Part shown: one piece after another, positions 1-64,000 of the stretch | Layout: every line of letters begins with the position of its first letter | Position numbering within the stretch: position 1 is the stretch's first letter | Source of the DNA: Variovorax boronicumulans | GTDB lineage: Bacteria; Pseudomonadota; Gammaproteobacteria; Burkholderiales; Burkholderiaceae_C | Direction: 5' to 3' | NCBI RefSeq assembly: GCF_030812215.1 | Contig: NZ_JAUSSG010000003.1 | Coordinates: forward strand, 124,001 to 188,000 | Length of the DNA: 64,000 bases | The notes under the pieces: model-generated | What the model was told of the DNA's origin: nothing | Databases searched by the model: none | The model's input: only the letters and a program-made list of their open reading frames with translations | Translations under genes and position numbers: made by a program

Positions 1-268
1 GTTCGTGCAGGCCGACAGCGTGCGCCAGGTGCTCGACTACGTGAGCCGCGGCGAGGTCGAGGCCGGCTTCGTCTACCGCACCGACGCAGCGGTGGCTGGC
101 GACAAGGTCAGGATCGCCCTCTCGCCTTCGAGCAGCAGCCCCGTGACGTACCCGATCGCGGTGGTGGCCGAGAGCAGGCAGAAGTCGCTGGCCGGCGACT
201 TCCTCAACTTCCTCTCGACCGACGCCGCGCAGGAAGTGCTCGCCCGCTACGGATTCGGCAAGCCATGA
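1..268 (+). CDS. modA: Molybdate ABC transporter, substrate-binding protein ModA (C-terminal part)
   Basis: The frame is open from the window edge, so only the last 88 or so residues are visible. The text GFVYRTDAAV, then VAVVAES, then a closing FLNFLSTDAAQEVLARYGFGKP-type end is the usual C-terminus of periplasmic molybdate-binding proteins. It would bind molybdate or tungstate in the periplasm and deliver it to a ModBC importer. Its TGA overlaps the ATG of the ATPase gene (ATGA), so the two are translationally coupled. No permease gene lies between them; modB must be upstream of the window or elsewhere. Confidence 0.8.
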   Translation, partial: FVQADSVRQVLDYVSRGEVEAGFVYRTDAAVAGDKVRIALSPSSSSPVTYPIAVVAESRQKSLAGDFLNFLSTDAAQEVLARYGFGKP

Positions 269-1053
269 TCGACGTCGATCTGAAGCTCACGGTCCGGGAC
301 GGGGCGCGCCGCTTCGACCTGGCCGCGCGCTTTCAGACCGATGTTCCCTTCGCCGCGCTCTACGGCCCGTCGGGCGCGGGCAAGTCGCTCACGCTGCAAG
401 CCATCGCGGGGTTGCTGCATCCGTCGTCGGGGCATGTGCGCCTGGATGGCCGCACGCTCTACGACGCGGCGCAGCGCATCGACGTGCCGGCGCCCGAGCG
501 GCGCATCGGCTACCTGTTCCAGAACTACGCGCTGTTCCCGCACCTCACGGTGCGCGAGAACGTGTCCTTCGGCCTCACCTCGTGGCGCCGTCGCCGGTTG
601 CCGCCGAAAGAGGCGGAGACGGTGCAGGCCCTGCTCGAAGGTTTCGGCCTCGCCGCGCTCGCCGACAGCCGGCCGCAAAAACTCTCGGGCGGCCAGCAGC
701 AGCGCGTGGCGCTCGCGCGTGCGCTGGCCTGCCAGCCGCAGGTGCTGCTGCTCGACGAACCCTTCGCTGCCCTCAACCCGATGCTGCGCAGCGAACTGCG
801 CAACGAGCTTGCACAGGTGCGCCGCCAGTGGGGCATTCCGGTGCTGATGATCACGCACGACATCGAGGACGTGCTCGCGCTTGCCGACGTGGCGTTTGTC
901 TACAAGGACGGCCAGGTGGTGCGCGAGATCGACCTGCACACCGCCGAGAGCCGCGACATCGCACTGCGCGAAGTGGCGGGCGCGCCGTTGGTCGAGGAGA
1001 CGCCGCTGCGCAGCAAGTTGCGTGGTCTGCTGACCCAGGATGTGCGGGGTTGA
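265..1053 (+). CDS. modC: Molybdate ABC transporter ATP-binding protein, short form without TOBE domain
   Basis: 262-residue ABC ATPase that powers molybdate import at the inner membrane. Visible motifs are Walker A GPSGAGKS near residue 34, the Q-loop region LFQNYALFPHL, signature [15 protein letters not shown], Walker B VLLLDEPFAAL and the switch histidine in MITHDIED. Classical ModC is about 350 residues and ends in a molybdate-binding TOBE/Mop domain. This protein stops soon after the ATPase core, so that regulatory domain is missing. The start overlaps the modA stop. The oxidoreductase and fdhD downstream both need molybdenum cofactor, which fits a molybdenum supply role. Confidence 0.8.
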   Translation: MIDVDLKLTVRDGARRFDLAARFQTDVPFAALYGPSGAGKSLTLQAIAGLLHPSSGHVRLDGRTLYDAAQRIDVPAPERRIGYLFQNYALFPHLTVRENVSFGLTSWRRRRLPPKEAETVQALLEGFGLAALADSRPQKLSGGQQQRVALARALACQPQVLLLDEPFAALNPMLRSELRNELAQVRRQWGIPVLMITHDIEDVLALADVAFVYKDGQVVREIDLHTAESRDIALREVAGAPLVEETPLRSKLRGLLTQDVRG

Positions 1054-1058
1054 TGTTT

Positions 1059-1080
1059 GTGTATTGCATATGCGATACAC
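1059..1080. promoter_or_regulatory. 22-bp palindromic operator upstream of the toxin-antitoxin pair
   Basis: The arms GTGTAT and ATACAC flank a self-complementary GCATATGC core; only one symmetric pair (positions 1065/1074) is mismatched. It ends 7 bp before the preferred antitoxin start at 1088. A dyad here is where type II antitoxins usually bind to repress their own operon. Binding by this antitoxin is inferred. Confidence 0.6.
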
Positions 1081-1087
1081 TTTTTCG

Positions 1088-1366
1088 ATGAAATCCGCCA
1101 CCATCCCTTCCGTGCGTGTCGAGCCCGAGTTCCGGGCTGAAGTCGAGCAGGTTCTCGGTGAGGGCGAGTCCATGTCCCAATTCGTCGAAGCAGCCGTTCG
1201 TGCATGCGTTTCGCAGCGGAAGAGCCAGGCAGAGTTTGTTGCTCGCGGTATGAAATCCCTGACCAGCGCGCGTCGCAGTGGCGATTACGTCGATGCGAGT
1301 GAAGTGATGCAGCGCCTTAAGACAAGACTGGCCACGGCGAAGCGACAGAGCACTGCGCGCAGGTGA
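1088..1366 (+). CDS. Antitoxin of a ParD/YlcI-like type II toxin-antitoxin system
   Basis: 92-residue protein. The first half (IPSVRVEPEFRAEVEQVL, then SMSQFVEAAVRACV) looks like a ribbon-helix-helix DNA-binding domain of the kind seen in ParD and YlcI/YnfO-type antitoxins. The C-terminal half, including EFVARGMKSLTSARRSGDYV, would wrap the toxin. An upstream in-frame ATG at 1070 lies inside the palindrome, so 1088 is preferred as start. The stop overlaps the GTG start of the toxin gene, the usual coupled arrangement. Assignment rests on length, pattern and partner. Confidence 0.7.
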   Translation: MKSATIPSVRVEPEFRAEVEQVLGEGESMSQFVEAAVRACVSQRKSQAEFVARGMKSLTSARRSGDYVDASEVMQRLKTRLATAKRQSTARR

Positions 1367-1677
1367 GTTACACGGTCCGATTCACGCGCCAGGCGGCTGA
1401 AGACCTGCAGCGGTTGTATGACTTCGTGGTCGACCGGGAACTCGAAAGAGGCGGAGACTTGGAGTTGGCCTCGCGGGCTCTCGAAGCGATAGAGCACGGC
1501 ATTGCCACCCTCGCTTTCTCACCCTTTACTTGCCGCAAGGCGAGCGGCAGCCCTTTCATTCGCGAACTCGTGATTCCGTTTGGCGCCAGTGGCTATGTCG
1601 CCCTGTTCGAGATAGAGGCGAGCGACTTGATCGTCGTGGCTGCTGTCAGGCATCAGCGGGAAGACGACTACCACTGA
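1363..1677 (+). CDS. ParE/RelE-family toxin
   Basis: 104-residue protein starting at a GTG that overlaps the antitoxin stop. It begins YTVRFTRQAAEDLQRLYDFV and ends in a strand ASDLIVVAAVRHQREDDYH, which is the standard ParE/RelE fold pattern (N-terminal strand, two helices, C-terminal strands ending in a conserved R/H stretch). ParE members inhibit gyrase and RelE members cleave mRNA on the ribosome; the sequence alone does not decide which. With the upstream antitoxin and palindrome it forms a complete pair sitting between the mod genes and the molybdoenzyme. Confidence 0.75.
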   Translation: MSYTVRFTRQAAEDLQRLYDFVVDRELERGGDLELASRALEAIEHGIATLAFSPFTCRKASGSPFIRELVIPFGASGYVALFEIEASDLIVVAAVRHQREDDYH

Positions 1678-1805
1678 ATCCGGTGCGCTCCCGCGCAGCG
1701 GCGTGCGCTGCCCAGCTTGGCGCCGCCTCTTCATTTCCTTTTTGAATCGGCGCATGTCCCGATTCAATTTGACGCTCCCTGTGCCCACGGCGAACACTCG
1801 CCCGC

Positions 1806-4160
1806 ATGAGCAGTGAGCAGAAGATCGAGTTTTACAAGGGCCCCGCGGGCGGTTGGGGCGCACTTCGCAGCGTGACGAATGCGCTGCTGCGGCAGGACAT
1901 TCCCCTCAAGGGCGCGAAGACGCTGCTCTCGGCCAACCAGCCCGACGGTTTCGACTGCCCCGGCTGCGCCTGGCCCGACCGCAACCACGCCTCGACCTTC
2001 GAGTTCTGCGAGAACGGCGTGAAGGCCGTGGCGGCCGAAGCGACCGCGCGCCGCGCCGGCCCCGAGTTGTTCGCCAAGCACACCGTGGCGCAGCTGGCCG
2101 AGCAAAGCGATTTCTGGCTCGAAGACCAGGGCCGCCTCACGCACCCGATGGCCTATGACGCAGCGAGCGACAAGTACGTGCCCATCGGCTGGGACGACGC
2201 TTTCGCATTGATCGCGCGCCACCTGAACGCGCTGCCGGATCCGAACCAGGCCATCTTCTACACCTCGGGCCGCGCGAGCAACGAGGCGGCGTTCCTGTAC
2301 CAGCTCTTCGTGCGCGAGTACGGCACCAACAATTTCCCCGACTGCTCGAACATGTGCCATGAGCCGAGCGGCAGCGGCATGCGCCCGCAGATCGGCGTGG
2401 GCAAGGGCACGGTCACGCTCGAGGATTTCGAGAAGGCCGACGCCATCTTCATCTTCGGCCAGAACCCCGGCACCAACCATCCGCGCATGCTCGGCGAGCT
2501 GCGCGCGGCATCCAGGCGCGGCGCGCGCATCGTGAGCTTCAACCCGCTGCGCGAGCGCGGGCTGGAGCGCTTTGCCGATCCGCAGGACAAGCTGGAGATG
2601 GCGACCCTGGGCTCCACGCCCATCAGCACGCACTACTTCCAGCTGCGCGTGGGCGGCGACTTTGCGGCCGTGAAGGGAATGATGAAGCACGTCATCGAGC
2701 GCGAAGACGCGCTTGTCGCGCGCGGCGAAGCCTCGGTGCTCGATCACGCCTTCATCGCCACGCACACCACCGGTTTCGAGTCGCTCGCCGACGACTTGCG
2801 CGCCGAGTCGTGGGACGTGCTGGTGCAGGAGTCGGGCCTCACGCAGGAGCAGCTGCGGGCCGCGGCCGAGGTGTACCTCGGCGCGAAGAAGGTCATCGCC
2901 TGCTGGGGCATGGGCATCACGCAGCACCAGCACTCGGTGGCGACGATCCAGATGATCGTCAACTGGCTCATGCTGTGCGGCCACATGGGCCGCGAAGGCG
3001 CGGGCGCCTGCCCGGTGCGCGGGCACAGCAACGTGCAGGGCGACCGCACCATGGGCATCTGGGAAAAGCCGCCGGCAGCGCTGCTCGACCGGCTGCAGCA
3101 GGTGTTCGGCTTCGAGCCGCCGCGCCAGAACGGCCTGGACACGGTCGAGGCGATCCAGGCGATGCTCGACGGCAAGGGCCGCGTGTTCTTCGCGCTCGGC
3201 GGCAACTTCGCCGCCGCCACGCCCGACACCGACCAGACCTGGAAGGGCCTCAAGCAGTGCGACCTCACGGTGCACGTGACCACCAAGCTCAACCGCAGCC
3301 ACATCGTGCACGGGCGCGAGGCGCTGATCCTGCCGTGCCTGGGCCGCACCGAGATCGACATGCAGGCCAACGGCCCGCAAGGCGTGACGGTGGAAGACTC
3401 GATGAGCATGGTGCACATCTCGATGGGCATCAACCCGCCCGCGTCCGACCTGCTGCTGTCGGAGCCGGCCATCGTGGCGCGGCTCGCGGCGGCCACCATC
3501 GGCGCGCGCAGCAAGACGCCGTGGCTCTGGCTCATCGAGGACTACGCACGCATCCGCGACAAGATCGAAGCGGTGTTCGACGACTTCAAGGACTTCAACG
3601 CCCGTGTCGCCAAGCCCGGCGGCTTTCGCCTTCGCAACACCGCGAGCGAACGCGTGTGGGCGACCGCCTCGGAAAAGGCCGTGTTTTTCACCCATGCCGT
3701 GCCGCGCGACACGCCCTCGCACCGGGCACGCGCGCGCATCCGCGACACACAGGTGTTCACGCTCTTCACCACGCGCTCGCACGATCAGTACAACACCACC
3801 ATCTACGGCATGGACGACCGCTACCGCGGCGTGTTCGGCCAGCGCCGCGTGGTCTTCATCCACGCCGAGGACATCCGCGCGCTGGGCATGAAGGACGGCG
3901 ACTGGGTCGACCTGCAGACGGTATGGAACGACGGCCAGGAACGCCGCGCCGACCGCTTCAAGCTGGTGGCCTACGACATTCCGCGCGGCAACATCGCGGC
4001 CTATTACCCCGAGACCAATCCACTGGTGCCGCTGTCGGCGGTGGCGGAGAACGCGGGCACGCCGACATCCAAGTCCATTCCCGTGGTGCTGGTGCCGCAC
4101 GAGCTGCCGATCCAGAAGCTCTCGGAGGACGCGGCGGACGGCATGGTTGCAACGGCATGA
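1806..4160 (+). CDS. FdhF/YdeP-family molybdopterin oxidoreductase
   Basis: 784-residue protein of the FdhF/YdeP type, a cytoplasmic molybdopterin enzyme related to formate dehydrogenase alpha subunits. The N-terminus carries GFDCPGCAWPDRNH, typical of this family. The likely molybdenum ligand is Cys184 in SNMCHEPSG, aligned with the selenocysteine-His pair of E. coli FdhF, so this is a cysteine form. Further cofactor-binding text includes FGQNPGTNHPRML and CPVRGHSNVQGDRTMG. The true substrate of YdeP-like enzymes is not settled; YdeP is linked to acid resistance in E. coli. No iron-sulfur or NAD-binding partner subunit is adjacent. FdhD follows 440 bp downstream. Confidence 0.85.
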   Translation: MSSEQKIEFYKGPAGGWGALRSVTNALLRQDIPLKGAKTLLSANQPDGFDCPGCAWPDRNHASTFEFCENGVKAVAAEATARRAGPELFAKHTVAQLAEQSDFWLEDQGRLTHPMAYDAASDKYVPIGWDDAFALIARHLNALPDPNQAIFYTSGRASNEAAFLYQLFVREYGTNNFPDCSNMCHEPSGSGMRPQIGVGKGTVTLEDFEKADAIFIFGQNPGTNHPRMLGELRAASRRGARIVSFNPLRERGLERFADPQDKLEMATLGSTPISTHYFQLRVGGDFAAVKGMMKHVIEREDALVARGEASVLDHAFIATHTTGFESLADDLRAESWDVLVQESGLTQEQLRAAAEVYLGAKKVIACWGMGITQHQHSVATIQMIVNWLMLCGHMGREGAGACPVRGHSNVQGDRTMGIWEKPPAALLDRLQQVFGFEPPRQNGLDTVEAIQAMLDGKGRVFFALGGNFAAATPDTDQTWKGLKQCDLTVHVTTKLNRSHIVHGREALILPCLGRTEIDMQANGPQGVTVEDSMSMVHISMGINPPASDLLLSEPAIVARLAAATIGARSKTPWLWLIEDYARIRDKIEAVFDDFKDFNARVAKPGGFRLRNTASERVWATASEKAVFFTHAVPRDTPSHRARARIRDTQVFTLFTTRSHDQYNTTIYGMDDRYRGVFGQRRVVFIHAEDIRALGMKDGDWVDLQTVWNDGQERRADRFKLVAYDIPRGNIAAYYPETNPLVPLSAVAENAGTPTSKSIPVVLVPHELPIQKLSEDAADGMVATA

Positions 4161-4444
4161 GCGCACTGCTCGAAGACAGCCTCTCGGTCGCCATCCTGCG
4201 CATGCTCGCGCAGGAACCGGCGGGCACCGGCGTCTCGCTGCCGCGGCTTGGCAAGCGCCTGGGCCAAGGCGCGAGCGTCCTGATGCGCCGTCTCACGCTG
4301 ATGGGCGATGCGGCCATCGGCGGCGTGCGCGGGCCCGGCTGGGTGCGCGTGGTCCAGCATGACGACCGCTGGGTCGCGCACCTCGAAGCCCCTGGCCGCG
4401 CGCAGGTTCAAACACTGCCCCCGGCTGACGAGAACGGCGATTGA
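4157..4444 (+). CDS. Small protein coupled to the molybdoenzyme, possible winged helix
   Basis: 95-residue protein whose ATG overlaps the stop of the oxidoreductase gene (ATGA). The first two thirds (LSVAILRMLAQEP, then LPRLGKRLGQGASVLMRRLTLMGDAAI) looks like a three-helix winged-helix DNA-binding or protein-binding fold, followed by a strand pair GWVRVVQHDDRWVAHL. I do not recognise a named family. Its position between the molybdoenzyme and fdhD suggests an accessory or regulatory role, which is inference only. Confidence 0.6.
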   Translation: MSALLEDSLSVAILRMLAQEPAGTGVSLPRLGKRLGQGASVLMRRLTLMGDAAIGGVRGPGWVRVVQHDDRWVAHLEAPGRAQVQTLPPADENGD

Positions 4445-4565
4445 GAAGGTGTGAAGAAACCGTAGCGAGCGGTTCGAGCTTGCACCGAGGACCGGAGCCG
4501 TACTCTGTACGGTGAGGACCGCAGGTGCGAGATCGGACCGCGCAGTAGGTTTATTCACACCTTCT
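4444..4565. repeat. 122-bp near-palindromic fold-back element
   Basis: The element begins AGAAGGTGTGAAGAAACC and ends with the reverse complement of AGAAGGTGTGAATAAACC, so the terminal inverted repeats match at 17 of 18 positions. The two halves remain alignable to the centre, where CCGTAC-TCT-GTACGG forms a tight hairpin. The whole element could fold into one long imperfect stem. It starts on the last base of the 95-aa gene stop and ends 33 bp before the fdhD start. It resembles a MITE or REP-type intergenic element; no second copy was seen in the window. Confidence 0.75.
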
Positions 4566-4598
4566 GAGCGGACAATGGCCGGCCTATCCGGAGCCACC

Positions 4599-5477
4599 AT
4601 GTCCCAGCCCGACCTCGCCGATTCCGAAGACACCCTGCCATCGCTTTCACGACACGCCGTGCATGTGTTCGGCGAACGGGGCATGGGCCCCGAAGGCGCG
4701 TTGCGCGACGACACGCTGGCGGCCGAGGTGCCGGTCGCGCTGGTCTTCAACGGCGTCTCGCACGCGGTGATGATGGCCACGCCGCTCGACCTGGAAGATT
4801 TCGCGCTCGGCTTCGCGCTGAGCGAAGGCATTCTCGACAGCGCCGCCGACTGCCGCGGCATCGAGGTGCAGACCATCGATGCCATCTCGGCCGGCCTCCC
4901 TGAAGGCATGCCCGGCATCGAAGTGCAGCTCGACATCTCCACCCGCAGCTTCGAGCGCCTGAAGGGGCGCCGCCGCAGCCTCGCGGGCCGCACGGGCTGC
5001 GGCGTGTGCGGCGTCGAAAGTTTCGCGGGGCTCGACATCACACCGCAGCCGGTGCCGCCGCGCGACTGGATCGAGCGCATCGACCTCGAAACCGTGCTGC
5101 ACGCCTTCGCCGCGCTGCCCGCGCGCCAGGTCCTGAACGCCGAGGCGGGCGCCATCCATGCCGCGGGCTGGGCCACGGTGGAGGGCGAACTCACCGACGT
5201 GATGGAAGACGTGGGCCGGCACAACGCGCTCGACAAGCTGCTCGGCCGGCTCGCGCGCGCAGGGCGGCTCGAAGAGCCGGGCTTCGTGTTGATGTCCAGC
5301 CGCGGCAGCCACGAACTCGTGCGCAAGTGCGGGCGTCTCGGCATCGCGGCGATGGCGACCATCTCGGCGCCCACCGCCATGGGCGTGCGCATGGCCGAAC
5401 TGAGCGGCCTGCGCTTCTGGGGGCTGTGCCGCGCGCCGCGCGGCGTGCTCTATGCGAGCGGCCTGTCCGGCCGCTGA
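4599..5477 (+). CDS. fdhD: Formate dehydrogenase accessory sulfurtransferase FdhD
   Basis: 292-residue cytoplasmic protein that passes sulfur from a cysteine desulfurase to the molybdenum cofactor of formate dehydrogenase-type enzymes. The hallmark is the Cys pair in GRTGCGVCGVESF. Other family text is DFALGFALSEGIL, a DVGRHNALDKLLG block and a SSRGSHELVRKCGRLGI block. The frame extends upstream into the fold-back element, but the ATG at 4599 gives the usual N-terminus and length; an ATG at 4575 is an alternative. It probably serves the adjacent molybdoenzyme. Confidence 0.92.
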   Translation: MSQPDLADSEDTLPSLSRHAVHVFGERGMGPEGALRDDTLAAEVPVALVFNGVSHAVMMATPLDLEDFALGFALSEGILDSAADCRGIEVQTIDAISAGLPEGMPGIEVQLDISTRSFERLKGRRRSLAGRTGCGVCGVESFAGLDITPQPVPPRDWIERIDLETVLHAFAALPARQVLNAEAGAIHAAGWATVEGELTDVMEDVGRHNALDKLLGRLARAGRLEEPGFVLMSSRGSHELVRKCGRLGIAAMATISAPTAMGVRMAELSGLRFWGLCRAPRGVLYASGLSGR

Positions 5478-5484
5478 GGCGCCG

Positions 5485-6186
5485 TCACACCACGGTGCCG
5501 AAAAGCGCGCCGATAGCCGCGGTGACCCCCATGGCCAGTGCGCCCCAGAAAGTCACGCGCCACGCTGCCAACGGCACGGACGCGCCGCCGGCCCGGGCGG
5601 AAACGGCACCGAGTAGCGCCAGGCACGCGAGCGACGCGCCCCCCACCACATAGCCCAGGCCGGGCCCCGGAACCAGCGCCGCGATCGCCAGCGGCAACCC
5701 GGCGCCGACCGAAAAGCTGGCCGCCGAGGCCATGGCCGCCTGCACGGGCCGCGCGCTGGCGGCGCCGGACAGGCCGAGTTCGTCGCGCGAGTGCGCACCG
5801 AGCGCGTCGTGCTTCATCAACTGCGCGGCGACCTCTCGTGCCAACTCGGGCGCCACGCCGCGCGATGCATAGATGCCCGCGAGCTCGCTCAACTCGCTGG
5901 CGGGTTGTTCTTCGAGCTCCCGGCGCTCGCGGGCGAGGTCGGCATTTTCCGTGTCGGCCTGCGAGTGCACCGACACGTATTCGCCTGCCGCCATGGACAT
6001 GGCGCCGGCCACCAGCCCCGCGATGCCGCTCACGAGCACGGCGCTGTGGCTCGACCCTGCGGCGGCCACGCCGAGCAGCAGGCTGGCGGTGGAGACGATG
6101 CCGTCGTTGGCACCGAGCACGGCGGCACGCAGCCAGCCGATGCGGTCGGTGCGGTGTCCCTCGCGGTGGGCCCGCACCGATGTCAT
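5485..6186 (-). CDS. VIT1/CCC1-family transporter
   Basis: 233-residue membrane protein of the VIT1/CCC1 family, which moves Fe2+ or Mn2+ across membranes. The N-terminal text GWLRAAVLGANDGIVSTASLLLGVA is characteristic, followed by a second helix GIAGLVAGAMSMAAGEYVSV and a charged cytoplasmic stretch, then three more hydrophobic helices at the C-terminus. The ATG overlaps the stop of the cytochrome b gene (ATGA), so the two are co-translated. It converges on fdhD with only 7 bp between stops. Confidence 0.88.
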   Translation of the reverse strand: MTSVRAHREGHRTDRIGWLRAAVLGANDGIVSTASLLLGVAAAGSSHSAVLVSGIAGLVAGAMSMAAGEYVSVHSQADTENADLARERRELEEQPASELSELAGIYASRGVAPELAREVAAQLMKHDALGAHSRDELGLSGAASARPVQAAMASAASFSVGAGLPLAIAALVPGPGLGYVVGGASLACLALLGAVSARAGGASVPLAAWRVTFWGALAMGVTAAIGALFGTVV

Positions 6187-6767
6187 CGACGGCTTCTCGC
6201 CGGGTGGGGCACGCTTCGCTCCGCACGAAGCCCGATGCGCCGCAAGGTGTTGTCCTTGACCACGTAGTGATGAAACAGCCCCGCGGCCGCATGCAGCCCG
6301 ATAAGAAAGTAGCCGATCGTGCCCAGCGCCTCGTGGGCATCCTCCAGCCGGTGCGCCAGCCCGGTGTCCGGCGCGAGCAGCGACGGCAGCGCGAGGCCGA
6401 AGAGCGCAACGGGCTTGTCGTCCGCGCTCAGTGCCAGCCAGCCCAGCAACGGCATGGCGATCATGAAGACGTACAGCGCCACGCTCATGAACCGCGCCAG
6501 CCGGGCCTGCCAGGGCGGCATCGGCGGGGCGATGGGCGGTGTCGCGCCGGAGGTCCAGCGTGCCGCGAGCCTTGCCGTCACCAGCGCCAGCACGCACAGC
6601 CCGAGCGAGAAGTGCAGCGACTTCATGCCCGCGCGCAGCGCACTGCCGCGGGGCGTCAGGTCGCGCAGTTCCATCAAGGCGTAGACGGCGACCAGCAGGA
6701 GCAGCATCAGCCAGTGCAGCGCGACCAGCACCGCGCTGTAGCGCTGCGGGGTGTTTTTCCAGTTCAT
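6183..6767 (-). CDS. Cytochrome b561-type membrane protein
   Basis: 194-residue four-helix membrane cytochrome b. The text YSAVLVALHWLMLLLLVAVYALMELRD has the first haem-ligand histidine; further histidines lie in KSLHFSLGLCVL, EDAHEALGTIGYFLIGLHAAAGLFHHYV. These proteins shuttle electrons from quinol to periplasmic acceptors, with the partner usually unknown. The start at 6767 is chosen because AGGGAAG stands just upstream and the first helix then begins normally; the frame is open further upstream. The stop overlaps the start of the VIT-family gene. Confidence 0.88.
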   Translation of the reverse strand: MNWKNTPQRYSAVLVALHWLMLLLLVAVYALMELRDLTPRGSALRAGMKSLHFSLGLCVLALVTARLAARWTSGATPPIAPPMPPWQARLARFMSVALYVFMIAMPLLGWLALSADDKPVALFGLALPSLLAPDTGLAHRLEDAHEALGTIGYFLIGLHAAAGLFHHYVVKDNTLRRIGLRAERSVPHPARSRR

Positions 6768-6882
6768 TTGCTTCTTCCCTGCGCGTGTGGGCCGCGCGGC
6801 AGCAGTTTCGATGGACTCATGGCCGGCTCTTTTGATCTGGGACAAGAAAGCCTGTCGTGCGCATGCAGCGCCGCATGGCTTG

Positions 6883-7941
6883 TCAGTGAGCGTCGCCCAG
6901 CCTTCGAACCGCCTCGGCGACCGCCTCGATGCCCTGATCGCTCAGGTCGTTGGCCGCCACGCTGCGGCGGCGCTCCCAGGCCTTGAAGTGGAGCTCCTGG
7001 GACTTCTGGTAGTGCGGGTCGTAGTGCAGCGCCATCAGCTCGGCGAAGAGCTTCGGCAGGTTCGCCTCGTGCGCCCATTGCTGCCAGCGCGCCACCGTTT
7101 CCTTGCCCTGCAGTTCCTTGAGCACACCCAGCTTGTCGGCCAGCGCATCGCGGTCGTCGCCGAGGTAGGCGTAGTCGCGCAGTAGGTAGGCCAGGCGCGC
7201 CTCGGGCGTGGCCGCCACTTCGATGCAGGGCGCGGCCCGCATCTGCGCCACCAGCGACAGCGGCAGCGAGAGCCGGCCGATGCGGATGCTCTCGCCCTCG
7301 ACGTACAGCGGGCGCTTCAGGTCGATGGCTTCGAGCACCGTGGCGATGCGCGTCTCGAAATGCTTTTGCGACGGCTGCGGCACGCCGGGCAGCGAACCGA
7401 GCAGCGAACCCTTGTGGCTCGCGAAATCTTCCAGGTCGAGCACCTGTTCGCCGCGCTCGGCCAGCGCATGCAGCACGCGCGTCTTGGCGCTGCCGGTGGC
7501 ACCGCAGATCACACGCAGGTCGAGCTGCGGGGCCAGCGAATCGATCTGCGTGATGACGTGGCGGCGAAAGCTCTTGTAGCCGCCGGCGAGCTGCTGCGCG
7601 TCCCAGCCGACGAGCCGCAGCCACGTCACCATCGAGCCGCTGCGCATGCCGCCGCGCCAGCAATAGACCAGCGGCTTCCACTTCTCGGGCCGGTCGGCCA
7701 GCGTGTCGCGCAGATGCTTCGCGATGTTGGCCGCGACCATCGCACCGCCGATGCGCCGGGCCTCGAAGGCGCCGGTCTGCACGTAGACGGTGCCCACGAT
7801 GCGGCGCTCCTCGTCGTCGAGCACCGGGCAGTTGATGGCGCCGGGAATGTGGTCGAGCGCGAACTCGGCCGGCGAGCGGGCGTCGATGATCGTGTCGAAG
7901 GCGTGGCGGTCGCCGACCCGCACGGGCTGGCGATGACTCAT
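6883..7941 (-). CDS. selU: tRNA 2-selenouridine synthase
   Basis: 352-residue protein (also called MnmH or YbbB) that converts 2-thiouridine at the tRNA wobble position to 2-selenouridine using selenophosphate. A rhodanese domain occupies about residues 10-125 with the catalytic Cys94 in VYCWRGGMRSGS; a P-loop ATPase-like domain follows with GATGSAKT near residue 147. Its substrate maker, selD, lies 3.4 kb away. It is the last gene behind the phn-like transporter genes on the same strand, 37 bp after the second permease, with a five-codon frame (MRFLP) whose stop overlaps its ATG. Confidence 0.93.
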   Translation of the reverse strand: MSHRQPVRVGDRHAFDTIIDARSPAEFALDHIPGAINCPVLDDEERRIVGTVYVQTGAFEARRIGGAMVAANIAKHLRDTLADRPEKWKPLVYCWRGGMRSGSMVTWLRLVGWDAQQLAGGYKSFRRHVITQIDSLAPQLDLRVICGATGSAKTRVLHALAERGEQVLDLEDFASHKGSLLGSLPGVPQPSQKHFETRIATVLEAIDLKRPLYVEGESIRIGRLSLPLSLVAQMRAAPCIEVAATPEARLAYLLRDYAYLGDDRDALADKLGVLKELQGKETVARWQQWAHEANLPKLFAELMALHYDPHYQKSQELHFKAWERRRSVAANDLSDQGIEAVAEAVRRLGDAH

Positions 7942-7978
7942 GGCAGGAACCTCATGCGCCCGATTGTCGCCGGAGGCC

Positions 7979-8776
7979 TCAGGCGTACGCGGGACCTAAG
8001 CCTCGGCGCAAGCGAGCGCTCGCAAAGTCCACGAGGGTGACCAGCACGAACATCGCGATCAGCACCGTCATCGCCTGCTGCTGCTGGAAGATCGACAGGT
8101 GGAAGTACAGCAGCTGTCCCAGCCCGCCGCCGCCCACGAAGCCGAGCACCGCGGCCATGCGGATGTTCATCTCCCAGCGGTAGAGCGTGTAGGCGACCCA
8201 CTGCGGCAGCACGATCGGCAGGCTCGCGTAGCTGAAGGCGCTGACCGGGCCGGCGCCCGAGAGCGTGAGCGCGTGCTCGGGCTCGCGCGGGGCGTTTTCC
8301 AGCGCCTCGGCGAAGAGACGGCCCAGCACGCCGGTGGTGTGCAGCGAGAGCGCCAAGGCGCCTGCAAAAGGGCCGATGCCGGCCGCCAGCACCATCAGCG
8401 CAGCCCAGACCAGCTCGGGCACGCTGCGCAAGAAGTTGAGGACGAAGCGCGCGACATGCCGCGGCAGCCAGCCGGCGCGGCCCGAGGCTGGCAGCGCGAG
8501 CACGGCGCCCGCGATGGCCGCCAGCACCGTGCCGAGCGCCGACACGGCCAGCGTCTGCAACGCGCCGTTGCCGACCTTCGCGAGAAAGTCGGGCGACACA
8601 TCGGGCGGGAAGAATTCGGCGATGAACTTGCCCATGAGCCGCAGCGATTCGGCCGAGCCCAGCGCGCGGTAGTCGATGCCGAGGTAGACGAAGCTGGCGA
8701 CCGTCGCCGCCGCGATCAGTCCCACCGCGAACCAGCAGCGAAGGCAAGGAGGTGGGCGCGGCGGGAGCTTGCTCAT
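7979..8776 (-). CDS. PhnE-type ABC transporter permease (second copy)
   Basis: 265-residue inner-membrane permease of the phosphonate-transporter class. It has an N-terminal helix (FAVGLIAAATVASFVYLGI), the EAA-loop region with the APREPEHALTLSGAG stretch, the helix YTLYRWEMNIRMAAVLGFVGGGGLGQLL typical of PhnE, and a last helix. It is a paralogue of the preceding permease and starts at an ATG overlapping that gene's stop. The pair would form the heterodimeric channel for the ATPase and binding protein encoded upstream. The selU gene follows directly. Confidence 0.85.
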   Translation of the reverse strand: MSKLPPRPPPCLRCWFAVGLIAAATVASFVYLGIDYRALGSAESLRLMGKFIAEFFPPDVSPDFLAKVGNGALQTLAVSALGTVLAAIAGAVLALPASGRAGWLPRHVARFVLNFLRSVPELVWAALMVLAAGIGPFAGALALSLHTTGVLGRLFAEALENAPREPEHALTLSGAGPVSAFSYASLPIVLPQWVAYTLYRWEMNIRMAAVLGFVGGGGLGQLLYFHLSIFQQQQAMTVLIAMFVLVTLVDFASARLRRGLGPAYA

Positions 8777-9603
8777 GCGAGCAGCCTCCGCAGCGCATTG
8801 CTCAGCATGTCGGCCAGCAGCACGAGCACGAGAAACACGAGAAGGATGCTGCTCGCCTCGCCGCCATTGAGCATCTTCATCGACTGGTCCATCAGCTGGC
8901 CGAGGCCGCCTGCGCCGACGAAGCCCATCACCACCGAGGCGCGCACCGCGCATTCCCAGCGGTAGACGGTGTAGGAGGCCAGCTCCTGCGCGGTATGGGG
9001 CAAGAGGCCATAGCAGAGCGCCGCGAGCCGGCCGCTGCCGCTTTCGAGCAGCGCGCGTGCGGGGCGCGTGTCGGTCGATTCGAGGATTTCGGCGTAGACC
9101 TTGCCCAGCATGCCGCCGTAGGTGATGGCCAGCGCCAGTACACCGGCCGCGGGGCCGAGGCCGAGCGCGCGCACGAAGAGCAGTGCCCAGACGATTTCGG
9201 GAATGGCGCGCAGCACCATCAGCAGCCAGCGCGCGGCCTGCCGCACGATGCCGGCCTGCACGCGGCCCGGCCCCGGGCCGATGCGCGAGATGGAAAGGGC
9301 GCGCGTCGTCACGAACGCGAGCGGTGCGCCGATGAGCAACGCGAGCGCGGTGCCGGCCGTGGCCATGGCCAGCGTCTCCAGCGTGGCCTTGGCGAGCAAT
9401 GCGAGGAAGGCGGGCGAGCCATCGGGCGGAAAGAAGCCCGCGAGAAAGCCGCCGATGACCGCAAGGTTGCCGCTGCCGAGCAGCGCCCATGGCTTGAACT
9501 CCGAGAGCGCCAGCATCGGCCAGGCGATGACGAGCGCGGCGAGCCAGCCGGCCAGCCGCCGCATCGCCTGCGGATCGCGATGGACGACGGTGGTGGTGGT
9601 CAC
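8773..9603 (-). CDS. phnE: PhnE-type ABC transporter permease (first copy)
   Basis: 276-residue permease starting at a GTG that overlaps the stop of the ATPase gene (GTGA). It shares with its neighbour the N-terminal helix, a [16 protein letters not shown] motif, the [14 protein letters not shown] coupling region and [24 protein letters not shown]. PhnE-type permeases work with PhnC and PhnD to import phosphonates, phosphite or similar oxyanions. Two tandem permease genes with overlapping ends are a known variant (PhnDCEE). Confidence 0.87.
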
Positions 9604-10412
9604 GGGCAGTCCGGACGCTGGAAGGCCATCTCGGCGGCGACGGGCTGCGGCGCGTGCTGCACGGCCACGCCGCCTTCGCTCGCATAGAGCGCATCGAGCA
9701 TCGCGGGCGTGACCTCGGCGGTCGGCAGGTCGAACACCACCTGTCCGCTGCGCATGCCGACGACGCGGGGAAACCAGCGCAGTGCAAGGTCCACCGCATG
9801 CAGCGAGGCGACCAGCGTGGCGCCCGTGGATTCGCTCTGCGCAACGAGCTCGCCGATGGCGGCATCGGCCAGCGTCGGGTCGAGCGCGGAGACGGGCTCG
9901 TCGGCCAGCAGCAGGGCGGGCCGCTGGTACAGCACGCGCGCGATGCCCACGCGCTGCAACTGGCCACCCGAGAGGCGGTCGCAGCGGTCGAACAGGCGGT
10001 CTTCGAGCGAGAGGCGCGACAGCACCTCGTAGGCGCCGGCGATGTCCGAGGGATGAAAAAGCGAACCCAGCGCGCGCAGCACCGACCACTCGCCGAGCCG
10101 GCCCGCCAGCACCGCGGTGACCACGCGCAGGCGCGGCGCGATCGGCGGCGCCTGGTGCACGGTGCCGATGCGCGCGCGCAGCTTCTTCAGTGCGCCGGCC
10201 GGCAGCCGCCAGGGCCTGGCACCCAGCGCCTGCACATCTCCTTCACCGGGCCGCAATGCCGCGCCGAGCACGCGCAGCAGCGTCGTCTTGCCCGCGCCCG
10301 AAGGCCCGATGACGGCGATGCGCTCGCCATCGCGCGCGGCCAGCGTCACCCCGGCCAGCGCGCGCTGGCCGTTGGGATGCACCATGCCGACACCGTCGAG
10401 CGAGAAACCCAT
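9600..10412 (-). CDS. phnC: PhnC-type ABC transporter ATP-binding protein
   Basis: 270-residue ATPase with Walker [10 protein letters not shown], signature [15 protein letters not shown], Walker [15 protein letters not shown] and switch His in [10 protein letters not shown]. The early text [15 protein letters not shown] fits PhnC. It starts 17 bp after the binding-protein stop and ends by overlapping the first permease, so the transporter is one transcription unit. The named phosphonate role is from family resemblance; the flanking selenium genes raise another possibility. Confidence 0.87.
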
Positions 10413-10429
10413 CCGCGCGTTCTCTCTTC

Positions 10430-11284
10430 TTACTTGATGAGGCCGGCCGACTTGCCCGCCGTCTCGATGCCGTCGTAGTTCGACGACTTCGTCGGAATGA
10501 ACTTGCTGGCGCGCTGCAGCGCCATGATTTCCTTGTGCGCCGGGTTCGCGGGGTCGAGCTTCAGGAACGCGTCCGTCAGCTTCTTCTGCAGCGCCGCGTC
10601 CATGCCCGGGCGCACCGTCCAGTTGTAGTCGTAGTAGGTCGGCGTGGTCGCGAGCACGCGCACCTTGGCGGCGTTGGGGTTCTTCGACTCGACCAGCTTG
10701 TCCCACACCGAGGCGTTGAGCACACCGGCTTCGGCGCGCGATGCGGCAACGAAGGCCACGGTCGCGTCGTGCGCGCCCGAGAACGCGACGGTCTTGAAGT
10801 CCTTCTCGGGGTTGATGCCAGCCTGCAGCAGGAAGTAGCGCGGCATCAGGCTGCCGGAGGTGGAGGAGGGCGCGCCGAATGCGAAGGTCTTGCCCTTCAG
10901 GTCGGCCAGCGTCTTGGCGGTGCTGGCCACCGGCACGATGAACTTGCTGGTGAACACCTCGTCTTCCGCGCGCTGCACGATCGGCACCGCGCCGCCGTTG
11001 GTGCGGATGCGCGCCTGCACGAAGGTGAAGCCGCCGAGCCAGGCCATGTCGATCTTGTTCGTCGCCAGGCCCTCGACCACGGCGGCGTAGTCGGTCACGG
11101 GCGTGAACTGCACGTCCATGCCGGTTTCCTTCTTCAGGTAGTCGCCCAGCGGGGTGAACTTGCGCTGCAGTTCGGTGGGCGCCTCGTCGGGAATGGCCGA
11201 GACGCGCAGCACGCCCTGCGCGAGGGCGCCGAAGCTGGCGACCGAGACGGTGAGCGCGAGCGCGATGCGGGAGAGCTTGTTCAT
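10430..11284 (-). CDS. phnD: PhnD-type periplasmic oxyanion-binding protein
   Basis: 284-residue binding protein with a signal peptide ([23 protein letters not shown]). Family text includes [44 protein letters not shown] and a segment around [15 protein letters not shown] that lines the anion pocket of PhnD/PtxB-like proteins. The frame is open well upstream, but only the 11284 start gives a proper signal peptide. It is the first gene of the transporter-selU unit and is divergent from selD across a 109-bp promoter gap. Ligand identity cannot be read from sequence. Confidence 0.87.
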
Positions 11285-11393
11285 GAGGATGGCCTGTGGT
11301 GAGAACGATAAAAAGGGTGTATCGGCAGCGATGGGCGCAACGCGGGTGGGGCTTCGATAATCGCGGCTTGTCTCATCCGACCGAACCGCTTCC

Positions 11394-12473
11394 ATGACCG
11401 ATGCCGCATCCTCCAAGCTTCTGAATCCGCTGGCGCCGCTGCGACTCACCAGCTTCTCGCACGGTGGCGGCTGCGGCTGCAAGATCGCGCCCGGGGTGCT
11501 GTCGCAGATCCTGAAGAACCACGCGGGGGGAATGATCCCGCCCGAGCTCATGGTGGGCATCGAGACCGCCGACGACGCGGCAGTCTACAGGCTCAACGAC
11601 CAGCAGGCGCTGATCGCGACCACCGACTTCTTCATGCCCATCGTGGACGACCCCTACGAGTTCGGGCGCATCGCGGCCACCAATGCGATCAGCGACGTGT
11701 ACGCCATGGGTGGCCGGCCGATCATGGCGCTGGCGCTCGTGGCGATGCCGATCAACCAGCTGCCTGTGGAAGTGATCGCCGAGATCGTGCGCGGCGGGCA
11801 GGACGTGTGCCGCGCGGCCGGCATTCCGATCGCGGGCGGCCACACCATCGACTCGGTCGAACCCATCTACGGCCTCGTCGCGATGGGGCTGGTGCATCCG
11901 GACCGCGTGCGCCGCAATGCCGATGCGAAGGCCGGCGACGTGCTGGTGCTGGGCAAGCCACTCGGCGTGGGCGTGCTGTCGGCGGCGCTCAAGAAGGAGC
12001 AGCTGTCGGAGGCGGGCTACCGGCAGCTGATCGAGAACACCACCAGGCTCAACACGCCCGGCATCGCACTGGCTGCGCTCGACGGCGTGCACGCACTGAC
12101 CGACGTGACGGGCTTCGGCCTCGCCGGCCACGCGCTCGAGTTGGCGCGCGGCGCGAAGCTGGCCGCGGTGCTCGAATGGTCGAAGGTGCCGCTGCTCGAC
12201 AACGTGGCCGCGATGGCTGCCGAGGGCTTCGTCACCGGCGCATCGGGCCGCAACTGGGCGGGCTACGGTGCCGACGTGGAACTGGCCGCAGGTCTGCCGT
12301 CCACCGCGCAGAACCTGCTGAGCGATCCGCAGACTTCCGGGGGCCTGCTCGTGAGCTGCGCGCCTGAAGCGGTCGATGCGGTGCTGGAGATCTTCCGCAA
12401 GGAAGGCTTTGCAGCGGCGGCCGTCATCGGCCGCGTCGAGGCGGGAGAGCCCGCCTTGCGCGTCCTGCCCTGA
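11394..12473 (+). CDS. selD: Selenide, water dikinase
   Basis: 359-residue enzyme that makes selenophosphate from selenide and ATP. The catalytic motif is SHGGGCGCK with Cys27 and Lys30, matching Cys17 and Lys20 of E. coli SelD; this is a cysteine rather than selenocysteine form. Other features are GIETADDAAVYRL, GGRPIMALALVAMPI, AGGHTIDSVEPIYGLVAMG and TDVTGFGLAGH. It supplies selU, which ends the divergent operon. No selA or selB was seen in the window, so use for selenouridine alone is possible. Confidence 0.95.
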   Translation: MTDAASSKLLNPLAPLRLTSFSHGGGCGCKIAPGVLSQILKNHAGGMIPPELMVGIETADDAAVYRLNDQQALIATTDFFMPIVDDPYEFGRIAATNAISDVYAMGGRPIMALALVAMPINQLPVEVIAEIVRGGQDVCRAAGIPIAGGHTIDSVEPIYGLVAMGLVHPDRVRRNADAKAGDVLVLGKPLGVGVLSAALKKEQLSEAGYRQLIENTTRLNTPGIALAALDGVHALTDVTGFGLAGHALELARGAKLAAVLEWSKVPLLDNVAAMAAEGFVTGASGRNWAGYGADVELAAGLPSTAQNLLSDPQTSGGLLVSCAPEAVDAVLEIFRKEGFAAAAVIGRVEAGEPALRVLP

Positions 12474-12561
12474 CCCCCTGCTTTTCGCGCCCGGCCTGCC
12501 CCAAGGGGGAAATAACCCTTGAACCCGCCCGCGGCAGTAGCCGTCGGCTATCGTTCGCGCC

Positions 12562-15078
12562 ATGACCGACTCCCTCCGCCTTGGCTGGCGCACGCTCTGG
12601 CGCGACCTGCGCGCCGGTGAGCTGCGCCTCTTGATCGTTGCCGTGCTGCTGGCCGTGGCCGCACTCACGGCGGTCGGCTTCTTCGCCGACCGGCTGCAGG
12701 GCGGGTTGAAGCGCGATGCGCGGCAACTGCTGGGCGGCGATGCGGTGATCGTGAGCGACAACCCGACGCCCGATGCCTTCGTGGCGCAGGCGAAATCGCT
12801 GGGCCTGGAAGGCACGGCCACCTACGGCTTTCCCACCATGGCGCGGGCCGACGACGTGCAGGGCGGCGCGAGCAAGCTCGTGGCGCTGAAGGCGGTGACG
12901 ACGGGGTATCCGCTGCGCGGCAACCTGCAGACCTCGACCACCTTCGCGGGCCCGGGCGAGATCACCCGCGACATCCCGCCGGCCGGCGAGGTGTGGGTCG
13001 ATGCCTCGTTGCTCGATTCGCTCGGCCTGAAGATCGGCGACCCGCTGCTCCTGGGTGACACGAGCCTGCGCGTGGGCCGCATCATCACGCTGGAGCCCGA
13101 CCGGGGCGCCGGCTTCATGAGCTTTTCGCCGCGCGTGATGCTCAACCAGGCCGACGTGGCGCGCACCGGGCTCGTGCAGCCGGCCAGCCGCGTGGGCTAT
13201 CGCTACGCCGTGGCGGGCAGCGATGCGGCGGTCAAGCGTTTCACCGACTGGGCCGAGGCCACCATCAAGAAGGGCGAGTTGCGCGGCGTGCGGCTCGATT
13301 CCTTCGAAGGCGGCCGGCCCGAAATGCGCCAGACGCTCGAACGCGCCGAGAAATTCCTGAGCCTCGTCGCGCTGCTCGCGGCGCTGCTGTCGGCCGTGGC
13401 CGTGGCGCTCGCCGCGCGCGGATTCGCGGCCAGCCACCTGGACGACTGCGCGATGCTGCGCGTGCTCGGCCAGAGCCAGCGCACCATCGCGATGGCCTAT
13501 GCCTTCGAGTTCGCGGTGATCGGCCTCGTGGCGAGCGGCATCGGCGTGGCCATCGGCTTTGCGGTGCACTACGTGTTCGTGCTGCTGCTGGCCGGGTTGG
13601 TCGAGACGGCGCTGCCCGCCGCCACGCTGTGGCCGGTGGCCTTCGGCCTCGGCATGGGGCTCACGCTGCTGTTCGCCTTCGGCCTGCCGCCGGTGCTGCA
13701 ATTGGCGCGCGTGCCGCCGCTGCGCGTGATCCGGCGCGACGTGGGCGGGCTCAAGCCCGCATCGCTCGCGGTGCTCGGCATCGGCGTGGCGGGTTTTGCG
13801 GCGCTGCTGATGGCGGCGAGCAGCGACATCAAGCTCGGCCTGATCGCGGTCGGCGGCTTTGCGGGTGCCGTGGCCGTGTTCGCATTGCTCAGCTGGCTCG
13901 CGGTAAAGGTGCTGCGCCGCAGCGTCAACGAGACCACCGCGCCGCGCTGGCTGGTGCTGGCCACTCGGCAGATTTCGGCGCGGCCCGCCTATGCCGTGGT
14001 GCAGGTCAGCGCGCTCGCAGTGGGCCTGCTGGCGCTGGTGCTGCTCGTGCTGCTCCGTACCGACCTCGTCGCCAGCTGGCGCAAGGCCACGCCGCCCGAC
14101 GCGCCGAACCGTTTCGTCATCAACGTGATGCCAGACCAGAGCGATGCGTTCCAGAAGTCGCTGCGCGATGCGGGCGTGGGCAAGTTCGACTGGTACCCGA
14201 TGATCCGTGGGCGCCTGGTTGCGATCAACGACAAGCCGGTGACCCCCGACGACTACGTCGAGGACCGCGCCAAGCGCCTGGTGGACCGCGAGTTCAACTT
14301 GAGCAACGCCATGGAGGCGCCCGCGCACAACAGCATCACCGCGGGCGCATGGAAGCCCGGCGCGGCGGGCGAGGTGAGCGTGGAAGAAGGCCTGGCCGAC
14401 ACGCTGGGCCTGAAGCTCGGCGACACACTGCGCTTCGACATCGGCGGCATGCAGAACGACGCGCGCATCACCTCGCTGCGCAAGGTCGACTGGGGCTCGA
14501 TGCACGCCAACTTCTTCGTGATGTACACGGTGGCCTCGCTGCCCGACGTGCCGGTCACCTACATGGGCGCCTTCCGCGCGCCCGAGACGCGCGGTTTCGA
14601 CAACGCGCTGGTGCGCAGCTACCCGAACGTGACCAACGTGGACATGAGCGCGACCATCAACCAGGTGCAGCGCGTGCTCGACCAGGTGATCCGCGCGGTC
14701 GAGTTCCTGTTCGGCTTCACGCTCGCGGCGGGGCTGGTGGTGCTGTTCGCCGCGGTAACGGCCACGCGCGAGGAGCGGGCACGCGAGTTCGCGGTGATGC
14801 GTGCGGTCGGCGCACGCGCGAGCCTCTTGCGGCAGGTGCAGCGCGCCGAGCTGATCGGCGTGGGCCTGCTCGCGGGCTTTCTCGCGAGCATCGTGGCCTC
14901 GGTGATCGGCTGGGGGCTCGCGCGCTATGTGTTCGAGTTCACCTGGACCGCATCGCCGATCGTGCCTGTCGCGGGCGCGCTGGCCGGCGCGGCGCTCGCG
15001 CTGGCTGCGGGGTGGTGGGGCCTGCGCGACGTGCTGCGCCGCCCGGTGGTCGACACGCTGCGCCGCGCGGCCGAATAG
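12562..15078 (+). CDS. FtsX-type ABC transporter permease (YbbP-like)
   Basis: 838-residue membrane protein with the double FtsX layout: one N-terminal helix (LRLLIVAVLLAVAALTAVGFFA), a large extracytoplasmic domain, a cluster of helices at about residues 268-500, a second extracytoplasmic domain, and a final FtsX helix set starting near VIRAVEFLFGFTLAAGLVVLFAAV with the cytoplasmic AREFAVMRAVGA loop. E. coli YbbP has this plan and pairs with ATPase YbbA. No ATPase gene is adjacent here. The role is unproven, probably lipid or lipoprotein handling in the envelope. Confidence 0.85.
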   Translation: MTDSLRLGWRTLWRDLRAGELRLLIVAVLLAVAALTAVGFFADRLQGGLKRDARQLLGGDAVIVSDNPTPDAFVAQAKSLGLEGTATYGFPTMARADDVQGGASKLVALKAVTTGYPLRGNLQTSTTFAGPGEITRDIPPAGEVWVDASLLDSLGLKIGDPLLLGDTSLRVGRIITLEPDRGAGFMSFSPRVMLNQADVARTGLVQPASRVGYRYAVAGSDAAVKRFTDWAEATIKKGELRGVRLDSFEGGRPEMRQTLERAEKFLSLVALLAALLSAVAVALAARGFAASHLDDCAMLRVLGQSQRTIAMAYAFEFAVIGLVASGIGVAIGFAVHYVFVLLLAGLVETALPAATLWPVAFGLGMGLTLLFAFGLPPVLQLARVPPLRVIRRDVGGLKPASLAVLGIGVAGFAALLMAASSDIKLGLIAVGGFAGAVAVFALLSWLAVKVLRRSVNETTAPRWLVLATRQISARPAYAVVQVSALAVGLLALVLLVLLRTDLVASWRKATPPDAPNRFVINVMPDQSDAFQKSLRDAGVGKFDWYPMIRGRLVAINDKPVTPDDYVEDRAKRLVDREFNLSNAMEAPAHNSITAGAWKPGAAGEVSVEEGLADTLGLKLGDTLRFDIGGMQNDARITSLRKVDWGSMHANFFVMYTVASLPDVPVTYMGAFRAPETRGFDNALVRSYPNVTNVDMSATINQVQRVLDQVIRAVEFLFGFTLAAGLVVLFAAVTATREERAREFAVMRAVGARASLLRQVQRAELIGVGLLAGFLASIVASVIGWGLARYVFEFTWTASPIVPVAGALAGAALALAAGWWGLRDVLRRPVVDTLRRAAE

Positions 15079-15122
15079 GGACCGGCGGCACCGTACAGTT
15101 TTTTTCTTTCGCGATCGGCAAG

Positions 15123-15158
15123 ACGGGGCCGGGGATGCAATACATTCCCCGGCCCCGT
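15123..15158. terminator. Perfect 13-bp inverted repeat, terminator-like
   Basis: ACGGGGCCGGGGA at 15123-15135 and its exact reverse complement at 15146-15158 enclose a 10-nt loop. It lies between the FtsX-type permease gene and the ATPase gene. The stem is very GC-rich, but only a weak T-rich stretch follows (ATTCATTT), so it may be a terminator or a protein-binding dyad. Confidence 0.5.
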
Positions 15159-15185
15159 ATTCATTTCAAGAAGAGAAATTCCTGC

Positions 15186-16664
15186 ATGCGCTTGGCGTCA
15201 TTCCAGATCACCAACTTTCGCTCGATCAACGACAGCGGCTCCATCGACTCCACACAGATCACGGCGATCCTCGGTCGAAATGACAGCGGCAAATCGAACC
15301 TGCTGCGCGCGCTCCACAGCCTGAACCCGGCCGAAGGCCTCGCAGAACTCAGTCCGATCAAGGACTTTCCGCGGCACCGCCGCCTCGAGGAATGCCGGGG
15401 CGACACGCCCGTCGTCGCGACGCGCTGGGCGCTCGACGACAGCGAACGCGCCGAACTGAAGGCGATTCTTCCGCGCGCATCGGACGTGCGCCATGTCACC
15501 GCGGGCCGGGGCTATGCCGCGGCGCGCTGGACCGGCCTCGAAGGCCTCGGCGAACTCTCGCTCGACGTGTCGGACATCAAGGGCAAGGTCCGCAAGATCG
15601 TGCCCGCCGTCAAGGCCGCGGCCGAGAAGGTCGCCGAAGCCGCCCGCGCCACGCTGGAGCAGGAGGCCGATGCCTTCGACGCCGCGATGATCCCGAGCCC
15701 CGACTACATCCGGTGGTCCGAAGGCGCGGTGAAGGCGCTGCAGGCCCTGCGCCGGGCGATGGCCGCGGCGGATGCCGAACTCAGCGACAAGCAGGAGCAG
15801 ATGCTGGTCGAGCTGGAGGAGATGGCCCATGCCATTGCCAACGACACGCCCGCGCTTGCGAAGGCGAAGCAATGGGTGCTCGAAAAGCTGCCGCGCTTCG
15901 TCTACGTGGACGAATACCCCGCACTGCCCGGCCGCCAGAACATCGCCGACTACCTCGTGCGCAAGGGCTGGGGCCAGGCCATGCCCGAGCAGCGCAGCTT
16001 CGAGAAGCTCTGCAAGGTCGCGGGGCTCGATCCGCAGCTGCTGCAGGACCTGCTCGAGAAGAACGACCAGGCCACGCGCAACCAACTCGTGAACCGCGCG
16101 GGCTCGGTCGTCACCTCGGAAATCCGCCGGGTGTGGAAGGACCGCGAACTCAAGGTCCGCTTCAACCTCGACGGGCCGTACATGGACACGCTGGTGTCCG
16201 ACCCGAACGGCGCCTACGAGGTCGAAGTGAATCTCGACGAGCGCAGCCGCGGCTTCCAGTGGTTCTTCTCGTTCTACATCACCTTCTTTGCCGACACGCG
16301 GGGCGCGGGTGATGCCATCTTGCTGCTGGACGAGCCGGGCCTGCACCTGCACGCGAATTCGCAGGCCGACCTGCTCGCGCACTTCGAACGCGACTTCGGC
16401 AACCAGATCGTCTATACGACGCACTCGCCGTTCATGGTGCCCGTGCACCGGCTGGATGCGGTGCGCACGGCCAGCATGAGCGAGGCGGCGGGGACGACGG
16501 TGAGCAACAAGGCCGAAGGGGATGCGCGGACGCTTTATCCGTTGCAGGCGGCGATTGCGCTGAGCCGGATGGGGAGTGAGCCGGTGAAGGCGCAGCCGAA
16601 GGAGAGCGTGCCGCGCGTCGAGGCCCCGCCCGCGGAAGCACGCATCGCAGAAACGGTCCTCTGA
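15186..16664 (+). CDS. OLD-like AAA ATPase lacking the TOPRIM nuclease domain
   Basis: 492-residue ATPase of the ABC/SMC-like OLD group. The N-terminus has FQITNFRSINDS and the Walker A GRNDSGKSN; a helical insertion fills about residues 135-330; the C-terminal lobe has RSRGFQWFFSF, Walker B AILLLDEPGLHLH and YTTHSPFMVP. In full-length OLD nucleases the text after RTLYPLQAAI leads into a TOPRIM domain. Here it ends within about 35 residues in a proline- and alanine-rich tail. Either the nuclease was lost or this is a stand-alone ATPase. The start at 15186 follows a GAAGAG purine stretch; the frame is open upstream through the preceding gene but on another reading. Confidence 0.8.
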   Translation: MRLASFQITNFRSINDSGSIDSTQITAILGRNDSGKSNLLRALHSLNPAEGLAELSPIKDFPRHRRLEECRGDTPVVATRWALDDSERAELKAILPRASDVRHVTAGRGYAAARWTGLEGLGELSLDVSDIKGKVRKIVPAVKAAAEKVAEAARATLEQEADAFDAAMIPSPDYIRWSEGAVKALQALRRAMAAADAELSDKQEQMLVELEEMAHAIANDTPALAKAKQWVLEKLPRFVYVDEYPALPGRQNIADYLVRKGWGQAMPEQRSFEKLCKVAGLDPQLLQDLLEKNDQATRNQLVNRAGSVVTSEIRRVWKDRELKVRFNLDGPYMDTLVSDPNGAYEVEVNLDERSRGFQWFFSFYITFFADTRGAGDAILLLDEPGLHLHANSQADLLAHFERDFGNQIVYTTHSPFMVPVHRLDAVRTASMSEAAGTTVSNKAEGDARTLYPLQAAIALSRMGSEPVKAQPKESVPRVEAPPAEARIAETVL

Positions 16665-16684
16665 TATACGGCTCGCCGCCTGCC

Positions 16685-17587
16685 TCAGCGCGCGGTGTCT
16701 TGCAGGAAGTCCCGGCCCATCGAGTCCAGGTCGCGCAACGAGAGGATCGGCGCGAACATGACGTCGCGCCGGTCCGTCGAGCGCTTCATGCCGAAGTACT
16801 GCTCGCCGATGGTTCGCTTCGTCATCTTGTAGAGGCGATCCTGGCCTTCTTCGGTGCCCTGCCCCAGGCGCGACATCGAAATTGCCGAAGCGTGGTGGCG
16901 CAGGTCGTGCTTCGAGAACACGAAGTTCAGCCCGGGCACGCTGTCGTTGATGTCGCGCTGCGTCAGCGCGATGAGCACGACGTTGTCACTCGCGTCGGGC
17001 AGACGCTGGCCGGCCCTGCGCGTCTCGGCCAGCACCTCGTCGGCCGAGTACTGTGCCCGGCCGCGCAACGCCGTTGTGGCGATCGGCGCCATGGGCGGCG
17101 AGGCCTTCACGTTCAGGTGCAGTTCGTCGGCGAGCACGCGCGCCATGCGTTGGGCGTCCTCGAGAGGGAAATCGTCCAGTGGCATCAGGTAGACCACCAC
17201 GCGACCGTCCGTGGTGGCCCGCGCGGCGGGAGCCAAGGGCGCCATCACGTATGCACCGGGCGGTGGTGCCAGGCGCGTGATGGCAACGGATTGCGTCGTG
17301 GGTGGGGTCGGTTCAGTGGGTGTCGTCACCGCCTGGACCTCGGATTCTTTGTCGAGACCCGCGATGTTTTCAACGATAGTTTTCGGAATGGTCAGCGGTA
17401 ACAGCACCGTGTCGAGCACCAGCGAGAAAGGTACGTCGATCTGCGTTGAGTGGCCGGTCGCCATCATGCGAGTGCCGGAATACGGCGCCAGCTTGCCGCA
17501 CGAGTCGCAGAAGGCCGTGGCGATAGTGCCGCAGCCGCTCAGGGCGCCACTCAGGAGCAGGATCGCAAGGGCTCTGGAAGCTGTCAT
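16685..17587 (-). CDS. Lipoprotein: YceK-like domain joined to an inactive archaemetzincin-like domain
   Basis: 300-residue predicted lipoprotein. The signal peptide ends in the lipobox LSGC. Residues 20-75 resemble YceK/YidQ lipoproteins (YSGTRMM, then IDVPFSLVLDTVLLPLTIP). After a proline-rich linker, residues 120-300 follow archaemetzincins (peptidase family M54): VVYLMPLDDFPLEDAQRMARVL, then QYSADEVL, then SVPGLNFVFSKHDL. The zinc site HExGHxxGxxH is replaced by TIGEQYFGMKRS, so both histidines and the glutamate are lost, although the following VMFAPILSLRDLDSMGRDF still matches the family. I infer a catalytically dead peptidase fold in the envelope. Confidence 0.75.
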   Translation of the reverse strand: MTASRALAILLLSGALSGCGTIATAFCDSCGKLAPYSGTRMMATGHSTQIDVPFSLVLDTVLLPLTIPKTIVENIAGLDKESEVQAVTTPTEPTPPTTQSVAITRLAPPPGAYVMAPLAPAARATTDGRVVVYLMPLDDFPLEDAQRMARVLADELHLNVKASPPMAPIATTALRGRAQYSADEVLAETRRAGQRLPDASDNVVLIALTQRDINDSVPGLNFVFSKHDLRHHASAISMSRLGQGTEEGQDRLYKMTKRTIGEQYFGMKRSTDRRDVMFAPILSLRDLDSMGRDFLQDTAR

Positions 17588-17654
17588 GGATGTTTCCCTC
17601 CATCTGTTTTTGCCGTTCCTCGTGCGGGCGATGGCGCACTCCTTGAGTTCGGTC

Positions 17655-17732
17655 TCAAACCGCACCAACCATGTGTCGGATGCGCGGGCATTTTTGGTGG
17701 GCTTCGGCGGACTGCAGGAACACGACCTTCAT
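17655..17732 (-). pseudogene. Truncated RelE/ParE toxin stub
   Basis: A 25-codon frame starts at an ATG overlapping the antitoxin stop. Its first 11 residues, MKVVFLQSAEA, are a typical RelE/ParE N-terminus. After that the sequence loses the expected helices and stops. No continuation was found in the other two frames before the next gene, so most of the toxin appears deleted rather than frameshifted. Confidence 0.55.
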
Positions 17733-17941
17733 TGCGCGCCCTCTTGATCCAGTTCGGTGAACACCTCGTCCGCAGACCTGAATTCGCCCCGTTCGATTTC
17801 GTGATGGCCGAGCATCAGGACTTTCAGCAGTTCGGGAATCGCTTCGCGTTCTTCGTTGGAGCGGACCGAAGGGGTCTCCACTGTCTCTGTGGCGTGACTC
17901 TTGGGATCGTTGATGGGTTGGACCCGCGTCGAAGAATTCAT
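17729..17941 (-). CDS. Orphan type II antitoxin
   Basis: 70-residue acidic protein (ELLKVLMLGHHEIERGEFRSADEVFTELDQEGAQ at its end). This C-terminus, and the ATGA overlap with a RelE/ParE-like start, mark it as the antitoxin of a pair whose toxin has been cut down to a stub. The N-terminal 25 residues look unstructured. It could remain as an autorepressor or anti-addiction gene, or simply be a relic. Confidence 0.6.
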   Translation of the reverse strand: MNSSTRVQPINDPKSHATETVETPSVRSNEEREAIPELLKVLMLGHHEIERGEFRSADEVFTELDQEGAQ

Positions 17942-17988
17942 TGGTCTCGCCCCGCTGTTGCCGTGGATCGGACGGATTGTGGTCTGAG

Positions 17989-18897
17989 TTAGGTCTTGCT
18001 TGCTTGTGCGATTGCGTCGTCGTCCTTGAACATGTGCTCCCCCGCAAAGTCCACGAACGCCCGCACCTTCGGCGACAGCTGCCGGCTCGATGACCACAGC
18101 GCCGAGAACTGCCCCTGGCGCACGAGGTGCGTCTCGAGCACGCGTTGCAGTTCGCCGCGGCAGAGCGAGTCGCGCGCGAGGAAGTCGGGCATGTAGGCCA
18201 CGCCGAGGCCGGCCACGGCCGCGCCGAGCATGGCTTCCATGTTGTTGCACAGCAGGCCGGGCGGCAGTTGGGTGGGCAGGCCGGGCAGGTCCCAGTCCTC
18301 GATCTTTCCGCCGGTCACGAACTTGTAGCGCAGGCAACTGTGCCGGGCCAGGTCGGCCGGCACTTGCGGCACGCCGTGTTCGGCCAGGTAGGCGGGCGAG
18401 GCGACCAGCACGAAGTTGAACGGGCCGAGCCGGCGCGCCACGAGCTGCGAGTCGCCGAGCTCGCCGCTGCGGATCGCCACGTCCACGCCCTCGGCGATCA
18501 CGTCGACCAGCCGGTCGTTGAAGTCGAGGTCGAGTTCGATCTCGGGGTAGCGCGCCTTGAAGGCCGGCAGGATCGGCAGCAGGAAGCGATAGCCGATGGT
18601 CGGCAGGCTCACGCGAAGGCGACCCCTGGGCGCTGCGACCGCGTCCTGCATCATGGCCCGCGCATCGTCGAGCTCATCGAGGATGCGGCGGCAGCGCTCG
18701 TGGAACATGGCGCCTTCCTCGGTCAGCCGCACATGCCGTGTGGTGCGGTTGAAGAGCCGCAGGCCCAGCTGCTGTTCGAGCCGCGCGACGTTCTTGCCCA
18801 CGGCCGAGGCCGAGATGCCCAGCAGCCGCCCGGCCTTGGCAAAGCTCAACAGGTCGGCCGCCCGCACGAAGGATTCGAGTCCGCTGAAGCTGTCCAT
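17989..18897 (-). CDS. LysR-family transcriptional regulator
   Basis: 302 residues. An N-terminal winged helix-turn-helix (residues 1-60: FVRAADLLSFAKAGRLLGISASAVGKNVARLE) is followed by the periplasmic-binding-like effector domain beginning near RGRLRVSLPTIGY. It is divergent from the MFS efflux gene, with 109 bp between the two starts. LysR proteins usually bind such shared gaps and control the divergent gene and themselves, so the MFS pump is the likely target. Confidence 0.92.
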   Translation of the reverse strand: MDSFSGLESFVRAADLLSFAKAGRLLGISASAVGKNVARLEQQLGLRLFNRTTRHVRLTEEGAMFHERCRRILDELDDARAMMQDAVAAPRGRLRVSLPTIGYRFLLPILPAFKARYPEIELDLDFNDRLVDVIAEGVDVAIRSGELGDSQLVARRLGPFNFVLVASPAYLAEHGVPQVPADLARHSCLRYKFVTGGKIEDWDLPGLPTQLPPGLLCNNMEAMLGAAVAGLGVAYMPDFLARDSLCRGELQRVLETHLVRQGQFSALWSSSRQLSPKVRAFVDFAGEHMFKDDDAIAQASKT

Positions 18898-19006
18898 GGA
18901 TTAACAACCTTGGGTTGGGAGTGTGAGGATCAATGGCGCCATTTTCATTCCATTGATTCCTTTCTATCTTCGGTGGCTCCTTTTCCACTTCGCGTGAAAG
19001 CCACCG

Positions 19007-20533
19007 ATGTCTTCGCCTTCTCCTTCAAAGAACTGGCTGCTGGCCGCCGTCTGCCTCGCGGCGCTGGGCATGCCGCTGAGCTTCACCGGCCCGGCGGTGG
19101 TGCTGCCCGCGATCCGCGACGCATTGGGTGGCACCCCGGTGCAGCTGAACTGGGTGACCAACGCCTTCATGCTGAGCTTCGGCGCGACGCTGATGGCGGC
19201 CGGCGCGCTCGCCGATGCCTACGGCCGCAAGCGCGTCTTCCTGATGGGGCTCGCGGTGGTCGCGCTGAGCAGTTCGCTGCTGACGCTCGCGCCGGGCATC
19301 GTCGCCTTCGATCTCGCGCGTGCCTTGCAGGGGCTGGGCTCGGCGGCTGCGTTCGCGGCGGGCACGGCGGCGCTGGCGCAGGTGTTCGACGGCGCGGCGC
19401 GCACGCGGGCGTTCAGCTTCATCGGCACGTCGTTCGGCGTGGGGCTGTCGTGCGGCTCGATCCTCTCGGGCTGGCTCGCCGAGAGCTTCGGCTGGCAGTC
19501 GGTGATGCTGAGCCCGGGAGCGATCAGCCTTCTTGCGCTTTGCATCGCCTCGCTGAGCATGCGCGAGTCGAGCAATCCGCATGCGATGGGGCTCGACATG
19601 CCGGGCACGCTCACCTTCACCGCCGCGCTGACGCTGCTCACGCTCGGCGTGCTGCAGGCGCCCGACAGCGGCTGGGGCAGCCCGTGGGTGATCGGCGCGC
19701 TGGCGGGCGCGGCGCTGATGGGCGCGGCCTTCATCGCCATCGAGCGGCGCGTGGCGCATCCGATGCTCGACCTGTCGCTGTTCCGCTTTCCGCGTTTTGT
19801 CGGCGTGCAGCTGCTGGCTGCGGCGCCGGCCTATGGTTTCGTCGTGCTGCTGGTGCTGCTGCCGATCCGCTTCATCGGGCTGGAAGGGCGCAGCGCGATG
19901 GAGGCGGGCGTGTTCATGTTCGCGCTCTCGGGGCCGATCCTCGTGGTGCCGACGCTCGCGGCGTCGCTTGCGCACCGGTTTTCCGCCGGCGTGATCTCTG
20001 CAGTGGGCTTGCTGGTGTGCGCGGCGGGGTTGCTCTGGCTCAGTTACTGCGCGCCGGGCACGCCGCTGCACGCGATCGTGTGGCCGCTGCTCCTGATCGG
20101 CGCGGGCATCGGCCTGCCGTGGGGCCTGATGGACGGGCTCGCGGTGAGCGTGGTGCCGCGCGAGCGCGCGGGCATGGCGTCGGGCATCTTCAACACGGTG
20201 CGGGTGGCGGGGGAGGGCATCGCACTTGCGCTGGTCGGGGCGGGGTTGACGGCGCTGGTGGCGCTGCAACTGGGGCGCTTGCCCGCGCATCCCGGCGCGG
20301 CGGCATCGCAGGCGGCGCAGCGGGTGACGACGGGCGACCTGTCGCAGGCGCTCGCGCTGCTGCCGGGCGTGGACCGCGCGGCGCTGCTGCATGCGTATGG
20401 CGCGGCGTTCGGCACGCTGCTCTGCGTGCTGGCCGGCGTGACTGTGTTGACGGCGCTGGTGGTGTTCGTGTTCCTGCGTGGCGAGACCCACGCCGAAGCG
20501 GGCGCGGTCGCATTGGAGTCGTCGGCCTGTTGA
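19007..20533 (+). CDS. MFS drug efflux transporter, EmrB/QacA-like
   Basis: 508-residue membrane protein with about 14 hydrophobic segments, the DHA2 layout. The first helix ends in LSFTGPAVVLPAIRDAL, followed by QLNWVTNAFMLSFGATLMAAGALADAYGRKRVF, the family's motif A with a DxxGRK-type loop. A motif-C-like stretch GLGSAAAFAAGTAAL is present. DHA2 pumps use proton exchange to export drugs or toxic organics. Control by the divergent LysR gene is likely. Substrate not predictable. Confidence 0.9.
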   Translation: MSSPSPSKNWLLAAVCLAALGMPLSFTGPAVVLPAIRDALGGTPVQLNWVTNAFMLSFGATLMAAGALADAYGRKRVFLMGLAVVALSSSLLTLAPGIVAFDLARALQGLGSAAAFAAGTAALAQVFDGAARTRAFSFIGTSFGVGLSCGSILSGWLAESFGWQSVMLSPGAISLLALCIASLSMRESSNPHAMGLDMPGTLTFTAALTLLTLGVLQAPDSGWGSPWVIGALAGAALMGAAFIAIERRVAHPMLDLSLFRFPRFVGVQLLAAAPAYGFVVLLVLLPIRFIGLEGRSAMEAGVFMFALSGPILVVPTLAASLAHRFSAGVISAVGLLVCAAGLLWLSYCAPGTPLHAIVWPLLLIGAGIGLPWGLMDGLAVSVVPRERAGMASGIFNTVRVAGEGIALALVGAGLTALVALQLGRLPAHPGAAASQAAQRVTTGDLSQALALLPGVDRAALLHAYGAAFGTLLCVLAGVTVLTALVVFVFLRGETHAEAGAVALESSAC

Positions 20534-20581
20534 AGGCAAGGCGTCACAAAGAACCTGCAGGTCTTCCTGTCCAATAGCGGC

Positions 20582-20806
20582 ATGGAACACCTACCGAACG
20601 ACGTGGCCGAGCGCCTCACCGAACTCGAGATCAAGTCGAGCTACGCCGACGATCTGCTGGAACAGCTGAACATGACGATCTACCGGCAACAGCAGCAGAT
20701 CGACAGCCTGATCCAGCAGGTGGCGCACCTGCGGCAACTGAGCCAGAACGCGGGGCAGGACGGGGCGACGCGCAATCTTCGCGACGAGCTACCGCCGCAT
20801 TACTGA
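20582..20806 (+). CDS. slyX: SlyX family protein
   Basis: 74-residue protein, a single heptad-patterned coiled coil from about residue 8 to 55 (VAERLTELEIKSSYADDLLEQLNMTIYRQQQQIDSLIQQV) with the SlyX-typical end LRDELPPHY. Function unknown across the family. It lies 48 bp after the MFS gene and converges on the hemolysin III-like gene with 10 bp between stops. Confidence 0.92.
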   Translation: MEHLPNDVAERLTELEIKSSYADDLLEQLNMTIYRQQQQIDSLIQQVAHLRQLSQNAGQDGATRNLRDELPPHY

Positions 20807-20816
20807 ACGGGAAAGC

Positions 20817-21524
20817 TCAGCCGTGCGAATGCCAGAGCACCGCGAAGAAATGGCAGGTGCTGCCGGCCAGCACGAAGAGGTGCCACACCGAATGGGCGAA
20901 GCGGATCTTGTTGTCGAACAGGAAGACGACGGCACCCGCGGTATAGAAGAGTCCGCCGGCCACGAGCCAGCCCAGCCCCGCCGGTGACATGCGCTCGTAC
21001 AGCGGCACCGCCGCCATCAGCGCCATCCAGCCCATCGCCACATAGAGCCCGGTCGACCACAGCGGATGCTGCAGCCGGTTGAACAGCTTGGCACCCACGC
21101 CCAGCGCGGCCGCCGCGCAGATCGCGCCGAACAGCGTCCAGCCCCACGGCCCGCGCAGCACGCCGAACAAGAAGGGCATGTAGCTGCCCGCGATGAAGAG
21201 ATAGATCGCCGCGTGGTCCAGCCGGTTGAACCAGGCCTTGGCCCGGCCGATGGGCAGCGCGTGGTACAGCGTGGAGATGAGGTACAGCACGATGGCCGTG
21301 CCCGCGAAGAGCGAAACGCCGACCACGCTGGCGGCCTGGCCCTTCTGGGCGGCGCTGTAGACCAGGATCGGCAGCGAGGCGATCGCCAGCAGCAGGCCGA
21401 GGCCGTGGCTCAGGGCGTTGAAGAGTTCTTCCATCCCGGTCTGGTCGCGCGCCGCAGAGGCCGGCTTTTTCTTCGGATCGACGGGAAGGGGCTGCAGCTG
21501 CATGGGTGGGCTATTCGTCATCAT
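20817..21524 (-). CDS. Hemolysin III family membrane protein (PAQR/TrhA-like)
   Basis: 235 residues with seven hydrophobic helices. The PAQR zinc-site pattern is complete: S and H in LISTLYHAL, D and H in RLDHAAIYLFIAGSY, and the paired histidines in AHSVWHLFVLAGSTCHFFAV. Bacterial members are linked to membrane fluidity control rather than proven haemolysis. The start at 21524 is chosen because TGAGGT lies upstream; the next codon is also ATG. Confidence 0.88.
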   Translation of the reverse strand: MMTNSPPMQLQPLPVDPKKKPASAARDQTGMEELFNALSHGLGLLLAIASLPILVYSAAQKGQAASVVGVSLFAGTAIVLYLISTLYHALPIGRAKAWFNRLDHAAIYLFIAGSYMPFLFGVLRGPWGWTLFGAICAAAALGVGAKLFNRLQHPLWSTGLYVAMGWMALMAAVPLYERMSPAGLGWLVAGGLFYTAGAVVFLFDNKIRFAHSVWHLFVLAGSTCHFFAVLWHSHG

Positions 21525-21584
21525 GAACAGAACCTCAGGAATCGGGTTTGGTTTCGCATGGATTCGCAAAACCGGCAGATCATG

Positions 21585-22148
21585 TTACTTGACCTGCTGT
21601 TTGCCGAGTTTGCGTGCCAATGTGCGCCGATGCATGCCGAGGCGCCGCGCGGTCTCGGAGATGTTGAAGCCGGTCTCTGCCAGCATCTCGTGGATGCGCT
21701 CCCATTCGAGCGTCTTGATCGAGGTCGAGCGGTTGGTCAGCTCCACCTCGGTGGTGCCGGTCGCGCGGCCGAAGGCGGCCTCGATGTCGTCGGTGTTCGA
21801 GGGCTTGGCGAGATAGTGGCAGGCGCCCAGCTTGATGGCCTCCACCGCGGTGGCGATGCTGGCGAAGCCCGTGAGCACCACGATCAGCGCCTTCGGGTTG
21901 TGCCGGTGCAGCATCTGCACGCAAGCCAGGCCCGAGGCCTCGCCGTTGAGTTTCAGGTCGACCACCGCATAGCCCGGCGATTGCTCCGGCGACCGGGTCT
22001 CCAGCAACGCCTCGACGTCCTCCGCATTGCTCGCATGCATCACCGTGTAGCCGCGGCGCTCGAAGGAGCGGCTGAGCGTGCGCGCGAAGGCCTCGTCGTC
22101 CTCGACGATCAGCAGCTGGCGTGGGGCTTGGGCGGTTTCTTCCGTCAT
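21585..22148 (-). CDS. regA: Redox response regulator, RegA/RoxR/ActR type
   Basis: 187 residues: receiver domain (residues 15-130; acidic pocket in LLIVEDDEAF, phospho-acceptor Asp in YAVVDLKLNG, Lys in YLAKPSNTDD) and a short Fis-type helix-turn-helix at the end (GFNISETARRLGMHRRTLARKLGK). This compact layout is the RegA/PrrA/ActR family, global regulators of respiration and redox balance. The ATG overlaps the sensor kinase stop. It is the last gene of the cyo unit. Confidence 0.92.
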   Translation of the reverse strand: MTEETAQAPRQLLIVEDDEAFARTLSRSFERRGYTVMHASNAEDVEALLETRSPEQSPGYAVVDLKLNGEASGLACVQMLHRHNPKALIVVLTGFASIATAVEAIKLGACHYLAKPSNTDDIEAAFGRATGTTEVELTNRSTSIKTLEWERIHEMLAETGFNISETARRLGMHRRTLARKLGKQQVK

Positions 22149-23560
22149 GGCTTGGCGTTGGCGATGGGCTCTGCCGGCGAGGCCGCCTCGTCGTCGGCTT
22201 CCTCTTCTTCCAGCACGATGGCCGCGAGCGGCAGCGTGACGGTCACGATGGCTCCGCCCTCGGGTCGATTGCGCGCCGCGACGCGGCCGCCCAAGGTGCG
22301 CGCCACATTGGCGACGAGGAACAGCCCGAGCCCGCCGCCCGGGCGGCCCTTGCTCGACTGGTAGGGCTTGCCGAATTCCTTGAGGATCGCCGGCAGGAAC
22401 CCCGGACCCGCGTCGGTGACGGTGATCGTGAGGTCGTCGGCATCGTGCGCCGCCTCGAGGCGCAACCAGTGCGGCGAGGCCTCCAGGGCGTTGTCCAGCA
22501 CGTTGCAGATCATCTGCTTGAGGGCCGAGTCGGAGACCATGGGCAGGTCCTGGCCGAAGCGGTTGTCGTAGTCGAATTCCTCGACCGGGCGGGTGGTGCG
22601 CCACTCTTCCACGAGGTCATCGAGGAAGGTGCTCACCGTGGTTTCTTCGGACGACTCGCCGCGCGCCTCCCCAGCCGACAGGAGGATGCCGCTCACGATG
22701 CTCTTGCAGCGCTGTATCTGCAGTTCCATCTCGGCCACCTCGGTCAAAAGCTCGGGATCGGAGCTGAAGTGCGGCAGCCGCCGCCAGTCTCCGAGGATCA
22801 CCGCCAGCGTGGCGAGGGGCGTGCCCAGTTCGTGCGCGGCGCCCGAGGCGAGCAGGCCCATGCGCACGATGTGTTCTTCTTCCGAGGCGCGCTGGCGCAG
22901 GTCGGCCAGCCGCGCATCGCGTGCGCGCAGGTTGCCGCTGATGCGGGTGATGAAGATCACCAGCAGCGCCGCGTTGAGCGCAAAGCACACCAGCATGCCC
23001 TGGATGTACGGGCTCCAGAGGCCCCGGTTGTGGTCCAGCGGCAGCGCGAGCGGGCGCGAGAACAGCGCAAGGCCTGCGAAGCACAGGCTGGTGATGACCA
23101 CGATGGTCCAGGTCGACCAGGCCTTCAGCAGCACCGCACCCAAAATTACCTGCAGCAGGTAGAGAAAGACGAACGGGTTGGTCGCGCCGCCGCTCAGGTA
23201 GAGCTGGGCCGTGAGCGTGGCCACGTCGACCAGCAGCGCGAGGAACAGCTCGCCGTTGGTCACGCGGCGGTGGGTCCGCGAGCGCAGCAGGCTCACCATG
23301 TTGAAGAGGGCGAGGCAGGTGAGCACCTGCAGCATGTTGTCCAGCGGCAGCCGGATGCCGAAGCCGTAGTGCACCACCAGGATGGTGGCCACCTGCCCGA
23401 CCACCGCGAACCAGCGCAGCTGGATCAGCTGCTGCATGTTCTTGTGGCCGGTGGCGTTGTCCAGGCTCGCCACGCCGGCGCGGGGGGCGGGCAGTTCGCC
23501 CGCGACCGCTTCAGTCGCGGCGCGCATCGGAGCGAGGGCTGGGGTCGGCATGGGCCGCAT
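22145..23560 (-). CDS. regB: Redox sensor histidine kinase, RegB/RoxS type
   Basis: 471-residue membrane kinase with six hydrophobic segments. The quinone-site motif of RegB, GGxTNPF, is present as GGATNPFVFLYLLQV. The H-box is GLLASGAAHELGTPLATLA, and the redox-active Cys position is kept in LQIQRCKSIVSGIL. ATPase boxes are ICNVLDNALEASP, DAGPGFLP and GGGLGLFLVANV. It should sense quinone redox state and control the partner regulator. Its start lies inside the SURF1 gene; an ATG at 23527 would reduce the overlap from 50 to 17 bp. Confidence 0.92.
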   Translation of the reverse strand: MRPMPTPALAPMRAATEAVAGELPAPRAGVASLDNATGHKNMQQLIQLRWFAVVGQVATILVVHYGFGIRLPLDNMLQVLTCLALFNMVSLLRSRTHRRVTNGELFLALLVDVATLTAQLYLSGGATNPFVFLYLLQVILGAVLLKAWSTWTIVVITSLCFAGLALFSRPLALPLDHNRGLWSPYIQGMLVCFALNAALLVIFITRISGNLRARDARLADLRQRASEEEHIVRMGLLASGAAHELGTPLATLAVILGDWRRLPHFSSDPELLTEVAEMELQIQRCKSIVSGILLSAGEARGESSEETTVSTFLDDLVEEWRTTRPVEEFDYDNRFGQDLPMVSDSALKQMICNVLDNALEASPHWLRLEAAHDADDLTITVTDAGPGFLPAILKEFGKPYQSSKGRPGGGLGLFLVANVARTLGGRVAARNRPEGGAIVTVTLPLAAIVLEEEEADDEAASPAEPIANAKP

Positions 23561-24377
23561 TTTCGCTGCTGCCGCCGGGAGCCCGCCCGGCGCGCCTGCG
23601 CCCGTCGCGCCAGACGAACCAGGCGGCGCCCAGCACCATCAGCGCGAGGCCATACCAGGTGAGGGCGTAGACGAGGTGGCTGTTGGGAAAGGTGATGACC
23701 GTGAGGCCGCGCACGGGGTAGTCGGCCATGTCGGCCGCTTGGGGCGAGATCGACGGATCGGCCTCGGCATCGACGAAGTAGGGCGCCACGTCATTCAGCC
23801 CGCGTGCCGCGCCGATGGCCTGCACGTCGCGCGAGAACCAGCGGTCGGCGGCGGGGTCGTTCTTGCGGAGGAAACCGCCCTGGGGTTCGGTGATGCGCAA
23901 GAGGCCGGCGACGGTGACTTCGCCCTTCACCTCGGTGGCTGCGCGGCTCGCGCGGTCGCGTGCTTCGGGCGGCACGAAGCCGCGATTGACCAGCACCACG
24001 GTCCCGTCGGCCGCACGCAGCGGCGTCAGCACCCAGAAGCCGGCGCCGAGCCGGGTGCTGGCCTGGGTCAGCGTTTCCTTGTCGTGCAGGAAGGTGCCGG
24101 TGAGGCGCACATGGCGGTATTCGTCGTTGGCCGCGCTCACTTGCGGCCAGTCGGCGCGCGCCGGGGGCTCGGCGGCCGGGGCATGCACGCGCTGGTCGAC
24201 GCGGGCGATGAGATCGAGCTTCCAGGCCCTGCGCTCGACCTGCCAGGTGCCGAGCGCGAAGAAGCCGGCAAAGGCCAGCACCGCACAGACCGCCAGTGCC
24301 ACCCGGGCGGCCGCGGAGCGCGGGCGGCCTGCCGGTTTGTCGTGGCTGGAGAGGAGGTCTGGCGGCGGTGTCGTCAA
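23511..24377 (-). CDS. SURF1 family oxidase assembly protein
   Basis: 288 residues with the SURF1 plan: an N-terminal membrane helix followed by FFALGTWQVERRAWKLDLI, a periplasmic domain containing YRHVRLTGTFLHD and VLVNRGFVPPEAR, and a C-terminal helix (HLVYALTWYGLALMVLGAAWFVWRD). SURF1 helps insert haem a or o in haem-copper oxidases. It starts in overlap with cyoD and overlaps regB, so assembly and sensing genes are coupled to the oxidase. Confidence 0.9.
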   Translation of the reverse strand: MTTPPPDLLSSHDKPAGRPRSAAARVALAVCAVLAFAGFFALGTWQVERRAWKLDLIARVDQRVHAPAAEPPARADWPQVSAANDEYRHVRLTGTFLHDKETLTQASTRLGAGFWVLTPLRAADGTVVLVNRGFVPPEARDRASRAATEVKGEVTVAGLLRITEPQGGFLRKNDPAADRWFSRDVQAIGAARGLNDVAPYFVDAEADPSISPQAADMADYPVRGLTVITFPNSHLVYALTWYGLALMVLGAAWFVWRDGRRRAGRAPGGSSENAAHADPSPRSDARRD

Positions 24378-24775
24378 GGCATGTTCTTCATGTCGTGGAC
24401 CGACATCGGCATCATGTTGGTGTTCATGTGGTACATGACCCAGAGCGAACCGGCCAGCGTGATGACGACCAGCACGATCGTGAAGATCAGCGCCAGCATG
24501 TTCCAGCCGCTCTCGGACTTGGCGTCCATGTGCAGGAAATAGATCATGTGCACCACGATCTGCACCGCGGCGAAGCCCAGGATGATGAGCGAGGTGGTGT
24601 TCGCGTTAGGAATCACCTTGCCCATGACGAGCCAGAACGGAATCGCCGTCAGGATCACGGCCAGCACGAAGCCGGTCATGTAGCCCTTGAAGGTGCTGTG
24701 GCTCACGGGGCCATCGTCGTGATGGTCGTCGTGCGCGTCATGACCGTGCGCGGCGGTGTCGATGTGGGCGCTCAT
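24374..24775 (-). CDS. cyoD: Cytochrome bo3 ubiquinol oxidase subunit IV
   Basis: 133 residues: a histidine/aspartate-rich N-terminus, then three membrane helices (TGFVLAVILTAIPFWLVM, IILGFAAVQIVVHMIYFLHMD, LALIFTIVLVVITLAGSLWVMYHM). This is the small CyoD subunit that stabilises the oxidase core. The start overlaps the stop of a 52-residue mini-ORF that fills the gap after cyoC, and the stop overlaps SURF1. Confidence 0.93.
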   Translation of the reverse strand: MSAHIDTAAHGHDAHDDHHDDGPVSHSTFKGYMTGFVLAVILTAIPFWLVMGKVIPNANTTSLIILGFAAVQIVVHMIYFLHMDAKSESGWNMLALIFTIVLVVITLAGSLWVMYHMNTNMMPMSVHDMKNMP

Positions 24776-24930
24776 TGAACAACCTTGCTGTGTGATACGT
24801 CGGCAATGCTCTTGTCGAGGAACACCGTGGAACCGGCTTTGCCGGGCCACTGGTGTTGCCCCCGGTAGGGGGAAGGAGAAGCGACACGAAGTGCGCGGAG
24901 CCTGGGGGCGAGCCTTATTGCCGCGCTCAT
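24772..24930 (-). CDS. 52-residue bridging mini-ORF between cyoC and cyoD
   Basis: The ATG overlaps the cyoC stop (ATGA) and the TGA overlaps the cyoD start (ATGA), so a ribosome could pass from cyoC to cyoD without leaving the message. The peptide begins [16 protein letters not shown] and is basic, with no recognisable domain; much of it is encoded by an intergenic repeat. It may be a coupling device rather than a functional protein. Confidence 0.5.
24841..24907 (+). repeat. Operon-gap repeat, copy A (antisense to the genes)
   Basis: On the plus strand it starts GCCGGGCC, has a central hairpin GCCCCCGGTAGGGGGA, and ends ACACGAAGTGCGCGGAG then CCTGGGGG. The words GCCGGGCC, the C-run/G-run hairpin and ACACGAAGTGC recur in copy C at 33.75 kb. 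It lies wholly inside the cyoC/cyoD gap. Confidence 0.7.
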
Positions 24931-25592
24931 GCCATCGATCCCATCAGGTAGACAAAGGTGAAGACGCCGATCCACACGACGTCCAGGAAGTGCCAGAACA
25001 TCGACAGGCACATCAGGCGGCGGCGGTTCGCGGCGGTAAAGCCGTGCTTGGGCAGCTGGATCATCAGCACGATGAGCCAGATGATGCCGAAGCTCACGTG
25101 CAGGCCGTGGGTGCCCACCAGTGCGAAGAACGACGACAGGAACGCGCTGCGCTGCGGGCCCGCGCCTTCGTGCAGGAGGTGCGCGAATTCGTAGAGTTCG
25201 AGGCCGATGAAGCCCGCACCCAGCAGGCCCGTGATGGCCAGCCACACGAGCACGCCGCCCATGCGCTTCTTCTGCATCTCGAGCATCGCGAAGCCGTAGG
25301 TGATCGACGACAGCAGCAGCAGCGAGGTGTTGATCGCCACCAGCGGCAGGTCGAACAGGTCGGCGCCCGAAGGGCCGGCCGCGTAGTTGCGACCCAGCAC
25401 GCCGTACACCGCGAACAGGCACGCGAAGATGAGGCAGTCGCTCATCAGGTAGAGCCAGAAGCCCAGCAGCGTGCCGTTCTCGGGGTGGTGGTCGTTGCCG
25501 ACGTGGAACAGCTCGAACACGGGCGGCTTGCCGGTGTGGTCGCTATGGGCATGCACGCCCGCGGGCGTTTGGAGAGCAGTGGTATCAGACAT
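24927..25592 (-). CDS. cyoC: Cytochrome bo3 ubiquinol oxidase subunit III
   Basis: 221 residues with five membrane helices ([23 protein letters not shown] first, then [59 protein letters not shown] and the C-terminal one). This matches the haem-copper oxidase subunit III family, quinol-oxidase type. It overlaps the end of cyoB by 8 bp. The stop overlaps a mini-ORF leading into cyoD. Confidence 0.95.
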
Positions 25593-27591
25593 GGGCGGCT
25601 CCCAGGAGGCGCGTGCGTTCGCCTTCGGTGCGAACGACGTCTTCCGCGGGGATGTAGTAGTCGCGCTTGTAGTTGAAGGTATGGATGATCACGGCGGCCA
25701 GCATGACGACGAAGCCGATGCCCGCCACGAGCCACATCTGCCAGATCAGCGCGAAGCCGCACGCCGCTGCCAGGGCCGCGATGATGAAGCCGGCGCTGGT
25801 GTTCTTGGGCATGTGGATCGGCGTGAAGCCTTCCAGCGGACGCGCGTAGCCGCGGCGCTTCATGTCGGTCCAGGCATCGTTGTCATGGATGCGCGGCGTG
25901 AACGCGAAGTTGTAGGCCGGCGGCGGCGAGGAGGTCGACCACTCGAGCGTGCGGCCGTTCCACGGGTCGCCGGTGGTGTCGCGCAGCGACTCGCGGCGGA
26001 TGTAGCTCACCACCAGCTGGATGATGAACGAGGCGATGCCCAGCGCGATCAGCACGGCGCCGAAGGCGGCGATCTGGAACCAGATCTGCAGCGACATGTC
26101 CTGGAAGTGGCTCATGCGGCGGGTGACGCCCATCAGGCCCAGGATGTACAGCGGCATGAACGCGAACCAGAAGCCCACGATCCAGAACCAGAACGAGCAC
26201 TTGCCCCAGAACGGATCGAGCTTGTAGCCGAAGGCCTTGGGGAACCAGTAGGTGATGCCCGCCAGCATGCCGAACAGCACGCCGCCGATGATCACGTTGT
26301 GGAAGTGGGCGATCAGGAACAGGCTGTTGTGCAGCACGAAGTCGGCCGGGGGAACGGCCAGCAGCACGCCGGTCATGCCGCCGATCACGAAGGTGATCAT
26401 GAAGCCGATGGTCCACATCATGGGCAGCTCGTAGCGGATGCGGCCGCGGTACATGGTGAAGAGCCAGTTGAAGATCTTCGCGCCCGTCGGGATCGAGATG
26501 ATCATCGTCGTGATGCCGAAGAACGAATTCACGCTGGCGCCCGAGCCCATGGTGAAGAAGTGGTGCAGCCACACGAGGTACGACAGGATCGTGATCACGA
26601 CCGTGGCGTACACCATCGAGGCGTAGCCGAAGAGGCGCTTGCCCGAGAAGGTGGAGACCACTTCCGAGAAGATGCCGAAGGCCGGCAGGATCAGGATGTA
26701 CACCTCGGGGTGGCCCCAGATCCAGATCAGGTTCACGTACATCATGGCGTTGCCGCCCAGGTCGTTCGTGAAGAAGTTGGTGCCGACGTAGCGGTCGAGC
26801 GACAGCAGGGCCAGCACGGCGGTCAGCACCGGGAAGGCGGCGACGATCAGCACGTTGGTGCAGAGGGCGGTCCAGGTGAAGACGGGCATCTTCATCATCG
26901 TCATGCCGGGCGCGCGCATCTTCACGATGGTGGCCAGCAGGTTGACGCCGGAGAGCAAGGTACCTACCCCCGCTATCTGCAACGACCATATGTAGTAGTC
27001 GACCCCCACGTCGGGACTGAAGAGAATGCCCGACAGCGGCGGATACGCGAGCCAGCCGGTCTTGGCGAACTCGCCGACGAACAGCGACGCCATCACGAGG
27101 CCGGCGCCGAAGGTGGTCATCCAGAAGCTGAAGTTGTTCAGGAACGGGAAGGCCACGTCGCGTGCGCCGATCTGCAGCGGCACCACGAAGTTCATGAGGC
27201 CCGTGACCAGCGGCATCGCCACGAAGAAGATCATGATCACGCCGTGGGCGGTGAAGATCTGGTCGTAGTGGTGGGGCGGCAGGAAGCCCGCGTTGTCGCC
27301 GAAGGCGAAGGCCTGCTGGGCCCGCATCATGATCGCGTCGGCAAAGCCGCGCAGCAGCATCACCAGCCCGAGGATGATGTACATGATGCCGATCTTCTTG
27401 TGGTCGATGCTGGTGATCCAGTCTCGCCACAGCACGCCCCACACCTTGAAGTAGGTGATGGCGCCCAGGAGGGCAATGCCGCCCAGCACCACGGCCGCGA
27501 AGGTCGCGAGCAGGATGGGCTCGTGATAGGGAATCGCCTCCCATGTGAGGCGGCCGAAGACGAGCTTCGTCAGGTCAAGGTTCTGCAACAT
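25585..27591 (-). CDS. cyoB: Cytochrome bo3 ubiquinol oxidase subunit I
   Basis: 668-residue catalytic subunit that reduces O2 at a haem-copper centre and pumps protons. The key pieces are visible: [17 protein letters not shown] with a haem ligand, [17 protein letters not shown] with the CuB histidine and cross-linked tyrosine, the histidine pair in [12 protein letters not shown], and [13 protein letters not shown] with further haem ligands. The start at 27591 is one base past the cyoA stop. Confidence 0.96.
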
Positions 27592-27592
27592 C

Positions 27593-28621
27593 TTATTCTT
27601 CGGTAGTGCACATCGCGGTGACGTACTTGCGCGTGGGCGAATCGACGAGGGAGTCGGTCTGCCAGGCTTGCTTGGTGGCGACATTGAAGGCGCCGGGCTT
27701 GCCCAGTCCACCGTTGGCATCGATGGCCATCATTTCCTTCATGCACATCTTGTTGCGGTCGACGCAGAGATTCAGGATGGCGTCGTACAGGGTGGCGTCG
27801 ACGGAGGCGTAGTGGCGCACGGGTTCGCGCTCGCTCGGCACTTCGAGCTTCAGGTACTTCTCGCGGGTCAGCTCGCCTTCCTTGCCGGCCTTGACCTTGG
27901 CAACCCACTGGTCGAAGTCGCCGTTGCTCAGGCCATGGAACTTGAAGCGCATGCCCGAGAAGCCCGCGCCGCTGTAGTTGGCCGAGAAGCCTTCGAATTC
28001 GCCTGGCTTGTTGATCACGGCGTGCAGCTTGGTCTGCATGCCCGGCATGGCGTAGATCTGGCCGGCCAGCGCGGGGATGAAGAAAGAGTTCATCACCGAG
28101 GAGGCGGTGATCTTGAAGCTGATCGGCACATCCACCGGCGCGGCAAGTTCGTTCACCGTGGCGATGCCCTGTTCGGGGTAGATGAAGAGCCACTTCCAGT
28201 CGAGCGCGACCACTTCGACCACCAGCGGCTTGGTCTCGGGCGAGATCTGGCGCTTGGCATCGAGGCGGCTCAGGGGCCGGTAGGGGTCGAGCGTGTGGGT
28301 GCTGATCCAGGTGATCGCGCCGAGCGCGATGATGATCAGCAGCGGCGCCGCCCAGATCGCGAGTTCGAGCTGGGTGGAGTGGTCCCAGTCGGGGCTGTAG
28401 GTGGCCTCCTTGTTCGACTGGCGGTAACGCCAGGCGAAGAAGATGGTCAGCGCGATCACCGGGATGATGATGATCAGCATCAGCACCGTGGACACGACGA
28501 TGAGTCGGCCCTGCTGGTTGGCGATGTCGCCGGAGGGGTTCATGAGCACCGTGTTGCAGCCCGCCAGCAAGGCGAGGGGAAGCAAGACGAGCCATCGGCG
28601 AAGGGAGTGGAGGGTGGGCAT
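27593..28621 (-). CDS. cyoA: Cytochrome bo3 ubiquinol oxidase subunit II
   Basis: 342-residue lipoprotein subunit. The signal peptide ends in LLAGC, two helices follow, then the cupredoxin-like domain with [29 protein letters not shown] and [19 protein letters not shown]. The Cu-A ligand set of cytochrome c oxidases is absent, as expected for a quinol oxidase. The start at 28621 is chosen for the signal peptide. It is the first gene of a unit reading cyoA-cyoB-cyoC-cyoD-SURF1-regB-regA. No cyoE (haem O synthase) is present in the window. Confidence 0.95.
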
Positions 28622-28682
28622 GCCGAAGAGAAAGAAAGAGGTGCGTGGGCTGCGCAAAGACTCCACAATCTACGACCAAAGG

Positions 28683-28721
28683 TTCCCGCCGCCTATTGGA
28701 CGTTTTGTCCTATGGCGGGAA
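28683..28721. promoter_or_regulatory. Hairpin in the cyoA/MFS divergent gap
   Basis: TTCCCGCC at 28683-28690 and GGCGGGAA at 28714-28721 are exact inverted repeats, with an inner GGAC/GTCC pair. It sits midway in the 182-bp gap between divergent cyoA and the MFS gene, so it may be a regulator site for either. No T-run follows. Confidence 0.4.
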
Positions 28722-28803
28722 TCCCCGTTCGGTGAGACGCTTGGAGCCTCTGTTCAATGGTCTACCTTTGTCACTGCCGGTGACACCCGAATTACAAAAC
28801 GCA

Positions 28804-30156
28804 ATGACGACGACGTCCAGCATCAGTCCGCAAGGCGCACAGCCTGTGCCGAACACGTCCGGAAACGGCGCCAGCCTGAGCCAGAGCGGCGACGCCGATC
28901 ACTCGCACATCGCCCCGGGCGAGATCGCGGTGGGCGTGATCATCGGCCGCGCTTCCGAGTATTTCGACTTCTTCGTCTACGGCATCGCCTCGGTGCTGGT
29001 GTTCCCGTACATCTTCTTTCCGTTCGAGCAGCGCCTGGAGGGAGTCCTTTACGCGTTCGTGGTCTTCTCGTTCGCGTTCATTGCCCGGCCGTTCGGAACT
29101 GTCATCTCGATGGCGATCCAGCGACGATTCGGGCGCGAAACCAAGCTGACGATCGCGCTGTTCCTTTTGGGCACGTCCACGGCCGGCATCGCTTTCCTGC
29201 CGGGCTACGAGAGCATCGGCTTCACCGCGATCGTTCTGCTGTCGGTGTTCCGTTTCTGCCAGGGCCTGGCGCTCGGCGGTTCGTGGGACGGCCTGCCCTC
29301 GCTGCTCGCCCTCAATGCCCCGCCGAACCGCCGCGGCTGGTACGCCATGCTGGGCCAGCTGGGCGCGCCCATCGGCTTCTTCATTGCCAGCGCGCTGTTC
29401 GCGTACCTCTACGCAAGCCTCTCGATCAAGGAATTCCTCGACTGGGGCTGGCGCTACACCTTCTACGTGGCCTTCGCGATCAACGTGGTGGCGCTCTTCG
29501 CGCGCCTGCGCCTGGTGGCCACCGAAGAGTATTCGCGCCTGCTCGAAGAGCGCGAACTGCAGCCGACCAGCGTGGTCGAGCTGACCCGCTCGCAGGGCGC
29601 CAACCTCTTGATCGGCGCGTTCGCCGCACTGGCCAGCTATGCGCTGTTCCACCTGATCACCGTGTTCCCGCTCTCGTGGATCACGCTGTACTCCGACCAG
29701 TCGATCACCGAATTCCTGATCGTTCAGATGATCGGCGCGGTGTTCTGCGCCGGTGGCATCGTGGCCTCGGGCCTGATCGCTGACCGCGTGGGACGCCGTT
29801 TCACTTTGGGTGGCCTCGCCGCGATGATCGCTGTGTTCAGCGGTTTTGCGCCCACGCTGCTGGACGGCGGCCGCATCGGGCAGGACGTCTTCATCCTGCT
29901 GGGCTTCGTGCTGCTGGGCCTCTCGTACGGCCAGGCTGCAGGTGCCGTGACCTCGAACTTCGAACCCAAGTACCGCTACACCGGCGCGGCGCTCACGGCC
30001 GACCTGGCCTGGCTGATCGGCGCCGCGTTCGCACCGCTGGTCGCGCTGGGGCTGTCGGCGAACTTCGGGTTGGCCTACGTGAGCGTCTACCTGCTCTCGG
30101 GTGCGGCCGGCACGCTGGCGGCGCTGGGGTTGAACCGGGCGCTGGTGCGCGACTGA
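28804..30156 (+). CDS. MFS transporter, metabolite:H+ symporter type
   Basis: 450-residue membrane protein with about 12 helices, matching the MHS branch of the major facilitator superfamily (organic acids, osmolytes). It begins its core with IIGRASEYFDFFVYGIASVLVFPYIFFP; loop motifs include FIARPFGTVISMAIQRRFGRETKL and LADRVGRR-like text at residue 330. An N-terminal hydrophilic extension of about 40 residues is Ser/Gly rich. The start at 28804 is the first ATG after the promoter region. A clear terminator follows. Confidence 0.85.
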   Translation: MTTTSSISPQGAQPVPNTSGNGASLSQSGDADHSHIAPGEIAVGVIIGRASEYFDFFVYGIASVLVFPYIFFPFEQRLEGVLYAFVVFSFAFIARPFGTVISMAIQRRFGRETKLTIALFLLGTSTAGIAFLPGYESIGFTAIVLLSVFRFCQGLALGGSWDGLPSLLALNAPPNRRGWYAMLGQLGAPIGFFIASALFAYLYASLSIKEFLDWGWRYTFYVAFAINVVALFARLRLVATEEYSRLLEERELQPTSVVELTRSQGANLLIGAFAALASYALFHLITVFPLSWITLYSDQSITEFLIVQMIGAVFCAGGIVASGLIADRVGRRFTLGGLAAMIAVFSGFAPTLLDGGRIGQDVFILLGFVLLGLSYGQAAGAVTSNFEPKYRYTGAALTADLAWLIGAAFAPLVALGLSANFGLAYVSVYLLSGAAGTLAALGLNRALVRD

Positions 30157-30185
30157 ACGAACGGCGCACTGCCGACGTTCTCGAC

Positions 30186-30214
30186 AAGGGGCCTCCGGGC
30201 CCCTTTTTCTTTTC
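30186..30214 (+). terminator. Rho-independent terminator after the MFS gene
   Basis: AAGGGGCC, a 4-nt loop, then GGCCCCTT, followed directly by TTTCTTTT. It ends the MFS transcript before the HAD phosphatase gene. Confidence 0.85.
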
Positions 30215-30247
30215 CGATGCCGCGGCGCACTGACTTAGGATTCACCC

Positions 30248-30928
30248 ATGTTCTCCGCCGCCATCTTCGACATGGACGGGCTCCTCATCGACTCGGAGCG
30301 GCCCATCATGGCCGCCTGGATCGAAGCGGCCCGCACGCTCGACATCGAGCTTTCGCACACGCAGTACCTGCAGGTCGTGGGCCTTGCCACCTCGGAGTCC
30401 GAGGTGATCCTGGGCACGCTGCTCGGCGGGCCCGATGCCTACCGCCACGCGATCGCGCATGTGCGCAAGCGCCTGCAGCTGGAGCGCTCCGACGGCACGC
30501 CGCTCTTTCCCATCAAGCCCGGAGCGGCCGAGTTCCTCGCCGCATTGCGCCAGCGCGGCACGCGTTGCGCGGTGGCTTCGTCGTCCACCAGCGGACAGAT
30601 CCAGGCCTGCCTCGGCAGTCTCGATGTGCTCCATCACTTCGATGCCTTCGCGGGCGGCGACGAGGTCGCGCGCGCCAAGCCCGATCCGGCGCTCTACCTG
30701 CTCGCGGCCTCGCGCCTGGGTGTGGACCCTGCCGAGTGCATCGCCTTCGAGGACAGCGAGAACGGCGCCAAGGCCGCGCTGGCGGCGGGCTTGCGCGTCG
30801 TGATCGTTCCGGACCTCAAGCACCCGCCTGCATCGATCGTCGAGCGGGCGTTCCATGTGCTCGATTCGCTGCACGATGCGACGGCGCATTTGCCGCGCTG
30901 GTTTCCCGGCGAGATGGTGCGGCCATGA
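30248..30928 (+). CDS. HAD-superfamily phosphatase, beta-phosphoglucomutase-like
   Basis: 226 residues. Motif I is FDMDGLLIDSE with the nucleophile Asp and acid/base Asp; motif II is VASSSTSGQIQ; motif III Lys is in DEVARAKPDPALYLLAA; motif IV acids are in CIAFEDSENGAKAALAAGLRVV. A helical cap sits between motifs I and II (residues 15-85). Such enzymes act on small phosphorylated metabolites; the substrate is not deducible. The stop overlaps the start of the next gene. Confidence 0.88.
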   Translation: MFSAAIFDMDGLLIDSERPIMAAWIEAARTLDIELSHTQYLQVVGLATSESEVILGTLLGGPDAYRHAIAHVRKRLQLERSDGTPLFPIKPGAAEFLAALRQRGTRCAVASSSTSGQIQACLGSLDVLHHFDAFAGGDEVARAKPDPALYLLAASRLGVDPAECIAFEDSENGAKAALAAGLRVVIVPDLKHPPASIVERAFHVLDSLHDATAHLPRWFPGEMVRP

Positions 30929-31251
30929 CCCTCAAGATCGGCACTCTGTGCCACGTCGTCGACAGCTGCCTCGCCTCGCCGATGACCGAGCGCGCGGTCG
31001 GTCGCATCGTGGAGGTGGTCTCCGCGCCCTATGAAGCGCCCAGCGAGCGCTACCTGCCCGGCACCTACTACGACGTGCTGTTCGAGGGCTGGACCTTCTA
31101 TTGCCGCAGCGACAAGCTCGTGCCCATCTCCGATCCCGGTGCGGACGTCGGCAGCTGGGAAGACGAATTCATCGACCTCCCCGCCGGCTCGCCTCAGAGC
31201 ACTTCGTCGCGCAGCTGCGGGAACACCTTCGACACCTTCGCGAGCAGGTAG
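30925..31251 (+). CDS. Conserved-looking hypothetical protein
   Basis: 108-residue protein starting at an ATG that overlaps the HAD stop. It reads like a small beta-rich domain: [30 protein letters not shown], then [25 protein letters not shown]. No family is recognised. The last 19 codons overlap, tail to tail, the 3' end of the oxygenase gene on the other strand, and the low-complexity end there may be read-through rather than a conserved part. Confidence 0.6.
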
Positions 31252-32207
31252 TCGCCATAGCGGCCGCTGAAGGCGTGCACGTTGGCGCGGTCCCAGCGCT
31301 CTGCGCTGTCGTCGAGGGCTTCCGCACCCGCAAGCCCTTCGATGCGCTGCACGCGCGCCTCGAAATTCGGATCGAAGAACAACGGAAACGACAGCCGGTC
31401 GCGCCCCGAGGTGTTGCGCTTCACGCGGTGCGGCGTCGACTTGTAGAGCCCGCCGGTCATGCGGTCGAGCATGTCGCCGATGTTGCAGACGAAAGAGCCG
31501 GCAATCGGCGGCGCATCGATCCAGCCGCCCGGCGTGTGTACCGCGAGGCCGCCCACGGTGTCCTGGTGAAGGATGGTGAGAAGGCCATAGTCGGTGTGTT
31601 CGCCGACGCCCCATTGCACATCGAGCCCTTCGGGCACGGGCTGCGAGGGGTAGTTGAAGAGGCGGAACAGGATCAGCGGATCGGCCGTGTAGCGCTCGGC
31701 GAAGTACGCGGCGGGCAGGCCGAGACTCAGCGCAATGCCTTCCATCAGCCGATGACCGAGCTGCGTCACCGCGGCCATGTAGTCGAGGATGGTTTCGCGA
31801 AAGCCCGGCACGTCGGGAAAGAGGTTCGGCCCGTGCACCGGCGTCTTCGCCAGCACCCGCGGATGCGTCGCGGGCAGTTCGGTGCCGAGGTAGAGGCCTT
31901 CCTTCCAGTCGGGCCGGCCCGAGGTCAGCTCGCCGCCGAGCGGGAAGAAGCCGCGCCACGCGCGCCCGCCGAGGGCCATGCGCCACTGCATCTTGGTTTC
32001 TTCGGGCAACTCGAAGAACTGGTGGCTCAGGTCTTCGAGGCGCTGCACCAGCGCCGCATCGACGCCGTGGCCTGTGACGTAGAAGAAGCCGTGCGCGCGA
32101 CAGGCGGCGCCGATCTGCGCGGCCACGTCGCTGCGTTCGGGCGCGCCGGCCACGAGCGGCGCGACGTCGATCACGGGCAGCGAAAGAAGTGGGTCGATAG
32201 TGGTCAT
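31194..32207 (-). CDS. Isopenicillin N synthase-family 2-oxoglutarate/Fe(II) oxygenase
   Basis: 337 residues. The N-terminal domain has [12 protein letters not shown] and [12 protein letters not shown]; the double-stranded beta-helix has the iron ligands His and Asp in [16 protein letters not shown], the distal His in STPHRVKRN, and the oxoglutarate-binding Arg-x-Ser in [13 protein letters not shown]. It oxidises a small, unknown substrate. It lies 17 bp after the ATPase gene of an amino-acid ABC importer and is probably co-transcribed, which hints at an amino-acid-like substrate. Confidence 0.88.
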
Positions 32208-32223
32208 GGTCGAAGAGAGCATG

Positions 32224-32963
<740 letters not shown>

Positions 32964-32967
<4 letters not shown>

Positions 32968-32996
32968 GCGGACACCTTGGGGGCCGTTGTGAGCAT
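32964..32996 (-). CDS. 10-codon bridging mini-ORF between permease and ATPase
   Basis: It encodes [10 protein letters not shown]. Its ATG shares a base with the permease stop (TAATG) and its TGA overlaps the ATPase ATG (ATGA). A GGAGGT ribosome-binding sequence supplied by repeat copy B lies about 7 bases upstream of the ATG. It would couple translation of permease and ATPase. Confidence 0.45.
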
Positions 32997-33739
32997 TAAG
33001 TAACCTCCGCGCTTCGCGCTGCGGTGCGAGCTTGCTTGGGGCGGCCCGGCGCGGCGCTCATGCCGCGGCGCGCAAGCCGCCGCTCCAGCCAGTAGGCGAA
33101 GCGCGAGAGGCCGAAGCAAAGAATGAAGTACGTGCCGCCCAGGATCAGGTAGATCTGCGCCGGCTTGGTGAACACCTGCGTGTTGATCTGCGTCGCGATG
33201 AACGACACCTCCGCCAGGCCGATGATGTAGCCGAGCGAGGTCTCCTTGATGGTCGAGACGAACTGGTTCACCAGCGAGGGCAGCATGCTGCGCAGTGCCT
33301 GCGGCAGCACCACGAGGCGCATCGCGCGGAAGTAGCTCAGGCCGAGCGCACGCGCCGTTTCCATCTGCCCGCGCGGCAAGCCCTGGATGCCGGCGCGCAC
33401 GATCTCGGCGAGGTAGGCGGCATCGAAGATCACCAGCGCGATCAGCATGGTGGTGAACTGGTCGGTCTTCACGCCCGTCACGCTGGGCAGGAAGAAGTAG
33501 GCCCAGAAAATCACCATCAGCAAAGGCAGGCCGCGCACCACGAACACGAAGCCCGTCACCGGCCAGCGCAGCCACCGCCAGGGGCTCACGCGCGCGAGGC
33601 CGAGCACGATGCCCAGAGGCAGCGCGAGCACCAGCCCGCACGAGGCCAGCAGCAGCGTGAGCACCAGCCCGCCGAGCGGGCCGTTGGGGTACTGCCCGAT
33701 GAGGAAGTAGACCCAGTAGTCGTTGATGATCTGCAGCAT
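32996..33739 (-). CDS. Polar amino-acid ABC transporter permease (second)
   Basis: 247-residue HisM/GltK-type permease: helices [90 protein letters not shown] (EAA loop) and a final TM. The last 20 or so residues ([20 protein letters not shown]) are basic, unlike the family, and are encoded by an intergenic repeat, so the native C-terminus probably ended near RRLARRG. Start at 33739 overlaps a mini-ORF stop (TGATG); TTG at 33745 is an alternative. Confidence 0.9.
33003..33059 (-). repeat. Operon-gap repeat, copy B (forms the permease tail)
   Basis: Read on the minus strand it has GCCGGGCCGCCCCAAG and ends GCAGCGCGAAGCGCGGAGGT; the latter 20 bases (33003-33022) are identical to 40531-40550 in copy D. 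It encodes the C-terminus of the permease and places GGAGGT just before the next start. Confidence 0.8.
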
Positions 33740-33837
33740 CAGCAATGGCCCCCACGCTCGGCACTTCGTGTCCTCGCTGCCCCCCGAGGGGGCCGCTCGC
33801 GCCTTGGGGCGGCCCGGCGCCGCTCGAACGCGTTCAT
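33739..33837 (-). CDS. 32-residue bridging mini-ORF between the two permease genes
   Basis: The ATG overlaps the stop of the upstream permease (ATGA) and the TGA overlaps the ATG of the downstream permease (TGATG). The peptide begins MNAFERRRAAPRRERPPRG and ends TRSAERGGHC; it is strongly basic and repeat-encoded. The RRAAP and RSAE words recur in the slpA/ispH mini-ORF. Confidence 0.5.
   Translation of the reverse strand: MNAFERRRAAPRRERPPRGAARTRSAERGGHC
33748..33823 (-). repeat. Operon-gap repeat, copy C
   Basis: On the minus strand: GGCGCCGGGCCGCCCCAAGG, then a hairpin GGCCCCCTCGGGGGGC, then ACACGAAGTGC and GAGCGTGGGGG. It shares its first part with copies B and D and its second part with copy A, tying the four together. 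The terminal GTGGGGG can serve as ribosome-binding site for the permease starting at 33739. Confidence 0.8.
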
Positions 33838-34529
33838 ATGGTCCGCACCGGGAAGCGGTGGTGATACCAGGTCGCCAGGCCGGTGATGGCCAGCGACACC
33901 GTGAGATACGCCGCGCTCGCGAACGCGAACGACTCGAAGCTGCGGAAGGTCGCGCTCTCGACCTGGCCGGCCTGGTACATGAGCTCGGCCACGCCGATCA
34001 CGGTGGCGATCGAGGTGTTCTTCCAGAGGCTCAGCGTCTGCGAGATGAGCGGCGGCACCGTGACCCGCAGCGCCTGCGGCAGCACGACGCGGCGCATGGT
34101 GTCGAGAAAGCTGAAGCCCAGCGCGCGCCCGGCTTCGAACTGCACGGCCGGGATCGCGCGGATGCCGCTGCGGATGTCCTCCGCCATGAAGGCGGCCGTG
34201 TACAGCGCGAGCGCGACGATGGCGCTGTAGGCCTCGATGTGCCCCGCGTAGAGCCATTGCTTGATGCCGTCGGGCAGCAGTTCGGGGGCACCGAAATACC
34301 AGAAGAGCATGTGCGCGAGCAGCGGGATGTTGCGGATCGACTCCACGTACGCGAAGCCCAGCCAACGCAGCGGCGCGACCGGCGAGAGGCGCAGCAGCGC
34401 CACCACCAGCGCGATGGGCAGTGCGAGCACGAGCGAGGCCGCCAGCAGCTGCAGCGAGAGCAGGAGGCCCGCGACCAGCATGTCGTGGTACTTGCCGGTC
34501 AGCAGCAACGAGTAGTCGAACAGGGGCAT
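33834..34529 (-). CDS. Polar amino-acid ABC transporter permease (first)
   Basis: 231-residue HisM/GltJ-type permease with helices MLVAGLLLSLQLLAASLVLALPIALVVALL, YVESIRNIPLLAHMLFWYFGAPELL, an EAA loop [41 protein letters not shown] and a C-terminal helix. Paired with the second permease as a heterodimer. It is separated from the binding-protein gene by a terminator, and its stop overlaps a mini-ORF. Confidence 0.92.
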   Translation of the reverse strand: MPLFDYSLLLTGKYHDMLVAGLLLSLQLLAASLVLALPIALVVALLRLSPVAPLRWLGFAYVESIRNIPLLAHMLFWYFGAPELLPDGIKQWLYAGHIEAYSAIVALALYTAAFMAEDIRSGIRAIPAVQFEAGRALGFSFLDTMRRVVLPQALRVTVPPLISQTLSLWKNTSIATVIGVAELMYQAGQVESATFRSFESFAFASAAYLTVSLAITGLATWYHHRFPVRTI

Positions 34530-34605
34530 GGGAAATCAGGGAGCGCGGCGAAAGACGCTGGAAGGCGCCGGGGCGCACATGGTACGCATGCGCGCCGTGC
34601 CGCTC

Positions 34606-34645
34606 AAAAAACGAAGGGCGGGTCGCTCGGCGGCCCGCCCTTCGT
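34606..34645 (-). terminator. Terminator between the binding-protein and permease genes
   Basis: ACGAAGGGCGGG at 34611-34622 pairs exactly with CCCGCCCTTCGT at 34634-34645; on the minus strand the stem is followed by six T residues. It should stop part of the transcripts after the binding-protein gene, giving more binding protein than membrane components. Confidence 0.88.
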
Positions 34646-34662
34646 GCGACTGGCGACGAGGC

Positions 34663-35490
34663 TCAGTCGATCTTGTCCGACTCGAGCTTGAAGTCGCGCG
34701 TCTGGAAGCCCGATGCGGTGTCCGGGCCGTACCACTTCACGAAGATCTTCTGCGCTTCGCCCGACTTTTCCAGCTCGCGCAGCGTGTCGTCCACCACGGC
34801 CTTCAGTCCGCTCTCGCCCTTCTTGATGCCGATGGCCAGCGCCTCGGTGCTCAGGTTCTGCTTGAGCACGACGTACTGCGCCTTGGCCGGACCGAGCTTG
34901 GCGTAGCTGCGCAGCAGCGCGGCCTCGTCGTCCACGTAGCCCACGCCCTTGCCTTGCTGCAGCGCCTGGAAGGCTTGCTGGCTCGTGTCGAAGGTCACGA
35001 CCTCGGCGGTGGGCACGGCCTTGCGGATGTTGGGCTCCTGCGTGCCGCCGCGAATGGTCAGCACCTTCTTGCCGCCCAGCTGGGGCACGTCGGTGATGCC
35101 GCTGTCCTTCTTGACGATGGCCTTCTGGCCGGTCACGAAAGTGGTGAGCGAGAAGTCGATCTGCGCTTCGCGCTCCTTGTTGTGCGTGAGGCCCGCGGCC
35201 ACCAGGTCCACGTGGCCCTGCTGCAGCTCGGGAATGCGCGCGGCCACGGCGATTTGCTTGAGCACCGGCTTCACGCCGATCTTCTTGGCGATGGCGTTCA
35301 CCAGGTCGACTTCGTAGCCGACGATCTGGCGCGTCTTGGGATCGACGAAGGTTGCGGGCTCGTCGGTGCCGAGCACGCCGACCACGAGTTCGCCTTTTTT
35401 CTTGATGTCGGCGAGCTGGTCTGCATGGGCGACGGTGCCCAGCAGGAAGGTGGAGGCGGCGAGGGCCGCGGCGAGCAAAGTGTGGCGCAT
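34663..35490 (-). CDS. Polar amino-acid ABC transporter substrate-binding protein
   Basis: 275 residues with a signal peptide ([23 protein letters not shown]). The family-3 solute-binding pattern is clear: [40 protein letters not shown], then [21 protein letters not shown], then [10 protein letters not shown]. It resembles glutamate/aspartate-type proteins (GltI), but ligand choice is not certain. It heads the operon and is divergent from fabV. Confidence 0.9.
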
Positions 35491-35566
35491 GGTTGTTCTC
35501 TCTCCGGTTGGAAATTCAGGGCCGAACCATATCAATAAAACCGCAGATTATTAAATCGTCAATCGA

Positions 35567-35578
35567 CATATGCATATG
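35567..35578. promoter_or_regulatory. Perfect 12-bp palindrome in the divergent gap before fabV
   Basis: CATATGCATATG is fully self-complementary and lies 76 bp from the binding-protein start and 76 bp from the fabV start, in an AT-rich stretch. It is a plausible operator, with no known factor assigned. Confidence 0.3.
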
Positions 35579-35654
35579 GCGTGTATGGGATGCCTTCGCA
35601 ACCGGCTGGGTTAAATTCGCGGGCTTCCCCGGCATCACATCCAGCGAGGTCTTC

Positions 35655-36854
35655 ATGATCATCAAACCGCGCGTGCGCGGCTTCATCTGCGTCACGACCC
35701 ACCCCACGGGCTGCGAAGCCAACGTCAGGCAGCAGATCGACTACGTGCTGGCCCAGGGCCGGATTGCCGGGGGACCGAAGAAGGTGCTCGTCATCGGCGC
35801 ATCGACCGGCTACGGCCTGGCCGCGCGCATCACCGCGGCCTTCGGCAGCGGCGCCGACACGCTGGGTGTGTTCTTCGAGCGGCCCGGCAGCGAGACCAAG
35901 CCCGGCTCGCCCGGCTGGTACAACACCGCGGCTTTCCACCGTGCGGCGGCCGAAGAAGGCCTCTACGCGAAGAGCATCAACGGCGACGGCTTCTCCGACG
36001 ACGTGAAGCAGAAGACCATCGATGCGATCCGCGCGGACCTCGGCCAGGTCGACCTCGTCGTCTACAGCCTGGCCGCGCCGCGGCGCATGCATCCGAAGAC
36101 CGGCCAGGTCTTCAACTCGACGCTCAAGCCCATCGGCAAGGCCGTGACCCTGCGCGGCCTGGACACCGACAACGAGGTCGTCAAGGACACCGTGCTGGAG
36201 CCCGCCACGCAGGAAGAAATCGACAACACCGTCGCCGTGATGGGCGGCGAGGACTGGCAGATGTGGATCGATGCGCTGCAAGACGCCGGCGTGCTGGCCG
36301 AGGGCGCGAAGACGACCGCCTTCACATATCTGGGCGAGCAGATCACGCACGACATCTACTGGAACGGCTCCATCGGCGCCGCCAAGAAAGACCTCGACCA
36401 GAAGGTGCTCGGCATTCGCGCCGGCTTGGCCGCGAAGGGCGGCGATGCGCGCGTGTCGGTGCTGAAGGCGGTCGTGACACAGGCGAGCTCGGCCATTCCG
36501 ATGATGCCGCTGTACCTGTCGCTGCTGTTCAAGGTGATGAAGGAGAAGGGCACGCACGAGGGCTGCATCGAGCAGGTGCACGGCCTCTTTGCCGAGAGCC
36601 TCTACGGCCCCACGCCGCATCTGGACAGTGAAGGGCGCCTGCGTGCGGACTACAAGGAGCTGGCTCCCGATGTGCAGGCGCGCGTGGTCGAGCTCTGGCC
36701 CCAGGTCACCAGCGAGAACATCCACGAGCTCACCGACTTTGCGGGCTACAAGGCCGAGTTCCTGCGCCTCTTCGGCTTCGCGGTCGAAGGCGTGGACTAC
36801 GAGGCCGACGTGAACCCCGATGTGGGCATTCCGAACCTCGTGCAGGTCCAGTAG
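35655..36854 (+). CDS. fabV: Enoyl-[ACP]/trans-2-enoyl-CoA reductase FabV
   Basis: 399 residues. FabV reduces the trans-2 double bond in the last step of fatty acid elongation using NADH and is naturally resistant to triclosan. The start [20 protein letters not shown] is typical; the NAD loop is [16 protein letters not shown]; the active-site pair is Y-x8-K in [10 protein letters not shown]. The C-terminal [12 protein letters not shown] and [14 protein letters not shown] fit the family. The start at 35655 matches family length; the frame runs further upstream without a good site. Confidence 0.95.
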
Positions 36855-36878
36855 AAGCACAGAGGGATACTCCCGCCC

Positions 36879-37298
36879 ATGCAGATTCAAGAAAAACCGC
36901 CTGCCGGCACGCCCTTCGAGTGGATCGGCGGCGAGCCGAAGGTAGAGGCGCTGGTCGAGCGCTTCTACGACCTGATGGACCTCGAGCCCGCCTACGCGCA
37001 ACTGCGTGCCGTGCACGGCACCAGCCTGGACAACGCGCGCCAGCGCCTCTTCTGGTTCCTGTGCGGCTGGCTCGGCGGCCCGCAGCACTACACCGACCGC
37101 TTCGGCCATCCGATGCTGCGCGCGCGTCATCTGCCGCAGAGCATCGGCGGCCACACCATCGGCATCAAGGAGCGCGACCAGTGGCTCGCCTGCATGGACC
37201 AGGCGATGGGCGAGACCGGCGTGCCGGACGACTTGCGCGCGCGTTTGCGCACCTCGTTCTTCCAGACCGCCGACTGGATGCGCAACCGCGGCGAATAA
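36879..37298 (+). CDS. Group II truncated haemoglobin
   Basis: 139 residues, a 2-on-2 globin. It opens PFEWIGGEPKVEALVERFYDLMDLEPAY, has the FWFLCGWLGGPQHYTDRFGHPMLRARH block with the proximal haem histidine in RARHLP, and the Trp-containing KERDQWLACMDQAM helix typical of group II. It binds O2 or NO. It lies 24 bp after fabV and 32 bp before a flavin-dependent reductase that may reduce it. Confidence 0.93.
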   Translation: MQIQEKPPAGTPFEWIGGEPKVEALVERFYDLMDLEPAYAQLRAVHGTSLDNARQRLFWFLCGWLGGPQHYTDRFGHPMLRARHLPQSIGGHTIGIKERDQWLACMDQAMGETGVPDDLRARLRTSFFQTADWMRNRGE

Positions 37299-37330
37299 GA
37301 ACAGACACCGATTCCGAAAGACTCTCCCTC

Positions 37331-38554
37331 ATGAATTCCATCGTCATCATCGGCGGCGGCCACGCCGCGGCCCAGCTTTGCGCCGGCCTTGCCGAAGCCG
37401 GGCAGGGCGCACGCGTGCACCTGGTCTGCGAGGAGGCCTGCGAGCCGTACCACCGGCCGCCGCTGTCGAAAGCCTTCCTCAAGAGCGCCGAAGAAACCAC
37501 GCAGCCGCACAAGGCCGCCGACTGGTACCGCGAAGCGGGCATCACGCTGCACCTGGGCGATGCGGCCGTGGCCATCGACCGCGAGGCGCACACCGTCACG
37601 CTGCGCTCGGGCGCGGTGCTGCCGTGGGAGCGCCTGGTGCTCGCCACCGGCACGCGCGCACGCCAGATGCCCGACCTGAAGCCAGGGCTCGAAAACGTCG
37701 CGAGCCTGCGCGCCGCCGACGAGGCGCATCGCCTGCGCGAACGGCTTGCCGGGGCGCAGCATGTCACCGTGCTCGGCGGTGGCTTCATCGGCCTCGAAGT
37801 GGCGGCCACCGTCAAGGCGCTCGGCAAGAGCGTGCAGGTGATCGAGAGTGCGCCGCGCCTGCTGGGCCGCGCCGTGTCGCCCGAGCTGTCGGCGCACGTG
37901 CTCGCGACGCATCGCGCGGCGGGCATCGACATCGTGCTCGGCGCGCAGACCGGCGCGTTCGAGGTCGAGGGTGATCGGCTCGTGTCGATCCTGGTCAACG
38001 GCGTGAAGCAGCCGGTGGACCTGCTGCTGCTGGGCATCGGCGCCGTGCCCGAGACCGCACTGGCGCAGGCCGCGGGTATCGAGTGCGCCGACGGCATCGT
38101 GGTCGATGGCCACATGCAGACCAGCGCCGCCGACGTGCTCGCCGTGGGCGACTGCACGCGCTTCCCCGACCGCCGCGCGGGCCGCACGATGCGGCTCGAA
38201 TCGGTGCAGAACGCCAACGACCAGGCACGTACCGCGGTCGCCACGCTCACCGGCGCCGCGCGTCCGCACGATGTCGTCGCATGGTTCTGGTCCGACCAGG
38301 GCAGCATGCGCCTGCAGATGGTGGGCCTGATGCCCGCCGAAGGCACGCCGGGTCTGACGAGCGTGCGCCGCCCCGGCCCGAAGCCGGAGGCGTTCTCGCT
38401 GTTCCACTATGTCGATGGGCAGCTGGTGTGCGTCGAGTCGGTCAACGCACCGGTCGATCACATGATGAGCCGCAAGCTGCTCGAAGCGGGGCGCAACCCC
38501 GATCCCGCAGCGATTGCGGATGCGGCGATTCCGCTCAAGAACCACCTGGCGTAA
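37331..38554 (+). CDS. FAD-dependent ferredoxin reductase-like oxidoreductase
   Basis: 407 residues. FAD motif VIIGGGHAAAQLCAGL at the N-terminus, active region YHRPPLSKAFL, NADH motif VTVLGGGFIGLEVAATVKALGKSV, second FAD motif DVLAVGDCTRFP, and a C-terminal dimerisation domain. This is the reductase class that feeds ferredoxins of dioxygenases and P450s. No ferredoxin gene is nearby, so the truncated haemoglobin just upstream is a candidate electron acceptor. Confidence 0.9.
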   Translation: MNSIVIIGGGHAAAQLCAGLAEAGQGARVHLVCEEACEPYHRPPLSKAFLKSAEETTQPHKAADWYREAGITLHLGDAAVAIDREAHTVTLRSGAVLPWERLVLATGTRARQMPDLKPGLENVASLRAADEAHRLRERLAGAQHVTVLGGGFIGLEVAATVKALGKSVQVIESAPRLLGRAVSPELSAHVLATHRAAGIDIVLGAQTGAFEVEGDRLVSILVNGVKQPVDLLLLGIGAVPETALAQAAGIECADGIVVDGHMQTSAADVLAVGDCTRFPDRRAGRTMRLESVQNANDQARTAVATLTGAARPHDVVAWFWSDQGSMRLQMVGLMPAEGTPGLTSVRRPGPKPEAFSLFHYVDGQLVCVESVNAPVDHMMSRKLLEAGRNPDPAAIADAAIPLKNHLA

Positions 38555-38597
38555 CCGCGCCGCGCCGTGATCGCAGTGACGCGCACGCCGGGCGGCT

Positions 38598-39272
38598 TCA
38601 GCGCCGCGCCGGCGCCAGCAGCACCACCAGCGCGCCCGCGCCGCCTTCGGCCGGCTTCGCCTGCACGAACGCGATCACCTCGTTCTTCTGGATCAGCCAG
38701 CGCTGCGTCTTGGTCTTGAGCACCGGCTGCTTGCCGGGCGAGCCGAGGCCCTTGCCGTGCACCACGCGCACGCAGCGCAGTCCCTGCTTGTACGCATTGC
38801 GGATGAAGCCGCCGAGTGCTTCGCGCGCCTCGTCGCTGCGCAGGCCGTGCAGGTCGACCTGCGCCTGGATCGACCAGTCGCCCTTGCGCAGCCGCGCCGT
38901 CACGTCGGTGCCGATGCCGGGGCGGCGAAAGCTCATGGCGTCGTCGACGTCCAGCAGCGTGGTCACGTCGAACTCGTCGGAGAGCGATTCGCGCAGCACG
39001 CGCTGCTCGTCGAGCTGGTGCTGCACCGGAATCGGCGCGGGCGGCTCGGGCGCGAGCGGCACGGCGGCCTTGCGGCGCAGCGGTTCGGTGGCACCGATGG
39101 CGCGGGCGAACAGGTCTTTCTCGGCCGCGCGCTTGCGCTCCGCAGCGGCCTTGGCCGCAGCCTCGGCCGCTTCGCGCTCGCGCGTTTCGGCCAGCGCCCG
39201 CTGCACCTGCTTGAGGTCGGCAAGGTTCTTCAGCGTCTTGGGTGTTTTCAGCGGCGGGGGACGCGAGGCCAT
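38598..39272 (-). CDS. Smr-domain endonuclease-like protein
   Basis: 224 residues: an alanine-rich, strongly charged coiled N-terminus (residues 15-60), then a C-terminal Smr domain with DLHGLRSDEAREAL, VRVVHGKGLGSPGKQPVLK and the closing GGAGALVVLLAP. Smr domains, first found at the end of MutS2, nick DNA or cleave RNA. The ATG shares a base with the radC stop (TGATG), so both are translated together. Confidence 0.9.
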   Translation of the reverse strand: MASRPPPLKTPKTLKNLADLKQVQRALAETREREAAEAAAKAAAERKRAAEKDLFARAIGATEPLRRKAAVPLAPEPPAPIPVQHQLDEQRVLRESLSDEFDVTTLLDVDDAMSFRRPGIGTDVTARLRKGDWSIQAQVDLHGLRSDEAREALGGFIRNAYKQGLRCVRVVHGKGLGSPGKQPVLKTKTQRWLIQKNEVIAFVQAKPAEGGAGALVVLLAPARR

Positions 39273-39949
39273 CAGAGCAATCCTTTTTCGGCCATCGAGA
39301 AGCTCTGGCCCGGGCTCACGATGACGTGGTCGATCACGCGCACATCCACCAGCGAGAGCGCGGCCCTGAGCGTTTGCGTGAGCGATTCGTCGGCGCGCGA
39401 GGGCTCGATGCTGCCGCTCGGGTGGTTGTGCGCCAGCACCGCGGCCGCGGCCTGGTGGTGCAGGGCGCGCATGACGATTTCGCGCGGATAGACGCTGGCC
39501 TGCGTGAGCGTTCCGCGAAACAGCTCCTCCAGCACGATCAGCCGGTGCTGCACATCGAGGAACAGCACCGCGAACACCTCGTGCGGCCGCGAGCCGATGT
39601 GCAGCTGCACATACTGCTTGACCGCCTCGGGCGAGTCGAACACCGTGCGCTCCTTGAGCTGCTCGGCCATGGCGCGGCGCGCCAGTTCGAGCACCGCGAT
39701 GAGTTCGGCGCGCTTGGCATCGCCGCCCATGCCCTTGACGACCTTCAGGTCCTCGGGGCCGGTGTTCAGCAGGCCCGAGAGGCCGCCGAAACGCTCGAGC
39801 AGTTCCTGCGCCATCTGCAGCACGTTCTTGCCCGGCACGCCGGTGCGCAGCAGCAGCGCCAGCAGTTCGGCGTCGGCCAGCGCGGCAACGCCTCGTGCGA
39901 TGAGCTTTTCGCGCGGGCGGGCGTCTGCGGGGAGATCCTTGAAAGCCAT
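39272..39949 (-). CDS. radC: RadC family JAB-domain protein
   Basis: 225 residues. An N-terminal helix-hairpin-helix region ([33 protein letters not shown]) precedes the JAB metalloprotease-like domain with the metal motif [14 protein letters not shown]. Despite its name, a DNA repair role is not supported for RadC in E. coli. It is divergent from slpA. Confidence 0.93.
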
Positions 39950-40057
39950 CGAAACCTTGGGAAACCTTGAATGGAGCGGGTGGAAGGTCCCCGTCCTTAA
40001 AATGCAGTCCAGTTTATCGGGACACCCCCCTTGTCTTTGCCCACCTCCGCTTCCTCC

Positions 40058-40501
40058 ATGTCCCACGTCGTGACTTCCGGCTCCTTCCTGACCCTGCATT
40101 ACCGGCTGGCCGGACCGGCGGGCGACATCATCAACACCTTCGCCGACAAGCCCGCGACCCTGTCGCTCGGCACCGGCGAACTTTCGCCTGCCATGGAGCA
40201 GCGCCTGATGGGCCTCGAAGAGGGCACGCATGCCACCTTCGAGCTGCCTGCCGGCGAGGCTTTCGGCGATCGCAATCCCGAAATGCAGCAATGGGTCGCC
40301 AAGAAGCTGCTCGCGCAGATGGGCGACCCCGACGAGAAGTACGCCGTGGGCGACGTGGTGCAGTTCCCCACGCCCGATGGCACCGGCAGCTATGCCGGCG
40401 CGGTGATCGAATCGAGCGAGACCGCGGTGCGCTTCGACTTCAACCATCCCCTGGCCGGCCAGCCTGTGACCTTCGAGGTCCGGTTGATCGGGGTGCTATG
40501 A
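40058..40501 (+). CDS. slpA: FKBP-type peptidyl-prolyl isomerase SlpA
   Basis: 147 residues of the SlyD/SlpA group: [59 protein letters not shown] (flap domain boundary) and [18 protein letters not shown]. It catalyses proline isomerisation and acts as a chaperone. The ATG at 40058 gives the usual N-terminus; a TTG at 40031 is an alternative. The pairing with ispH (fkpB-ispH) is conserved in many proteobacteria. Confidence 0.92.
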
Positions 40502-40560
40502 GCCGCCGGGCCGCTCCCAAGGCGAATACCGCAGCGCGAAGCGCGGAGGTCTCCGAATGA
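40498..40560 (+). CDS. 20-residue bridging mini-ORF between slpA and ispH
   Basis: The ATG overlaps the slpA stop (ATGA) and the TGA overlaps the ispH ATG (ATGA). The whole peptide, [20 protein letters not shown], is encoded by repeat copy D. Its TAARSAEV part is identical to the C-terminus of the permease ending at 32996. Confidence 0.5.
40503..40552 (+). repeat. Operon-gap repeat, copy D
   Basis: It begins CGCCGGGCCGCTCCCAAGGC and ends GCAGCGCGAAGCGCGGAGGT at 40531-40550, identical over those 20 bases to copy B. It fills the slpA/ispH gap exactly and its GGAGGT is the ribosome-binding sequence for ispH, 7 bases before its ATG. Confidence 0.85.
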
Positions 40561-41525
40561 ACCGGGGCATCGAGGAAGTCCTCCTCGCCGAGCCGCGCGG
40601 CTTTTGCGCCGGCGTGGACCGCGCCATCGAGATCGTCGAACGCGCCATCGCCAAGTTCGGTGCGCCGATCTATGTGCGCCACGAGATCGTGCACAACACC
40701 TATGTGGTGAACGAGCTCAAGGCCAAGGGCGCGATCTTCATCGAGGAGCTCTCCGACGTGCCGCCCGGCGCCACGCTGGTGTTCAGCGCGCACGGCGTGA
40801 GCAAGGCGGTGGAGCAGGAGGCGCGCGACCGCGGCTTCGAGATCTTCGATGCCACCTGCCCGCTGGTGACCAAGGTGCACGTCGAGGTGGCCAAGCTCGC
40901 CAAGGAAGGCTACGAGTTCATCATGATCGGCCACAAGGGGCACCCCGAGGTCGAGGGCACGATGGGCCAGCTCTCCAGCGGCATCCATCTCGTGGAAGAC
41001 GTCGCCGATGTCGCGAAGGTCTCGCCCGCGCAGACCGACAAGCTCGCGGTCGTCACCCAGACCACGCTCAGCGTGGACGACGCGGCCGAGATCGCCGCAG
41101 CGGTGCGCGCGCGCTTTCCGAGCGTGCGCGAGCCCAAGCAGCAGGACATCTGCTACGCCACGCAGAACCGCCAGGACGCGGTGAAGATCATGAGCCCGCA
41201 GGTCGACCTCGTGATCGTGGTCGGCAGCCCCACCAGCTCCAACAGCAACCGGCTGCGCGAGCTCGCGCAGCGGCTGGGCACCGAGAGCTACATGGTCGAT
41301 TCGGCCGACGAGCTCAAGCCCGAGTGGTTCGAGGGCAAGGGCCGTATCGGCATCACGGCCGGTGCCTCGGCGCCCGAGGTGCTGGTGCGCGAAGTGATCG
41401 ATCGCGTGCGGGCCTTCGGCGCGGTGTCCGTCCGCAAGATGGACGGCATCGAGGAGACCATCAAGTTTCCGCTTCCCAAGGGCCTCAAGCTCGACGACAT
41501 TCCGCCTCCGGGACACATCTCTTGA
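40557..41525 (+). CDS. ispH: 4-hydroxy-3-methylbut-2-enyl diphosphate reductase
   Basis: 322 residues, the last enzyme of the non-mevalonate isoprenoid pathway, producing IPP and DMAPP. The three [4Fe-4S] cysteines are in [26 protein letters not shown] and [15 protein letters not shown]. The catalytic Glu lies in the EGTMGQ stretch. It follows slpA through a repeat-encoded mini-ORF and its stop overlaps the TTG start of the dehydratase gene. Confidence 0.97.
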
Positions 41526-42487
41526 CCAACCAAACTTCAACCAACTGGCGCCCCGACATCGAGAGCGCCGCCCGCAGGCTGCGCGAACGCGCCGCCGGCT
41601 TCCTGCGCGAGACGCCGCTCTGGAAGCTGCCCGCATCCGCTTTCGGCCTGGCCGTGCCCGGCGTGGAGGTGTGGCTCAAGCTCGAGCACCTGCAGGTGAG
41701 CGGCAGCTTCAAGGCGCGCGGCATGATGAATCGGCTGCTCGCCAACGACATTCCCGAGAGCGGCGTGGTCGTGGCGTCCGGCGGCAATGCGGGCATTGCC
41801 ACTGCGGCTGCTGCCAAGGCGCTGGGCGTGCGCTGCCAGGTGTTCCTGCCCGGCGTGTCGCCCGAAGCCAAGCGCGCGCGTTTGCGTGCATTGGGCGCCG
41901 AAGTGGTCGTCGTCGGCGAGCTCTACCCCGACGCGCTGGCCGCCTGCCTCACGCGGCAGAGGGAAACCGGCGCCTTGCTGACCCATGCCTATGACCAGCC
42001 CGAAGTCGTGGCCGGCGCGGGCACGCTGGGCCACGAAATCGAAGCGCAGGGCGGCCTGCCCGATTCAGTGCTCGTGAGCGTGGGCGGTGGCGGCCTCATC
42101 GGCGGCCTGGCCGGCTGGTTCGAGAAGCGCGCCCGTGTCGTGGCGCTCGAGCCCGAGAAAGCGCCGACGCTCTTTCGTGCCCGCGAAGCCGGCGAGCCGG
42201 TCGATGTCGAGGTCGGCGGCATCGCGGCCGATTCGCTCGGCGCGCGTCGCATCGGTGCGATCTCTTGGGAGATCACGCAGCAGCAGGTGCAGCATGCGCT
42301 GCTGCTGTCCGACGAATCCATCCGCGCCGCGCAGCAGTGGCTGTGGAAGGAAATGAAGTTCGCCGTGGAGCCGGCCGCCGCGCTGCCACTGGCTGCGCTG
42401 CAGACCGGCGCCTACGTGCCGCGCGAGGGCGAGAAGGTGTGCCTGATCGTCTGCGGGGCGAACGTGGATCCGGCCACCGTCGCCTGA
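41522..42487 (+). CDS. PLP-dependent serine/threonine dehydratase
   Basis: 321 residues of fold-type II PLP enzymes. The Schiff-base Lys is in [12 protein letters not shown], the substrate loop is [10 protein letters not shown], and the phosphate-binding glycine loop is [12 protein letters not shown]. Related enzymes deaminate threonine or serine to 2-oxo acids. No C-terminal ACT regulatory domain is present, so it is of the catabolic or short type. Translation starts at a TTG overlapping the ispH stop (TTGA). Confidence 0.88.
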
Positions 42488-42531
42488 CGGCTGCGCGCAG
42501 GGTGGGGCGGTGCGACACCGCGCCCACCTAA

Positions 42532-43872
<1,341 letters not shown>

Positions 43873-43929
43873 GGGTGTGGCTTCAAAAGTCCTGTTTTTC
43901 CCCGCTATAATCGCAGGCTCGACAGCACC

Positions 43930-44019
43930 GGAGAGGTGGCAGAGTGGTCGAATGTACCTGACTCGAAATCAGGCGTACTAGCAATAGTACCGAGGGTTCG
44001 AATCCCTCCCTCTCCTCCA
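43930..44019 (+). tRNA. tRNA-Ser, anticodon CGA
   Basis: A 90-nt gene including encoded CCA. The acceptor stem GGAGAGG pairs with CCTCTCC; the anticodon loop CTCGAAA gives anticodon CGA (reads UCG); a long variable arm GTACTA-GCA-TAGTAC marks a class II serine tRNA; the T-arm is GAGGG-TTCGAAT-CCCTC. The base before CCA is T, where most bacterial serine tRNAs have G. Confidence 0.95.
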
Positions 44020-44091
44020 AACATGCTTGCAAGCCATGGATTGATCGAAGCTTCTCAGCTTGTCATTCCTTCGCTGGCAAAGCCACTATCA

Positions 44092-44130
44092 AAAGCCGCA
44101 GTGATTTCTCACTGCGGCTTTTTGCTTTTT
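44092..44130 (+). terminator. Rho-independent terminator after tRNA-Ser
   Basis: AAAGCCGCAGTGA, a TTTC loop and the exact complement TCACTGCGGCTTT, followed by TTGCTTTTT. It ends the serS/tRNA transcription unit. Confidence 0.9.
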
Positions 44131-44212
44131 GGCTGTCACGCCATCCTGTCAGATGGCTGCTTGTCGAGGCGGCAAAGCAAATAGCGGCGGCGCCTCGAGC
44201 GTCATGCAAAAG

Positions 44213-44464
44213 CTACCGTCCGACCGAACCCGTCGCTCCCGTGCGGGGCTTCGTCGCGACACGTGCCTGCGCATCTCTCTTGGCCTTGGCTGCATCGATC
44301 TCGCGTTCGGAATGGAGCTGGTGCTTGCCGCAGTTATCGCAGCGATACAGGCGCAGCCACGGCAGCATTCGCATCCATGTGCTGCGGCGCTTGCGCTTGA
44401 GATGGTCGATGCCGCATGGGCAGGCAGAAAACAGGTTGTGCATAGAGGGCGATCCGGATGTCAT
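44213..44464 (-). CDS. Small zinc-ribbon-like hypothetical protein
   Basis: 83 residues with two cysteine pairs, SACPCGIDHL and YRCDNCGKHQL, separated by a basic stretch RKRRSTWMRMLPWLRL. This C-x-C/C-x2-C spacing with RR...LP..R.YRC in between is seen in many small uncharacterised bacterial zinc-ribbon proteins. An AAGGGGG ribosome-binding sequence lies just before the ATG. No function is assigned. The tail (ERE...AKAKRDAQARV) is highly charged. Confidence 0.6.
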   Translation of the reverse strand: MTSGSPSMHNLFSACPCGIDHLKRKRRSTWMRMLPWLRLYRCDNCGKHQLHSEREIDAAKAKRDAQARVATKPRTGATGSVGR

Positions 44465-45086
44465 GGGGCCCCCCTTGCCAAGCTCTACGGCTTGTCGGCA
44501 GATGTGTACTGCAGCGCAGCATTCTTGCAGTGATCCATGACCACGCCACTACCATGTTCGCGGTATTTGTAAACTTTGCTGCTACATGCAGACTACCCGT
44601 TGGCCGTCGAGGCCTGAAGGCGTGTTGCAGCTTCAAGAGCGCGCCGTGCGCGGAGATGCGCGGTCTTGAGCGGAAGTCAACTATTCAAAGTCATTGTTGC
44701 GTTTCTCCCCCCGGCCAATCGGTTCGCATCAAGCCCGAAGTTGTCAGGACATAGAGGCGTATCCACACGTACCTTTACTCGGTACGGGCATGGCGAAAAC
44801 GATCACCAGCGGGTTGCGCTGGTACGATAAGGGAGAAAGTTTGCAACGATGAACTTGGTTAGCGACATCTCTTCCGGAGAGAACCAAGGGACTCTGATGG
44901 CGACTTTGGCGCCGTCACTTACCTTTTCACCAACTCACGTATCTGTTTGTGAGTTTTCAGTGTGAAGGGTAAACGATTTTTTACAAAAAATTCGTCAATA
45001 GCCGCTGCGCCTGAAAATTGTGTGAGGAAACTGCGCACGACCTTTCGCGTGCGCTGCTGGTAAATATTGACTTCTGGGGGAACAGA
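44465..45086. other. 622-bp gap before the polysaccharide locus
   Basis: No convincing gene is seen on either strand. The stretch is less GC-rich than its surroundings and probably holds the promoter of the polysaccharide operon, since wza follows and no other upstream gene faces the same way. No JUMPstart/ops-like GGCGGTAG motif was found. A possible promoter-like stretch lies near 44815-44835 (TTGCGC ... TACGATAA), with poor spacing. Confidence 0.5.
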
Positions 45087-46244
45087 TTGAGAAGAAATAC
45101 GAACGTCTTGGCATGGGCGTCGGCACTGGCAGGTGCGATGGTGCTTCAAGGTTGCGCAATCGTGCCGGGCATGGGAACCGTGGAGCCCTACGACGGTCGG
45201 GAAGAGTTGCCATCGCAGTTCCGCTACCTGCCCGATGCGGCCCCCGAAGGCGCGATCACCCCCATTTCCCTCGCGCTCGTGCGCACGCTGGCCGAAACCG
45301 CGCCCAAGGGCGTGCCGCCGGAAGTGCAGGCGCTGTTCGGCAAGAGCGAGCGCTACACCATCGGTCCCGGTGACGTGGTGGGCGTGATCGTTTACGACCA
45401 CCCCGAGCTGCTGCCCAACGCGGGCGCCGTCATCTCGCAATCCGTGGACCCTACTGGCGTGCAGGTAGCCCCGGGTTTCATCGTCGACCCCGACGGGGAA
45501 ATTTCTTTCCCATACATCAGTCGTGTGCGTGTTGCCGGTTTGAGCGAGGCTGGTGCTTCTGACCTCATCCGCGATTTGCTGAAGCCGCATGTCGAGAACC
45601 CGCAGGTGACGGTGCGCATCCAGTCCTTCAGAAGCCGCCGTGCTTATGTAGAGGGCGAAGTGCGCGTCCCCGGGTCCCAAATATTTACCGACGTGCCGAT
45701 GACGCTGAACGAGGCCATCAACCGGGCCGGCGGCATCACGACCAACGGCAACCTGTCTGCCTTGACGCTCATCCGCAACGGAAAGTCGATCCCGATCGAC
45801 ATGACCCGGCTGCGCGAGGCCGGCTACGACGGCAACAGCATTCCATTGAAGAGCGGCGACACCGTTCGCGTGGCGCACCGCGAAGACTCCAAGATCTTCC
45901 TCATGGGCGAGGTCGTGGCGCCGCTGGCTTTGAACATGCGCAGCAACGGCCGCCTGAGCCTGAGCGAAGCGCTCGGCGAGGCAGGTGGTCCCCAGAATGC
46001 AACCGCCAACGCGGGGCAGATCTACGTCATTCGCCAGGGCGCCACGGGCGCGCCGGCCGTTTTCAATCTCGATGCCAAGAATCCGGCCGCCATGGCGATC
46101 GCGAGCCAGTTCCGGCTGCAGCCGCAGGACGTGGTCTATATCGACCCCGTGCCGCTGGTCAAGTGGAACCGCGTCGTCAGCCTGATCCTGCCTTCGGCCA
46201 CGGTGGTCAACAACGCCAGCGAGATATACGTCAGGCATCGCTAG
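45087..46244 (+). CDS. wza: Polysaccharide export outer-membrane lipoprotein
   Basis: 385 residues starting at a TTG preceded by GGGGGA. The signal peptide ends in the lipobox VLQGC. The polysaccharide export domain is YTIGPGDVVGVIVYDHPEL ... GFIVDPDGEISFPYISRVRVAGLS, followed by two SLBB domains (YVEGEVRVPGSQIFTDVPMTLNEAINRAGG and FLMGEVVAPLALNMRSNGRLSLSEALGEAGG). Wza-type octamers form the outer-membrane channel for capsule or exopolysaccharide. It opens the locus; the partner kinase Wzc lies at the far end. Confidence 0.93.
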   Translation: MRRNTNVLAWASALAGAMVLQGCAIVPGMGTVEPYDGREELPSQFRYLPDAAPEGAITPISLALVRTLAETAPKGVPPEVQALFGKSERYTIGPGDVVGVIVYDHPELLPNAGAVISQSVDPTGVQVAPGFIVDPDGEISFPYISRVRVAGLSEAGASDLIRDLLKPHVENPQVTVRIQSFRSRRAYVEGEVRVPGSQIFTDVPMTLNEAINRAGGITTNGNLSALTLIRNGKSIPIDMTRLREAGYDGNSIPLKSGDTVRVAHREDSKIFLMGEVVAPLALNMRSNGRLSLSEALGEAGGPQNATANAGQIYVIRQGATGAPAVFNLDAKNPAAMAIASQFRLQPQDVVYIDPVPLVKWNRVVSLILPSATVVNNASEIYVRHR

Positions 46245-46415
46245 TTAGCCAGGGGAGGGGAGAGGAGAGAGTTCACCACCACCGCCGCGACGGTGGGGAT
46301 GGACTCACCTGAATCGAAAGACAGCAATTGCGGGCGGTCGAATGAGCGCGCCCGGCGTGACGGCAGGGCTTCTCTTGAACCCAGGCCGTCAATTTTTTTG
46401 TTCCAGCCATCCATC

Positions 46416-47705
46416 ATGCAAGCAGCAGCCATTCACTCAAATCAACCGATCGCGATCATTGGCCTGGGCTACGTAGGCCTTCCTCTTGCCGTGGAGTTCG
46501 GCAAGAAGCGCCAAGTCGTCGGGTTCGACATCAACTCTGCGCGCATTGCCGAGCTACAAGCCGGACATGACCGCACGCTCGAGACCACCTCGGAGGAGTT
46601 GCGGGCGGCCGAACAACTGCGCTTCACCGCGCACATCGAAGACCTGCGCGAATGCAGCGTTTTTGTCGTCACCGTGCCAACGCCAGTCGATGCGGCCAAT
46701 CGTCCCGATCTGACGCCGCTCGTCAAGGCCAGCGAAACCGTCGGCAAGGTCATGCCGCAAGGTGCCATCGTGGTGTTCGAATCCACGGTGTACCCGGGCG
46801 CCACCGAGGAAGTGTGCGTGCCCGTGCTTGAAAAATTCAGCGGCAAGAAATTCAACGTCGACTTTTTCTGCGGCTATAGCCCTGAGCGCATCAACCCTGG
46901 TGACAAAGAGCATCGCCTGCCCAGCATCAAGAAAGTGACCAGCGGCAGCACGCCGGAGGTCGCTGAGGCCGTGGACCAGATGTACCGCCAGATCATCACA
47001 GCTGGAACCCACAAGGCCAGCAGCATCAAGGTGGCTGAGGCCGCCAAGGTGATCGAGAACACGCAGCGCGACGTGAATATCGCGTTGATGAACGAACTCA
47101 GCCTCATCTTCCACCGACTCGGCATCGACACACTCGAAGTGCTGCAAGCGGCTGGAACCAAATGGAATTTCTTGCCTTTTCGTCCTGGACTGGTGGGGGG
47201 GCACTGCATCGGCGTGGACCCGTACTACCTCACCCACAAGGCGGTGGAAGTCGGCTACCACCCCGAGGTCATCCTTGCTGGCCGGCGCATCAACGACAAC
47301 ATGGCCAGCCACGTCGCGGACGAAGTCATCAAGCTGATGCTGCGCAAGAACGTGCCAGTGCTCGGCAGCAAGGTCCTAGTGCTGGGTTTGACCTTTAAGG
47401 AAAACTGCCCCGATGTGCGTAACACCAAGGTGGTGGACATTGTGCGCACCTTGAAGGGCTACAACACGCAGGTCGACGTCTTCGATCCATGGATCGACGT
47501 GGCTGAGGCCGAGCATGAATACGGTCTGCAGTGCCTGACCGAGATGCCTGCCGCTGGTCAATACGCCGCCATCGTGCTGGCCGTGGGCCACCACCAGTTC
47601 GTTACGTTGGGCGAAGCCGGCATCAAGGCGCTGGGTCAACCCGATGCCGTGCTGTTCGATGTGAAAAGTCTGCTGCCTTTAGGCGCTGCAGACGGTCGGC
47701 TGTAA
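46416..47705 (+). CDS. tviB: UDP-N-acetyl-hexosamine 6-dehydrogenase (TviB/WbpO-like)
   Basis: 429 residues. Rossmann motif [28 protein letters not shown], catalytic Cys in [19 protein letters not shown], and the C-terminal domain with [21 protein letters not shown]. The text resembles TviB/WbpO, which oxidises UDP-GlcNAc or UDP-GalNAc to the uronic acid. The start at 46416 gives the usual N-terminus. A C4-epimerase gene follows immediately, as in the Vi antigen pathway. Confidence 0.92.
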
Positions 47706-47721
47706 CAGGGGCATTGCAAGC

Positions 47722-48810
47722 ATGAGCGAACCCAATTCAAGCCCAGCGGCCTACGACAAGCTTCGCGCTCGCTTGGTCATGGAGACTCACACATGGCTCG
47801 TCACTGGCGTGGCCGGCTTCATCGGCAGCAATCTGCTTGAGCACCTGCTCAAGCTGAACCAGCGCGTGGTGGGGCTCGACAATTTCGCCACTGGTCACCG
47901 GCGCAACCTGACCGAGGTTCAAACCTTGGTGAGGCCCGAGCAGTGGGCCAACTTCCATTTCATCGAGGGCGATATTCGTAACCTCGACGATTGCCGACGT
48001 GCCATGGCCTTTCCTGCGGCAGGCATCTCGTCGGGTGGAGGCTGCGCACCGGTGGAATATGTGCTTCATGAAGCCGCCCTTGGCAGCGTTCCCCGAAGCT
48101 TGGCCGACCCTATCACGACCAACGACGTCAATATCAGCGGCTTCCTGAACATGCTGGTGGCTTCGCGGGATGCCGAGGTCAAGAGTTTCACGTACGCTGC
48201 CAGCAGCAGCACCTACGGCGACCATCCAGGACTGCCGAAAGTCGAGCACACCATTGGCAAGCCTCTCAGCCCATATGCCGTCACCAAGTACGTCAATGAG
48301 CTCTATGCCGACGTGTTTGCCCGCTGCTACGGTTTCAACACCGTCGGCCTGCGCTATTTCAACGTATTCGGCCCCCGGCAAGATCCCAATGGTGCTTATG
48401 CCGCCGTGATCCCGAAATGGATTGCCAGCCTGATGCAGGGCAAGCCGGTCTACATCAACGGCGACGGTGAAACCAGCCGGGACTTCTGCTTTATCGTAAA
48501 CGTCGTCCAGGCGAACCTGCTGGCTGCTGTTGCGCAAGAGCCCGAGGCCGTCAACCAGGTGTACAACGTGGCCGTGGGGGACCGTACCAGTCTCAATGAG
48601 TTGTACGCCCAACTGCACAGCAAGCTGCTCCCGCATTACCCTCACCTTCAAGACGCGCAGCCCGTGCATCGGGACTTTCGCGCTGGAGACGTCCGGCACA
48701 GCTTGGCCGATATCGGCAAGGCTCAACAATTGCTGGGTTATGTGCCCACCCAACGCATTGGCGATGGGCTGGCACTGGCCATGCCGTGGTACATGGCTCA
48801 AGAAAAATGA
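47722..48810 (+). CDS. tviC: UDP-sugar C4-epimerase (TviC/WbpP-like)
   Basis: 362-residue SDR epimerase. NAD motif [17 protein letters not shown], catalytic Ser in [17 protein letters not shown] and Y-x3-K in [14 protein letters not shown]. The 20-residue N-terminal extension and the sequence [16 protein letters not shown] are like WbpP/TviC, which act on N-acetylated UDP-sugars or uronic acids. With the dehydrogenase it should yield UDP-GalNAcA. Confidence 0.9.
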
Positions 48811-48939
48811 TCGAAGCACTACACGGCGCTTGCGCAAGTTGAAAACAGGTCGCGACGCGCATCCGCAGCGGTGAAAACCAACTTGCTCTGAGTCACACCG
48901 CGCCTTTAGTCGCAATACCTCGAATCGAAGGAAACGCAC

Positions 48940-50112
48940 ATGCCAAAGACACCCCTGGCGCTTGTCTCGCCCACGCAAGCAGCAATTGACACAGGCGGCG
49001 CAGACAAGGCGCCACCCATTTACGTTACTCAGCCCGCGTTGCCCCCGCTGGAAGAGTTCATCCCCTATCTGCAGGAAATATGGGACAACAAAATCCTCAC
49101 CAACGGCGGCCCGTTTCATCAGCAGCTTGAACAGGCGCTATGCGATTACCTGGGCGTCAAGCACCTGGCACTCTTCTCGAACGGCACGTTGGGTTTGGTG
49201 ACCGCGCTGCAAGCGTTGCGAGTGACTGGTGAAGTCATCACGACGCCGTATTCGTTCGTAGCAACCGCGCATTCGCTGTTGTGGAACGGCATCAAGCCTG
49301 TGTTCGCCGACGTCCATCCAGACACACTGAACCTCGACCCGGCAAAGATCGAAGCGGCCATCACCCCGCATACGACCGCCATCATGCCGGTGCACTGCTA
49401 TGGTCATCCATGCGACGTAGACGCAATCCAGAAGATTGCCGACAACTACAACCTCAGGGTGATTTATGACGCCGCCCACGCGTTCGGCGTTCAGGACCAA
49501 GGTGGCAGTGTGCTTCGTCATGGCGACCTGTCTGTTCTGAGCTTTCACGCTACCAAAGTCTTCAATACGTTTGAAGGTGGCGCCATTATTTGTCCCGACG
49601 CAAAGACGAAGCAACGCATTGATCACCTGAAGAATTTCGGTTTTGTGGATGAAACCACGGTGGTCGCGCCGGGCATCAACGGGAAGATGAGTGAAATCAA
49701 TGCGGCTTTCGGCATGTTGCAACTGCAGCATGTGGACGCCGCATTGGCCAGGCGCAAAAGTATCGACGCGACGTATCGCGAAGCACTGTTCAACGTGCCG
49801 GGAATTCGTTGCTTGCAAGACGCCGGGGAGCAAGTAGCGAATCACGCATATTTTCCAATTTTGGTGGAATCGAATTACCCGCTGAGTCGCGATGCTCTTT
49901 ATCAAAAGCTTAAAGAAAACAATATCTACGCCCGTAGGTATTTCTATCCGTTGATTTCGGAGTTTCCGATGTATCGGGGAATGGCTTCGGCGCATCGTGA
50001 AAACTTACCCGCGGCCACGACGGCGGCGCAAAAGGTGCTTTGTTTGCCGATTTATCCAGCGCTGAGTTCTGAGAGTCAGCAGCGCGTCATAGATATTCTT
50101 CTTGCAGTCTAA
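48940..50112 (+). CDS. DegT/DnrJ-type sugar aminotransferase, VioA-like
   Basis: 390 residues. It carries the PLP aminotransferase pattern with ILTNGGPFHQQLEQAL, VITTPYSFVATAHSLLW, VIYDAAHAFGV and the Schiff-base Lys in LSFHATKVFNTFEGG. This wording is close to VioA-type enzymes that make dTDP-4-amino-4,6-dideoxyglucose. A hexapeptide acyltransferase follows 2 bp later and could acylate the amine. The enzymes that would supply the dTDP-4-keto sugar (rmlA, rmlB) are not in the window. A ribosome-binding AAGGAAA precedes the ATG. Confidence 0.85.
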   Translation: MPKTPLALVSPTQAAIDTGGADKAPPIYVTQPALPPLEEFIPYLQEIWDNKILTNGGPFHQQLEQALCDYLGVKHLALFSNGTLGLVTALQALRVTGEVITTPYSFVATAHSLLWNGIKPVFADVHPDTLNLDPAKIEAAITPHTTAIMPVHCYGHPCDVDAIQKIADNYNLRVIYDAAHAFGVQDQGGSVLRHGDLSVLSFHATKVFNTFEGGAIICPDAKTKQRIDHLKNFGFVDETTVVAPGINGKMSEINAAFGMLQLQHVDAALARRKSIDATYREALFNVPGIRCLQDAGEQVANHAYFPILVESNYPLSRDALYQKLKENNIYARRYFYPLISEFPMYRGMASAHRENLPAATTAAQKVLCLPIYPALSSESQQRVIDILLAV

Positions 50113-50114
50113 TT

Positions 50115-50684
50115 ATGGCAATGTTGAGCCGGGGTGCGATTGAAGCGTTGGGATTTTCATCTATAGGTGAAAATCTTCAAATTTCCGATCGTGCGTCTTT
50201 CTACGGCGCTGAGCGCATAAAACTTGGCAGCAACATTCGCATAGATGATTTTTGCGTATTGTCAGCTGGTGTAGGTGGAATCCAAATTGGAGATTACGTT
50301 CATATTGCGGTTTACTCATCATTGATTGGGGCCGGGCGAATCGTTCTCTCTGATTTTTGCAATATATCGTCTCGGGTCGCAATTTACTCGAGCAATGATG
50401 ATTATTCGGGTGAGGCAATGACCAATCCCACCGTTCCGAGGGAGTATACCCGCGTGACGCATGCGGACGTATTCCTTGAAAAACACGTCATTGTTGGCAG
50501 CGGCAGTGTAATTTTACCTGGTGTCACCTTAGAAGAAGGCGTTGCAGTAGGCGCGTTAAGTCTCATAAACAAAATATGCGAAGCCTTTGGTGTTTATGCT
50601 GGAAACCCGGCTAAGCGTATTAAAGAGCGAAAACGGGATTTATTAAGGCTTGAAGAGCAATTAAAAGCCATGAAAGCGGTATAG
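50115..50684 (+). CDS. Left-handed beta-helix acyltransferase
   Basis: 189 residues of hexapeptide repeats (FYGAERIKLGSNIRIDDFCVLSAGVGGIQIGDYVHIAVYSSLIGAGRI, then VIVGSGSVILPGVTLEEGVAVGALSLI) and the typical YAGNPAKRIKERK end. It probably transfers an acetyl or other acyl group to the amino sugar made by the upstream aminotransferase. This gene begins the AT-rich core of the locus. Confidence 0.85.
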   Translation: MAMLSRGAIEALGFSSIGENLQISDRASFYGAERIKLGSNIRIDDFCVLSAGVGGIQIGDYVHIAVYSSLIGAGRIVLSDFCNISSRVAIYSSNDDYSGEAMTNPTVPREYTRVTHADVFLEKHVIVGSGSVILPGVTLEEGVAVGALSLINKICEAFGVYAGNPAKRIKERKRDLLRLEEQLKAMKAV

Positions 50685-50687
50685 GTT

Positions 50688-52196
50688 TTGTCTTTAAAGA
50701 AAAACATACTCGCTAGCTACGTATCTCAGATTTACGTTACGCTGGTCGGAATTTTGATTCTCCCCCTATATCTGCGATATATGGGGGCGGAGGCCTATGG
50801 GTTGGTCGGGTTTTTTACGATGCTTCAGGCGTGGTTCAATTTGCTTGACTTGGGGCTTACGCCGACCGTTGCACGTGAAACTGCTCGTTTTCGGGGAGGG
50901 GCCACTGACGCGTATAGCTACCGTCGTCTTTTGCGTGCGTTGCAGTTAATTTTTTTCGCAACTGCGATAGCCGGTGGCGGAGCCATGTTTTTGGGCGCAG
51001 GCTTAATTTCCAACCAATGGCTCCAAGTTAAAAATCTGCCGCTAGCGCAAGTGCAAGTTGCTTTAGAGCTCATGGCTCCCGGCGTCGCACTACGCTGGAT
51101 GTCAGGCCTGTACCGCGGCTGTATTTCTGGCTCGGAGCGCTTAGTCTGGCTGGGGGGGTTCAATGCTTTCGTGGCAACATTGCGTTTTGTTGGGGTCTTG
51201 CCCGTATTGATCTGGGTGGGGCATTCACCTGCAGTATTCTTTTCCTATCAGCTGTTGGTCGCATTGATCGAGTTGGTGGGGCTGGCGAGTAAAGCCTATA
51301 GTGTATTTCCGACCTTGCCGCGGGGTACATCTCTAGGCTGGTCATTGGCCTTGCTCTTTGCGCCAGTCAAACCAATCCTGAAATTCTCTCTCACCATTGC
51401 ATTTACGTCATCGGTGTGGGTGCTGGTGACTCAGACCGACAAGCTTGCATTGTCTAAATTACTTCCATTGGCTGACTATGGCTATTTCACATTGGCCGTG
51501 CTAGCGGCGAGTGGAGTGCTGATGATCAGTGGGCCTGTTAGCGGCGCGCTTATGCCTCGTATGGCTCGGCTACAAGCGGAAAATGATGAGGAAGGACTGA
51601 TTGCCTTATATCGAAAGGCGACTCAAATGGTTGCTGCTATCGCGATCCCTGCTAGCCTCACGCTTGCGCTTTTTGCTGAACAAGTGCTATGGGTATGGAC
51701 TGGCGATGCGCGTGCCGCCACACATGCCGCACCAATATTGTCTTTGTATGCTCTTGGCAATGGGTTTTTGGCAATATCTGCCTTTCCGTATTACTTGCAA
51801 TTTGCGAAAGGCGATTTGAAGTTGCATTTAATAGGAAACCTGTTGTTCATATTGCTGTTGATTCCTTCATTGCTTTGGGCCACTTGGGAGTTTGGTGCAA
51901 CAGGCGCTGGTTATGCTTGGGTGGCGGCGAATGTCGCGTACTTTTTTATCTGGGTCCCCTTCGTGCATAGGAGATTTGTTAAAGGGCTTCACCATAGGTG
52001 GTTGATTTTTGATTTGGGCGGAACACTCGTATTCGGATGTGCCGCCGCGGCTCTATTGGGGAAGTTTTCAAATTGGCCTGCCAATCGTTCTGAGGTCGCC
52101 CTGCTGTTGCTCGCAGGCGGGTTGATTTTACTGGGCAGCTGTGTAGTCGGCTCTCGCTTTGTTTTGAGTTCGAAAAAATTTGGTCTAAGGCCTTGA
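50688..52196 (+). CDS. wzx: Wzx-type polysaccharide flippase
   Basis: 502-residue membrane protein with 12-14 helices, starting at a TTG three bases after the previous stop. The start LKKNILASYVSQIYVTLVGILILPLYLRYMGAEAYGLVGFFTML is typical of MATE-like oligosaccharide flippases, as is the mid-region with TSSVWVLVTQTDKLALSKLL. It should flip undecaprenyl-linked repeat units to the periplasm for Wzy. Confidence 0.9.
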   Translation: MSLKKNILASYVSQIYVTLVGILILPLYLRYMGAEAYGLVGFFTMLQAWFNLLDLGLTPTVARETARFRGGATDAYSYRRLLRALQLIFFATAIAGGGAMFLGAGLISNQWLQVKNLPLAQVQVALELMAPGVALRWMSGLYRGCISGSERLVWLGGFNAFVATLRFVGVLPVLIWVGHSPAVFFSYQLLVALIELVGLASKAYSVFPTLPRGTSLGWSLALLFAPVKPILKFSLTIAFTSSVWVLVTQTDKLALSKLLPLADYGYFTLAVLAASGVLMISGPVSGALMPRMARLQAENDEEGLIALYRKATQMVAAIAIPASLTLALFAEQVLWVWTGDARAATHAAPILSLYALGNGFLAISAFPYYLQFAKGDLKLHLIGNLLFILLLIPSLLWATWEFGATGAGYAWVAANVAYFFIWVPFVHRRFVKGLHHRWLIFDLGGTLVFGCAAAALLGKFSNWPANRSEVALLLLAGGLILLGSCVVGSRFVLSSKKFGLRP

Positions 52197-52203
52197 GCTG
52201 AAA

Positions 52204-53085
52204 ATGGAAAAAGCTGTTCCTAAAGTTTCTGTATGCATAGTCACATACAACCAAGAGAAATACATTCGCCAATGTCTTCAAAGTATCTTGGATCAAGAAA
52301 TCTCCTTTGATTTGGAGATTATTGTGGCCGATGATTGCTCGTCGGATGGGACACGCGACATCTTGATGGAGTATTTGCTTCGATATCCAGAGATAATAAA
52401 ATTGCATTTGCATACGGCAAATATTGGCCCCTACAAGAATTTTGTTTTTGTGCATCGTCAAGCGATAGGCGAATATATTGCGCATATTGATGGAGATGAT
52501 TACTGCTTGCCTGGGAAGTTACAAATGCAGTCGGATCTGCTGGATCGAGAGCACGAATGTAATATTGTTTGGCATAAGATGACCATCGAAAGTCCATCCG
52601 GCGCGCGGAGGGAAAGTCCTCGCACGTTTGCAGGGGAAATGAAGTTTTATAGAGGAGACATTCTTCAATATATATCTATCGGCGCAAATAGTTCGAAGAT
52701 GTATAGAAAGTCGATTCGAGAATTTGAAGATCCAGATTTCGATGTCGTTGATTACTTTGTAAATGTTGAGCAAGTAGGAGAGGGATATGCTCGACTCATA
52801 GATGACCGGTCTTACGGAGTTTATCGCGCAGGCATTGGGATTTCTTCTTCGGGAAATAAAACGAGATTAATTCTAAGGGATTGTTTTTATTTTTTTGCAA
52901 GGAAGTACCCGCAATATTCATCGCGGGTGAATTCTGCTGCCTTGATTTATTTCTTGGCTGATTTGAAAAATGGAAGAAAAACATGGCGCATCTTCCTAGT
53001 GGTGTGGCTAAAAACATTTAGCCTTTTCTCCGTACTTCGTCTGGCGTCACATCTTAGGTTTGCCCGCCAAATAAGCGAGGAGTGA
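52204..53085 (+). CDS. Glycosyltransferase family 2
   Basis: 293 residues. GT-A pattern: KVSVCIVTYNQEKYIRQCLQSIL, DLEIIVADDCSSDGTRDIL, and the metal-binding DGDDYCLPGKLQMQ. It adds one sugar of the repeat unit in the cytoplasm; donor and acceptor unknown. The gene is AT-rich compared with the rest of the window. The stop overlaps the GTG start of the next gene. Confidence 0.88.
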   Translation: MEKAVPKVSVCIVTYNQEKYIRQCLQSILDQEISFDLEIIVADDCSSDGTRDILMEYLLRYPEIIKLHLHTANIGPYKNFVFVHRQAIGEYIAHIDGDDYCLPGKLQMQSDLLDREHECNIVWHKMTIESPSGARRESPRTFAGEMKFYRGDILQYISIGANSSKMYRKSIREFEDPDFDVVDYFVNVEQVGEGYARLIDDRSYGVYRAGIGISSSGNKTRLILRDCFYFFARKYPQYSSRVNSAALIYFLADLKNGRKTWRIFLVVWLKTFSLFSVLRLASHLRFARQISEE

Positions 53086-53615
53086 TTTTGAACGTTCTGC
53101 GGATTCTAAATGCCGATTTAAAGGCGTTGGCGGGTGGCTCTTTGCTGATAAGACTGAAATGCTTTTTGCTCAGTCATTCATTTCATATGGTGTGTTGGTA
53201 TCGCCTCGGAAGTGGCTTGGCCGAAGTCCCAGTTGTTGGTCGAGTTTGTAGGCCTTTGATTGAATATTTTATTAGAGTTTTTTTTGCAAGCGACATTTCG
53301 CTGAAGTCAAAAATTGGGCCGGGTTTGGTAATCATGCATGGTCACGATATCGTTATTGGTGCCAACGTTGTTATCGGTGAACGCTGCAAAATTTTCAATG
53401 GCGTAACTTTGGGAAACAAGAATACCGAAATTGGTTTTAACTTGCAGCCAAAAATTGGAAATGATGTTGTTTTATCCACTGGCGCCAAGGTGCTCGGCGA
53501 CTTGTTTGTGGGGTCGGGTGTGATTGTGGGTGCAAATAGCGTCGTCTTGAAAAGCGTTCCTGATAATTCTCTTGCCGTCGGCGTACCCGCGGTTATAAAG
53601 AGTAGATCGGTATGA
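53082..53615 (+). CDS. Serine acetyltransferase-like hexapeptide transferase
   Basis: 177 residues, starting at a GTG that overlaps the previous stop. An N-terminal helical part (MVCWYRLGSGLAEVPVVGRVCRPLIEYFIRVFFASDI) leads into hexapeptide turns: GPGLVIMHGHDIVIGANVVIGERCKIFNGVTLGNK, then VLSTGAKVLGDLFVGSGVIVGANSVVLKSVPDNSLAVGVPAVIK. This is the pattern of capsule-linked O-acetyltransferases related to CysE. It probably acetylates the polysaccharide; a cysteine role is unlikely in this setting. Confidence 0.85.
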   Translation: MILNVLRILNADLKALAGGSLLIRLKCFLLSHSFHMVCWYRLGSGLAEVPVVGRVCRPLIEYFIRVFFASDISLKSKIGPGLVIMHGHDIVIGANVVIGERCKIFNGVTLGNKNTEIGFNLQPKIGNDVVLSTGAKVLGDLFVGSGVIVGANSVVLKSVPDNSLAVGVPAVIKSRSV

Positions 53616-54841
53616 AGATAGCCATAAACCCAAGGCGAGAGCTATTTCTTCTGTTTCTCTTGGCCAACATTTATTCGGTGATCTACGTCGCGATCACCGG
53701 AAAGTTTTTGGGTTTTGATTCGGCGGGCATAGCGAGTGTGAATTTTGAGTTCATAGTCTTCGCCGCTATTTTTATTTCTTCTTACTATTTTTTGTTGTTT
53801 CCCGTTTTTTCTTGGTTCGGCCGCATAGATTTTGGTGCGCCATATTTGCTTGGAAAAAAGACGGATCGAAAATATCGATCATTGGATATTTTAATACTCT
53901 TGCTTCAGGGCGCGTACTTTGCGTTTGTCCTTTTATTCGACGCGGGCAAGGTGGGGGTCGAGGAAGCGGTGGTTCCGTTTTCTGGATTCTGGGCGATCGT
54001 CCAAATAGATTTTTTGACTCTTTACTATTTGATGCTGGTGCGAAAAAGCAATTTGTGGAAATTTAATTTCCTGCTATTCGCCTTGTCTAACTTGGTTCGG
54101 GGGTGGACCGGATTTATACTAATCTTGGGGTTTGTTTATCTTGTTAGGCGAGATGTATCGTTTTCAATAAGATTGCGAGCCATTTTGCTTTACTCGGTAT
54201 TGGGGTTGATACTTCTTCCCTTGATATTGTATGTAAAATTCTATATAAGAAATCGGCAGGCTGACTTCGGCTTCGATGAGTTTATAAGCGTCGCCTTTGG
54301 GTTTGACAATTATTGGGATTTTTTCAAATATTCAATTGAGTATTCTGTCAATAGAATTCAGCAGTTTTCCTTGACATGGTTTGTTTGGGGGGCTTCCGGC
54401 CCGCTATCTTCGGCGTACGCTGATGGATATATCTCTCCTTTTTGGGCCGAGAATCTCTATGGCAACTTCTTTTTGAAAATTTTGGGGATTGGGGTACCCC
54501 AAAATCTTGGTATATATGCGGCGCAATATATGCCGTATGATTTTGAAGTGGTGGTTGGATCATTTAATATTAGCCCGGGTCTGATCGGGTGGGTGGGGGC
54601 CGTAGGATCTTCGGTGCTGGGGCTGTTTTTTTATTTAACATTTTTACTTGGCGCTGGCTTTTTTCTTATTCAGCTTCTATGCCGGCGTGGAACTCCGGAA
54701 TGGGTGAGGCTTCGTCACCTTCTTTGGTTTATGTGGCTCACCCTTCTAATTCCGGGGTGGATGAACCAATTCGTCGCTTTTCTTCATGCGGCTATTATTT
54801 TTCTGATAGTAAATTTTGTCATAGAAAAATTAAAAAGCTGA
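53612..54841 (+). CDS. wzy: Wzy-type O-antigen/capsule polymerase candidate
   Basis: 409-residue protein with 10-12 hydrophobic helices and a large periplasmic loop between about residues 205 and 330. Sequence is otherwise not strongly diagnostic, as is usual for Wzy. It is the only unassigned polytopic protein in a locus that has Wzx and Wzc, so polymerase is the natural role. It overlaps the previous gene by four bases and is very AT-rich. Confidence 0.75.
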   Translation: MKIAINPRRELFLLFLLANIYSVIYVAITGKFLGFDSAGIASVNFEFIVFAAIFISSYYFLLFPVFSWFGRIDFGAPYLLGKKTDRKYRSLDILILLLQGAYFAFVLLFDAGKVGVEEAVVPFSGFWAIVQIDFLTLYYLMLVRKSNLWKFNFLLFALSNLVRGWTGFILILGFVYLVRRDVSFSIRLRAILLYSVLGLILLPLILYVKFYIRNRQADFGFDEFISVAFGFDNYWDFFKYSIEYSVNRIQQFSLTWFVWGASGPLSSAYADGYISPFWAENLYGNFFLKILGIGVPQNLGIYAAQYMPYDFEVVVGSFNISPGLIGWVGAVGSSVLGLFFYLTFLLGAGFFLIQLLCRRGTPEWVRLRHLLWFMWLTLLIPGWMNQFVAFLHAAIIFLIVNFVIEKLKS

Positions 54842-54902
54842 AATTGCAAATTTATTTATTTGGCTAAGTGTCTCTTGATTTGAATTTATTTAATTATTCG
54901 CG

Positions 54903-56042
54903 ATGAAAGTGCTTCACATCATCACCGGTTTAAATAATGGCGGTGCGGAGGCTGTATTGGCTCGGCTTGCTATGGCTGAACAAGAAAAAGGTGGTCAGCA
55001 CCACGTAATTTCATTGATGAATCGTGGGATTTATGGCGACCGGCTTGAGCAGGCCGGTGTCACCGTTTCCGCTTTGTATTTTCGTAGTGGTGTCGTGACC
55101 GCGGCCGGTTTGATGCAGTTGTTTAATTTGGTTAGAAAAATAAAACCTGATGTCGTGCAGACGTGGATGTATCACGCCGATTTGATTGGCGGCGTTATTG
55201 CTTGGTTGGCAGGTGTCCGAGCGATCGTTTGGGGCATTCGACATGCCAATCTCGATGCGGCACATAACAGCAGCGCCACGTTGCGAGTCGTCCGCTTGTG
55301 CGCGCGTTTGTCTGGGTGGGTCCCACGCAAGATCGTCAGTTGCTCTGCGGAGGCCACGCGTTTGCATCAAGCAGCAGGCTATCGGGTGGACAAGTTCGTG
55401 CAAATACCCAATGGCTACAACATGGAGCGCTTCAGGCCCGATCCTTGTAGCGGCACCGTTGTGCGCGCTCAACTGGGCGTCGCTGGTGATGCATTTGTGC
55501 TGGGTATGGTCGCGCGCTTCGATGCCCAGAAGAACCATCGGAATCTGGTGAGCGCGCTAGGTCAGCTCAAACGCCGCGGCGTGCAATTCACTTGTCTGCT
55601 TGTCGGCGTAGATATGGACGAAGCAAATGGCGTGCTGCGCGGGTGGGTCGAAGAAGCTGGCATTGCAGAAGACGTCAAACTGCTAGGGCCGCGTGACGAT
55701 ATCCCGGCAGTCATGAACGCGCTGGATGTGCATGTGCTCTCGAGTCTCGGAGAGGCGTTTCCCAATGTGCTGGCAGAGGCCATGGCCTGTGGTACGCCAT
55801 GCGTGACGACCGATGTCGGGGACGCCGCAGTGATCGTGGCCGAACATGGGTGGGTCGTGGCGCCTAAAGATGCTGGAGCATTGGCTGACGGGCTGATGCA
55901 GGCCTATGGCAGATTCGTGAGCGATGAGGCGAAATGGAAGGATCTTCAAGCCGCATGTCGCTTGCACATCTTGAGCAACTTCGAGTTGGAGCAGATGTGC
56001 GAAAGATATCGACAGGCATGGCAGGCTTGCATCGACGCGTAG
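54903..56042 (+). CDS. Glycosyltransferase family 4
   Basis: 379 residues, GT-B fold. KVLHIITGLNNGGAEAVLARLA at the start, AIVWGIRHAN mid-way, then VLGMVARFDAQKNHRNLVSAL and the donor-binding stretch VHVLSSLGEAFPNVLAEAMACGTPCVTTDVGD. A 61-bp AT-rich gap without a clear ribosome-binding site precedes it. GC content rises again within this gene, marking the far edge of the AT-rich core. Confidence 0.9.
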   Translation: MKVLHIITGLNNGGAEAVLARLAMAEQEKGGQHHVISLMNRGIYGDRLEQAGVTVSALYFRSGVVTAAGLMQLFNLVRKIKPDVVQTWMYHADLIGGVIAWLAGVRAIVWGIRHANLDAAHNSSATLRVVRLCARLSGWVPRKIVSCSAEATRLHQAAGYRVDKFVQIPNGYNMERFRPDPCSGTVVRAQLGVAGDAFVLGMVARFDAQKNHRNLVSALGQLKRRGVQFTCLLVGVDMDEANGVLRGWVEEAGIAEDVKLLGPRDDIPAVMNALDVHVLSSLGEAFPNVLAEAMACGTPCVTTDVGDAAVIVAEHGWVVAPKDAGALADGLMQAYGRFVSDEAKWKDLQAACRLHILSNFELEQMCERYRQAWQACIDA

Positions 56043-56180
56043 AACGACACTCTTGACCAGGTAAGCGATGTTGAACTGCATCGTTTTACTTTGCGGCGTA
56101 TGGGTTCAGTCACTCGCATGTTCACTAATTAAAAATCTTGGTGTGGCGTCGCCACCTAGAGCAGATGGGAGACGTTGGAA

Positions 56181-58154
56181 ATGTGCGGACTTGCAGGTTT
56201 TTTGGGCGGCCAGTGGCAAGGTGATTCAGCTCCTCAGCAGCTTAGAGCCATGACGGATGCGATTGCGAACCGAGGTCCTGATTCGGATGGGCAATGGCTC
56301 GACGCGGACGCCGCAATTGGCTTGGGGCACCGTCGCCTTGCCATCGTCGAGTTGTCCGGCGCCGGTGCGCAGCCCATGATTTCCACCACAGGGCGGTATG
56401 TACTTGCCTTCAATGGTGAGATCTACAACCACATGGATTTGCGCGAAGGGTTGGGCCGACACAGGCGGCCTGCTGATTGGCGCGGGCATTCGGACACCGA
56501 AACCTTGCTGGCCGGCTTCGACGCCTGGGGGATTCGTGCCACGGTGGAGCGGTCGGTTGGTATGTTCGCCTTTTCCGTTTGGGACAGGAAAACACGCACG
56601 CTCACGCTTGCGCGTGACCGCTTGGGTGAAAAGCCGATGTATTACGGCTGGCAGGGCAGCGGTCGCGCTGCGGTGTTCCTGTTCGGTTCCGAATTAAAGG
56701 CATTGCGGGCTCACCCGGCGTTCGGTGCGCAAATCAATCGCGACGCGTTGTGCCTTTTCATGCGGCACAACAGCGTGGGCGGCCACCATTCCATTTACGA
56801 GGGTGTTCACAAGCTGCTGCCAGGCAGCCTGTTGACTGTGTCGCAAGCGGCGACCGAGCCGGTTTTCCAGACTTACTGGTCGAGTGCCGAGGCGGCGCAG
56901 CGCGGTGTAGCCCAGCGATTCGAAGGGAGCGCGACAGAGGCTGTCGATGCATTGGAGATCCTGCTCAAAAAAGCTGTGCATGGACAAATGATGGCCGACG
57001 TGCCGCTCGGCGCGTTCCTTTCAGGCGGAGTTGATTCTTCTACTGTGGTTGCGCTGATGCAGTCGCAGTCGAGTCGTCCGGTCAAGACCTTCTCGATCGG
57101 TTTTCACGAGGCTGCCTATAACGAAGCCGACCATGCCAAAGCGGTGGCTCAACACTTGGGCACCGAGCACACCGAACTGTATGTCACGCCAGAACAGGCG
57201 TTGTCCGTCATTCCGAAGCTGCCCGGGCTTTATTGTGAGCCGTTTGCCGATTCATCGCAGATTCCCACGTTCCTTGTGAGCCAACTCGCGCGCCGGCACG
57301 TCACGGTCTCGCTTTCGGGCGATGCCGGAGATGAACTGTTTTGTGGTTACAACCGTTATGTGCTTACTGCGAGTTTGTGGAGGCGACTCTCTGCGGTGCC
57401 CATGCCGCTGCGGCGCACGGTGGCCCGAGGATTGACGAGCCTTTCACCGGAGCGCTTGAATCGCATTGCCGCCTACACGCCGCTCGCACGCCGGTGGGCC
57501 AACGTGGGCGACAAGTTGCACAAAGGAGCTGGCGTGATGACCGCCGGCTCGGCCGCCGAGTTGTACCGAGGCATGGTTTCTCATTGGCCTCATCCCGAGG
57601 GTTTGGTGCTTGGAGGCACCGAGCCGTCCACTGCGCTCAATACGCCGATCCCCGCGCTGTCGGGGCTGAGCGATGTCGAGCGCATGATGGCGCTCGACCT
57701 TCAGACCTATCTTCCAGATGACATCCTGACCAAGGTCGATCGTGCAGCCATGGGTGTGAGCTTGGAGACGCGCGTGCCTTTCCTGGATCATCGTGTCGTG
57801 GAGTTCGTGTGGCAACTTCCATTCGAATACAAGCGGCGCAATGAAAACGGTGCGAACACAAGCAAATGGGCTTTACGACAGGTCCTGTTTAGGCATGTGC
57901 CCAAGGCCCTGATCGAGCGTCCCAAGATGGGATTCGGTGTGCCCATCGACAGTTGGCTGCGCGGCCCGCTGCGGCCTTGGGCGGAGGATTTGCTCAGCGA
58001 GGCTCGCTTGAAGCGAGAGGGCTTTTTCAATCCGGGACCCATACGCAAGAAATGGGCTGAACATGTCAGCGGGCAGCGCAACTGGCAGCATCAACTTTGG
58101 TGCGTGCTGATGTTCCAGGCGTGGTTGGCAGAGCAACTGCCGGTGACACCATGA
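56181..58154 (+). CDS. AsnB-like glutamine amidotransferase of the polysaccharide pathway
   Basis: 657 residues. The glutaminase domain begins MCGLAGFLGG, so Cys2 becomes the N-terminal nucleophile; RGPDSDGQW and FNGEIYNH follow. The synthetase domain has the PP-loop LSGGVDSSTVVAL. In polysaccharide loci such enzymes (WbpS-like) turn uronic acids into amides, which fits the TviB/TviC pair upstream. A start at the ATG directly before the Cys codon is required for activity. The stop overlaps a remnant gene. Confidence 0.88.
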   Translation: MCGLAGFLGGQWQGDSAPQQLRAMTDAIANRGPDSDGQWLDADAAIGLGHRRLAIVELSGAGAQPMISTTGRYVLAFNGEIYNHMDLREGLGRHRRPADWRGHSDTETLLAGFDAWGIRATVERSVGMFAFSVWDRKTRTLTLARDRLGEKPMYYGWQGSGRAAVFLFGSELKALRAHPAFGAQINRDALCLFMRHNSVGGHHSIYEGVHKLLPGSLLTVSQAATEPVFQTYWSSAEAAQRGVAQRFEGSATEAVDALEILLKKAVHGQMMADVPLGAFLSGGVDSSTVVALMQSQSSRPVKTFSIGFHEAAYNEADHAKAVAQHLGTEHTELYVTPEQALSVIPKLPGLYCEPFADSSQIPTFLVSQLARRHVTVSLSGDAGDELFCGYNRYVLTASLWRRLSAVPMPLRRTVARGLTSLSPERLNRIAAYTPLARRWANVGDKLHKGAGVMTAGSAAELYRGMVSHWPHPEGLVLGGTEPSTALNTPIPALSGLSDVERMMALDLQTYLPDDILTKVDRAAMGVSLETRVPFLDHRVVEFVWQLPFEYKRRNENGANTSKWALRQVLFRHVPKALIERPKMGFGVPIDSWLRGPLRPWAEDLLSEARLKREGFFNPGPIRKKWAEHVSGQRNWQHQLWCVLMFQAWLAEQLPVTP

Positions 58155-58297
58155 AGCGATTGATGTTCGTTGTTTTGGAAGACTGGTACTTCGCTCCTCA
58201 TCGTCTTCAGTTGTCACTGCGCGCAAGGGCCACGGTATCGCGGGGCTGTCTTGTGTCGCATGACCATTCATCAATAGAGATGACTGTCAAATCGTGA
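58151..58297 (+). pseudogene. Remnant of a glycosyltransferase, kept as a 48-codon bridging frame
   Basis: The first 22 residues, MKRLMFVVLEDWYFAPHRLQ and two more, match the start of family 4 glycosyltransferases, which are usually about 370 residues. The frame then ends after 48 codons. The ATG overlaps the amidotransferase stop and the TGA overlaps the GTG start of the next gene. Most of the gene was deleted while both overlaps were kept. Confidence 0.65.
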
Positions 58298-59412
58298 AAT
58301 TCCTTTTAATCGCCAGCTTAGCGGATTCGTTGCTTAATTTTCGCGGCCCGTTGATTGCGGCCTTGCAGGCGCGTGGCTTTTCCGTTCATGTGGCGGCGCC
58401 GGATATACCAATGGGCAGCACGATTCGTCTCCAATTGGAAACTCGGGGATTAAATGTGCACAGCATCCCATTGATGCGCACCGGCACGAGCCCGACAAAG
58501 GACTTGCAGACATTCTGGGCGTTGATCGGCTTGATTCGTCGCATTCGACCGCAGGTTGTTATGGGTTACACGATCAAGCCGGTTATCTACGGCTCGCTTT
58601 CTGCTTGGTTGGTAGGTGTGCCGAGGCGGTTTGCGCTGATCACGGGACTCGGGTATGCGTTTCAAGGCGGCGAGCAGCGCGGACGCTTGCAGCAACTCGT
58701 GCAACGCCTCTATCGGCTGGCGCTTGGAAGGGTGCACAAGGTTTTTTTCCAGAACCCGGATGACGAAGCGTTGTTCCGTGAGCGAGGCATCTTGGTCGCC
58801 GACACGCCATCATGCGTAGTGAACGGCTCAGGTGTCGATGTGGCCTGTTTCACGGTAGCTCCGCTGCCAACTGGACCTGTCCGCTTCTTGTTGATTGCTC
58901 GTTTGCTCGGTGACAAAGGTGTGCGGGAATATGCTCAGGCTGCACGCCGTATTCGCGATCGCCATCCAGAGGTGGAGTTCGCCGTGGTGGGCTGGATCGA
59001 CTCCAATCCCGATGCCATTGCGAAGGAGGAGTTGGATGCCTGGATCGCTGAGGGCACACTGAATTATCTGGGCCGTTTGTCCGACGTGCGTCCAGCCATC
59101 GCGGACTGCAGCGTCTATGTGCTGCCTTCTTATCGAGAAGGTACACCCCGCACAGTCTTGGAGGCTATGGCAATGGGGCGGCCGGTCATCACCACCGACG
59201 CACCAGGTTGTCGCGAGACAGTGACCGATGGGGAGAGCGGTTTCTTGGTACCAATCAAATCGGTGGATGCCTTGGAGCGGGCCATGCTCAAGTTTATTGA
59301 GAACCCCAAGTTGGTTCTACGGATGGGGCAGCGCGCACGCGAGATTGCAGAAGAAAAATATGACGTTCACAAGGTTAACGCTGTGATGCTGCGTGAGATG
59401 GGAATTTCATGA
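58294..59412 (+). CDS. Glycosyltransferase family 4, PglA/WbpT-like
   Basis: 372 residues, starting at a GTG. LLIASLADSLLNFRGPLIAALQARGFSVHVAAPD, then VVMGYTIKPVIYGSLSAWLVGVPRRFALITGLGYAF, and the donor site VYVLPSYREGTPRTVLEAMAMGRPVITTDAPGCRETV. PglA-type enzymes add alpha-GalNAc to undecaprenyl-linked bacillosamine. Its place next to pglC, pglD and pglE homologues suggests it adds the second sugar. Confidence 0.87.
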   Translation: MKFLLIASLADSLLNFRGPLIAALQARGFSVHVAAPDIPMGSTIRLQLETRGLNVHSIPLMRTGTSPTKDLQTFWALIGLIRRIRPQVVMGYTIKPVIYGSLSAWLVGVPRRFALITGLGYAFQGGEQRGRLQQLVQRLYRLALGRVHKVFFQNPDDEALFRERGILVADTPSCVVNGSGVDVACFTVAPLPTGPVRFLLIARLLGDKGVREYAQAARRIRDRHPEVEFAVVGWIDSNPDAIAKEELDAWIAEGTLNYLGRLSDVRPAIADCSVYVLPSYREGTPRTVLEAMAMGRPVITTDAPGCRETVTDGESGFLVPIKSVDALERAMLKFIENPKLVLRMGQRAREIAEEKYDVHKVNAVMLREMGIS

Positions 59413-60014
59413 AACGACTGATTGACGTCTCTCTGTCTCTGGTGGCCTTCGTCTTTTTTGGGCTTCCGCTGCTGCTTCTCGCGTGGCAGATTCGGCGCAA
59501 GCTCGGAAGCCCAGTGTTCTTCCGTCAAGCCCGCCCGGGCTTGCATGGTCGTCCGTTCCAGATGGTCAAGTTCCGCACCATGACAGCTGCGCGTGCATCA
59601 GATGGTCAGCTGCTTCCTGACGCCGAGCGGCTGACGGCATTCGGCCGCTTCTTGCGCGCCAGCAGTCTCGACGAGTTGCCCGAACTCTGGAACGTGCTCA
59701 AGGGCGACATGAGCCTTGTCGGCCCGCGTCCTTTGCTGATGGACTACCTGCCGCTGTACTCCGCCGAGCAATCCCGTCGCCATGAGGTGCGCCCGGGCAT
59801 CACCGGATGGGCGCAGATCAACGGTCGCAACGCATTGAGCTGGGACGAGAAGTTCAAGCTCGACGTCTGGTACGTGGACAACCGATCGCTCTGGCTCGAC
59901 ATCAAGATCCTGTGGCTGACGGTGCGCAAGGTGCTGGTGCGTGATGGCATCAGTGCGGCGGGCGAGGCCACGATGCCGCGCTTTACCGGATCGCGAATGG
60001 AGCACGAGCAATGA
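59409..60014 (+). CDS. pglC: Initiating phosphoglycosyl transferase, PglC-like
   Basis: 201 residues, the small monotopic phosphoglycosyl transferase type. A re-entrant hydrophobic helix (VSLSLVAFVFFGLPLLLLAW), the cofactor/phosphate stretch PGLHGRPFQMVKFRTM, the catalytic Asp-Glu pair in SSLDELPELWNVLKGDMSLVGPRPLL and the closing RPGITGWAQINGRN are all present. It loads the first sugar phosphate onto undecaprenyl phosphate. Neighbouring genes suggest that sugar is di-N-acetylbacillosamine. Confidence 0.92.
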   Translation: MKRLIDVSLSLVAFVFFGLPLLLLAWQIRRKLGSPVFFRQARPGLHGRPFQMVKFRTMTAARASDGQLLPDAERLTAFGRFLRASSLDELPELWNVLKGDMSLVGPRPLLMDYLPLYSAEQSRRHEVRPGITGWAQINGRNALSWDEKFKLDVWYVDNRSLWLDIKILWLTVRKVLVRDGISAAGEATMPRFTGSRMEHEQ

Positions 60015-60673
60015 CGCTGCCGCTTTATGCCGTGTACGGTGCCAGTGGCTGCGGCCGCGGCGTGATGCCGTTGGCTCGTGCTCAGCTCGCACGCGAGGGA
60101 ATTCCCGCAGCCCAATTGGTGTTTGTGGACGATCAGCCCGAAGCCGCTGAGGTCAATGGGCATCGCGTGCTGCGCTATGCGGAGTTCATGCGGGCCGATG
60201 CGAGCACAAGACACATCGTGATTGCCATTTCGAACAGCGCAGTGCGCCAGGTGCTGGCCGATCGCTGCGCGGCCGATGGTGTGCGGGCCTGGACGGTTCA
60301 GGCTGCCAATGCAGTGGTCATGGACGATGTCTCGCTAGGCGAGGGCGCTGCGCTCAGTCCGTTCGTCACGCTCACCTCCAACATCCGCATCGGCAGGCAC
60401 TTTCACGCCAACCTGTATAGCTATGTCGAGCACGATTCCGTGATCGGCGACTTCGTCACCTTCGCGCCGGGCGCCAAGTGCAATGGCAATGTGCATATCG
60501 AAGACCACGCTTATATCGGCGCTGGTGCTGTCATCAAGCAAGGCAAGCCGGGCAAGCCTCTGGTGATCGGCCGTGGTGCCTTGGTCGGCATGGGCGCGGT
60601 GGTCACGCGAGACGTGCCGCCTGGCATTACCGTGGTTGGCAACCCCGCCAGACCATTCATCAAAAAAGGCTGA
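60011..60673 (+). CDS. pglD: Sugar O/N-acetyltransferase, PglD/NeuD-like
   Basis: 220 residues. An N-terminal nucleotide-sugar binding domain (YAVYGASGCGRGVMPLARAQL) and a left-handed beta-helix (GEGAALSPFVTLTSNIRIGRHFHANLYSYVEHDSVIGDFVTFAPGAKCNGNVHIEDHAYIGAGAVI). PglD acetylates the 4-amino group of UDP-4-amino-sugar to give UDP-di-N-acetylbacillosamine. It overlaps pglC by four bases. Confidence 0.88.
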   Translation: MTLPLYAVYGASGCGRGVMPLARAQLAREGIPAAQLVFVDDQPEAAEVNGHRVLRYAEFMRADASTRHIVIAISNSAVRQVLADRCAADGVRAWTVQAANAVVMDDVSLGEGAALSPFVTLTSNIRIGRHFHANLYSYVEHDSVIGDFVTFAPGAKCNGNVHIEDHAYIGAGAVIKQGKPGKPLVIGRGALVGMGAVVTRDVPPGITVVGNPARPFIKKG

Positions 60674-60679
60674 ACTGTT

Positions 60680-61867
60680 GTGTTGAACACCCCCTTCTCC
60701 CCGTGGCCGAGCTTCACCACCGAAGAAGCCGATGCCGTGCAACGCGTGCTCCTGTCCAACAAGGTCAACTACTGGACAGGCCAGGAATGCCGCGAGTTCG
60801 AAAAGGAATTCGCCGCATGGGCGGGCACCGCGCATGCGCTCGCGCTGGCCAACGGCACACTTGCTTTGGACGTGATCCTCAAGGGCATGGGCATCGGGCC
60901 GGGTGACGAAGTCATCGTCACGCCGCGCACCTTCATCGCCAGCGTGTCTTGCGTCGCGAATGCCGGGGCGACGCCGGTGTTTGCGGATGTCGATACGGAA
61001 AGCGGCAACCTCTCGGCCGAGACCATTGCCAAGGTCGTCACCCCGCGCACCAAGGCCGTCATCTGCGTGCATCTGGCAGGCTGGCCGTGCGACATGGACC
61101 CGATCATGGCGCTCGCCGCCACGCACGGCTTCAAGGTCATCGAAGACTGCGCACAGGCGCATGGCGCGCGCTACAAGGGCCGCTCGGTCGGCGCCATCGG
61201 CCATGCGAGTGCCTGGTCTTTCTGCCAGGACAAGATCATGACCACGGGTGGCGAGGGCGGCATGGTCACCACCGACGACGAAGCGCTGTGGCGCGCCATG
61301 TGGGAATACAAGGACCACGGCAAGAGCTATGAAGCCGTGTACGAGCGCAAGCACGCGCCGGGCTTTCGCTGGCTGCACGAAAGCTTTGGCACCAACTGGC
61401 GCATGCTGGAGATGCAGGCCGTCATCGGCCGCATCCAGCTGCAGCGCATGGCCGAATGGACCGCCGCGCGCAACCGCCATGCGCAGGCGCTCTGCGATGC
61501 GGCGCGTCCGCATGCTGCGGTGCGGGTGCCGTCCTTCGCGGCTCACACGGCGGCTGGCAGCGTGCATGCCAACTACAAATGCTATGTGTATGTGCAGCCC
61601 GAGCGGCTCGCGCCCGGTTGGAGCCGCGACCGCATCGCCGATGCCGTGCAGGCCCACGGGGTACCCTGCTATCAAGGCTCCTGTTCCGAGGTGTATCTGG
61701 AGCGGGCTTTCGACGGCACGGGCTGGCGCCCCAATGAACCCTTGCCCGTTGCGCGCGCGCTCGGCGAAACAAGCCTGATGTTCCTCGTGCACCCGACGCT
61801 CACGCCGACTGAAATCGACAAAAGCTGCACGGTCATTGCACAGGTGCTGGCCGAGGCATCAGCGTGA
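60680..61867 (+). CDS. pglE: DegT-type aminotransferase, PglE-like
   Basis: 395 residues starting at a GTG. PLP-enzyme text: NYWTGQECREFEKEFAAWAGTAHALALANGTLALDVIL, VIEDCAQAHGA, and the Schiff-base Lys in SFCQDKIMTTGGEGG. It would aminate the 4-keto sugar in the bacillosamine pathway. The dehydratase that makes that keto sugar (PglF/WbpM-type) is not in the window and may lie beyond Wzc. Confidence 0.9.
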   Translation: MLNTPFSPWPSFTTEEADAVQRVLLSNKVNYWTGQECREFEKEFAAWAGTAHALALANGTLALDVILKGMGIGPGDEVIVTPRTFIASVSCVANAGATPVFADVDTESGNLSAETIAKVVTPRTKAVICVHLAGWPCDMDPIMALAATHGFKVIEDCAQAHGARYKGRSVGAIGHASAWSFCQDKIMTTGGEGGMVTTDDEALWRAMWEYKDHGKSYEAVYERKHAPGFRWLHESFGTNWRMLEMQAVIGRIQLQRMAEWTAARNRHAQALCDAARPHAAVRVPSFAAHTAAGSVHANYKCYVYVQPERLAPGWSRDRIADAVQAHGVPCYQGSCSEVYLERAFDGTGWRPNEPLPVARALGETSLMFLVHPTLTPTEIDKSCTVIAQVLAEASA

Positions 61868-62232
61868 CCGCGCTCGGGCGGCTGATGGCGGGTACCGCGC
61901 TGTGGCGCGGTCTGCTGCTGGCCGCCATGCTGGCGATGTTGGTGCTCTGCCTGGCGCCCGCGTCGCCCGCATTGCCGAGCACGGGATGGGACAAGGGCAA
62001 CCATGCATTGGGCTTCGTGGTGCTGGCGGTTCTGTCGCACCGGGCTTGGCCGGAGCGCGCGCTCATTACATTGCCAGGGCTGCTGGCTTACGCGGGGCTC
62101 ATCGAGATCTTGCAATCCTTCACGCCCGACCGGTTTGCCGAATGGGGCGACATCGGGGCGAGCGGGGTCGGGTTGCTGATCGGCGAGGTGCTGGCGCGAG
62201 GGATTCGGCATTGGCTGCCCCAACGCTCGTGA
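61864..62232 (+). CDS. VanZ-family membrane protein
   Basis: 122 residues, starting at a GTG overlapping the previous stop. Four short hydrophobic segments and the VanZ signature W.KGNHALGFVVLAVLS ... YAGLIEILQSFTPDRFAEWGDIGASGVGLLIG are present. VanZ-like proteins occur in many polysaccharide loci without a settled role. Confidence 0.85.
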   Translation: MTALGRLMAGTALWRGLLLAAMLAMLVLCLAPASPALPSTGWDKGNHALGFVVLAVLSHRAWPERALITLPGLLAYAGLIEILQSFTPDRFAEWGDIGASGVGLLIGEVLARGIRHWLPQRS

Positions 62233-62370
62233 ACGAGCCTGTATGCGCGCCAAAGGGGTAGTTACTGTTGGCAACTAAAATGAAATTTGGAAGGGAGTTC
62301 TTATTGTGATGAACCGTTTTGCGCTATCGCCGCTCTCGGATGCCGCCGGTCTGATGCTCGGCCACGTGCG

Positions 62371-62805
62371 ATGAAGTCGGTCCTGGTCATTTGCATCGGC
62401 AACATCTGCCGCAGTCCGATGGGGCAGGCGCTGATCGCCGCTGCGCTGCCGCACGTAGACGTCAAGTCGGCGGGCATCGGGGCATTGGTGGGCCACTCCG
62501 CCGATCCGTTGGCGCGTGAGCTCATGGCCGAGCGCGGGATCGATATCGAACACCACCGCGCGCGTCAGCTCACCAACCAGATGTGCCAGCAGGCCGACTT
62601 GATCCTGGTCATGGACGAAGAGCAGCGCTTGCATGTCAACAAGAACCACCCGCTCACACGCGGCAAGTTGTTTCGTCTCGGTGAAGTCGCGCGCGTGGAC
62701 ATCCCCGATCCCTATCGCCTGGGCCGCCCGGCCTTCGAGCGAGCCCTGAAACTCATCGACGACGGCGCGAGTGCGTGGGTCGAACGCATCAAGAAACTTT
62801 CATGA
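62371..62805 (+). CDS. wzb: Low-molecular-weight protein tyrosine phosphatase
   Basis: 144 residues. The catalytic loop is CIGNICRS with nucleophile Cys8 and Arg14; the general acid Asp is in VDIPDPYRLG. It removes phosphate from the C-terminal tyrosines of Wzc and so controls polymer length and export. A 138-bp gap follows vanZ, containing a possible separate promoter (TTGGCA near 62266). The stop overlaps wzc. Confidence 0.92.
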   Translation: MKSVLVICIGNICRSPMGQALIAAALPHVDVKSAGIGALVGHSADPLARELMAERGIDIEHHRARQLTNQMCQQADLILVMDEEQRLHVNKNHPLTRGKLFRLGEVARVDIPDPYRLGRPAFERALKLIDDGASAWVERIKKLS

Positions 62806-64000
62806 CTGCTCTTGCTTCTTCTCCGGTGTCTCCGGCTCCGGTTGTTACGTCGCCGCGCGATGATGACGATGTCATTCACCTGTCCGAATACCTCGACATC
62901 CTGATTGATCGCAAATGGCTGGTGGCCGGCATTACTCTTGTTGCTGTTGTGTTGGGCGTTGCCTACGCGCTGCTGTCCACGCCGATCTATCAATCCAATC
63001 TGCTGGTCCAGGTCGAAGACTCCGCGCCGGATGCGAAGAACTTCCTCGGGGACACCGCCAACCTGTTCGACGTGAAGACACCAGCAACCGGTGAAATTCA
63101 GATCATTCGATCGCGCATGGTCATGGGGGGGGCGGTGGAGGCAACACGCCTGTACATCAACGCGCAACCGCGCCGCATTCCTCTGATTGGCGAGTGGCTC
63201 TCACGACGTGCCAAGACTCTGTCGGAACCCGGATTTTTCGGCATGGATGGCTACGTGTCAGGTACTGAGGCAATCGGCATCGACAAATTCGACGTGCCGC
63301 CTGCCCTCGAGGACCAACAGCCCTTCACGATCACCGCGGGGGCCGAGGGCCAGTACACGCTCACGCATCCTGATCTGTCAGCTCCGCTGACGGGAACCGT
63401 TGGCACGCTGCTGAGCCAGGGGACGCCCGACGGCACCATCACGCTGATGGTGTCGAAGCTCGATGGAAAGCCGGGGGCCGAATTCATCGTTTCCCGCGCC
63501 TCCCTGCTGGCGACCACCGAGGACTTGCAGAAGCGGGCACAACTCAGCGAGCAAGGCAAGCAATCGAACGTGATCAGCGTGACGCTCGAAGACAGCAACC
63601 GAGACCGTTTGCGGCGAATCCTCAACGAAATCGGTGCGCAGTATGTGCACCAAAACATCGAACGGAAGGCGGCCGAAGCTGAGAAGACCCTGGAGTTTCT
63701 GGACGACCAACTTCCCGAGTTCAAGAAGCAACTCGAAGCTTCCGAAGATGCCTATGCGAGCTTCCGCAACAAGAACGGCACGATTGCCTTCGACGAGGAG
63801 GCCAAAGCGATGCTCAACCAAACCGTGGAGTTGCAAAAGCAACTGCTCGAGGCGGATCAGTTGCGGCGCGATCTGCGTTCGCGCTTTACCGCGACAAATC
63901 CGAAGGTGGGCGTGATCGATGGCCAGATATCTGCGATCCGCCGGCAACTTGATCAAATTGACAGCCGTGTGAGTGCGATGCCGGTCGTTCAGCGCGACGC
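62802..64000 (+). CDS. wzc: Polysaccharide co-polymerase/tyrosine kinase Wzc (N-terminal part)
   Basis: The frame opens at an ATG overlapping the wzb stop and runs to the window edge (399 codons). After an acidic N-terminus come IHLSEYLDILIDRKWLVAG and the first membrane helix (LVAGITLVAVVLGVAYALL, about residues 43-62), then the Wzz domain: STPIYQSNLLVQVED, VKTPATGEIQIIRSR, and coiled-coil text around FLDDQLPEFKKQLEASEDAYASFR. The kinase domain lies outside the window. It sets chain length together with Wzb and Wza. Confidence 0.92.
   Translation, partial: MTALASSPVSPAPVVTSPRDDDDVIHLSEYLDILIDRKWLVAGITLVAVVLGVAYALLSTPIYQSNLLVQVEDSAPDAKNFLGDTANLFDVKTPATGEIQIIRSRMVMGGAVEATRLYINAQPRRIPLIGEWLSRRAKTLSEPGFFGMDGYVSGTEAIGIDKFDVPPALEDQQPFTITAGAEGQYTLTHPDLSAPLTGTVGTLLSQGTPDGTITLMVSKLDGKPGAEFIVSRASLLATTEDLQKRAQLSEQGKQSNVISVTLEDSNRDRLRRILNEIGAQYVHQNIERKAAEAEKTLEFLDDQLPEFKKQLEASEDAYASFRNKNGTIAFDEEAKAMLNQTVELQKQLLEADQLRRDLRSRFTATNPKVGVIDGQISAIRRQLDQIDSRVSAMPVVQRD

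What the first reader, a model, noticed from the sequence alone, without database searches (positions are those of the whole stretch)
24772..40560. A repeat family occupies operon gaps and each copy is read through in an open frame overlapping both neighbouring genes
Four copies of one repeat family (24841-24907, 33003-33059, 33748-33823, 40503-40552) share words: CGCCGGGCCGC, CCCAAGG, a C-run/G-run hairpin, ACACGAAGTGC, and a 20-base identical end in B and D. All four sit inside operons. At 24772-24930, 33739-33837 and 40498-40560 the gap is exactly one mini-ORF (52, 32 and 20 codons) whose ATG overlaps the upstream stop and whose stop overlaps the downstream start. In the fourth the repeat is the permease tail, followed by a 10-codon mini-ORF with the same overlaps. 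Peptides share RRAAP and AARSAEV. In three copies the repeat also supplies the downstream GGAGGT/GGGGG ribosome-binding site. Chance is unlikely for four of four. I infer a mobile or amplified element that survives in operons only when it keeps translational coupling.
Basis: partly seen in the sequence, partly recalled or inferred. Interest (0 to 1): 0.85.

Follow-up and report, generated by a model that had tools for sequence, protein, structure and literature searches.

The report
MIRU-like coupling minigenes in Variovorax operons
In Variovorax and related bacteria a small mobile repeat sits in the four letters where one gene's stop overlaps the next gene's start, and it carries its own tiny reading frame and usually a ribosome-binding site, so that ribosomes could still pass from one gene to the next; a similar kind of element is described from mycobacteria.

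Summary
Three gaps are exactly one mini-ORF; in the fourth copy the repeat is fused to a permease. Copies B and D belong to a large family: 38 type I copies in this genome, matches in 95 of 101 genus genomes and 51 of 150 family genomes. The ~65-bp unit ATGAGCGCC...GGAGGT... encodes [22 protein letters not shown]; its ATG overlaps the upstream stop and its stop overlaps the downstream start. Relatives show empty sites: a bare ATGA overlap where others carry the unit exactly there. Of 233 copies not followed by another copy, 198 are linked to the downstream gene (162 at both ends) and 15 fused to it in frame. At two junctions, 30 genomes each, 32 of 33 spacers, several of unrelated sequence, are linked mini-ORFs. 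Best reading: a mobile minigene inserted at start codons and kept where translational coupling survives, as reported for mycobacterial MIRUs (review PMC12548453), here in Comamonadaceae and with a covarying hairpin. The moving enzyme is unknown. Type III relatives are mostly unlinked, so 'only' is too strong, and copy B landed at an ATG where relatives have no ATGA.

The parts
24772..24930 (-). mini-ORF A (52 codons) between a COX3 gene (24927-25556) and a COX4_pro gene (24374-24775), cyoC/cyoD-type; ATGA at both ends; ~155-bp insert
   Evidence: of 30 genus genomes 27 have the bare ATGA overlap and 3 (own included) carry the insert
24841..24907 (+). repeat core inside A (opposite to the direction of translation)
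32996..33061 (-). type Ia copy B: repeat [24 protein letters not shown], fused to the permease as its last 21 residues; stop TAA overlaps the next ATG (TAATG)
   Evidence: Pfam domain of the permease ends at residue 223 of 247
32964..32996 (-). 10-codon [13 protein letters not shown], the displaced original permease C-terminus; ATGA on the ATPase start
   Evidence: all 29 relatives examined have such a tail in frame in the permease; 12 of 29 have ATGT at the insertion point, none ATGA
33003..33019 (-). GCGC-GAA-GCGC hairpin and GGAGGT Shine-Dalgarno of copy B
   Evidence: hairpin covariation in the family
33739..33837 (-). mini-ORF C (32 codons) between two ABC permease genes; long hairpin type with GGGGG before the start
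   Evidence: 7 of 30 genomes (own included) carry this repeat, 4 exactly linked, 3 ending inside the downstream gene
40498..40560 (+). type Id copy D, mini-[23 protein letters not shown] between an FKBP-type isomerase (40058-40501) and ispH/LytB (40557-41525); ATGA at both ends
   Evidence: empty sites and a double copy in relatives
40534..40550 (+). GCGC-GAA-GCGC hairpin and GGAGGT Shine-Dalgarno of copy D
   Evidence: hairpin covariation in type Ia

Best explanation
Type I/Id repeats are short non-autonomous mobile elements that insert at start codons, nearly always at a DTGA where a stop and a start overlap, and behave as ready-made coupling minigenes. Shown: the unit (65 bp for Ia, about 59 for D, 77 and 86 for other forms) carries an ATG that overlaps the upstream stop, a 20-30 codon open frame, a hairpin and a Shine-Dalgarno (strong in Ia, weaker in the 26- to 30-codon forms), and its stop overlaps the downstream start. 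In a 4-bp overlap it makes two overlaps out of one, and tandem copies make more. Inferred: a ribosome ending the upstream gene re-initiates on the minigene, ends 22 codons on and re-initiates on the downstream gene; without the minigene a 61-nt gap would break coupling. Copies or spacers that lose the register are purged. What is selected is mainly the register, with hairpin and Shine-Dalgarno, rather than a particular peptide. Unknown: the enzyme that moves it, the exact target rule, and why overlaps are so enriched.
For: Empty/filled sites: glycerol-ABC junction, 30 genomes: 9 bare ATGA, 20 linked spacer, 1 unlinked; slpA-ispH junction, 30 genomes: 18 direct (3 of these with extra sequence fused to ispH), 12 linked; cyoC-cyoD, 30 genomes: 27 bare, 3 linked. 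Census: 233 copies not followed by another: 198 linked downstream (189 NTGA, 9 TGATG; 162 also overlap the upstream stop), 15 fused to the downstream gene, 20 neither (13 of them without a called downstream gene); 13 different minigene lengths, one of them (100 codons, L038) doubtful. Upstream stop overlaps the ATG as NTGA in 173 of 204 copies with a called upstream gene, versus 7 of 40 same-strand pairs in the window. Beyond DTGA the flanks of 151 copies agree no better than shuffled. Tandem: 26 copies, spacing 65 in 13, 17 of 26 linked to the next. No in-frame stop in 140 distinct Ia copies, 6.6 +/- 2.5 expected. Hairpin: each of four pairs 98.6-100% paired, 26 double changes, all 26 paired; triloop GNA in 133 of 140. 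Shine-Dalgarno match mean 5.3 nt for 22-codon copies versus 3.1 for 51 window genes. Gaps of about 20 nt nearly abolish coupling in E. coli and H. volcanii (PMC10666635, abstract).
Against: No expression data. In one search one control frame is also low (1, the other 6, versus 6.6-6.8 expected). Many copies are orthologous or share a master, so counts overstate independence; named-collection copies were fetched by an exact 32-mer, so their 5' half could not vary. 9 of 26 tandem neighbours are not exactly linked. The 26-codon and 29-codon forms have Shine-Dalgarno matches of only 4.0 and 3.3, near the window mean. Copy B went into an ATG where 12 of 29 relatives have ATGT and none ATGA, so ATGA is not a strict target. 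No transposase was tied to the repeat. In the window DTGA occurs at 396 non-gene places and 7 overlaps (the first is inflated by missed genes), yet 27 of 38 own copies sit at overlaps, which DTGA targeting plus purging of gene disruptions does not explain.
Confidence: 0.77

Rival explanations
1. Chance: in GC-rich DNA stop codons are rare, so any short gap looks like an open frame that touches both neighbours.
For: All three forward frames of the Ia consensus are stop-free.
Against: The register is not chance: 32 of 33 spacers at two junctions are linked, with several unrelated sequences and lengths; of 220 last copies with a called downstream gene, 199 have the linking frame, 17 the fused frame, 4 the third. 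Type III copies in same-strand gaps are linked in 1 of 12.
Confidence: 0.04
2. Ordinary REP/REPIN elements mobilised by the single RAYT-like Y1 transposase; the coupling is incidental.
For: Hairpins with GNA loops; a Y1_Tnp match in 96 of 100 genus genomes, one in most; type III copies lie mostly in longer gaps.
Against: No GTAG or CGTC word in the Ia consensus; next to the RAYT gene in 20 genomes only weak 3-4 mismatch hits, most at one place inside the downstream gene; position is tied to stop-start overlaps.
Confidence: 0.12
3. A host-owned expression module: copies are kept because they raise or tune translation of the downstream gene, and spread by recombination rather than transposition.
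For: Strong Shine-Dalgarno in type Ia, conserved hairpin beside it, enrichment at overlaps far above the share of DTGA sites, several repeat types at the same junction.
Against: Patchy presence among relatives and insertion inside the permease gene (B) look like mobility; no flank homology beyond 4 nt; longer forms lack a strong Shine-Dalgarno.
Confidence: 0.25
4. The minigenes encode functional small proteins ([20 protein letters not shown]...).
For: Synonymous share of changed codons 0.40 versus 0.285 +/- 0.025 expected.
Against: Peptides of the different types and of unrelated spacers differ while the linkage is kept; hairpin and Shine-Dalgarno constraints can bias the codon count.
Confidence: 0.05

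Closest known systems
MIRU, mycobacterial interspersed repetitive units (Supply et al. 1997, not held; review PMC12548453, passage read)
   [quoted passage not shown] Recalled, not from a call: DTGA target sites in coupled operons.
   Different: Here in Comamonadaceae; a covarying GNA-loop hairpin before a Shine-Dalgarno (MIRUs recalled as lacking dyad symmetry); modular 3' halves. No sequence comparison with a MIRU was made.
Rickettsia palindromic elements and enterobacterial RU elements (PMC10969869, PMC2759123, passages read)
   Same: Small mobile repeats with open frames, sometimes fused in frame to genes, as in copy B and in L028, L043.
   Different: Reported inside genes or between genes; nothing in the passages read ties them to stop-start overlaps.
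REP/REPIN elements with RAYT (PMC2817692 one passage; PMC3733652, PMC8266576, PMC3116915 search listing only)
   Same: Short hairpin repeats in many copies; a RAYT-like gene is present in the genus.
   Different: No GTAG/CGTC word in the consensus, no clear copies beside the RAYT gene, position at overlaps, encoded minigene.
Regulatory mini-ORF of axe-txe (PMC8708949, abstract and outline read)
   Same: A tiny frame acts in cis on translation of the next gene, depending on frame and distance.
   Different: Two codons, one locus, not a mobile repeat.

Membership tests
MIRU (mycobacterial interspersed repetitive unit) | inserted at start codons with a -4 overlap to the downstream gene | tested here: met
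   189 of 233 last copies NTGA-linked downstream; empty sites
MIRU (mycobacterial interspersed repetitive unit) | carries a small ORF that overlaps both neighbouring ORFs | tested here: met
   both ends in 162 of 233; own type I 25 of 38 both ends, 31 of 38 downstream
MIRU (mycobacterial interspersed repetitive unit) | interspersed, also tandem copies of the unit | tested here: met
   26 copies followed by another, 13 at 65 bp; four in a row in one genome
MIRU (mycobacterial interspersed repetitive unit) | no obvious dyad symmetry (recalled) | tested here: not met
   covarying 4-bp stem with GNA loop
MIRU (mycobacterial interspersed repetitive unit) | occurs in mycobacteria (PMC4213456 passage, gives M. 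leprae and the tuberculosis complex) | tested here: not met
MIRU (mycobacterial interspersed repetitive unit) | sequence homology to MIRU | not tested
   no MIRU sequence was fetched
REP/REPIN | GTAG or CGTC tag at one end of the palindrome (title of PMC3733652, listing) | tested here: not met
   neither word is in the Ia consensus (sequence itself)
REP/REPIN | copies flank the RAYT gene (recalled) | tested here: not met
   20 genomes, only weak 3-4 mismatch hits, most at one place inside the downstream gene
REP/REPIN | mobilised by a RAYT/Y1 transposase | not testable with these tools
   needs binding and cleavage assays
G/C-rich intrastrand triplex motif (PMC4666352, abstract and passages) | runs able to form an intrastrand triplex | not tested
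   C-run/G-run/G-run seen by eye in types II, III and copy C; not in type Ia

The most novel reading that the evidence does not exclude
Insertion or retention is guided to translated stop-start overlaps themselves: a mobile DNA whose fate depends on translational coupling and which serves as a portable tuner of protein ratios in operons. The same junctions have been entered by several unrelated spacers, nearly all of which are linked minigenes, so stop-start overlaps would be a general niche for mobile DNA in bacteria.
Probability: 0.25. Interest if true: 0.82.

Novelty: new variant of a known kind. Interest (0 to 1): 0.64.

Why it matters
If right, the minigene strategy described for MIRUs is not a mycobacterial oddity. 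The genus supplies empty and filled orthologous junctions, several repeat types and unrelated spacers that keep the linking register, so gap length and register become testable predictions about translational coupling. It also matters for annotation: in the two plasmid records looked at no gene is listed over the minigene (that gene table is incomplete), and some copies are fused in frame to real genes.

Tried and rejected
A single-family reading of the four window copies was dropped after the genome census: several subfamilies share the core. The RAYT-like Y1 transposase as neighbour of the repeat was tested and not supported. A shared flank longer than 4 nt was tested and rejected. A strict ATGA target was tested at B and not supported. 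My 'open frames per copy' count counted the terminal stop and is not used. An Rfam scan at gathering threshold found only a tRNA. Literature: 10 searches; six sequence words of the repeat occur in no held paper, and one search combining MIRU-like with translational coupling and related terms found none; the library is open-access only and lacks Supply 1997. No match in phages, 4 records in plasmids.

Rows dropped before counts: 15 of 274 copies near a locus end. 13 of 233 last copies had no called downstream gene and are among the 20 'neither'. 'Own' includes four weak matches (7-8 mismatches: L015, L066, L077, L088) removed. 'Linked' means the downstream end only; both ends are counted. L082 was lost from the type III count by a duplicate key. 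Own copies found by BLAST are a lower bound (40 of 106 candidates scored).
Full report
Check of the observation. The three gaps are, base for base, single mini-ORFs: A 24772-24930(-), C 33739-33837(-), D 40498-40560(+), with ATGA overlaps (TGATG at the downstream end of C). A codon-usage gene caller that knows nothing of the repeat gives the same gene ends. The genes are a cytochrome oxidase pair (COX3/COX4_pro), an amino-acid type ABC operon and an FKBP isomerase-ispH pair.

Family. The window is G000:C3:124001-188000 of a 6.75-Mb genome. Its genus is Variovorax by inference: a contig of genus member G089 has the same length, 1,426,901, as the named record of Variovorax sp. OK212. The core CGCCGGGCCGCNCCAAG has 51 exact and 149 near matches, 71 for the reversed control. 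Reading the copies shows a modular family. Type I begins ATGAGCGCCGCGCCGGGCCGCCCCAAGCAAGC and continues in one of several 3' halves: Ia (22 codons...GTGCGAAGCACGGAGGT...), Ib (26), Ic (29-30). Type Id (window D) is a shorter relative. Types II/III have a palindrome around the core, a C-run/G-run hairpin and CACGAAGTG...GGGGG; five near-identical type IIa copies also read as minigenes on the other strand, by eye. Insert A (~155 bp) is another repeat: its inner part matches elsewhere in other genomes, and similar inserts sit at the C junction in three other genomes.

Position and register. In this genome 38 type I copies: 31 linked downstream (25 at both ends), 2 fused to the downstream gene, 5 neither (L016 = window B, L029, L055, L094, L101; for L055, L094 and L101 no downstream gene was called). 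Over all held loci 259 copies lie away from locus ends: 26 are followed by another copy, 13 of them at 65 bp; of the other 233, 198 are linked downstream (162 at both ends), 15 fused, 20 neither. Where a downstream gene was called (220) its frame is the linking one in 199, the fused one in 17, the third in 4. Type III copies in same-strand gaps are linked in 1 of 12. Copies are related and partly orthologous, so these are not independent trials.

Empty sites. Each set is 30 genus genomes, this one included. Glycerol-ABC junction: 9 have only the ATGA overlap, 20 carry a linked spacer, 1 an unlinked one. Spacers there include Ia, Ic, Id, another G/C-rich repeat (L145, L168) and a spacer whose orthologues differ by whole codons (20-23). 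slpA-ispH: 12 linked spacers (single Id, a double Id read as one 39-codon frame, reverse type II, four kinds of short spacer), 18 direct, 3 of these with extra sequence fused to ispH. cyoC-cyoD: 27 bare, 3 with insert A. C junction: 18 have a 12-16 nt gap with no overlapping start, 9 are linked, 3 carry the repeat but run past the start by a few bases; so here the bare state is not an overlap. B: all 29 relatives have an uninterrupted permease whose stop overlaps the ATPase start. In this genome the unit sits within the permease, 10 codons before its end, and both resulting frames still chain to the ATPase. At that point 12 of 29 relatives have ATGT and none ATGA.

Target. The flanks of 151 linked copies share DTGA and nothing beyond what composition predicts. 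B shows that an ATG without the following A can be used, unless the lost ancestral site had it. In the window DTGA occurs at 7 overlaps, at 396 non-gene places (inflated by missed genes) and 827 times in genes, yet 27 of 38 own copies have the NTGA overlap with the upstream stop. Purging of gene disruptions alone does not give this: overlaps are preferred, or copies elsewhere are lost or decay, or copies at overlaps are favoured. This is unexplained.

Sequence constraint. In 140 distinct Ia copies there is no in-frame stop (6.6 +/- 2.5 expected from reshuffled changes; control frames 6 and 1 with 6.8 and 6.6 expected), and changes lean to third positions (101/88/156). The hairpin before the Shine-Dalgarno covaries: 26 double changes, all still paired; the triloop is GNA in 133 of 140. 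GNA loops are recalled as unusually stable DNA hairpins; this fits a strand recognised during mobility as well as an mRNA hairpin. Shine-Dalgarno match before the downstream start: 5.3 bases for 22-codon copies, 4.0 for 26, 3.3 for 29, against 3.1 for window genes; before the minigene's own ATG 4.3.

Distribution. Matches in 95 of 101 genus genomes (E 1e-4) and 51 of 150 family genomes, 47 of 141 genera (E 1e-8); outside the family only weak or partial matches in the order sample of 250. On two plasmids the minigene is a 61-bp stretch without a listed gene between two genes.

Mechanism. Coupling by termination-reinitiation needs overlaps or very short gaps; about 20 nt nearly abolishes it (PMC10666635, abstract). 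A 61-nt insertion would therefore uncouple the pair unless it is itself translated in the linking register. The element is built for that. The insertion step, the enzyme and any benefit are inferred or unknown.

Known or new. The review PMC12548453 (passage) states the same idea for mycobacterial MIRUs. By architecture this is MIRU-like; by host and by its hairpin it is not a typical MIRU, and sequence homology was not tested. I therefore call it a new variant of a known kind. That no description of this repeat was found rests in an open-access library.

Noticed in passing
L145, L168 (glycerol-ABC junction of relatives G024, G004): A different repeat (CCCCATCCCAACCTT...GGGGAAGGAGCC) fills the same stop-start junction and also forms a linked minigene, of 27 and 50 codons.
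   Followed up: partly
L274 (MAG HGW-Betaproteobacteria-3), 379-2730: Several copies of the long form begin CCGAGC instead of ATGAGC, two of them 85 bp apart, and have no minigene start.
   Followed up: no
L071, L074, L083 and other type II/III copies: The loop GCCGGGCCGCCCCAA is flanked by stems whose sequence differs from copy to copy while staying complementary (by eye).
   Followed up: no
G000:C8:329572-329907 (L319 3043-3738): A single RAYT-like Y1_Tnp gene upstream of a glutamate-synthase-like gene (by eye), in similar gene order in most of 20 genomes, without clear copies of this repeat beside it.
   Followed up: yes
window 24700-24775 and L446-L475: The N-terminus of the COX4_pro (cyoD-type) protein is a His/Asp/Gly-rich tract that changes length between relatives in whole codons.
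   Followed up: no
L043 and L360: Type Ia copies 66 rather than 65 bases long, in which the minigene is fused in frame to the downstream gene as an N-terminal extension.
   Followed up: partly
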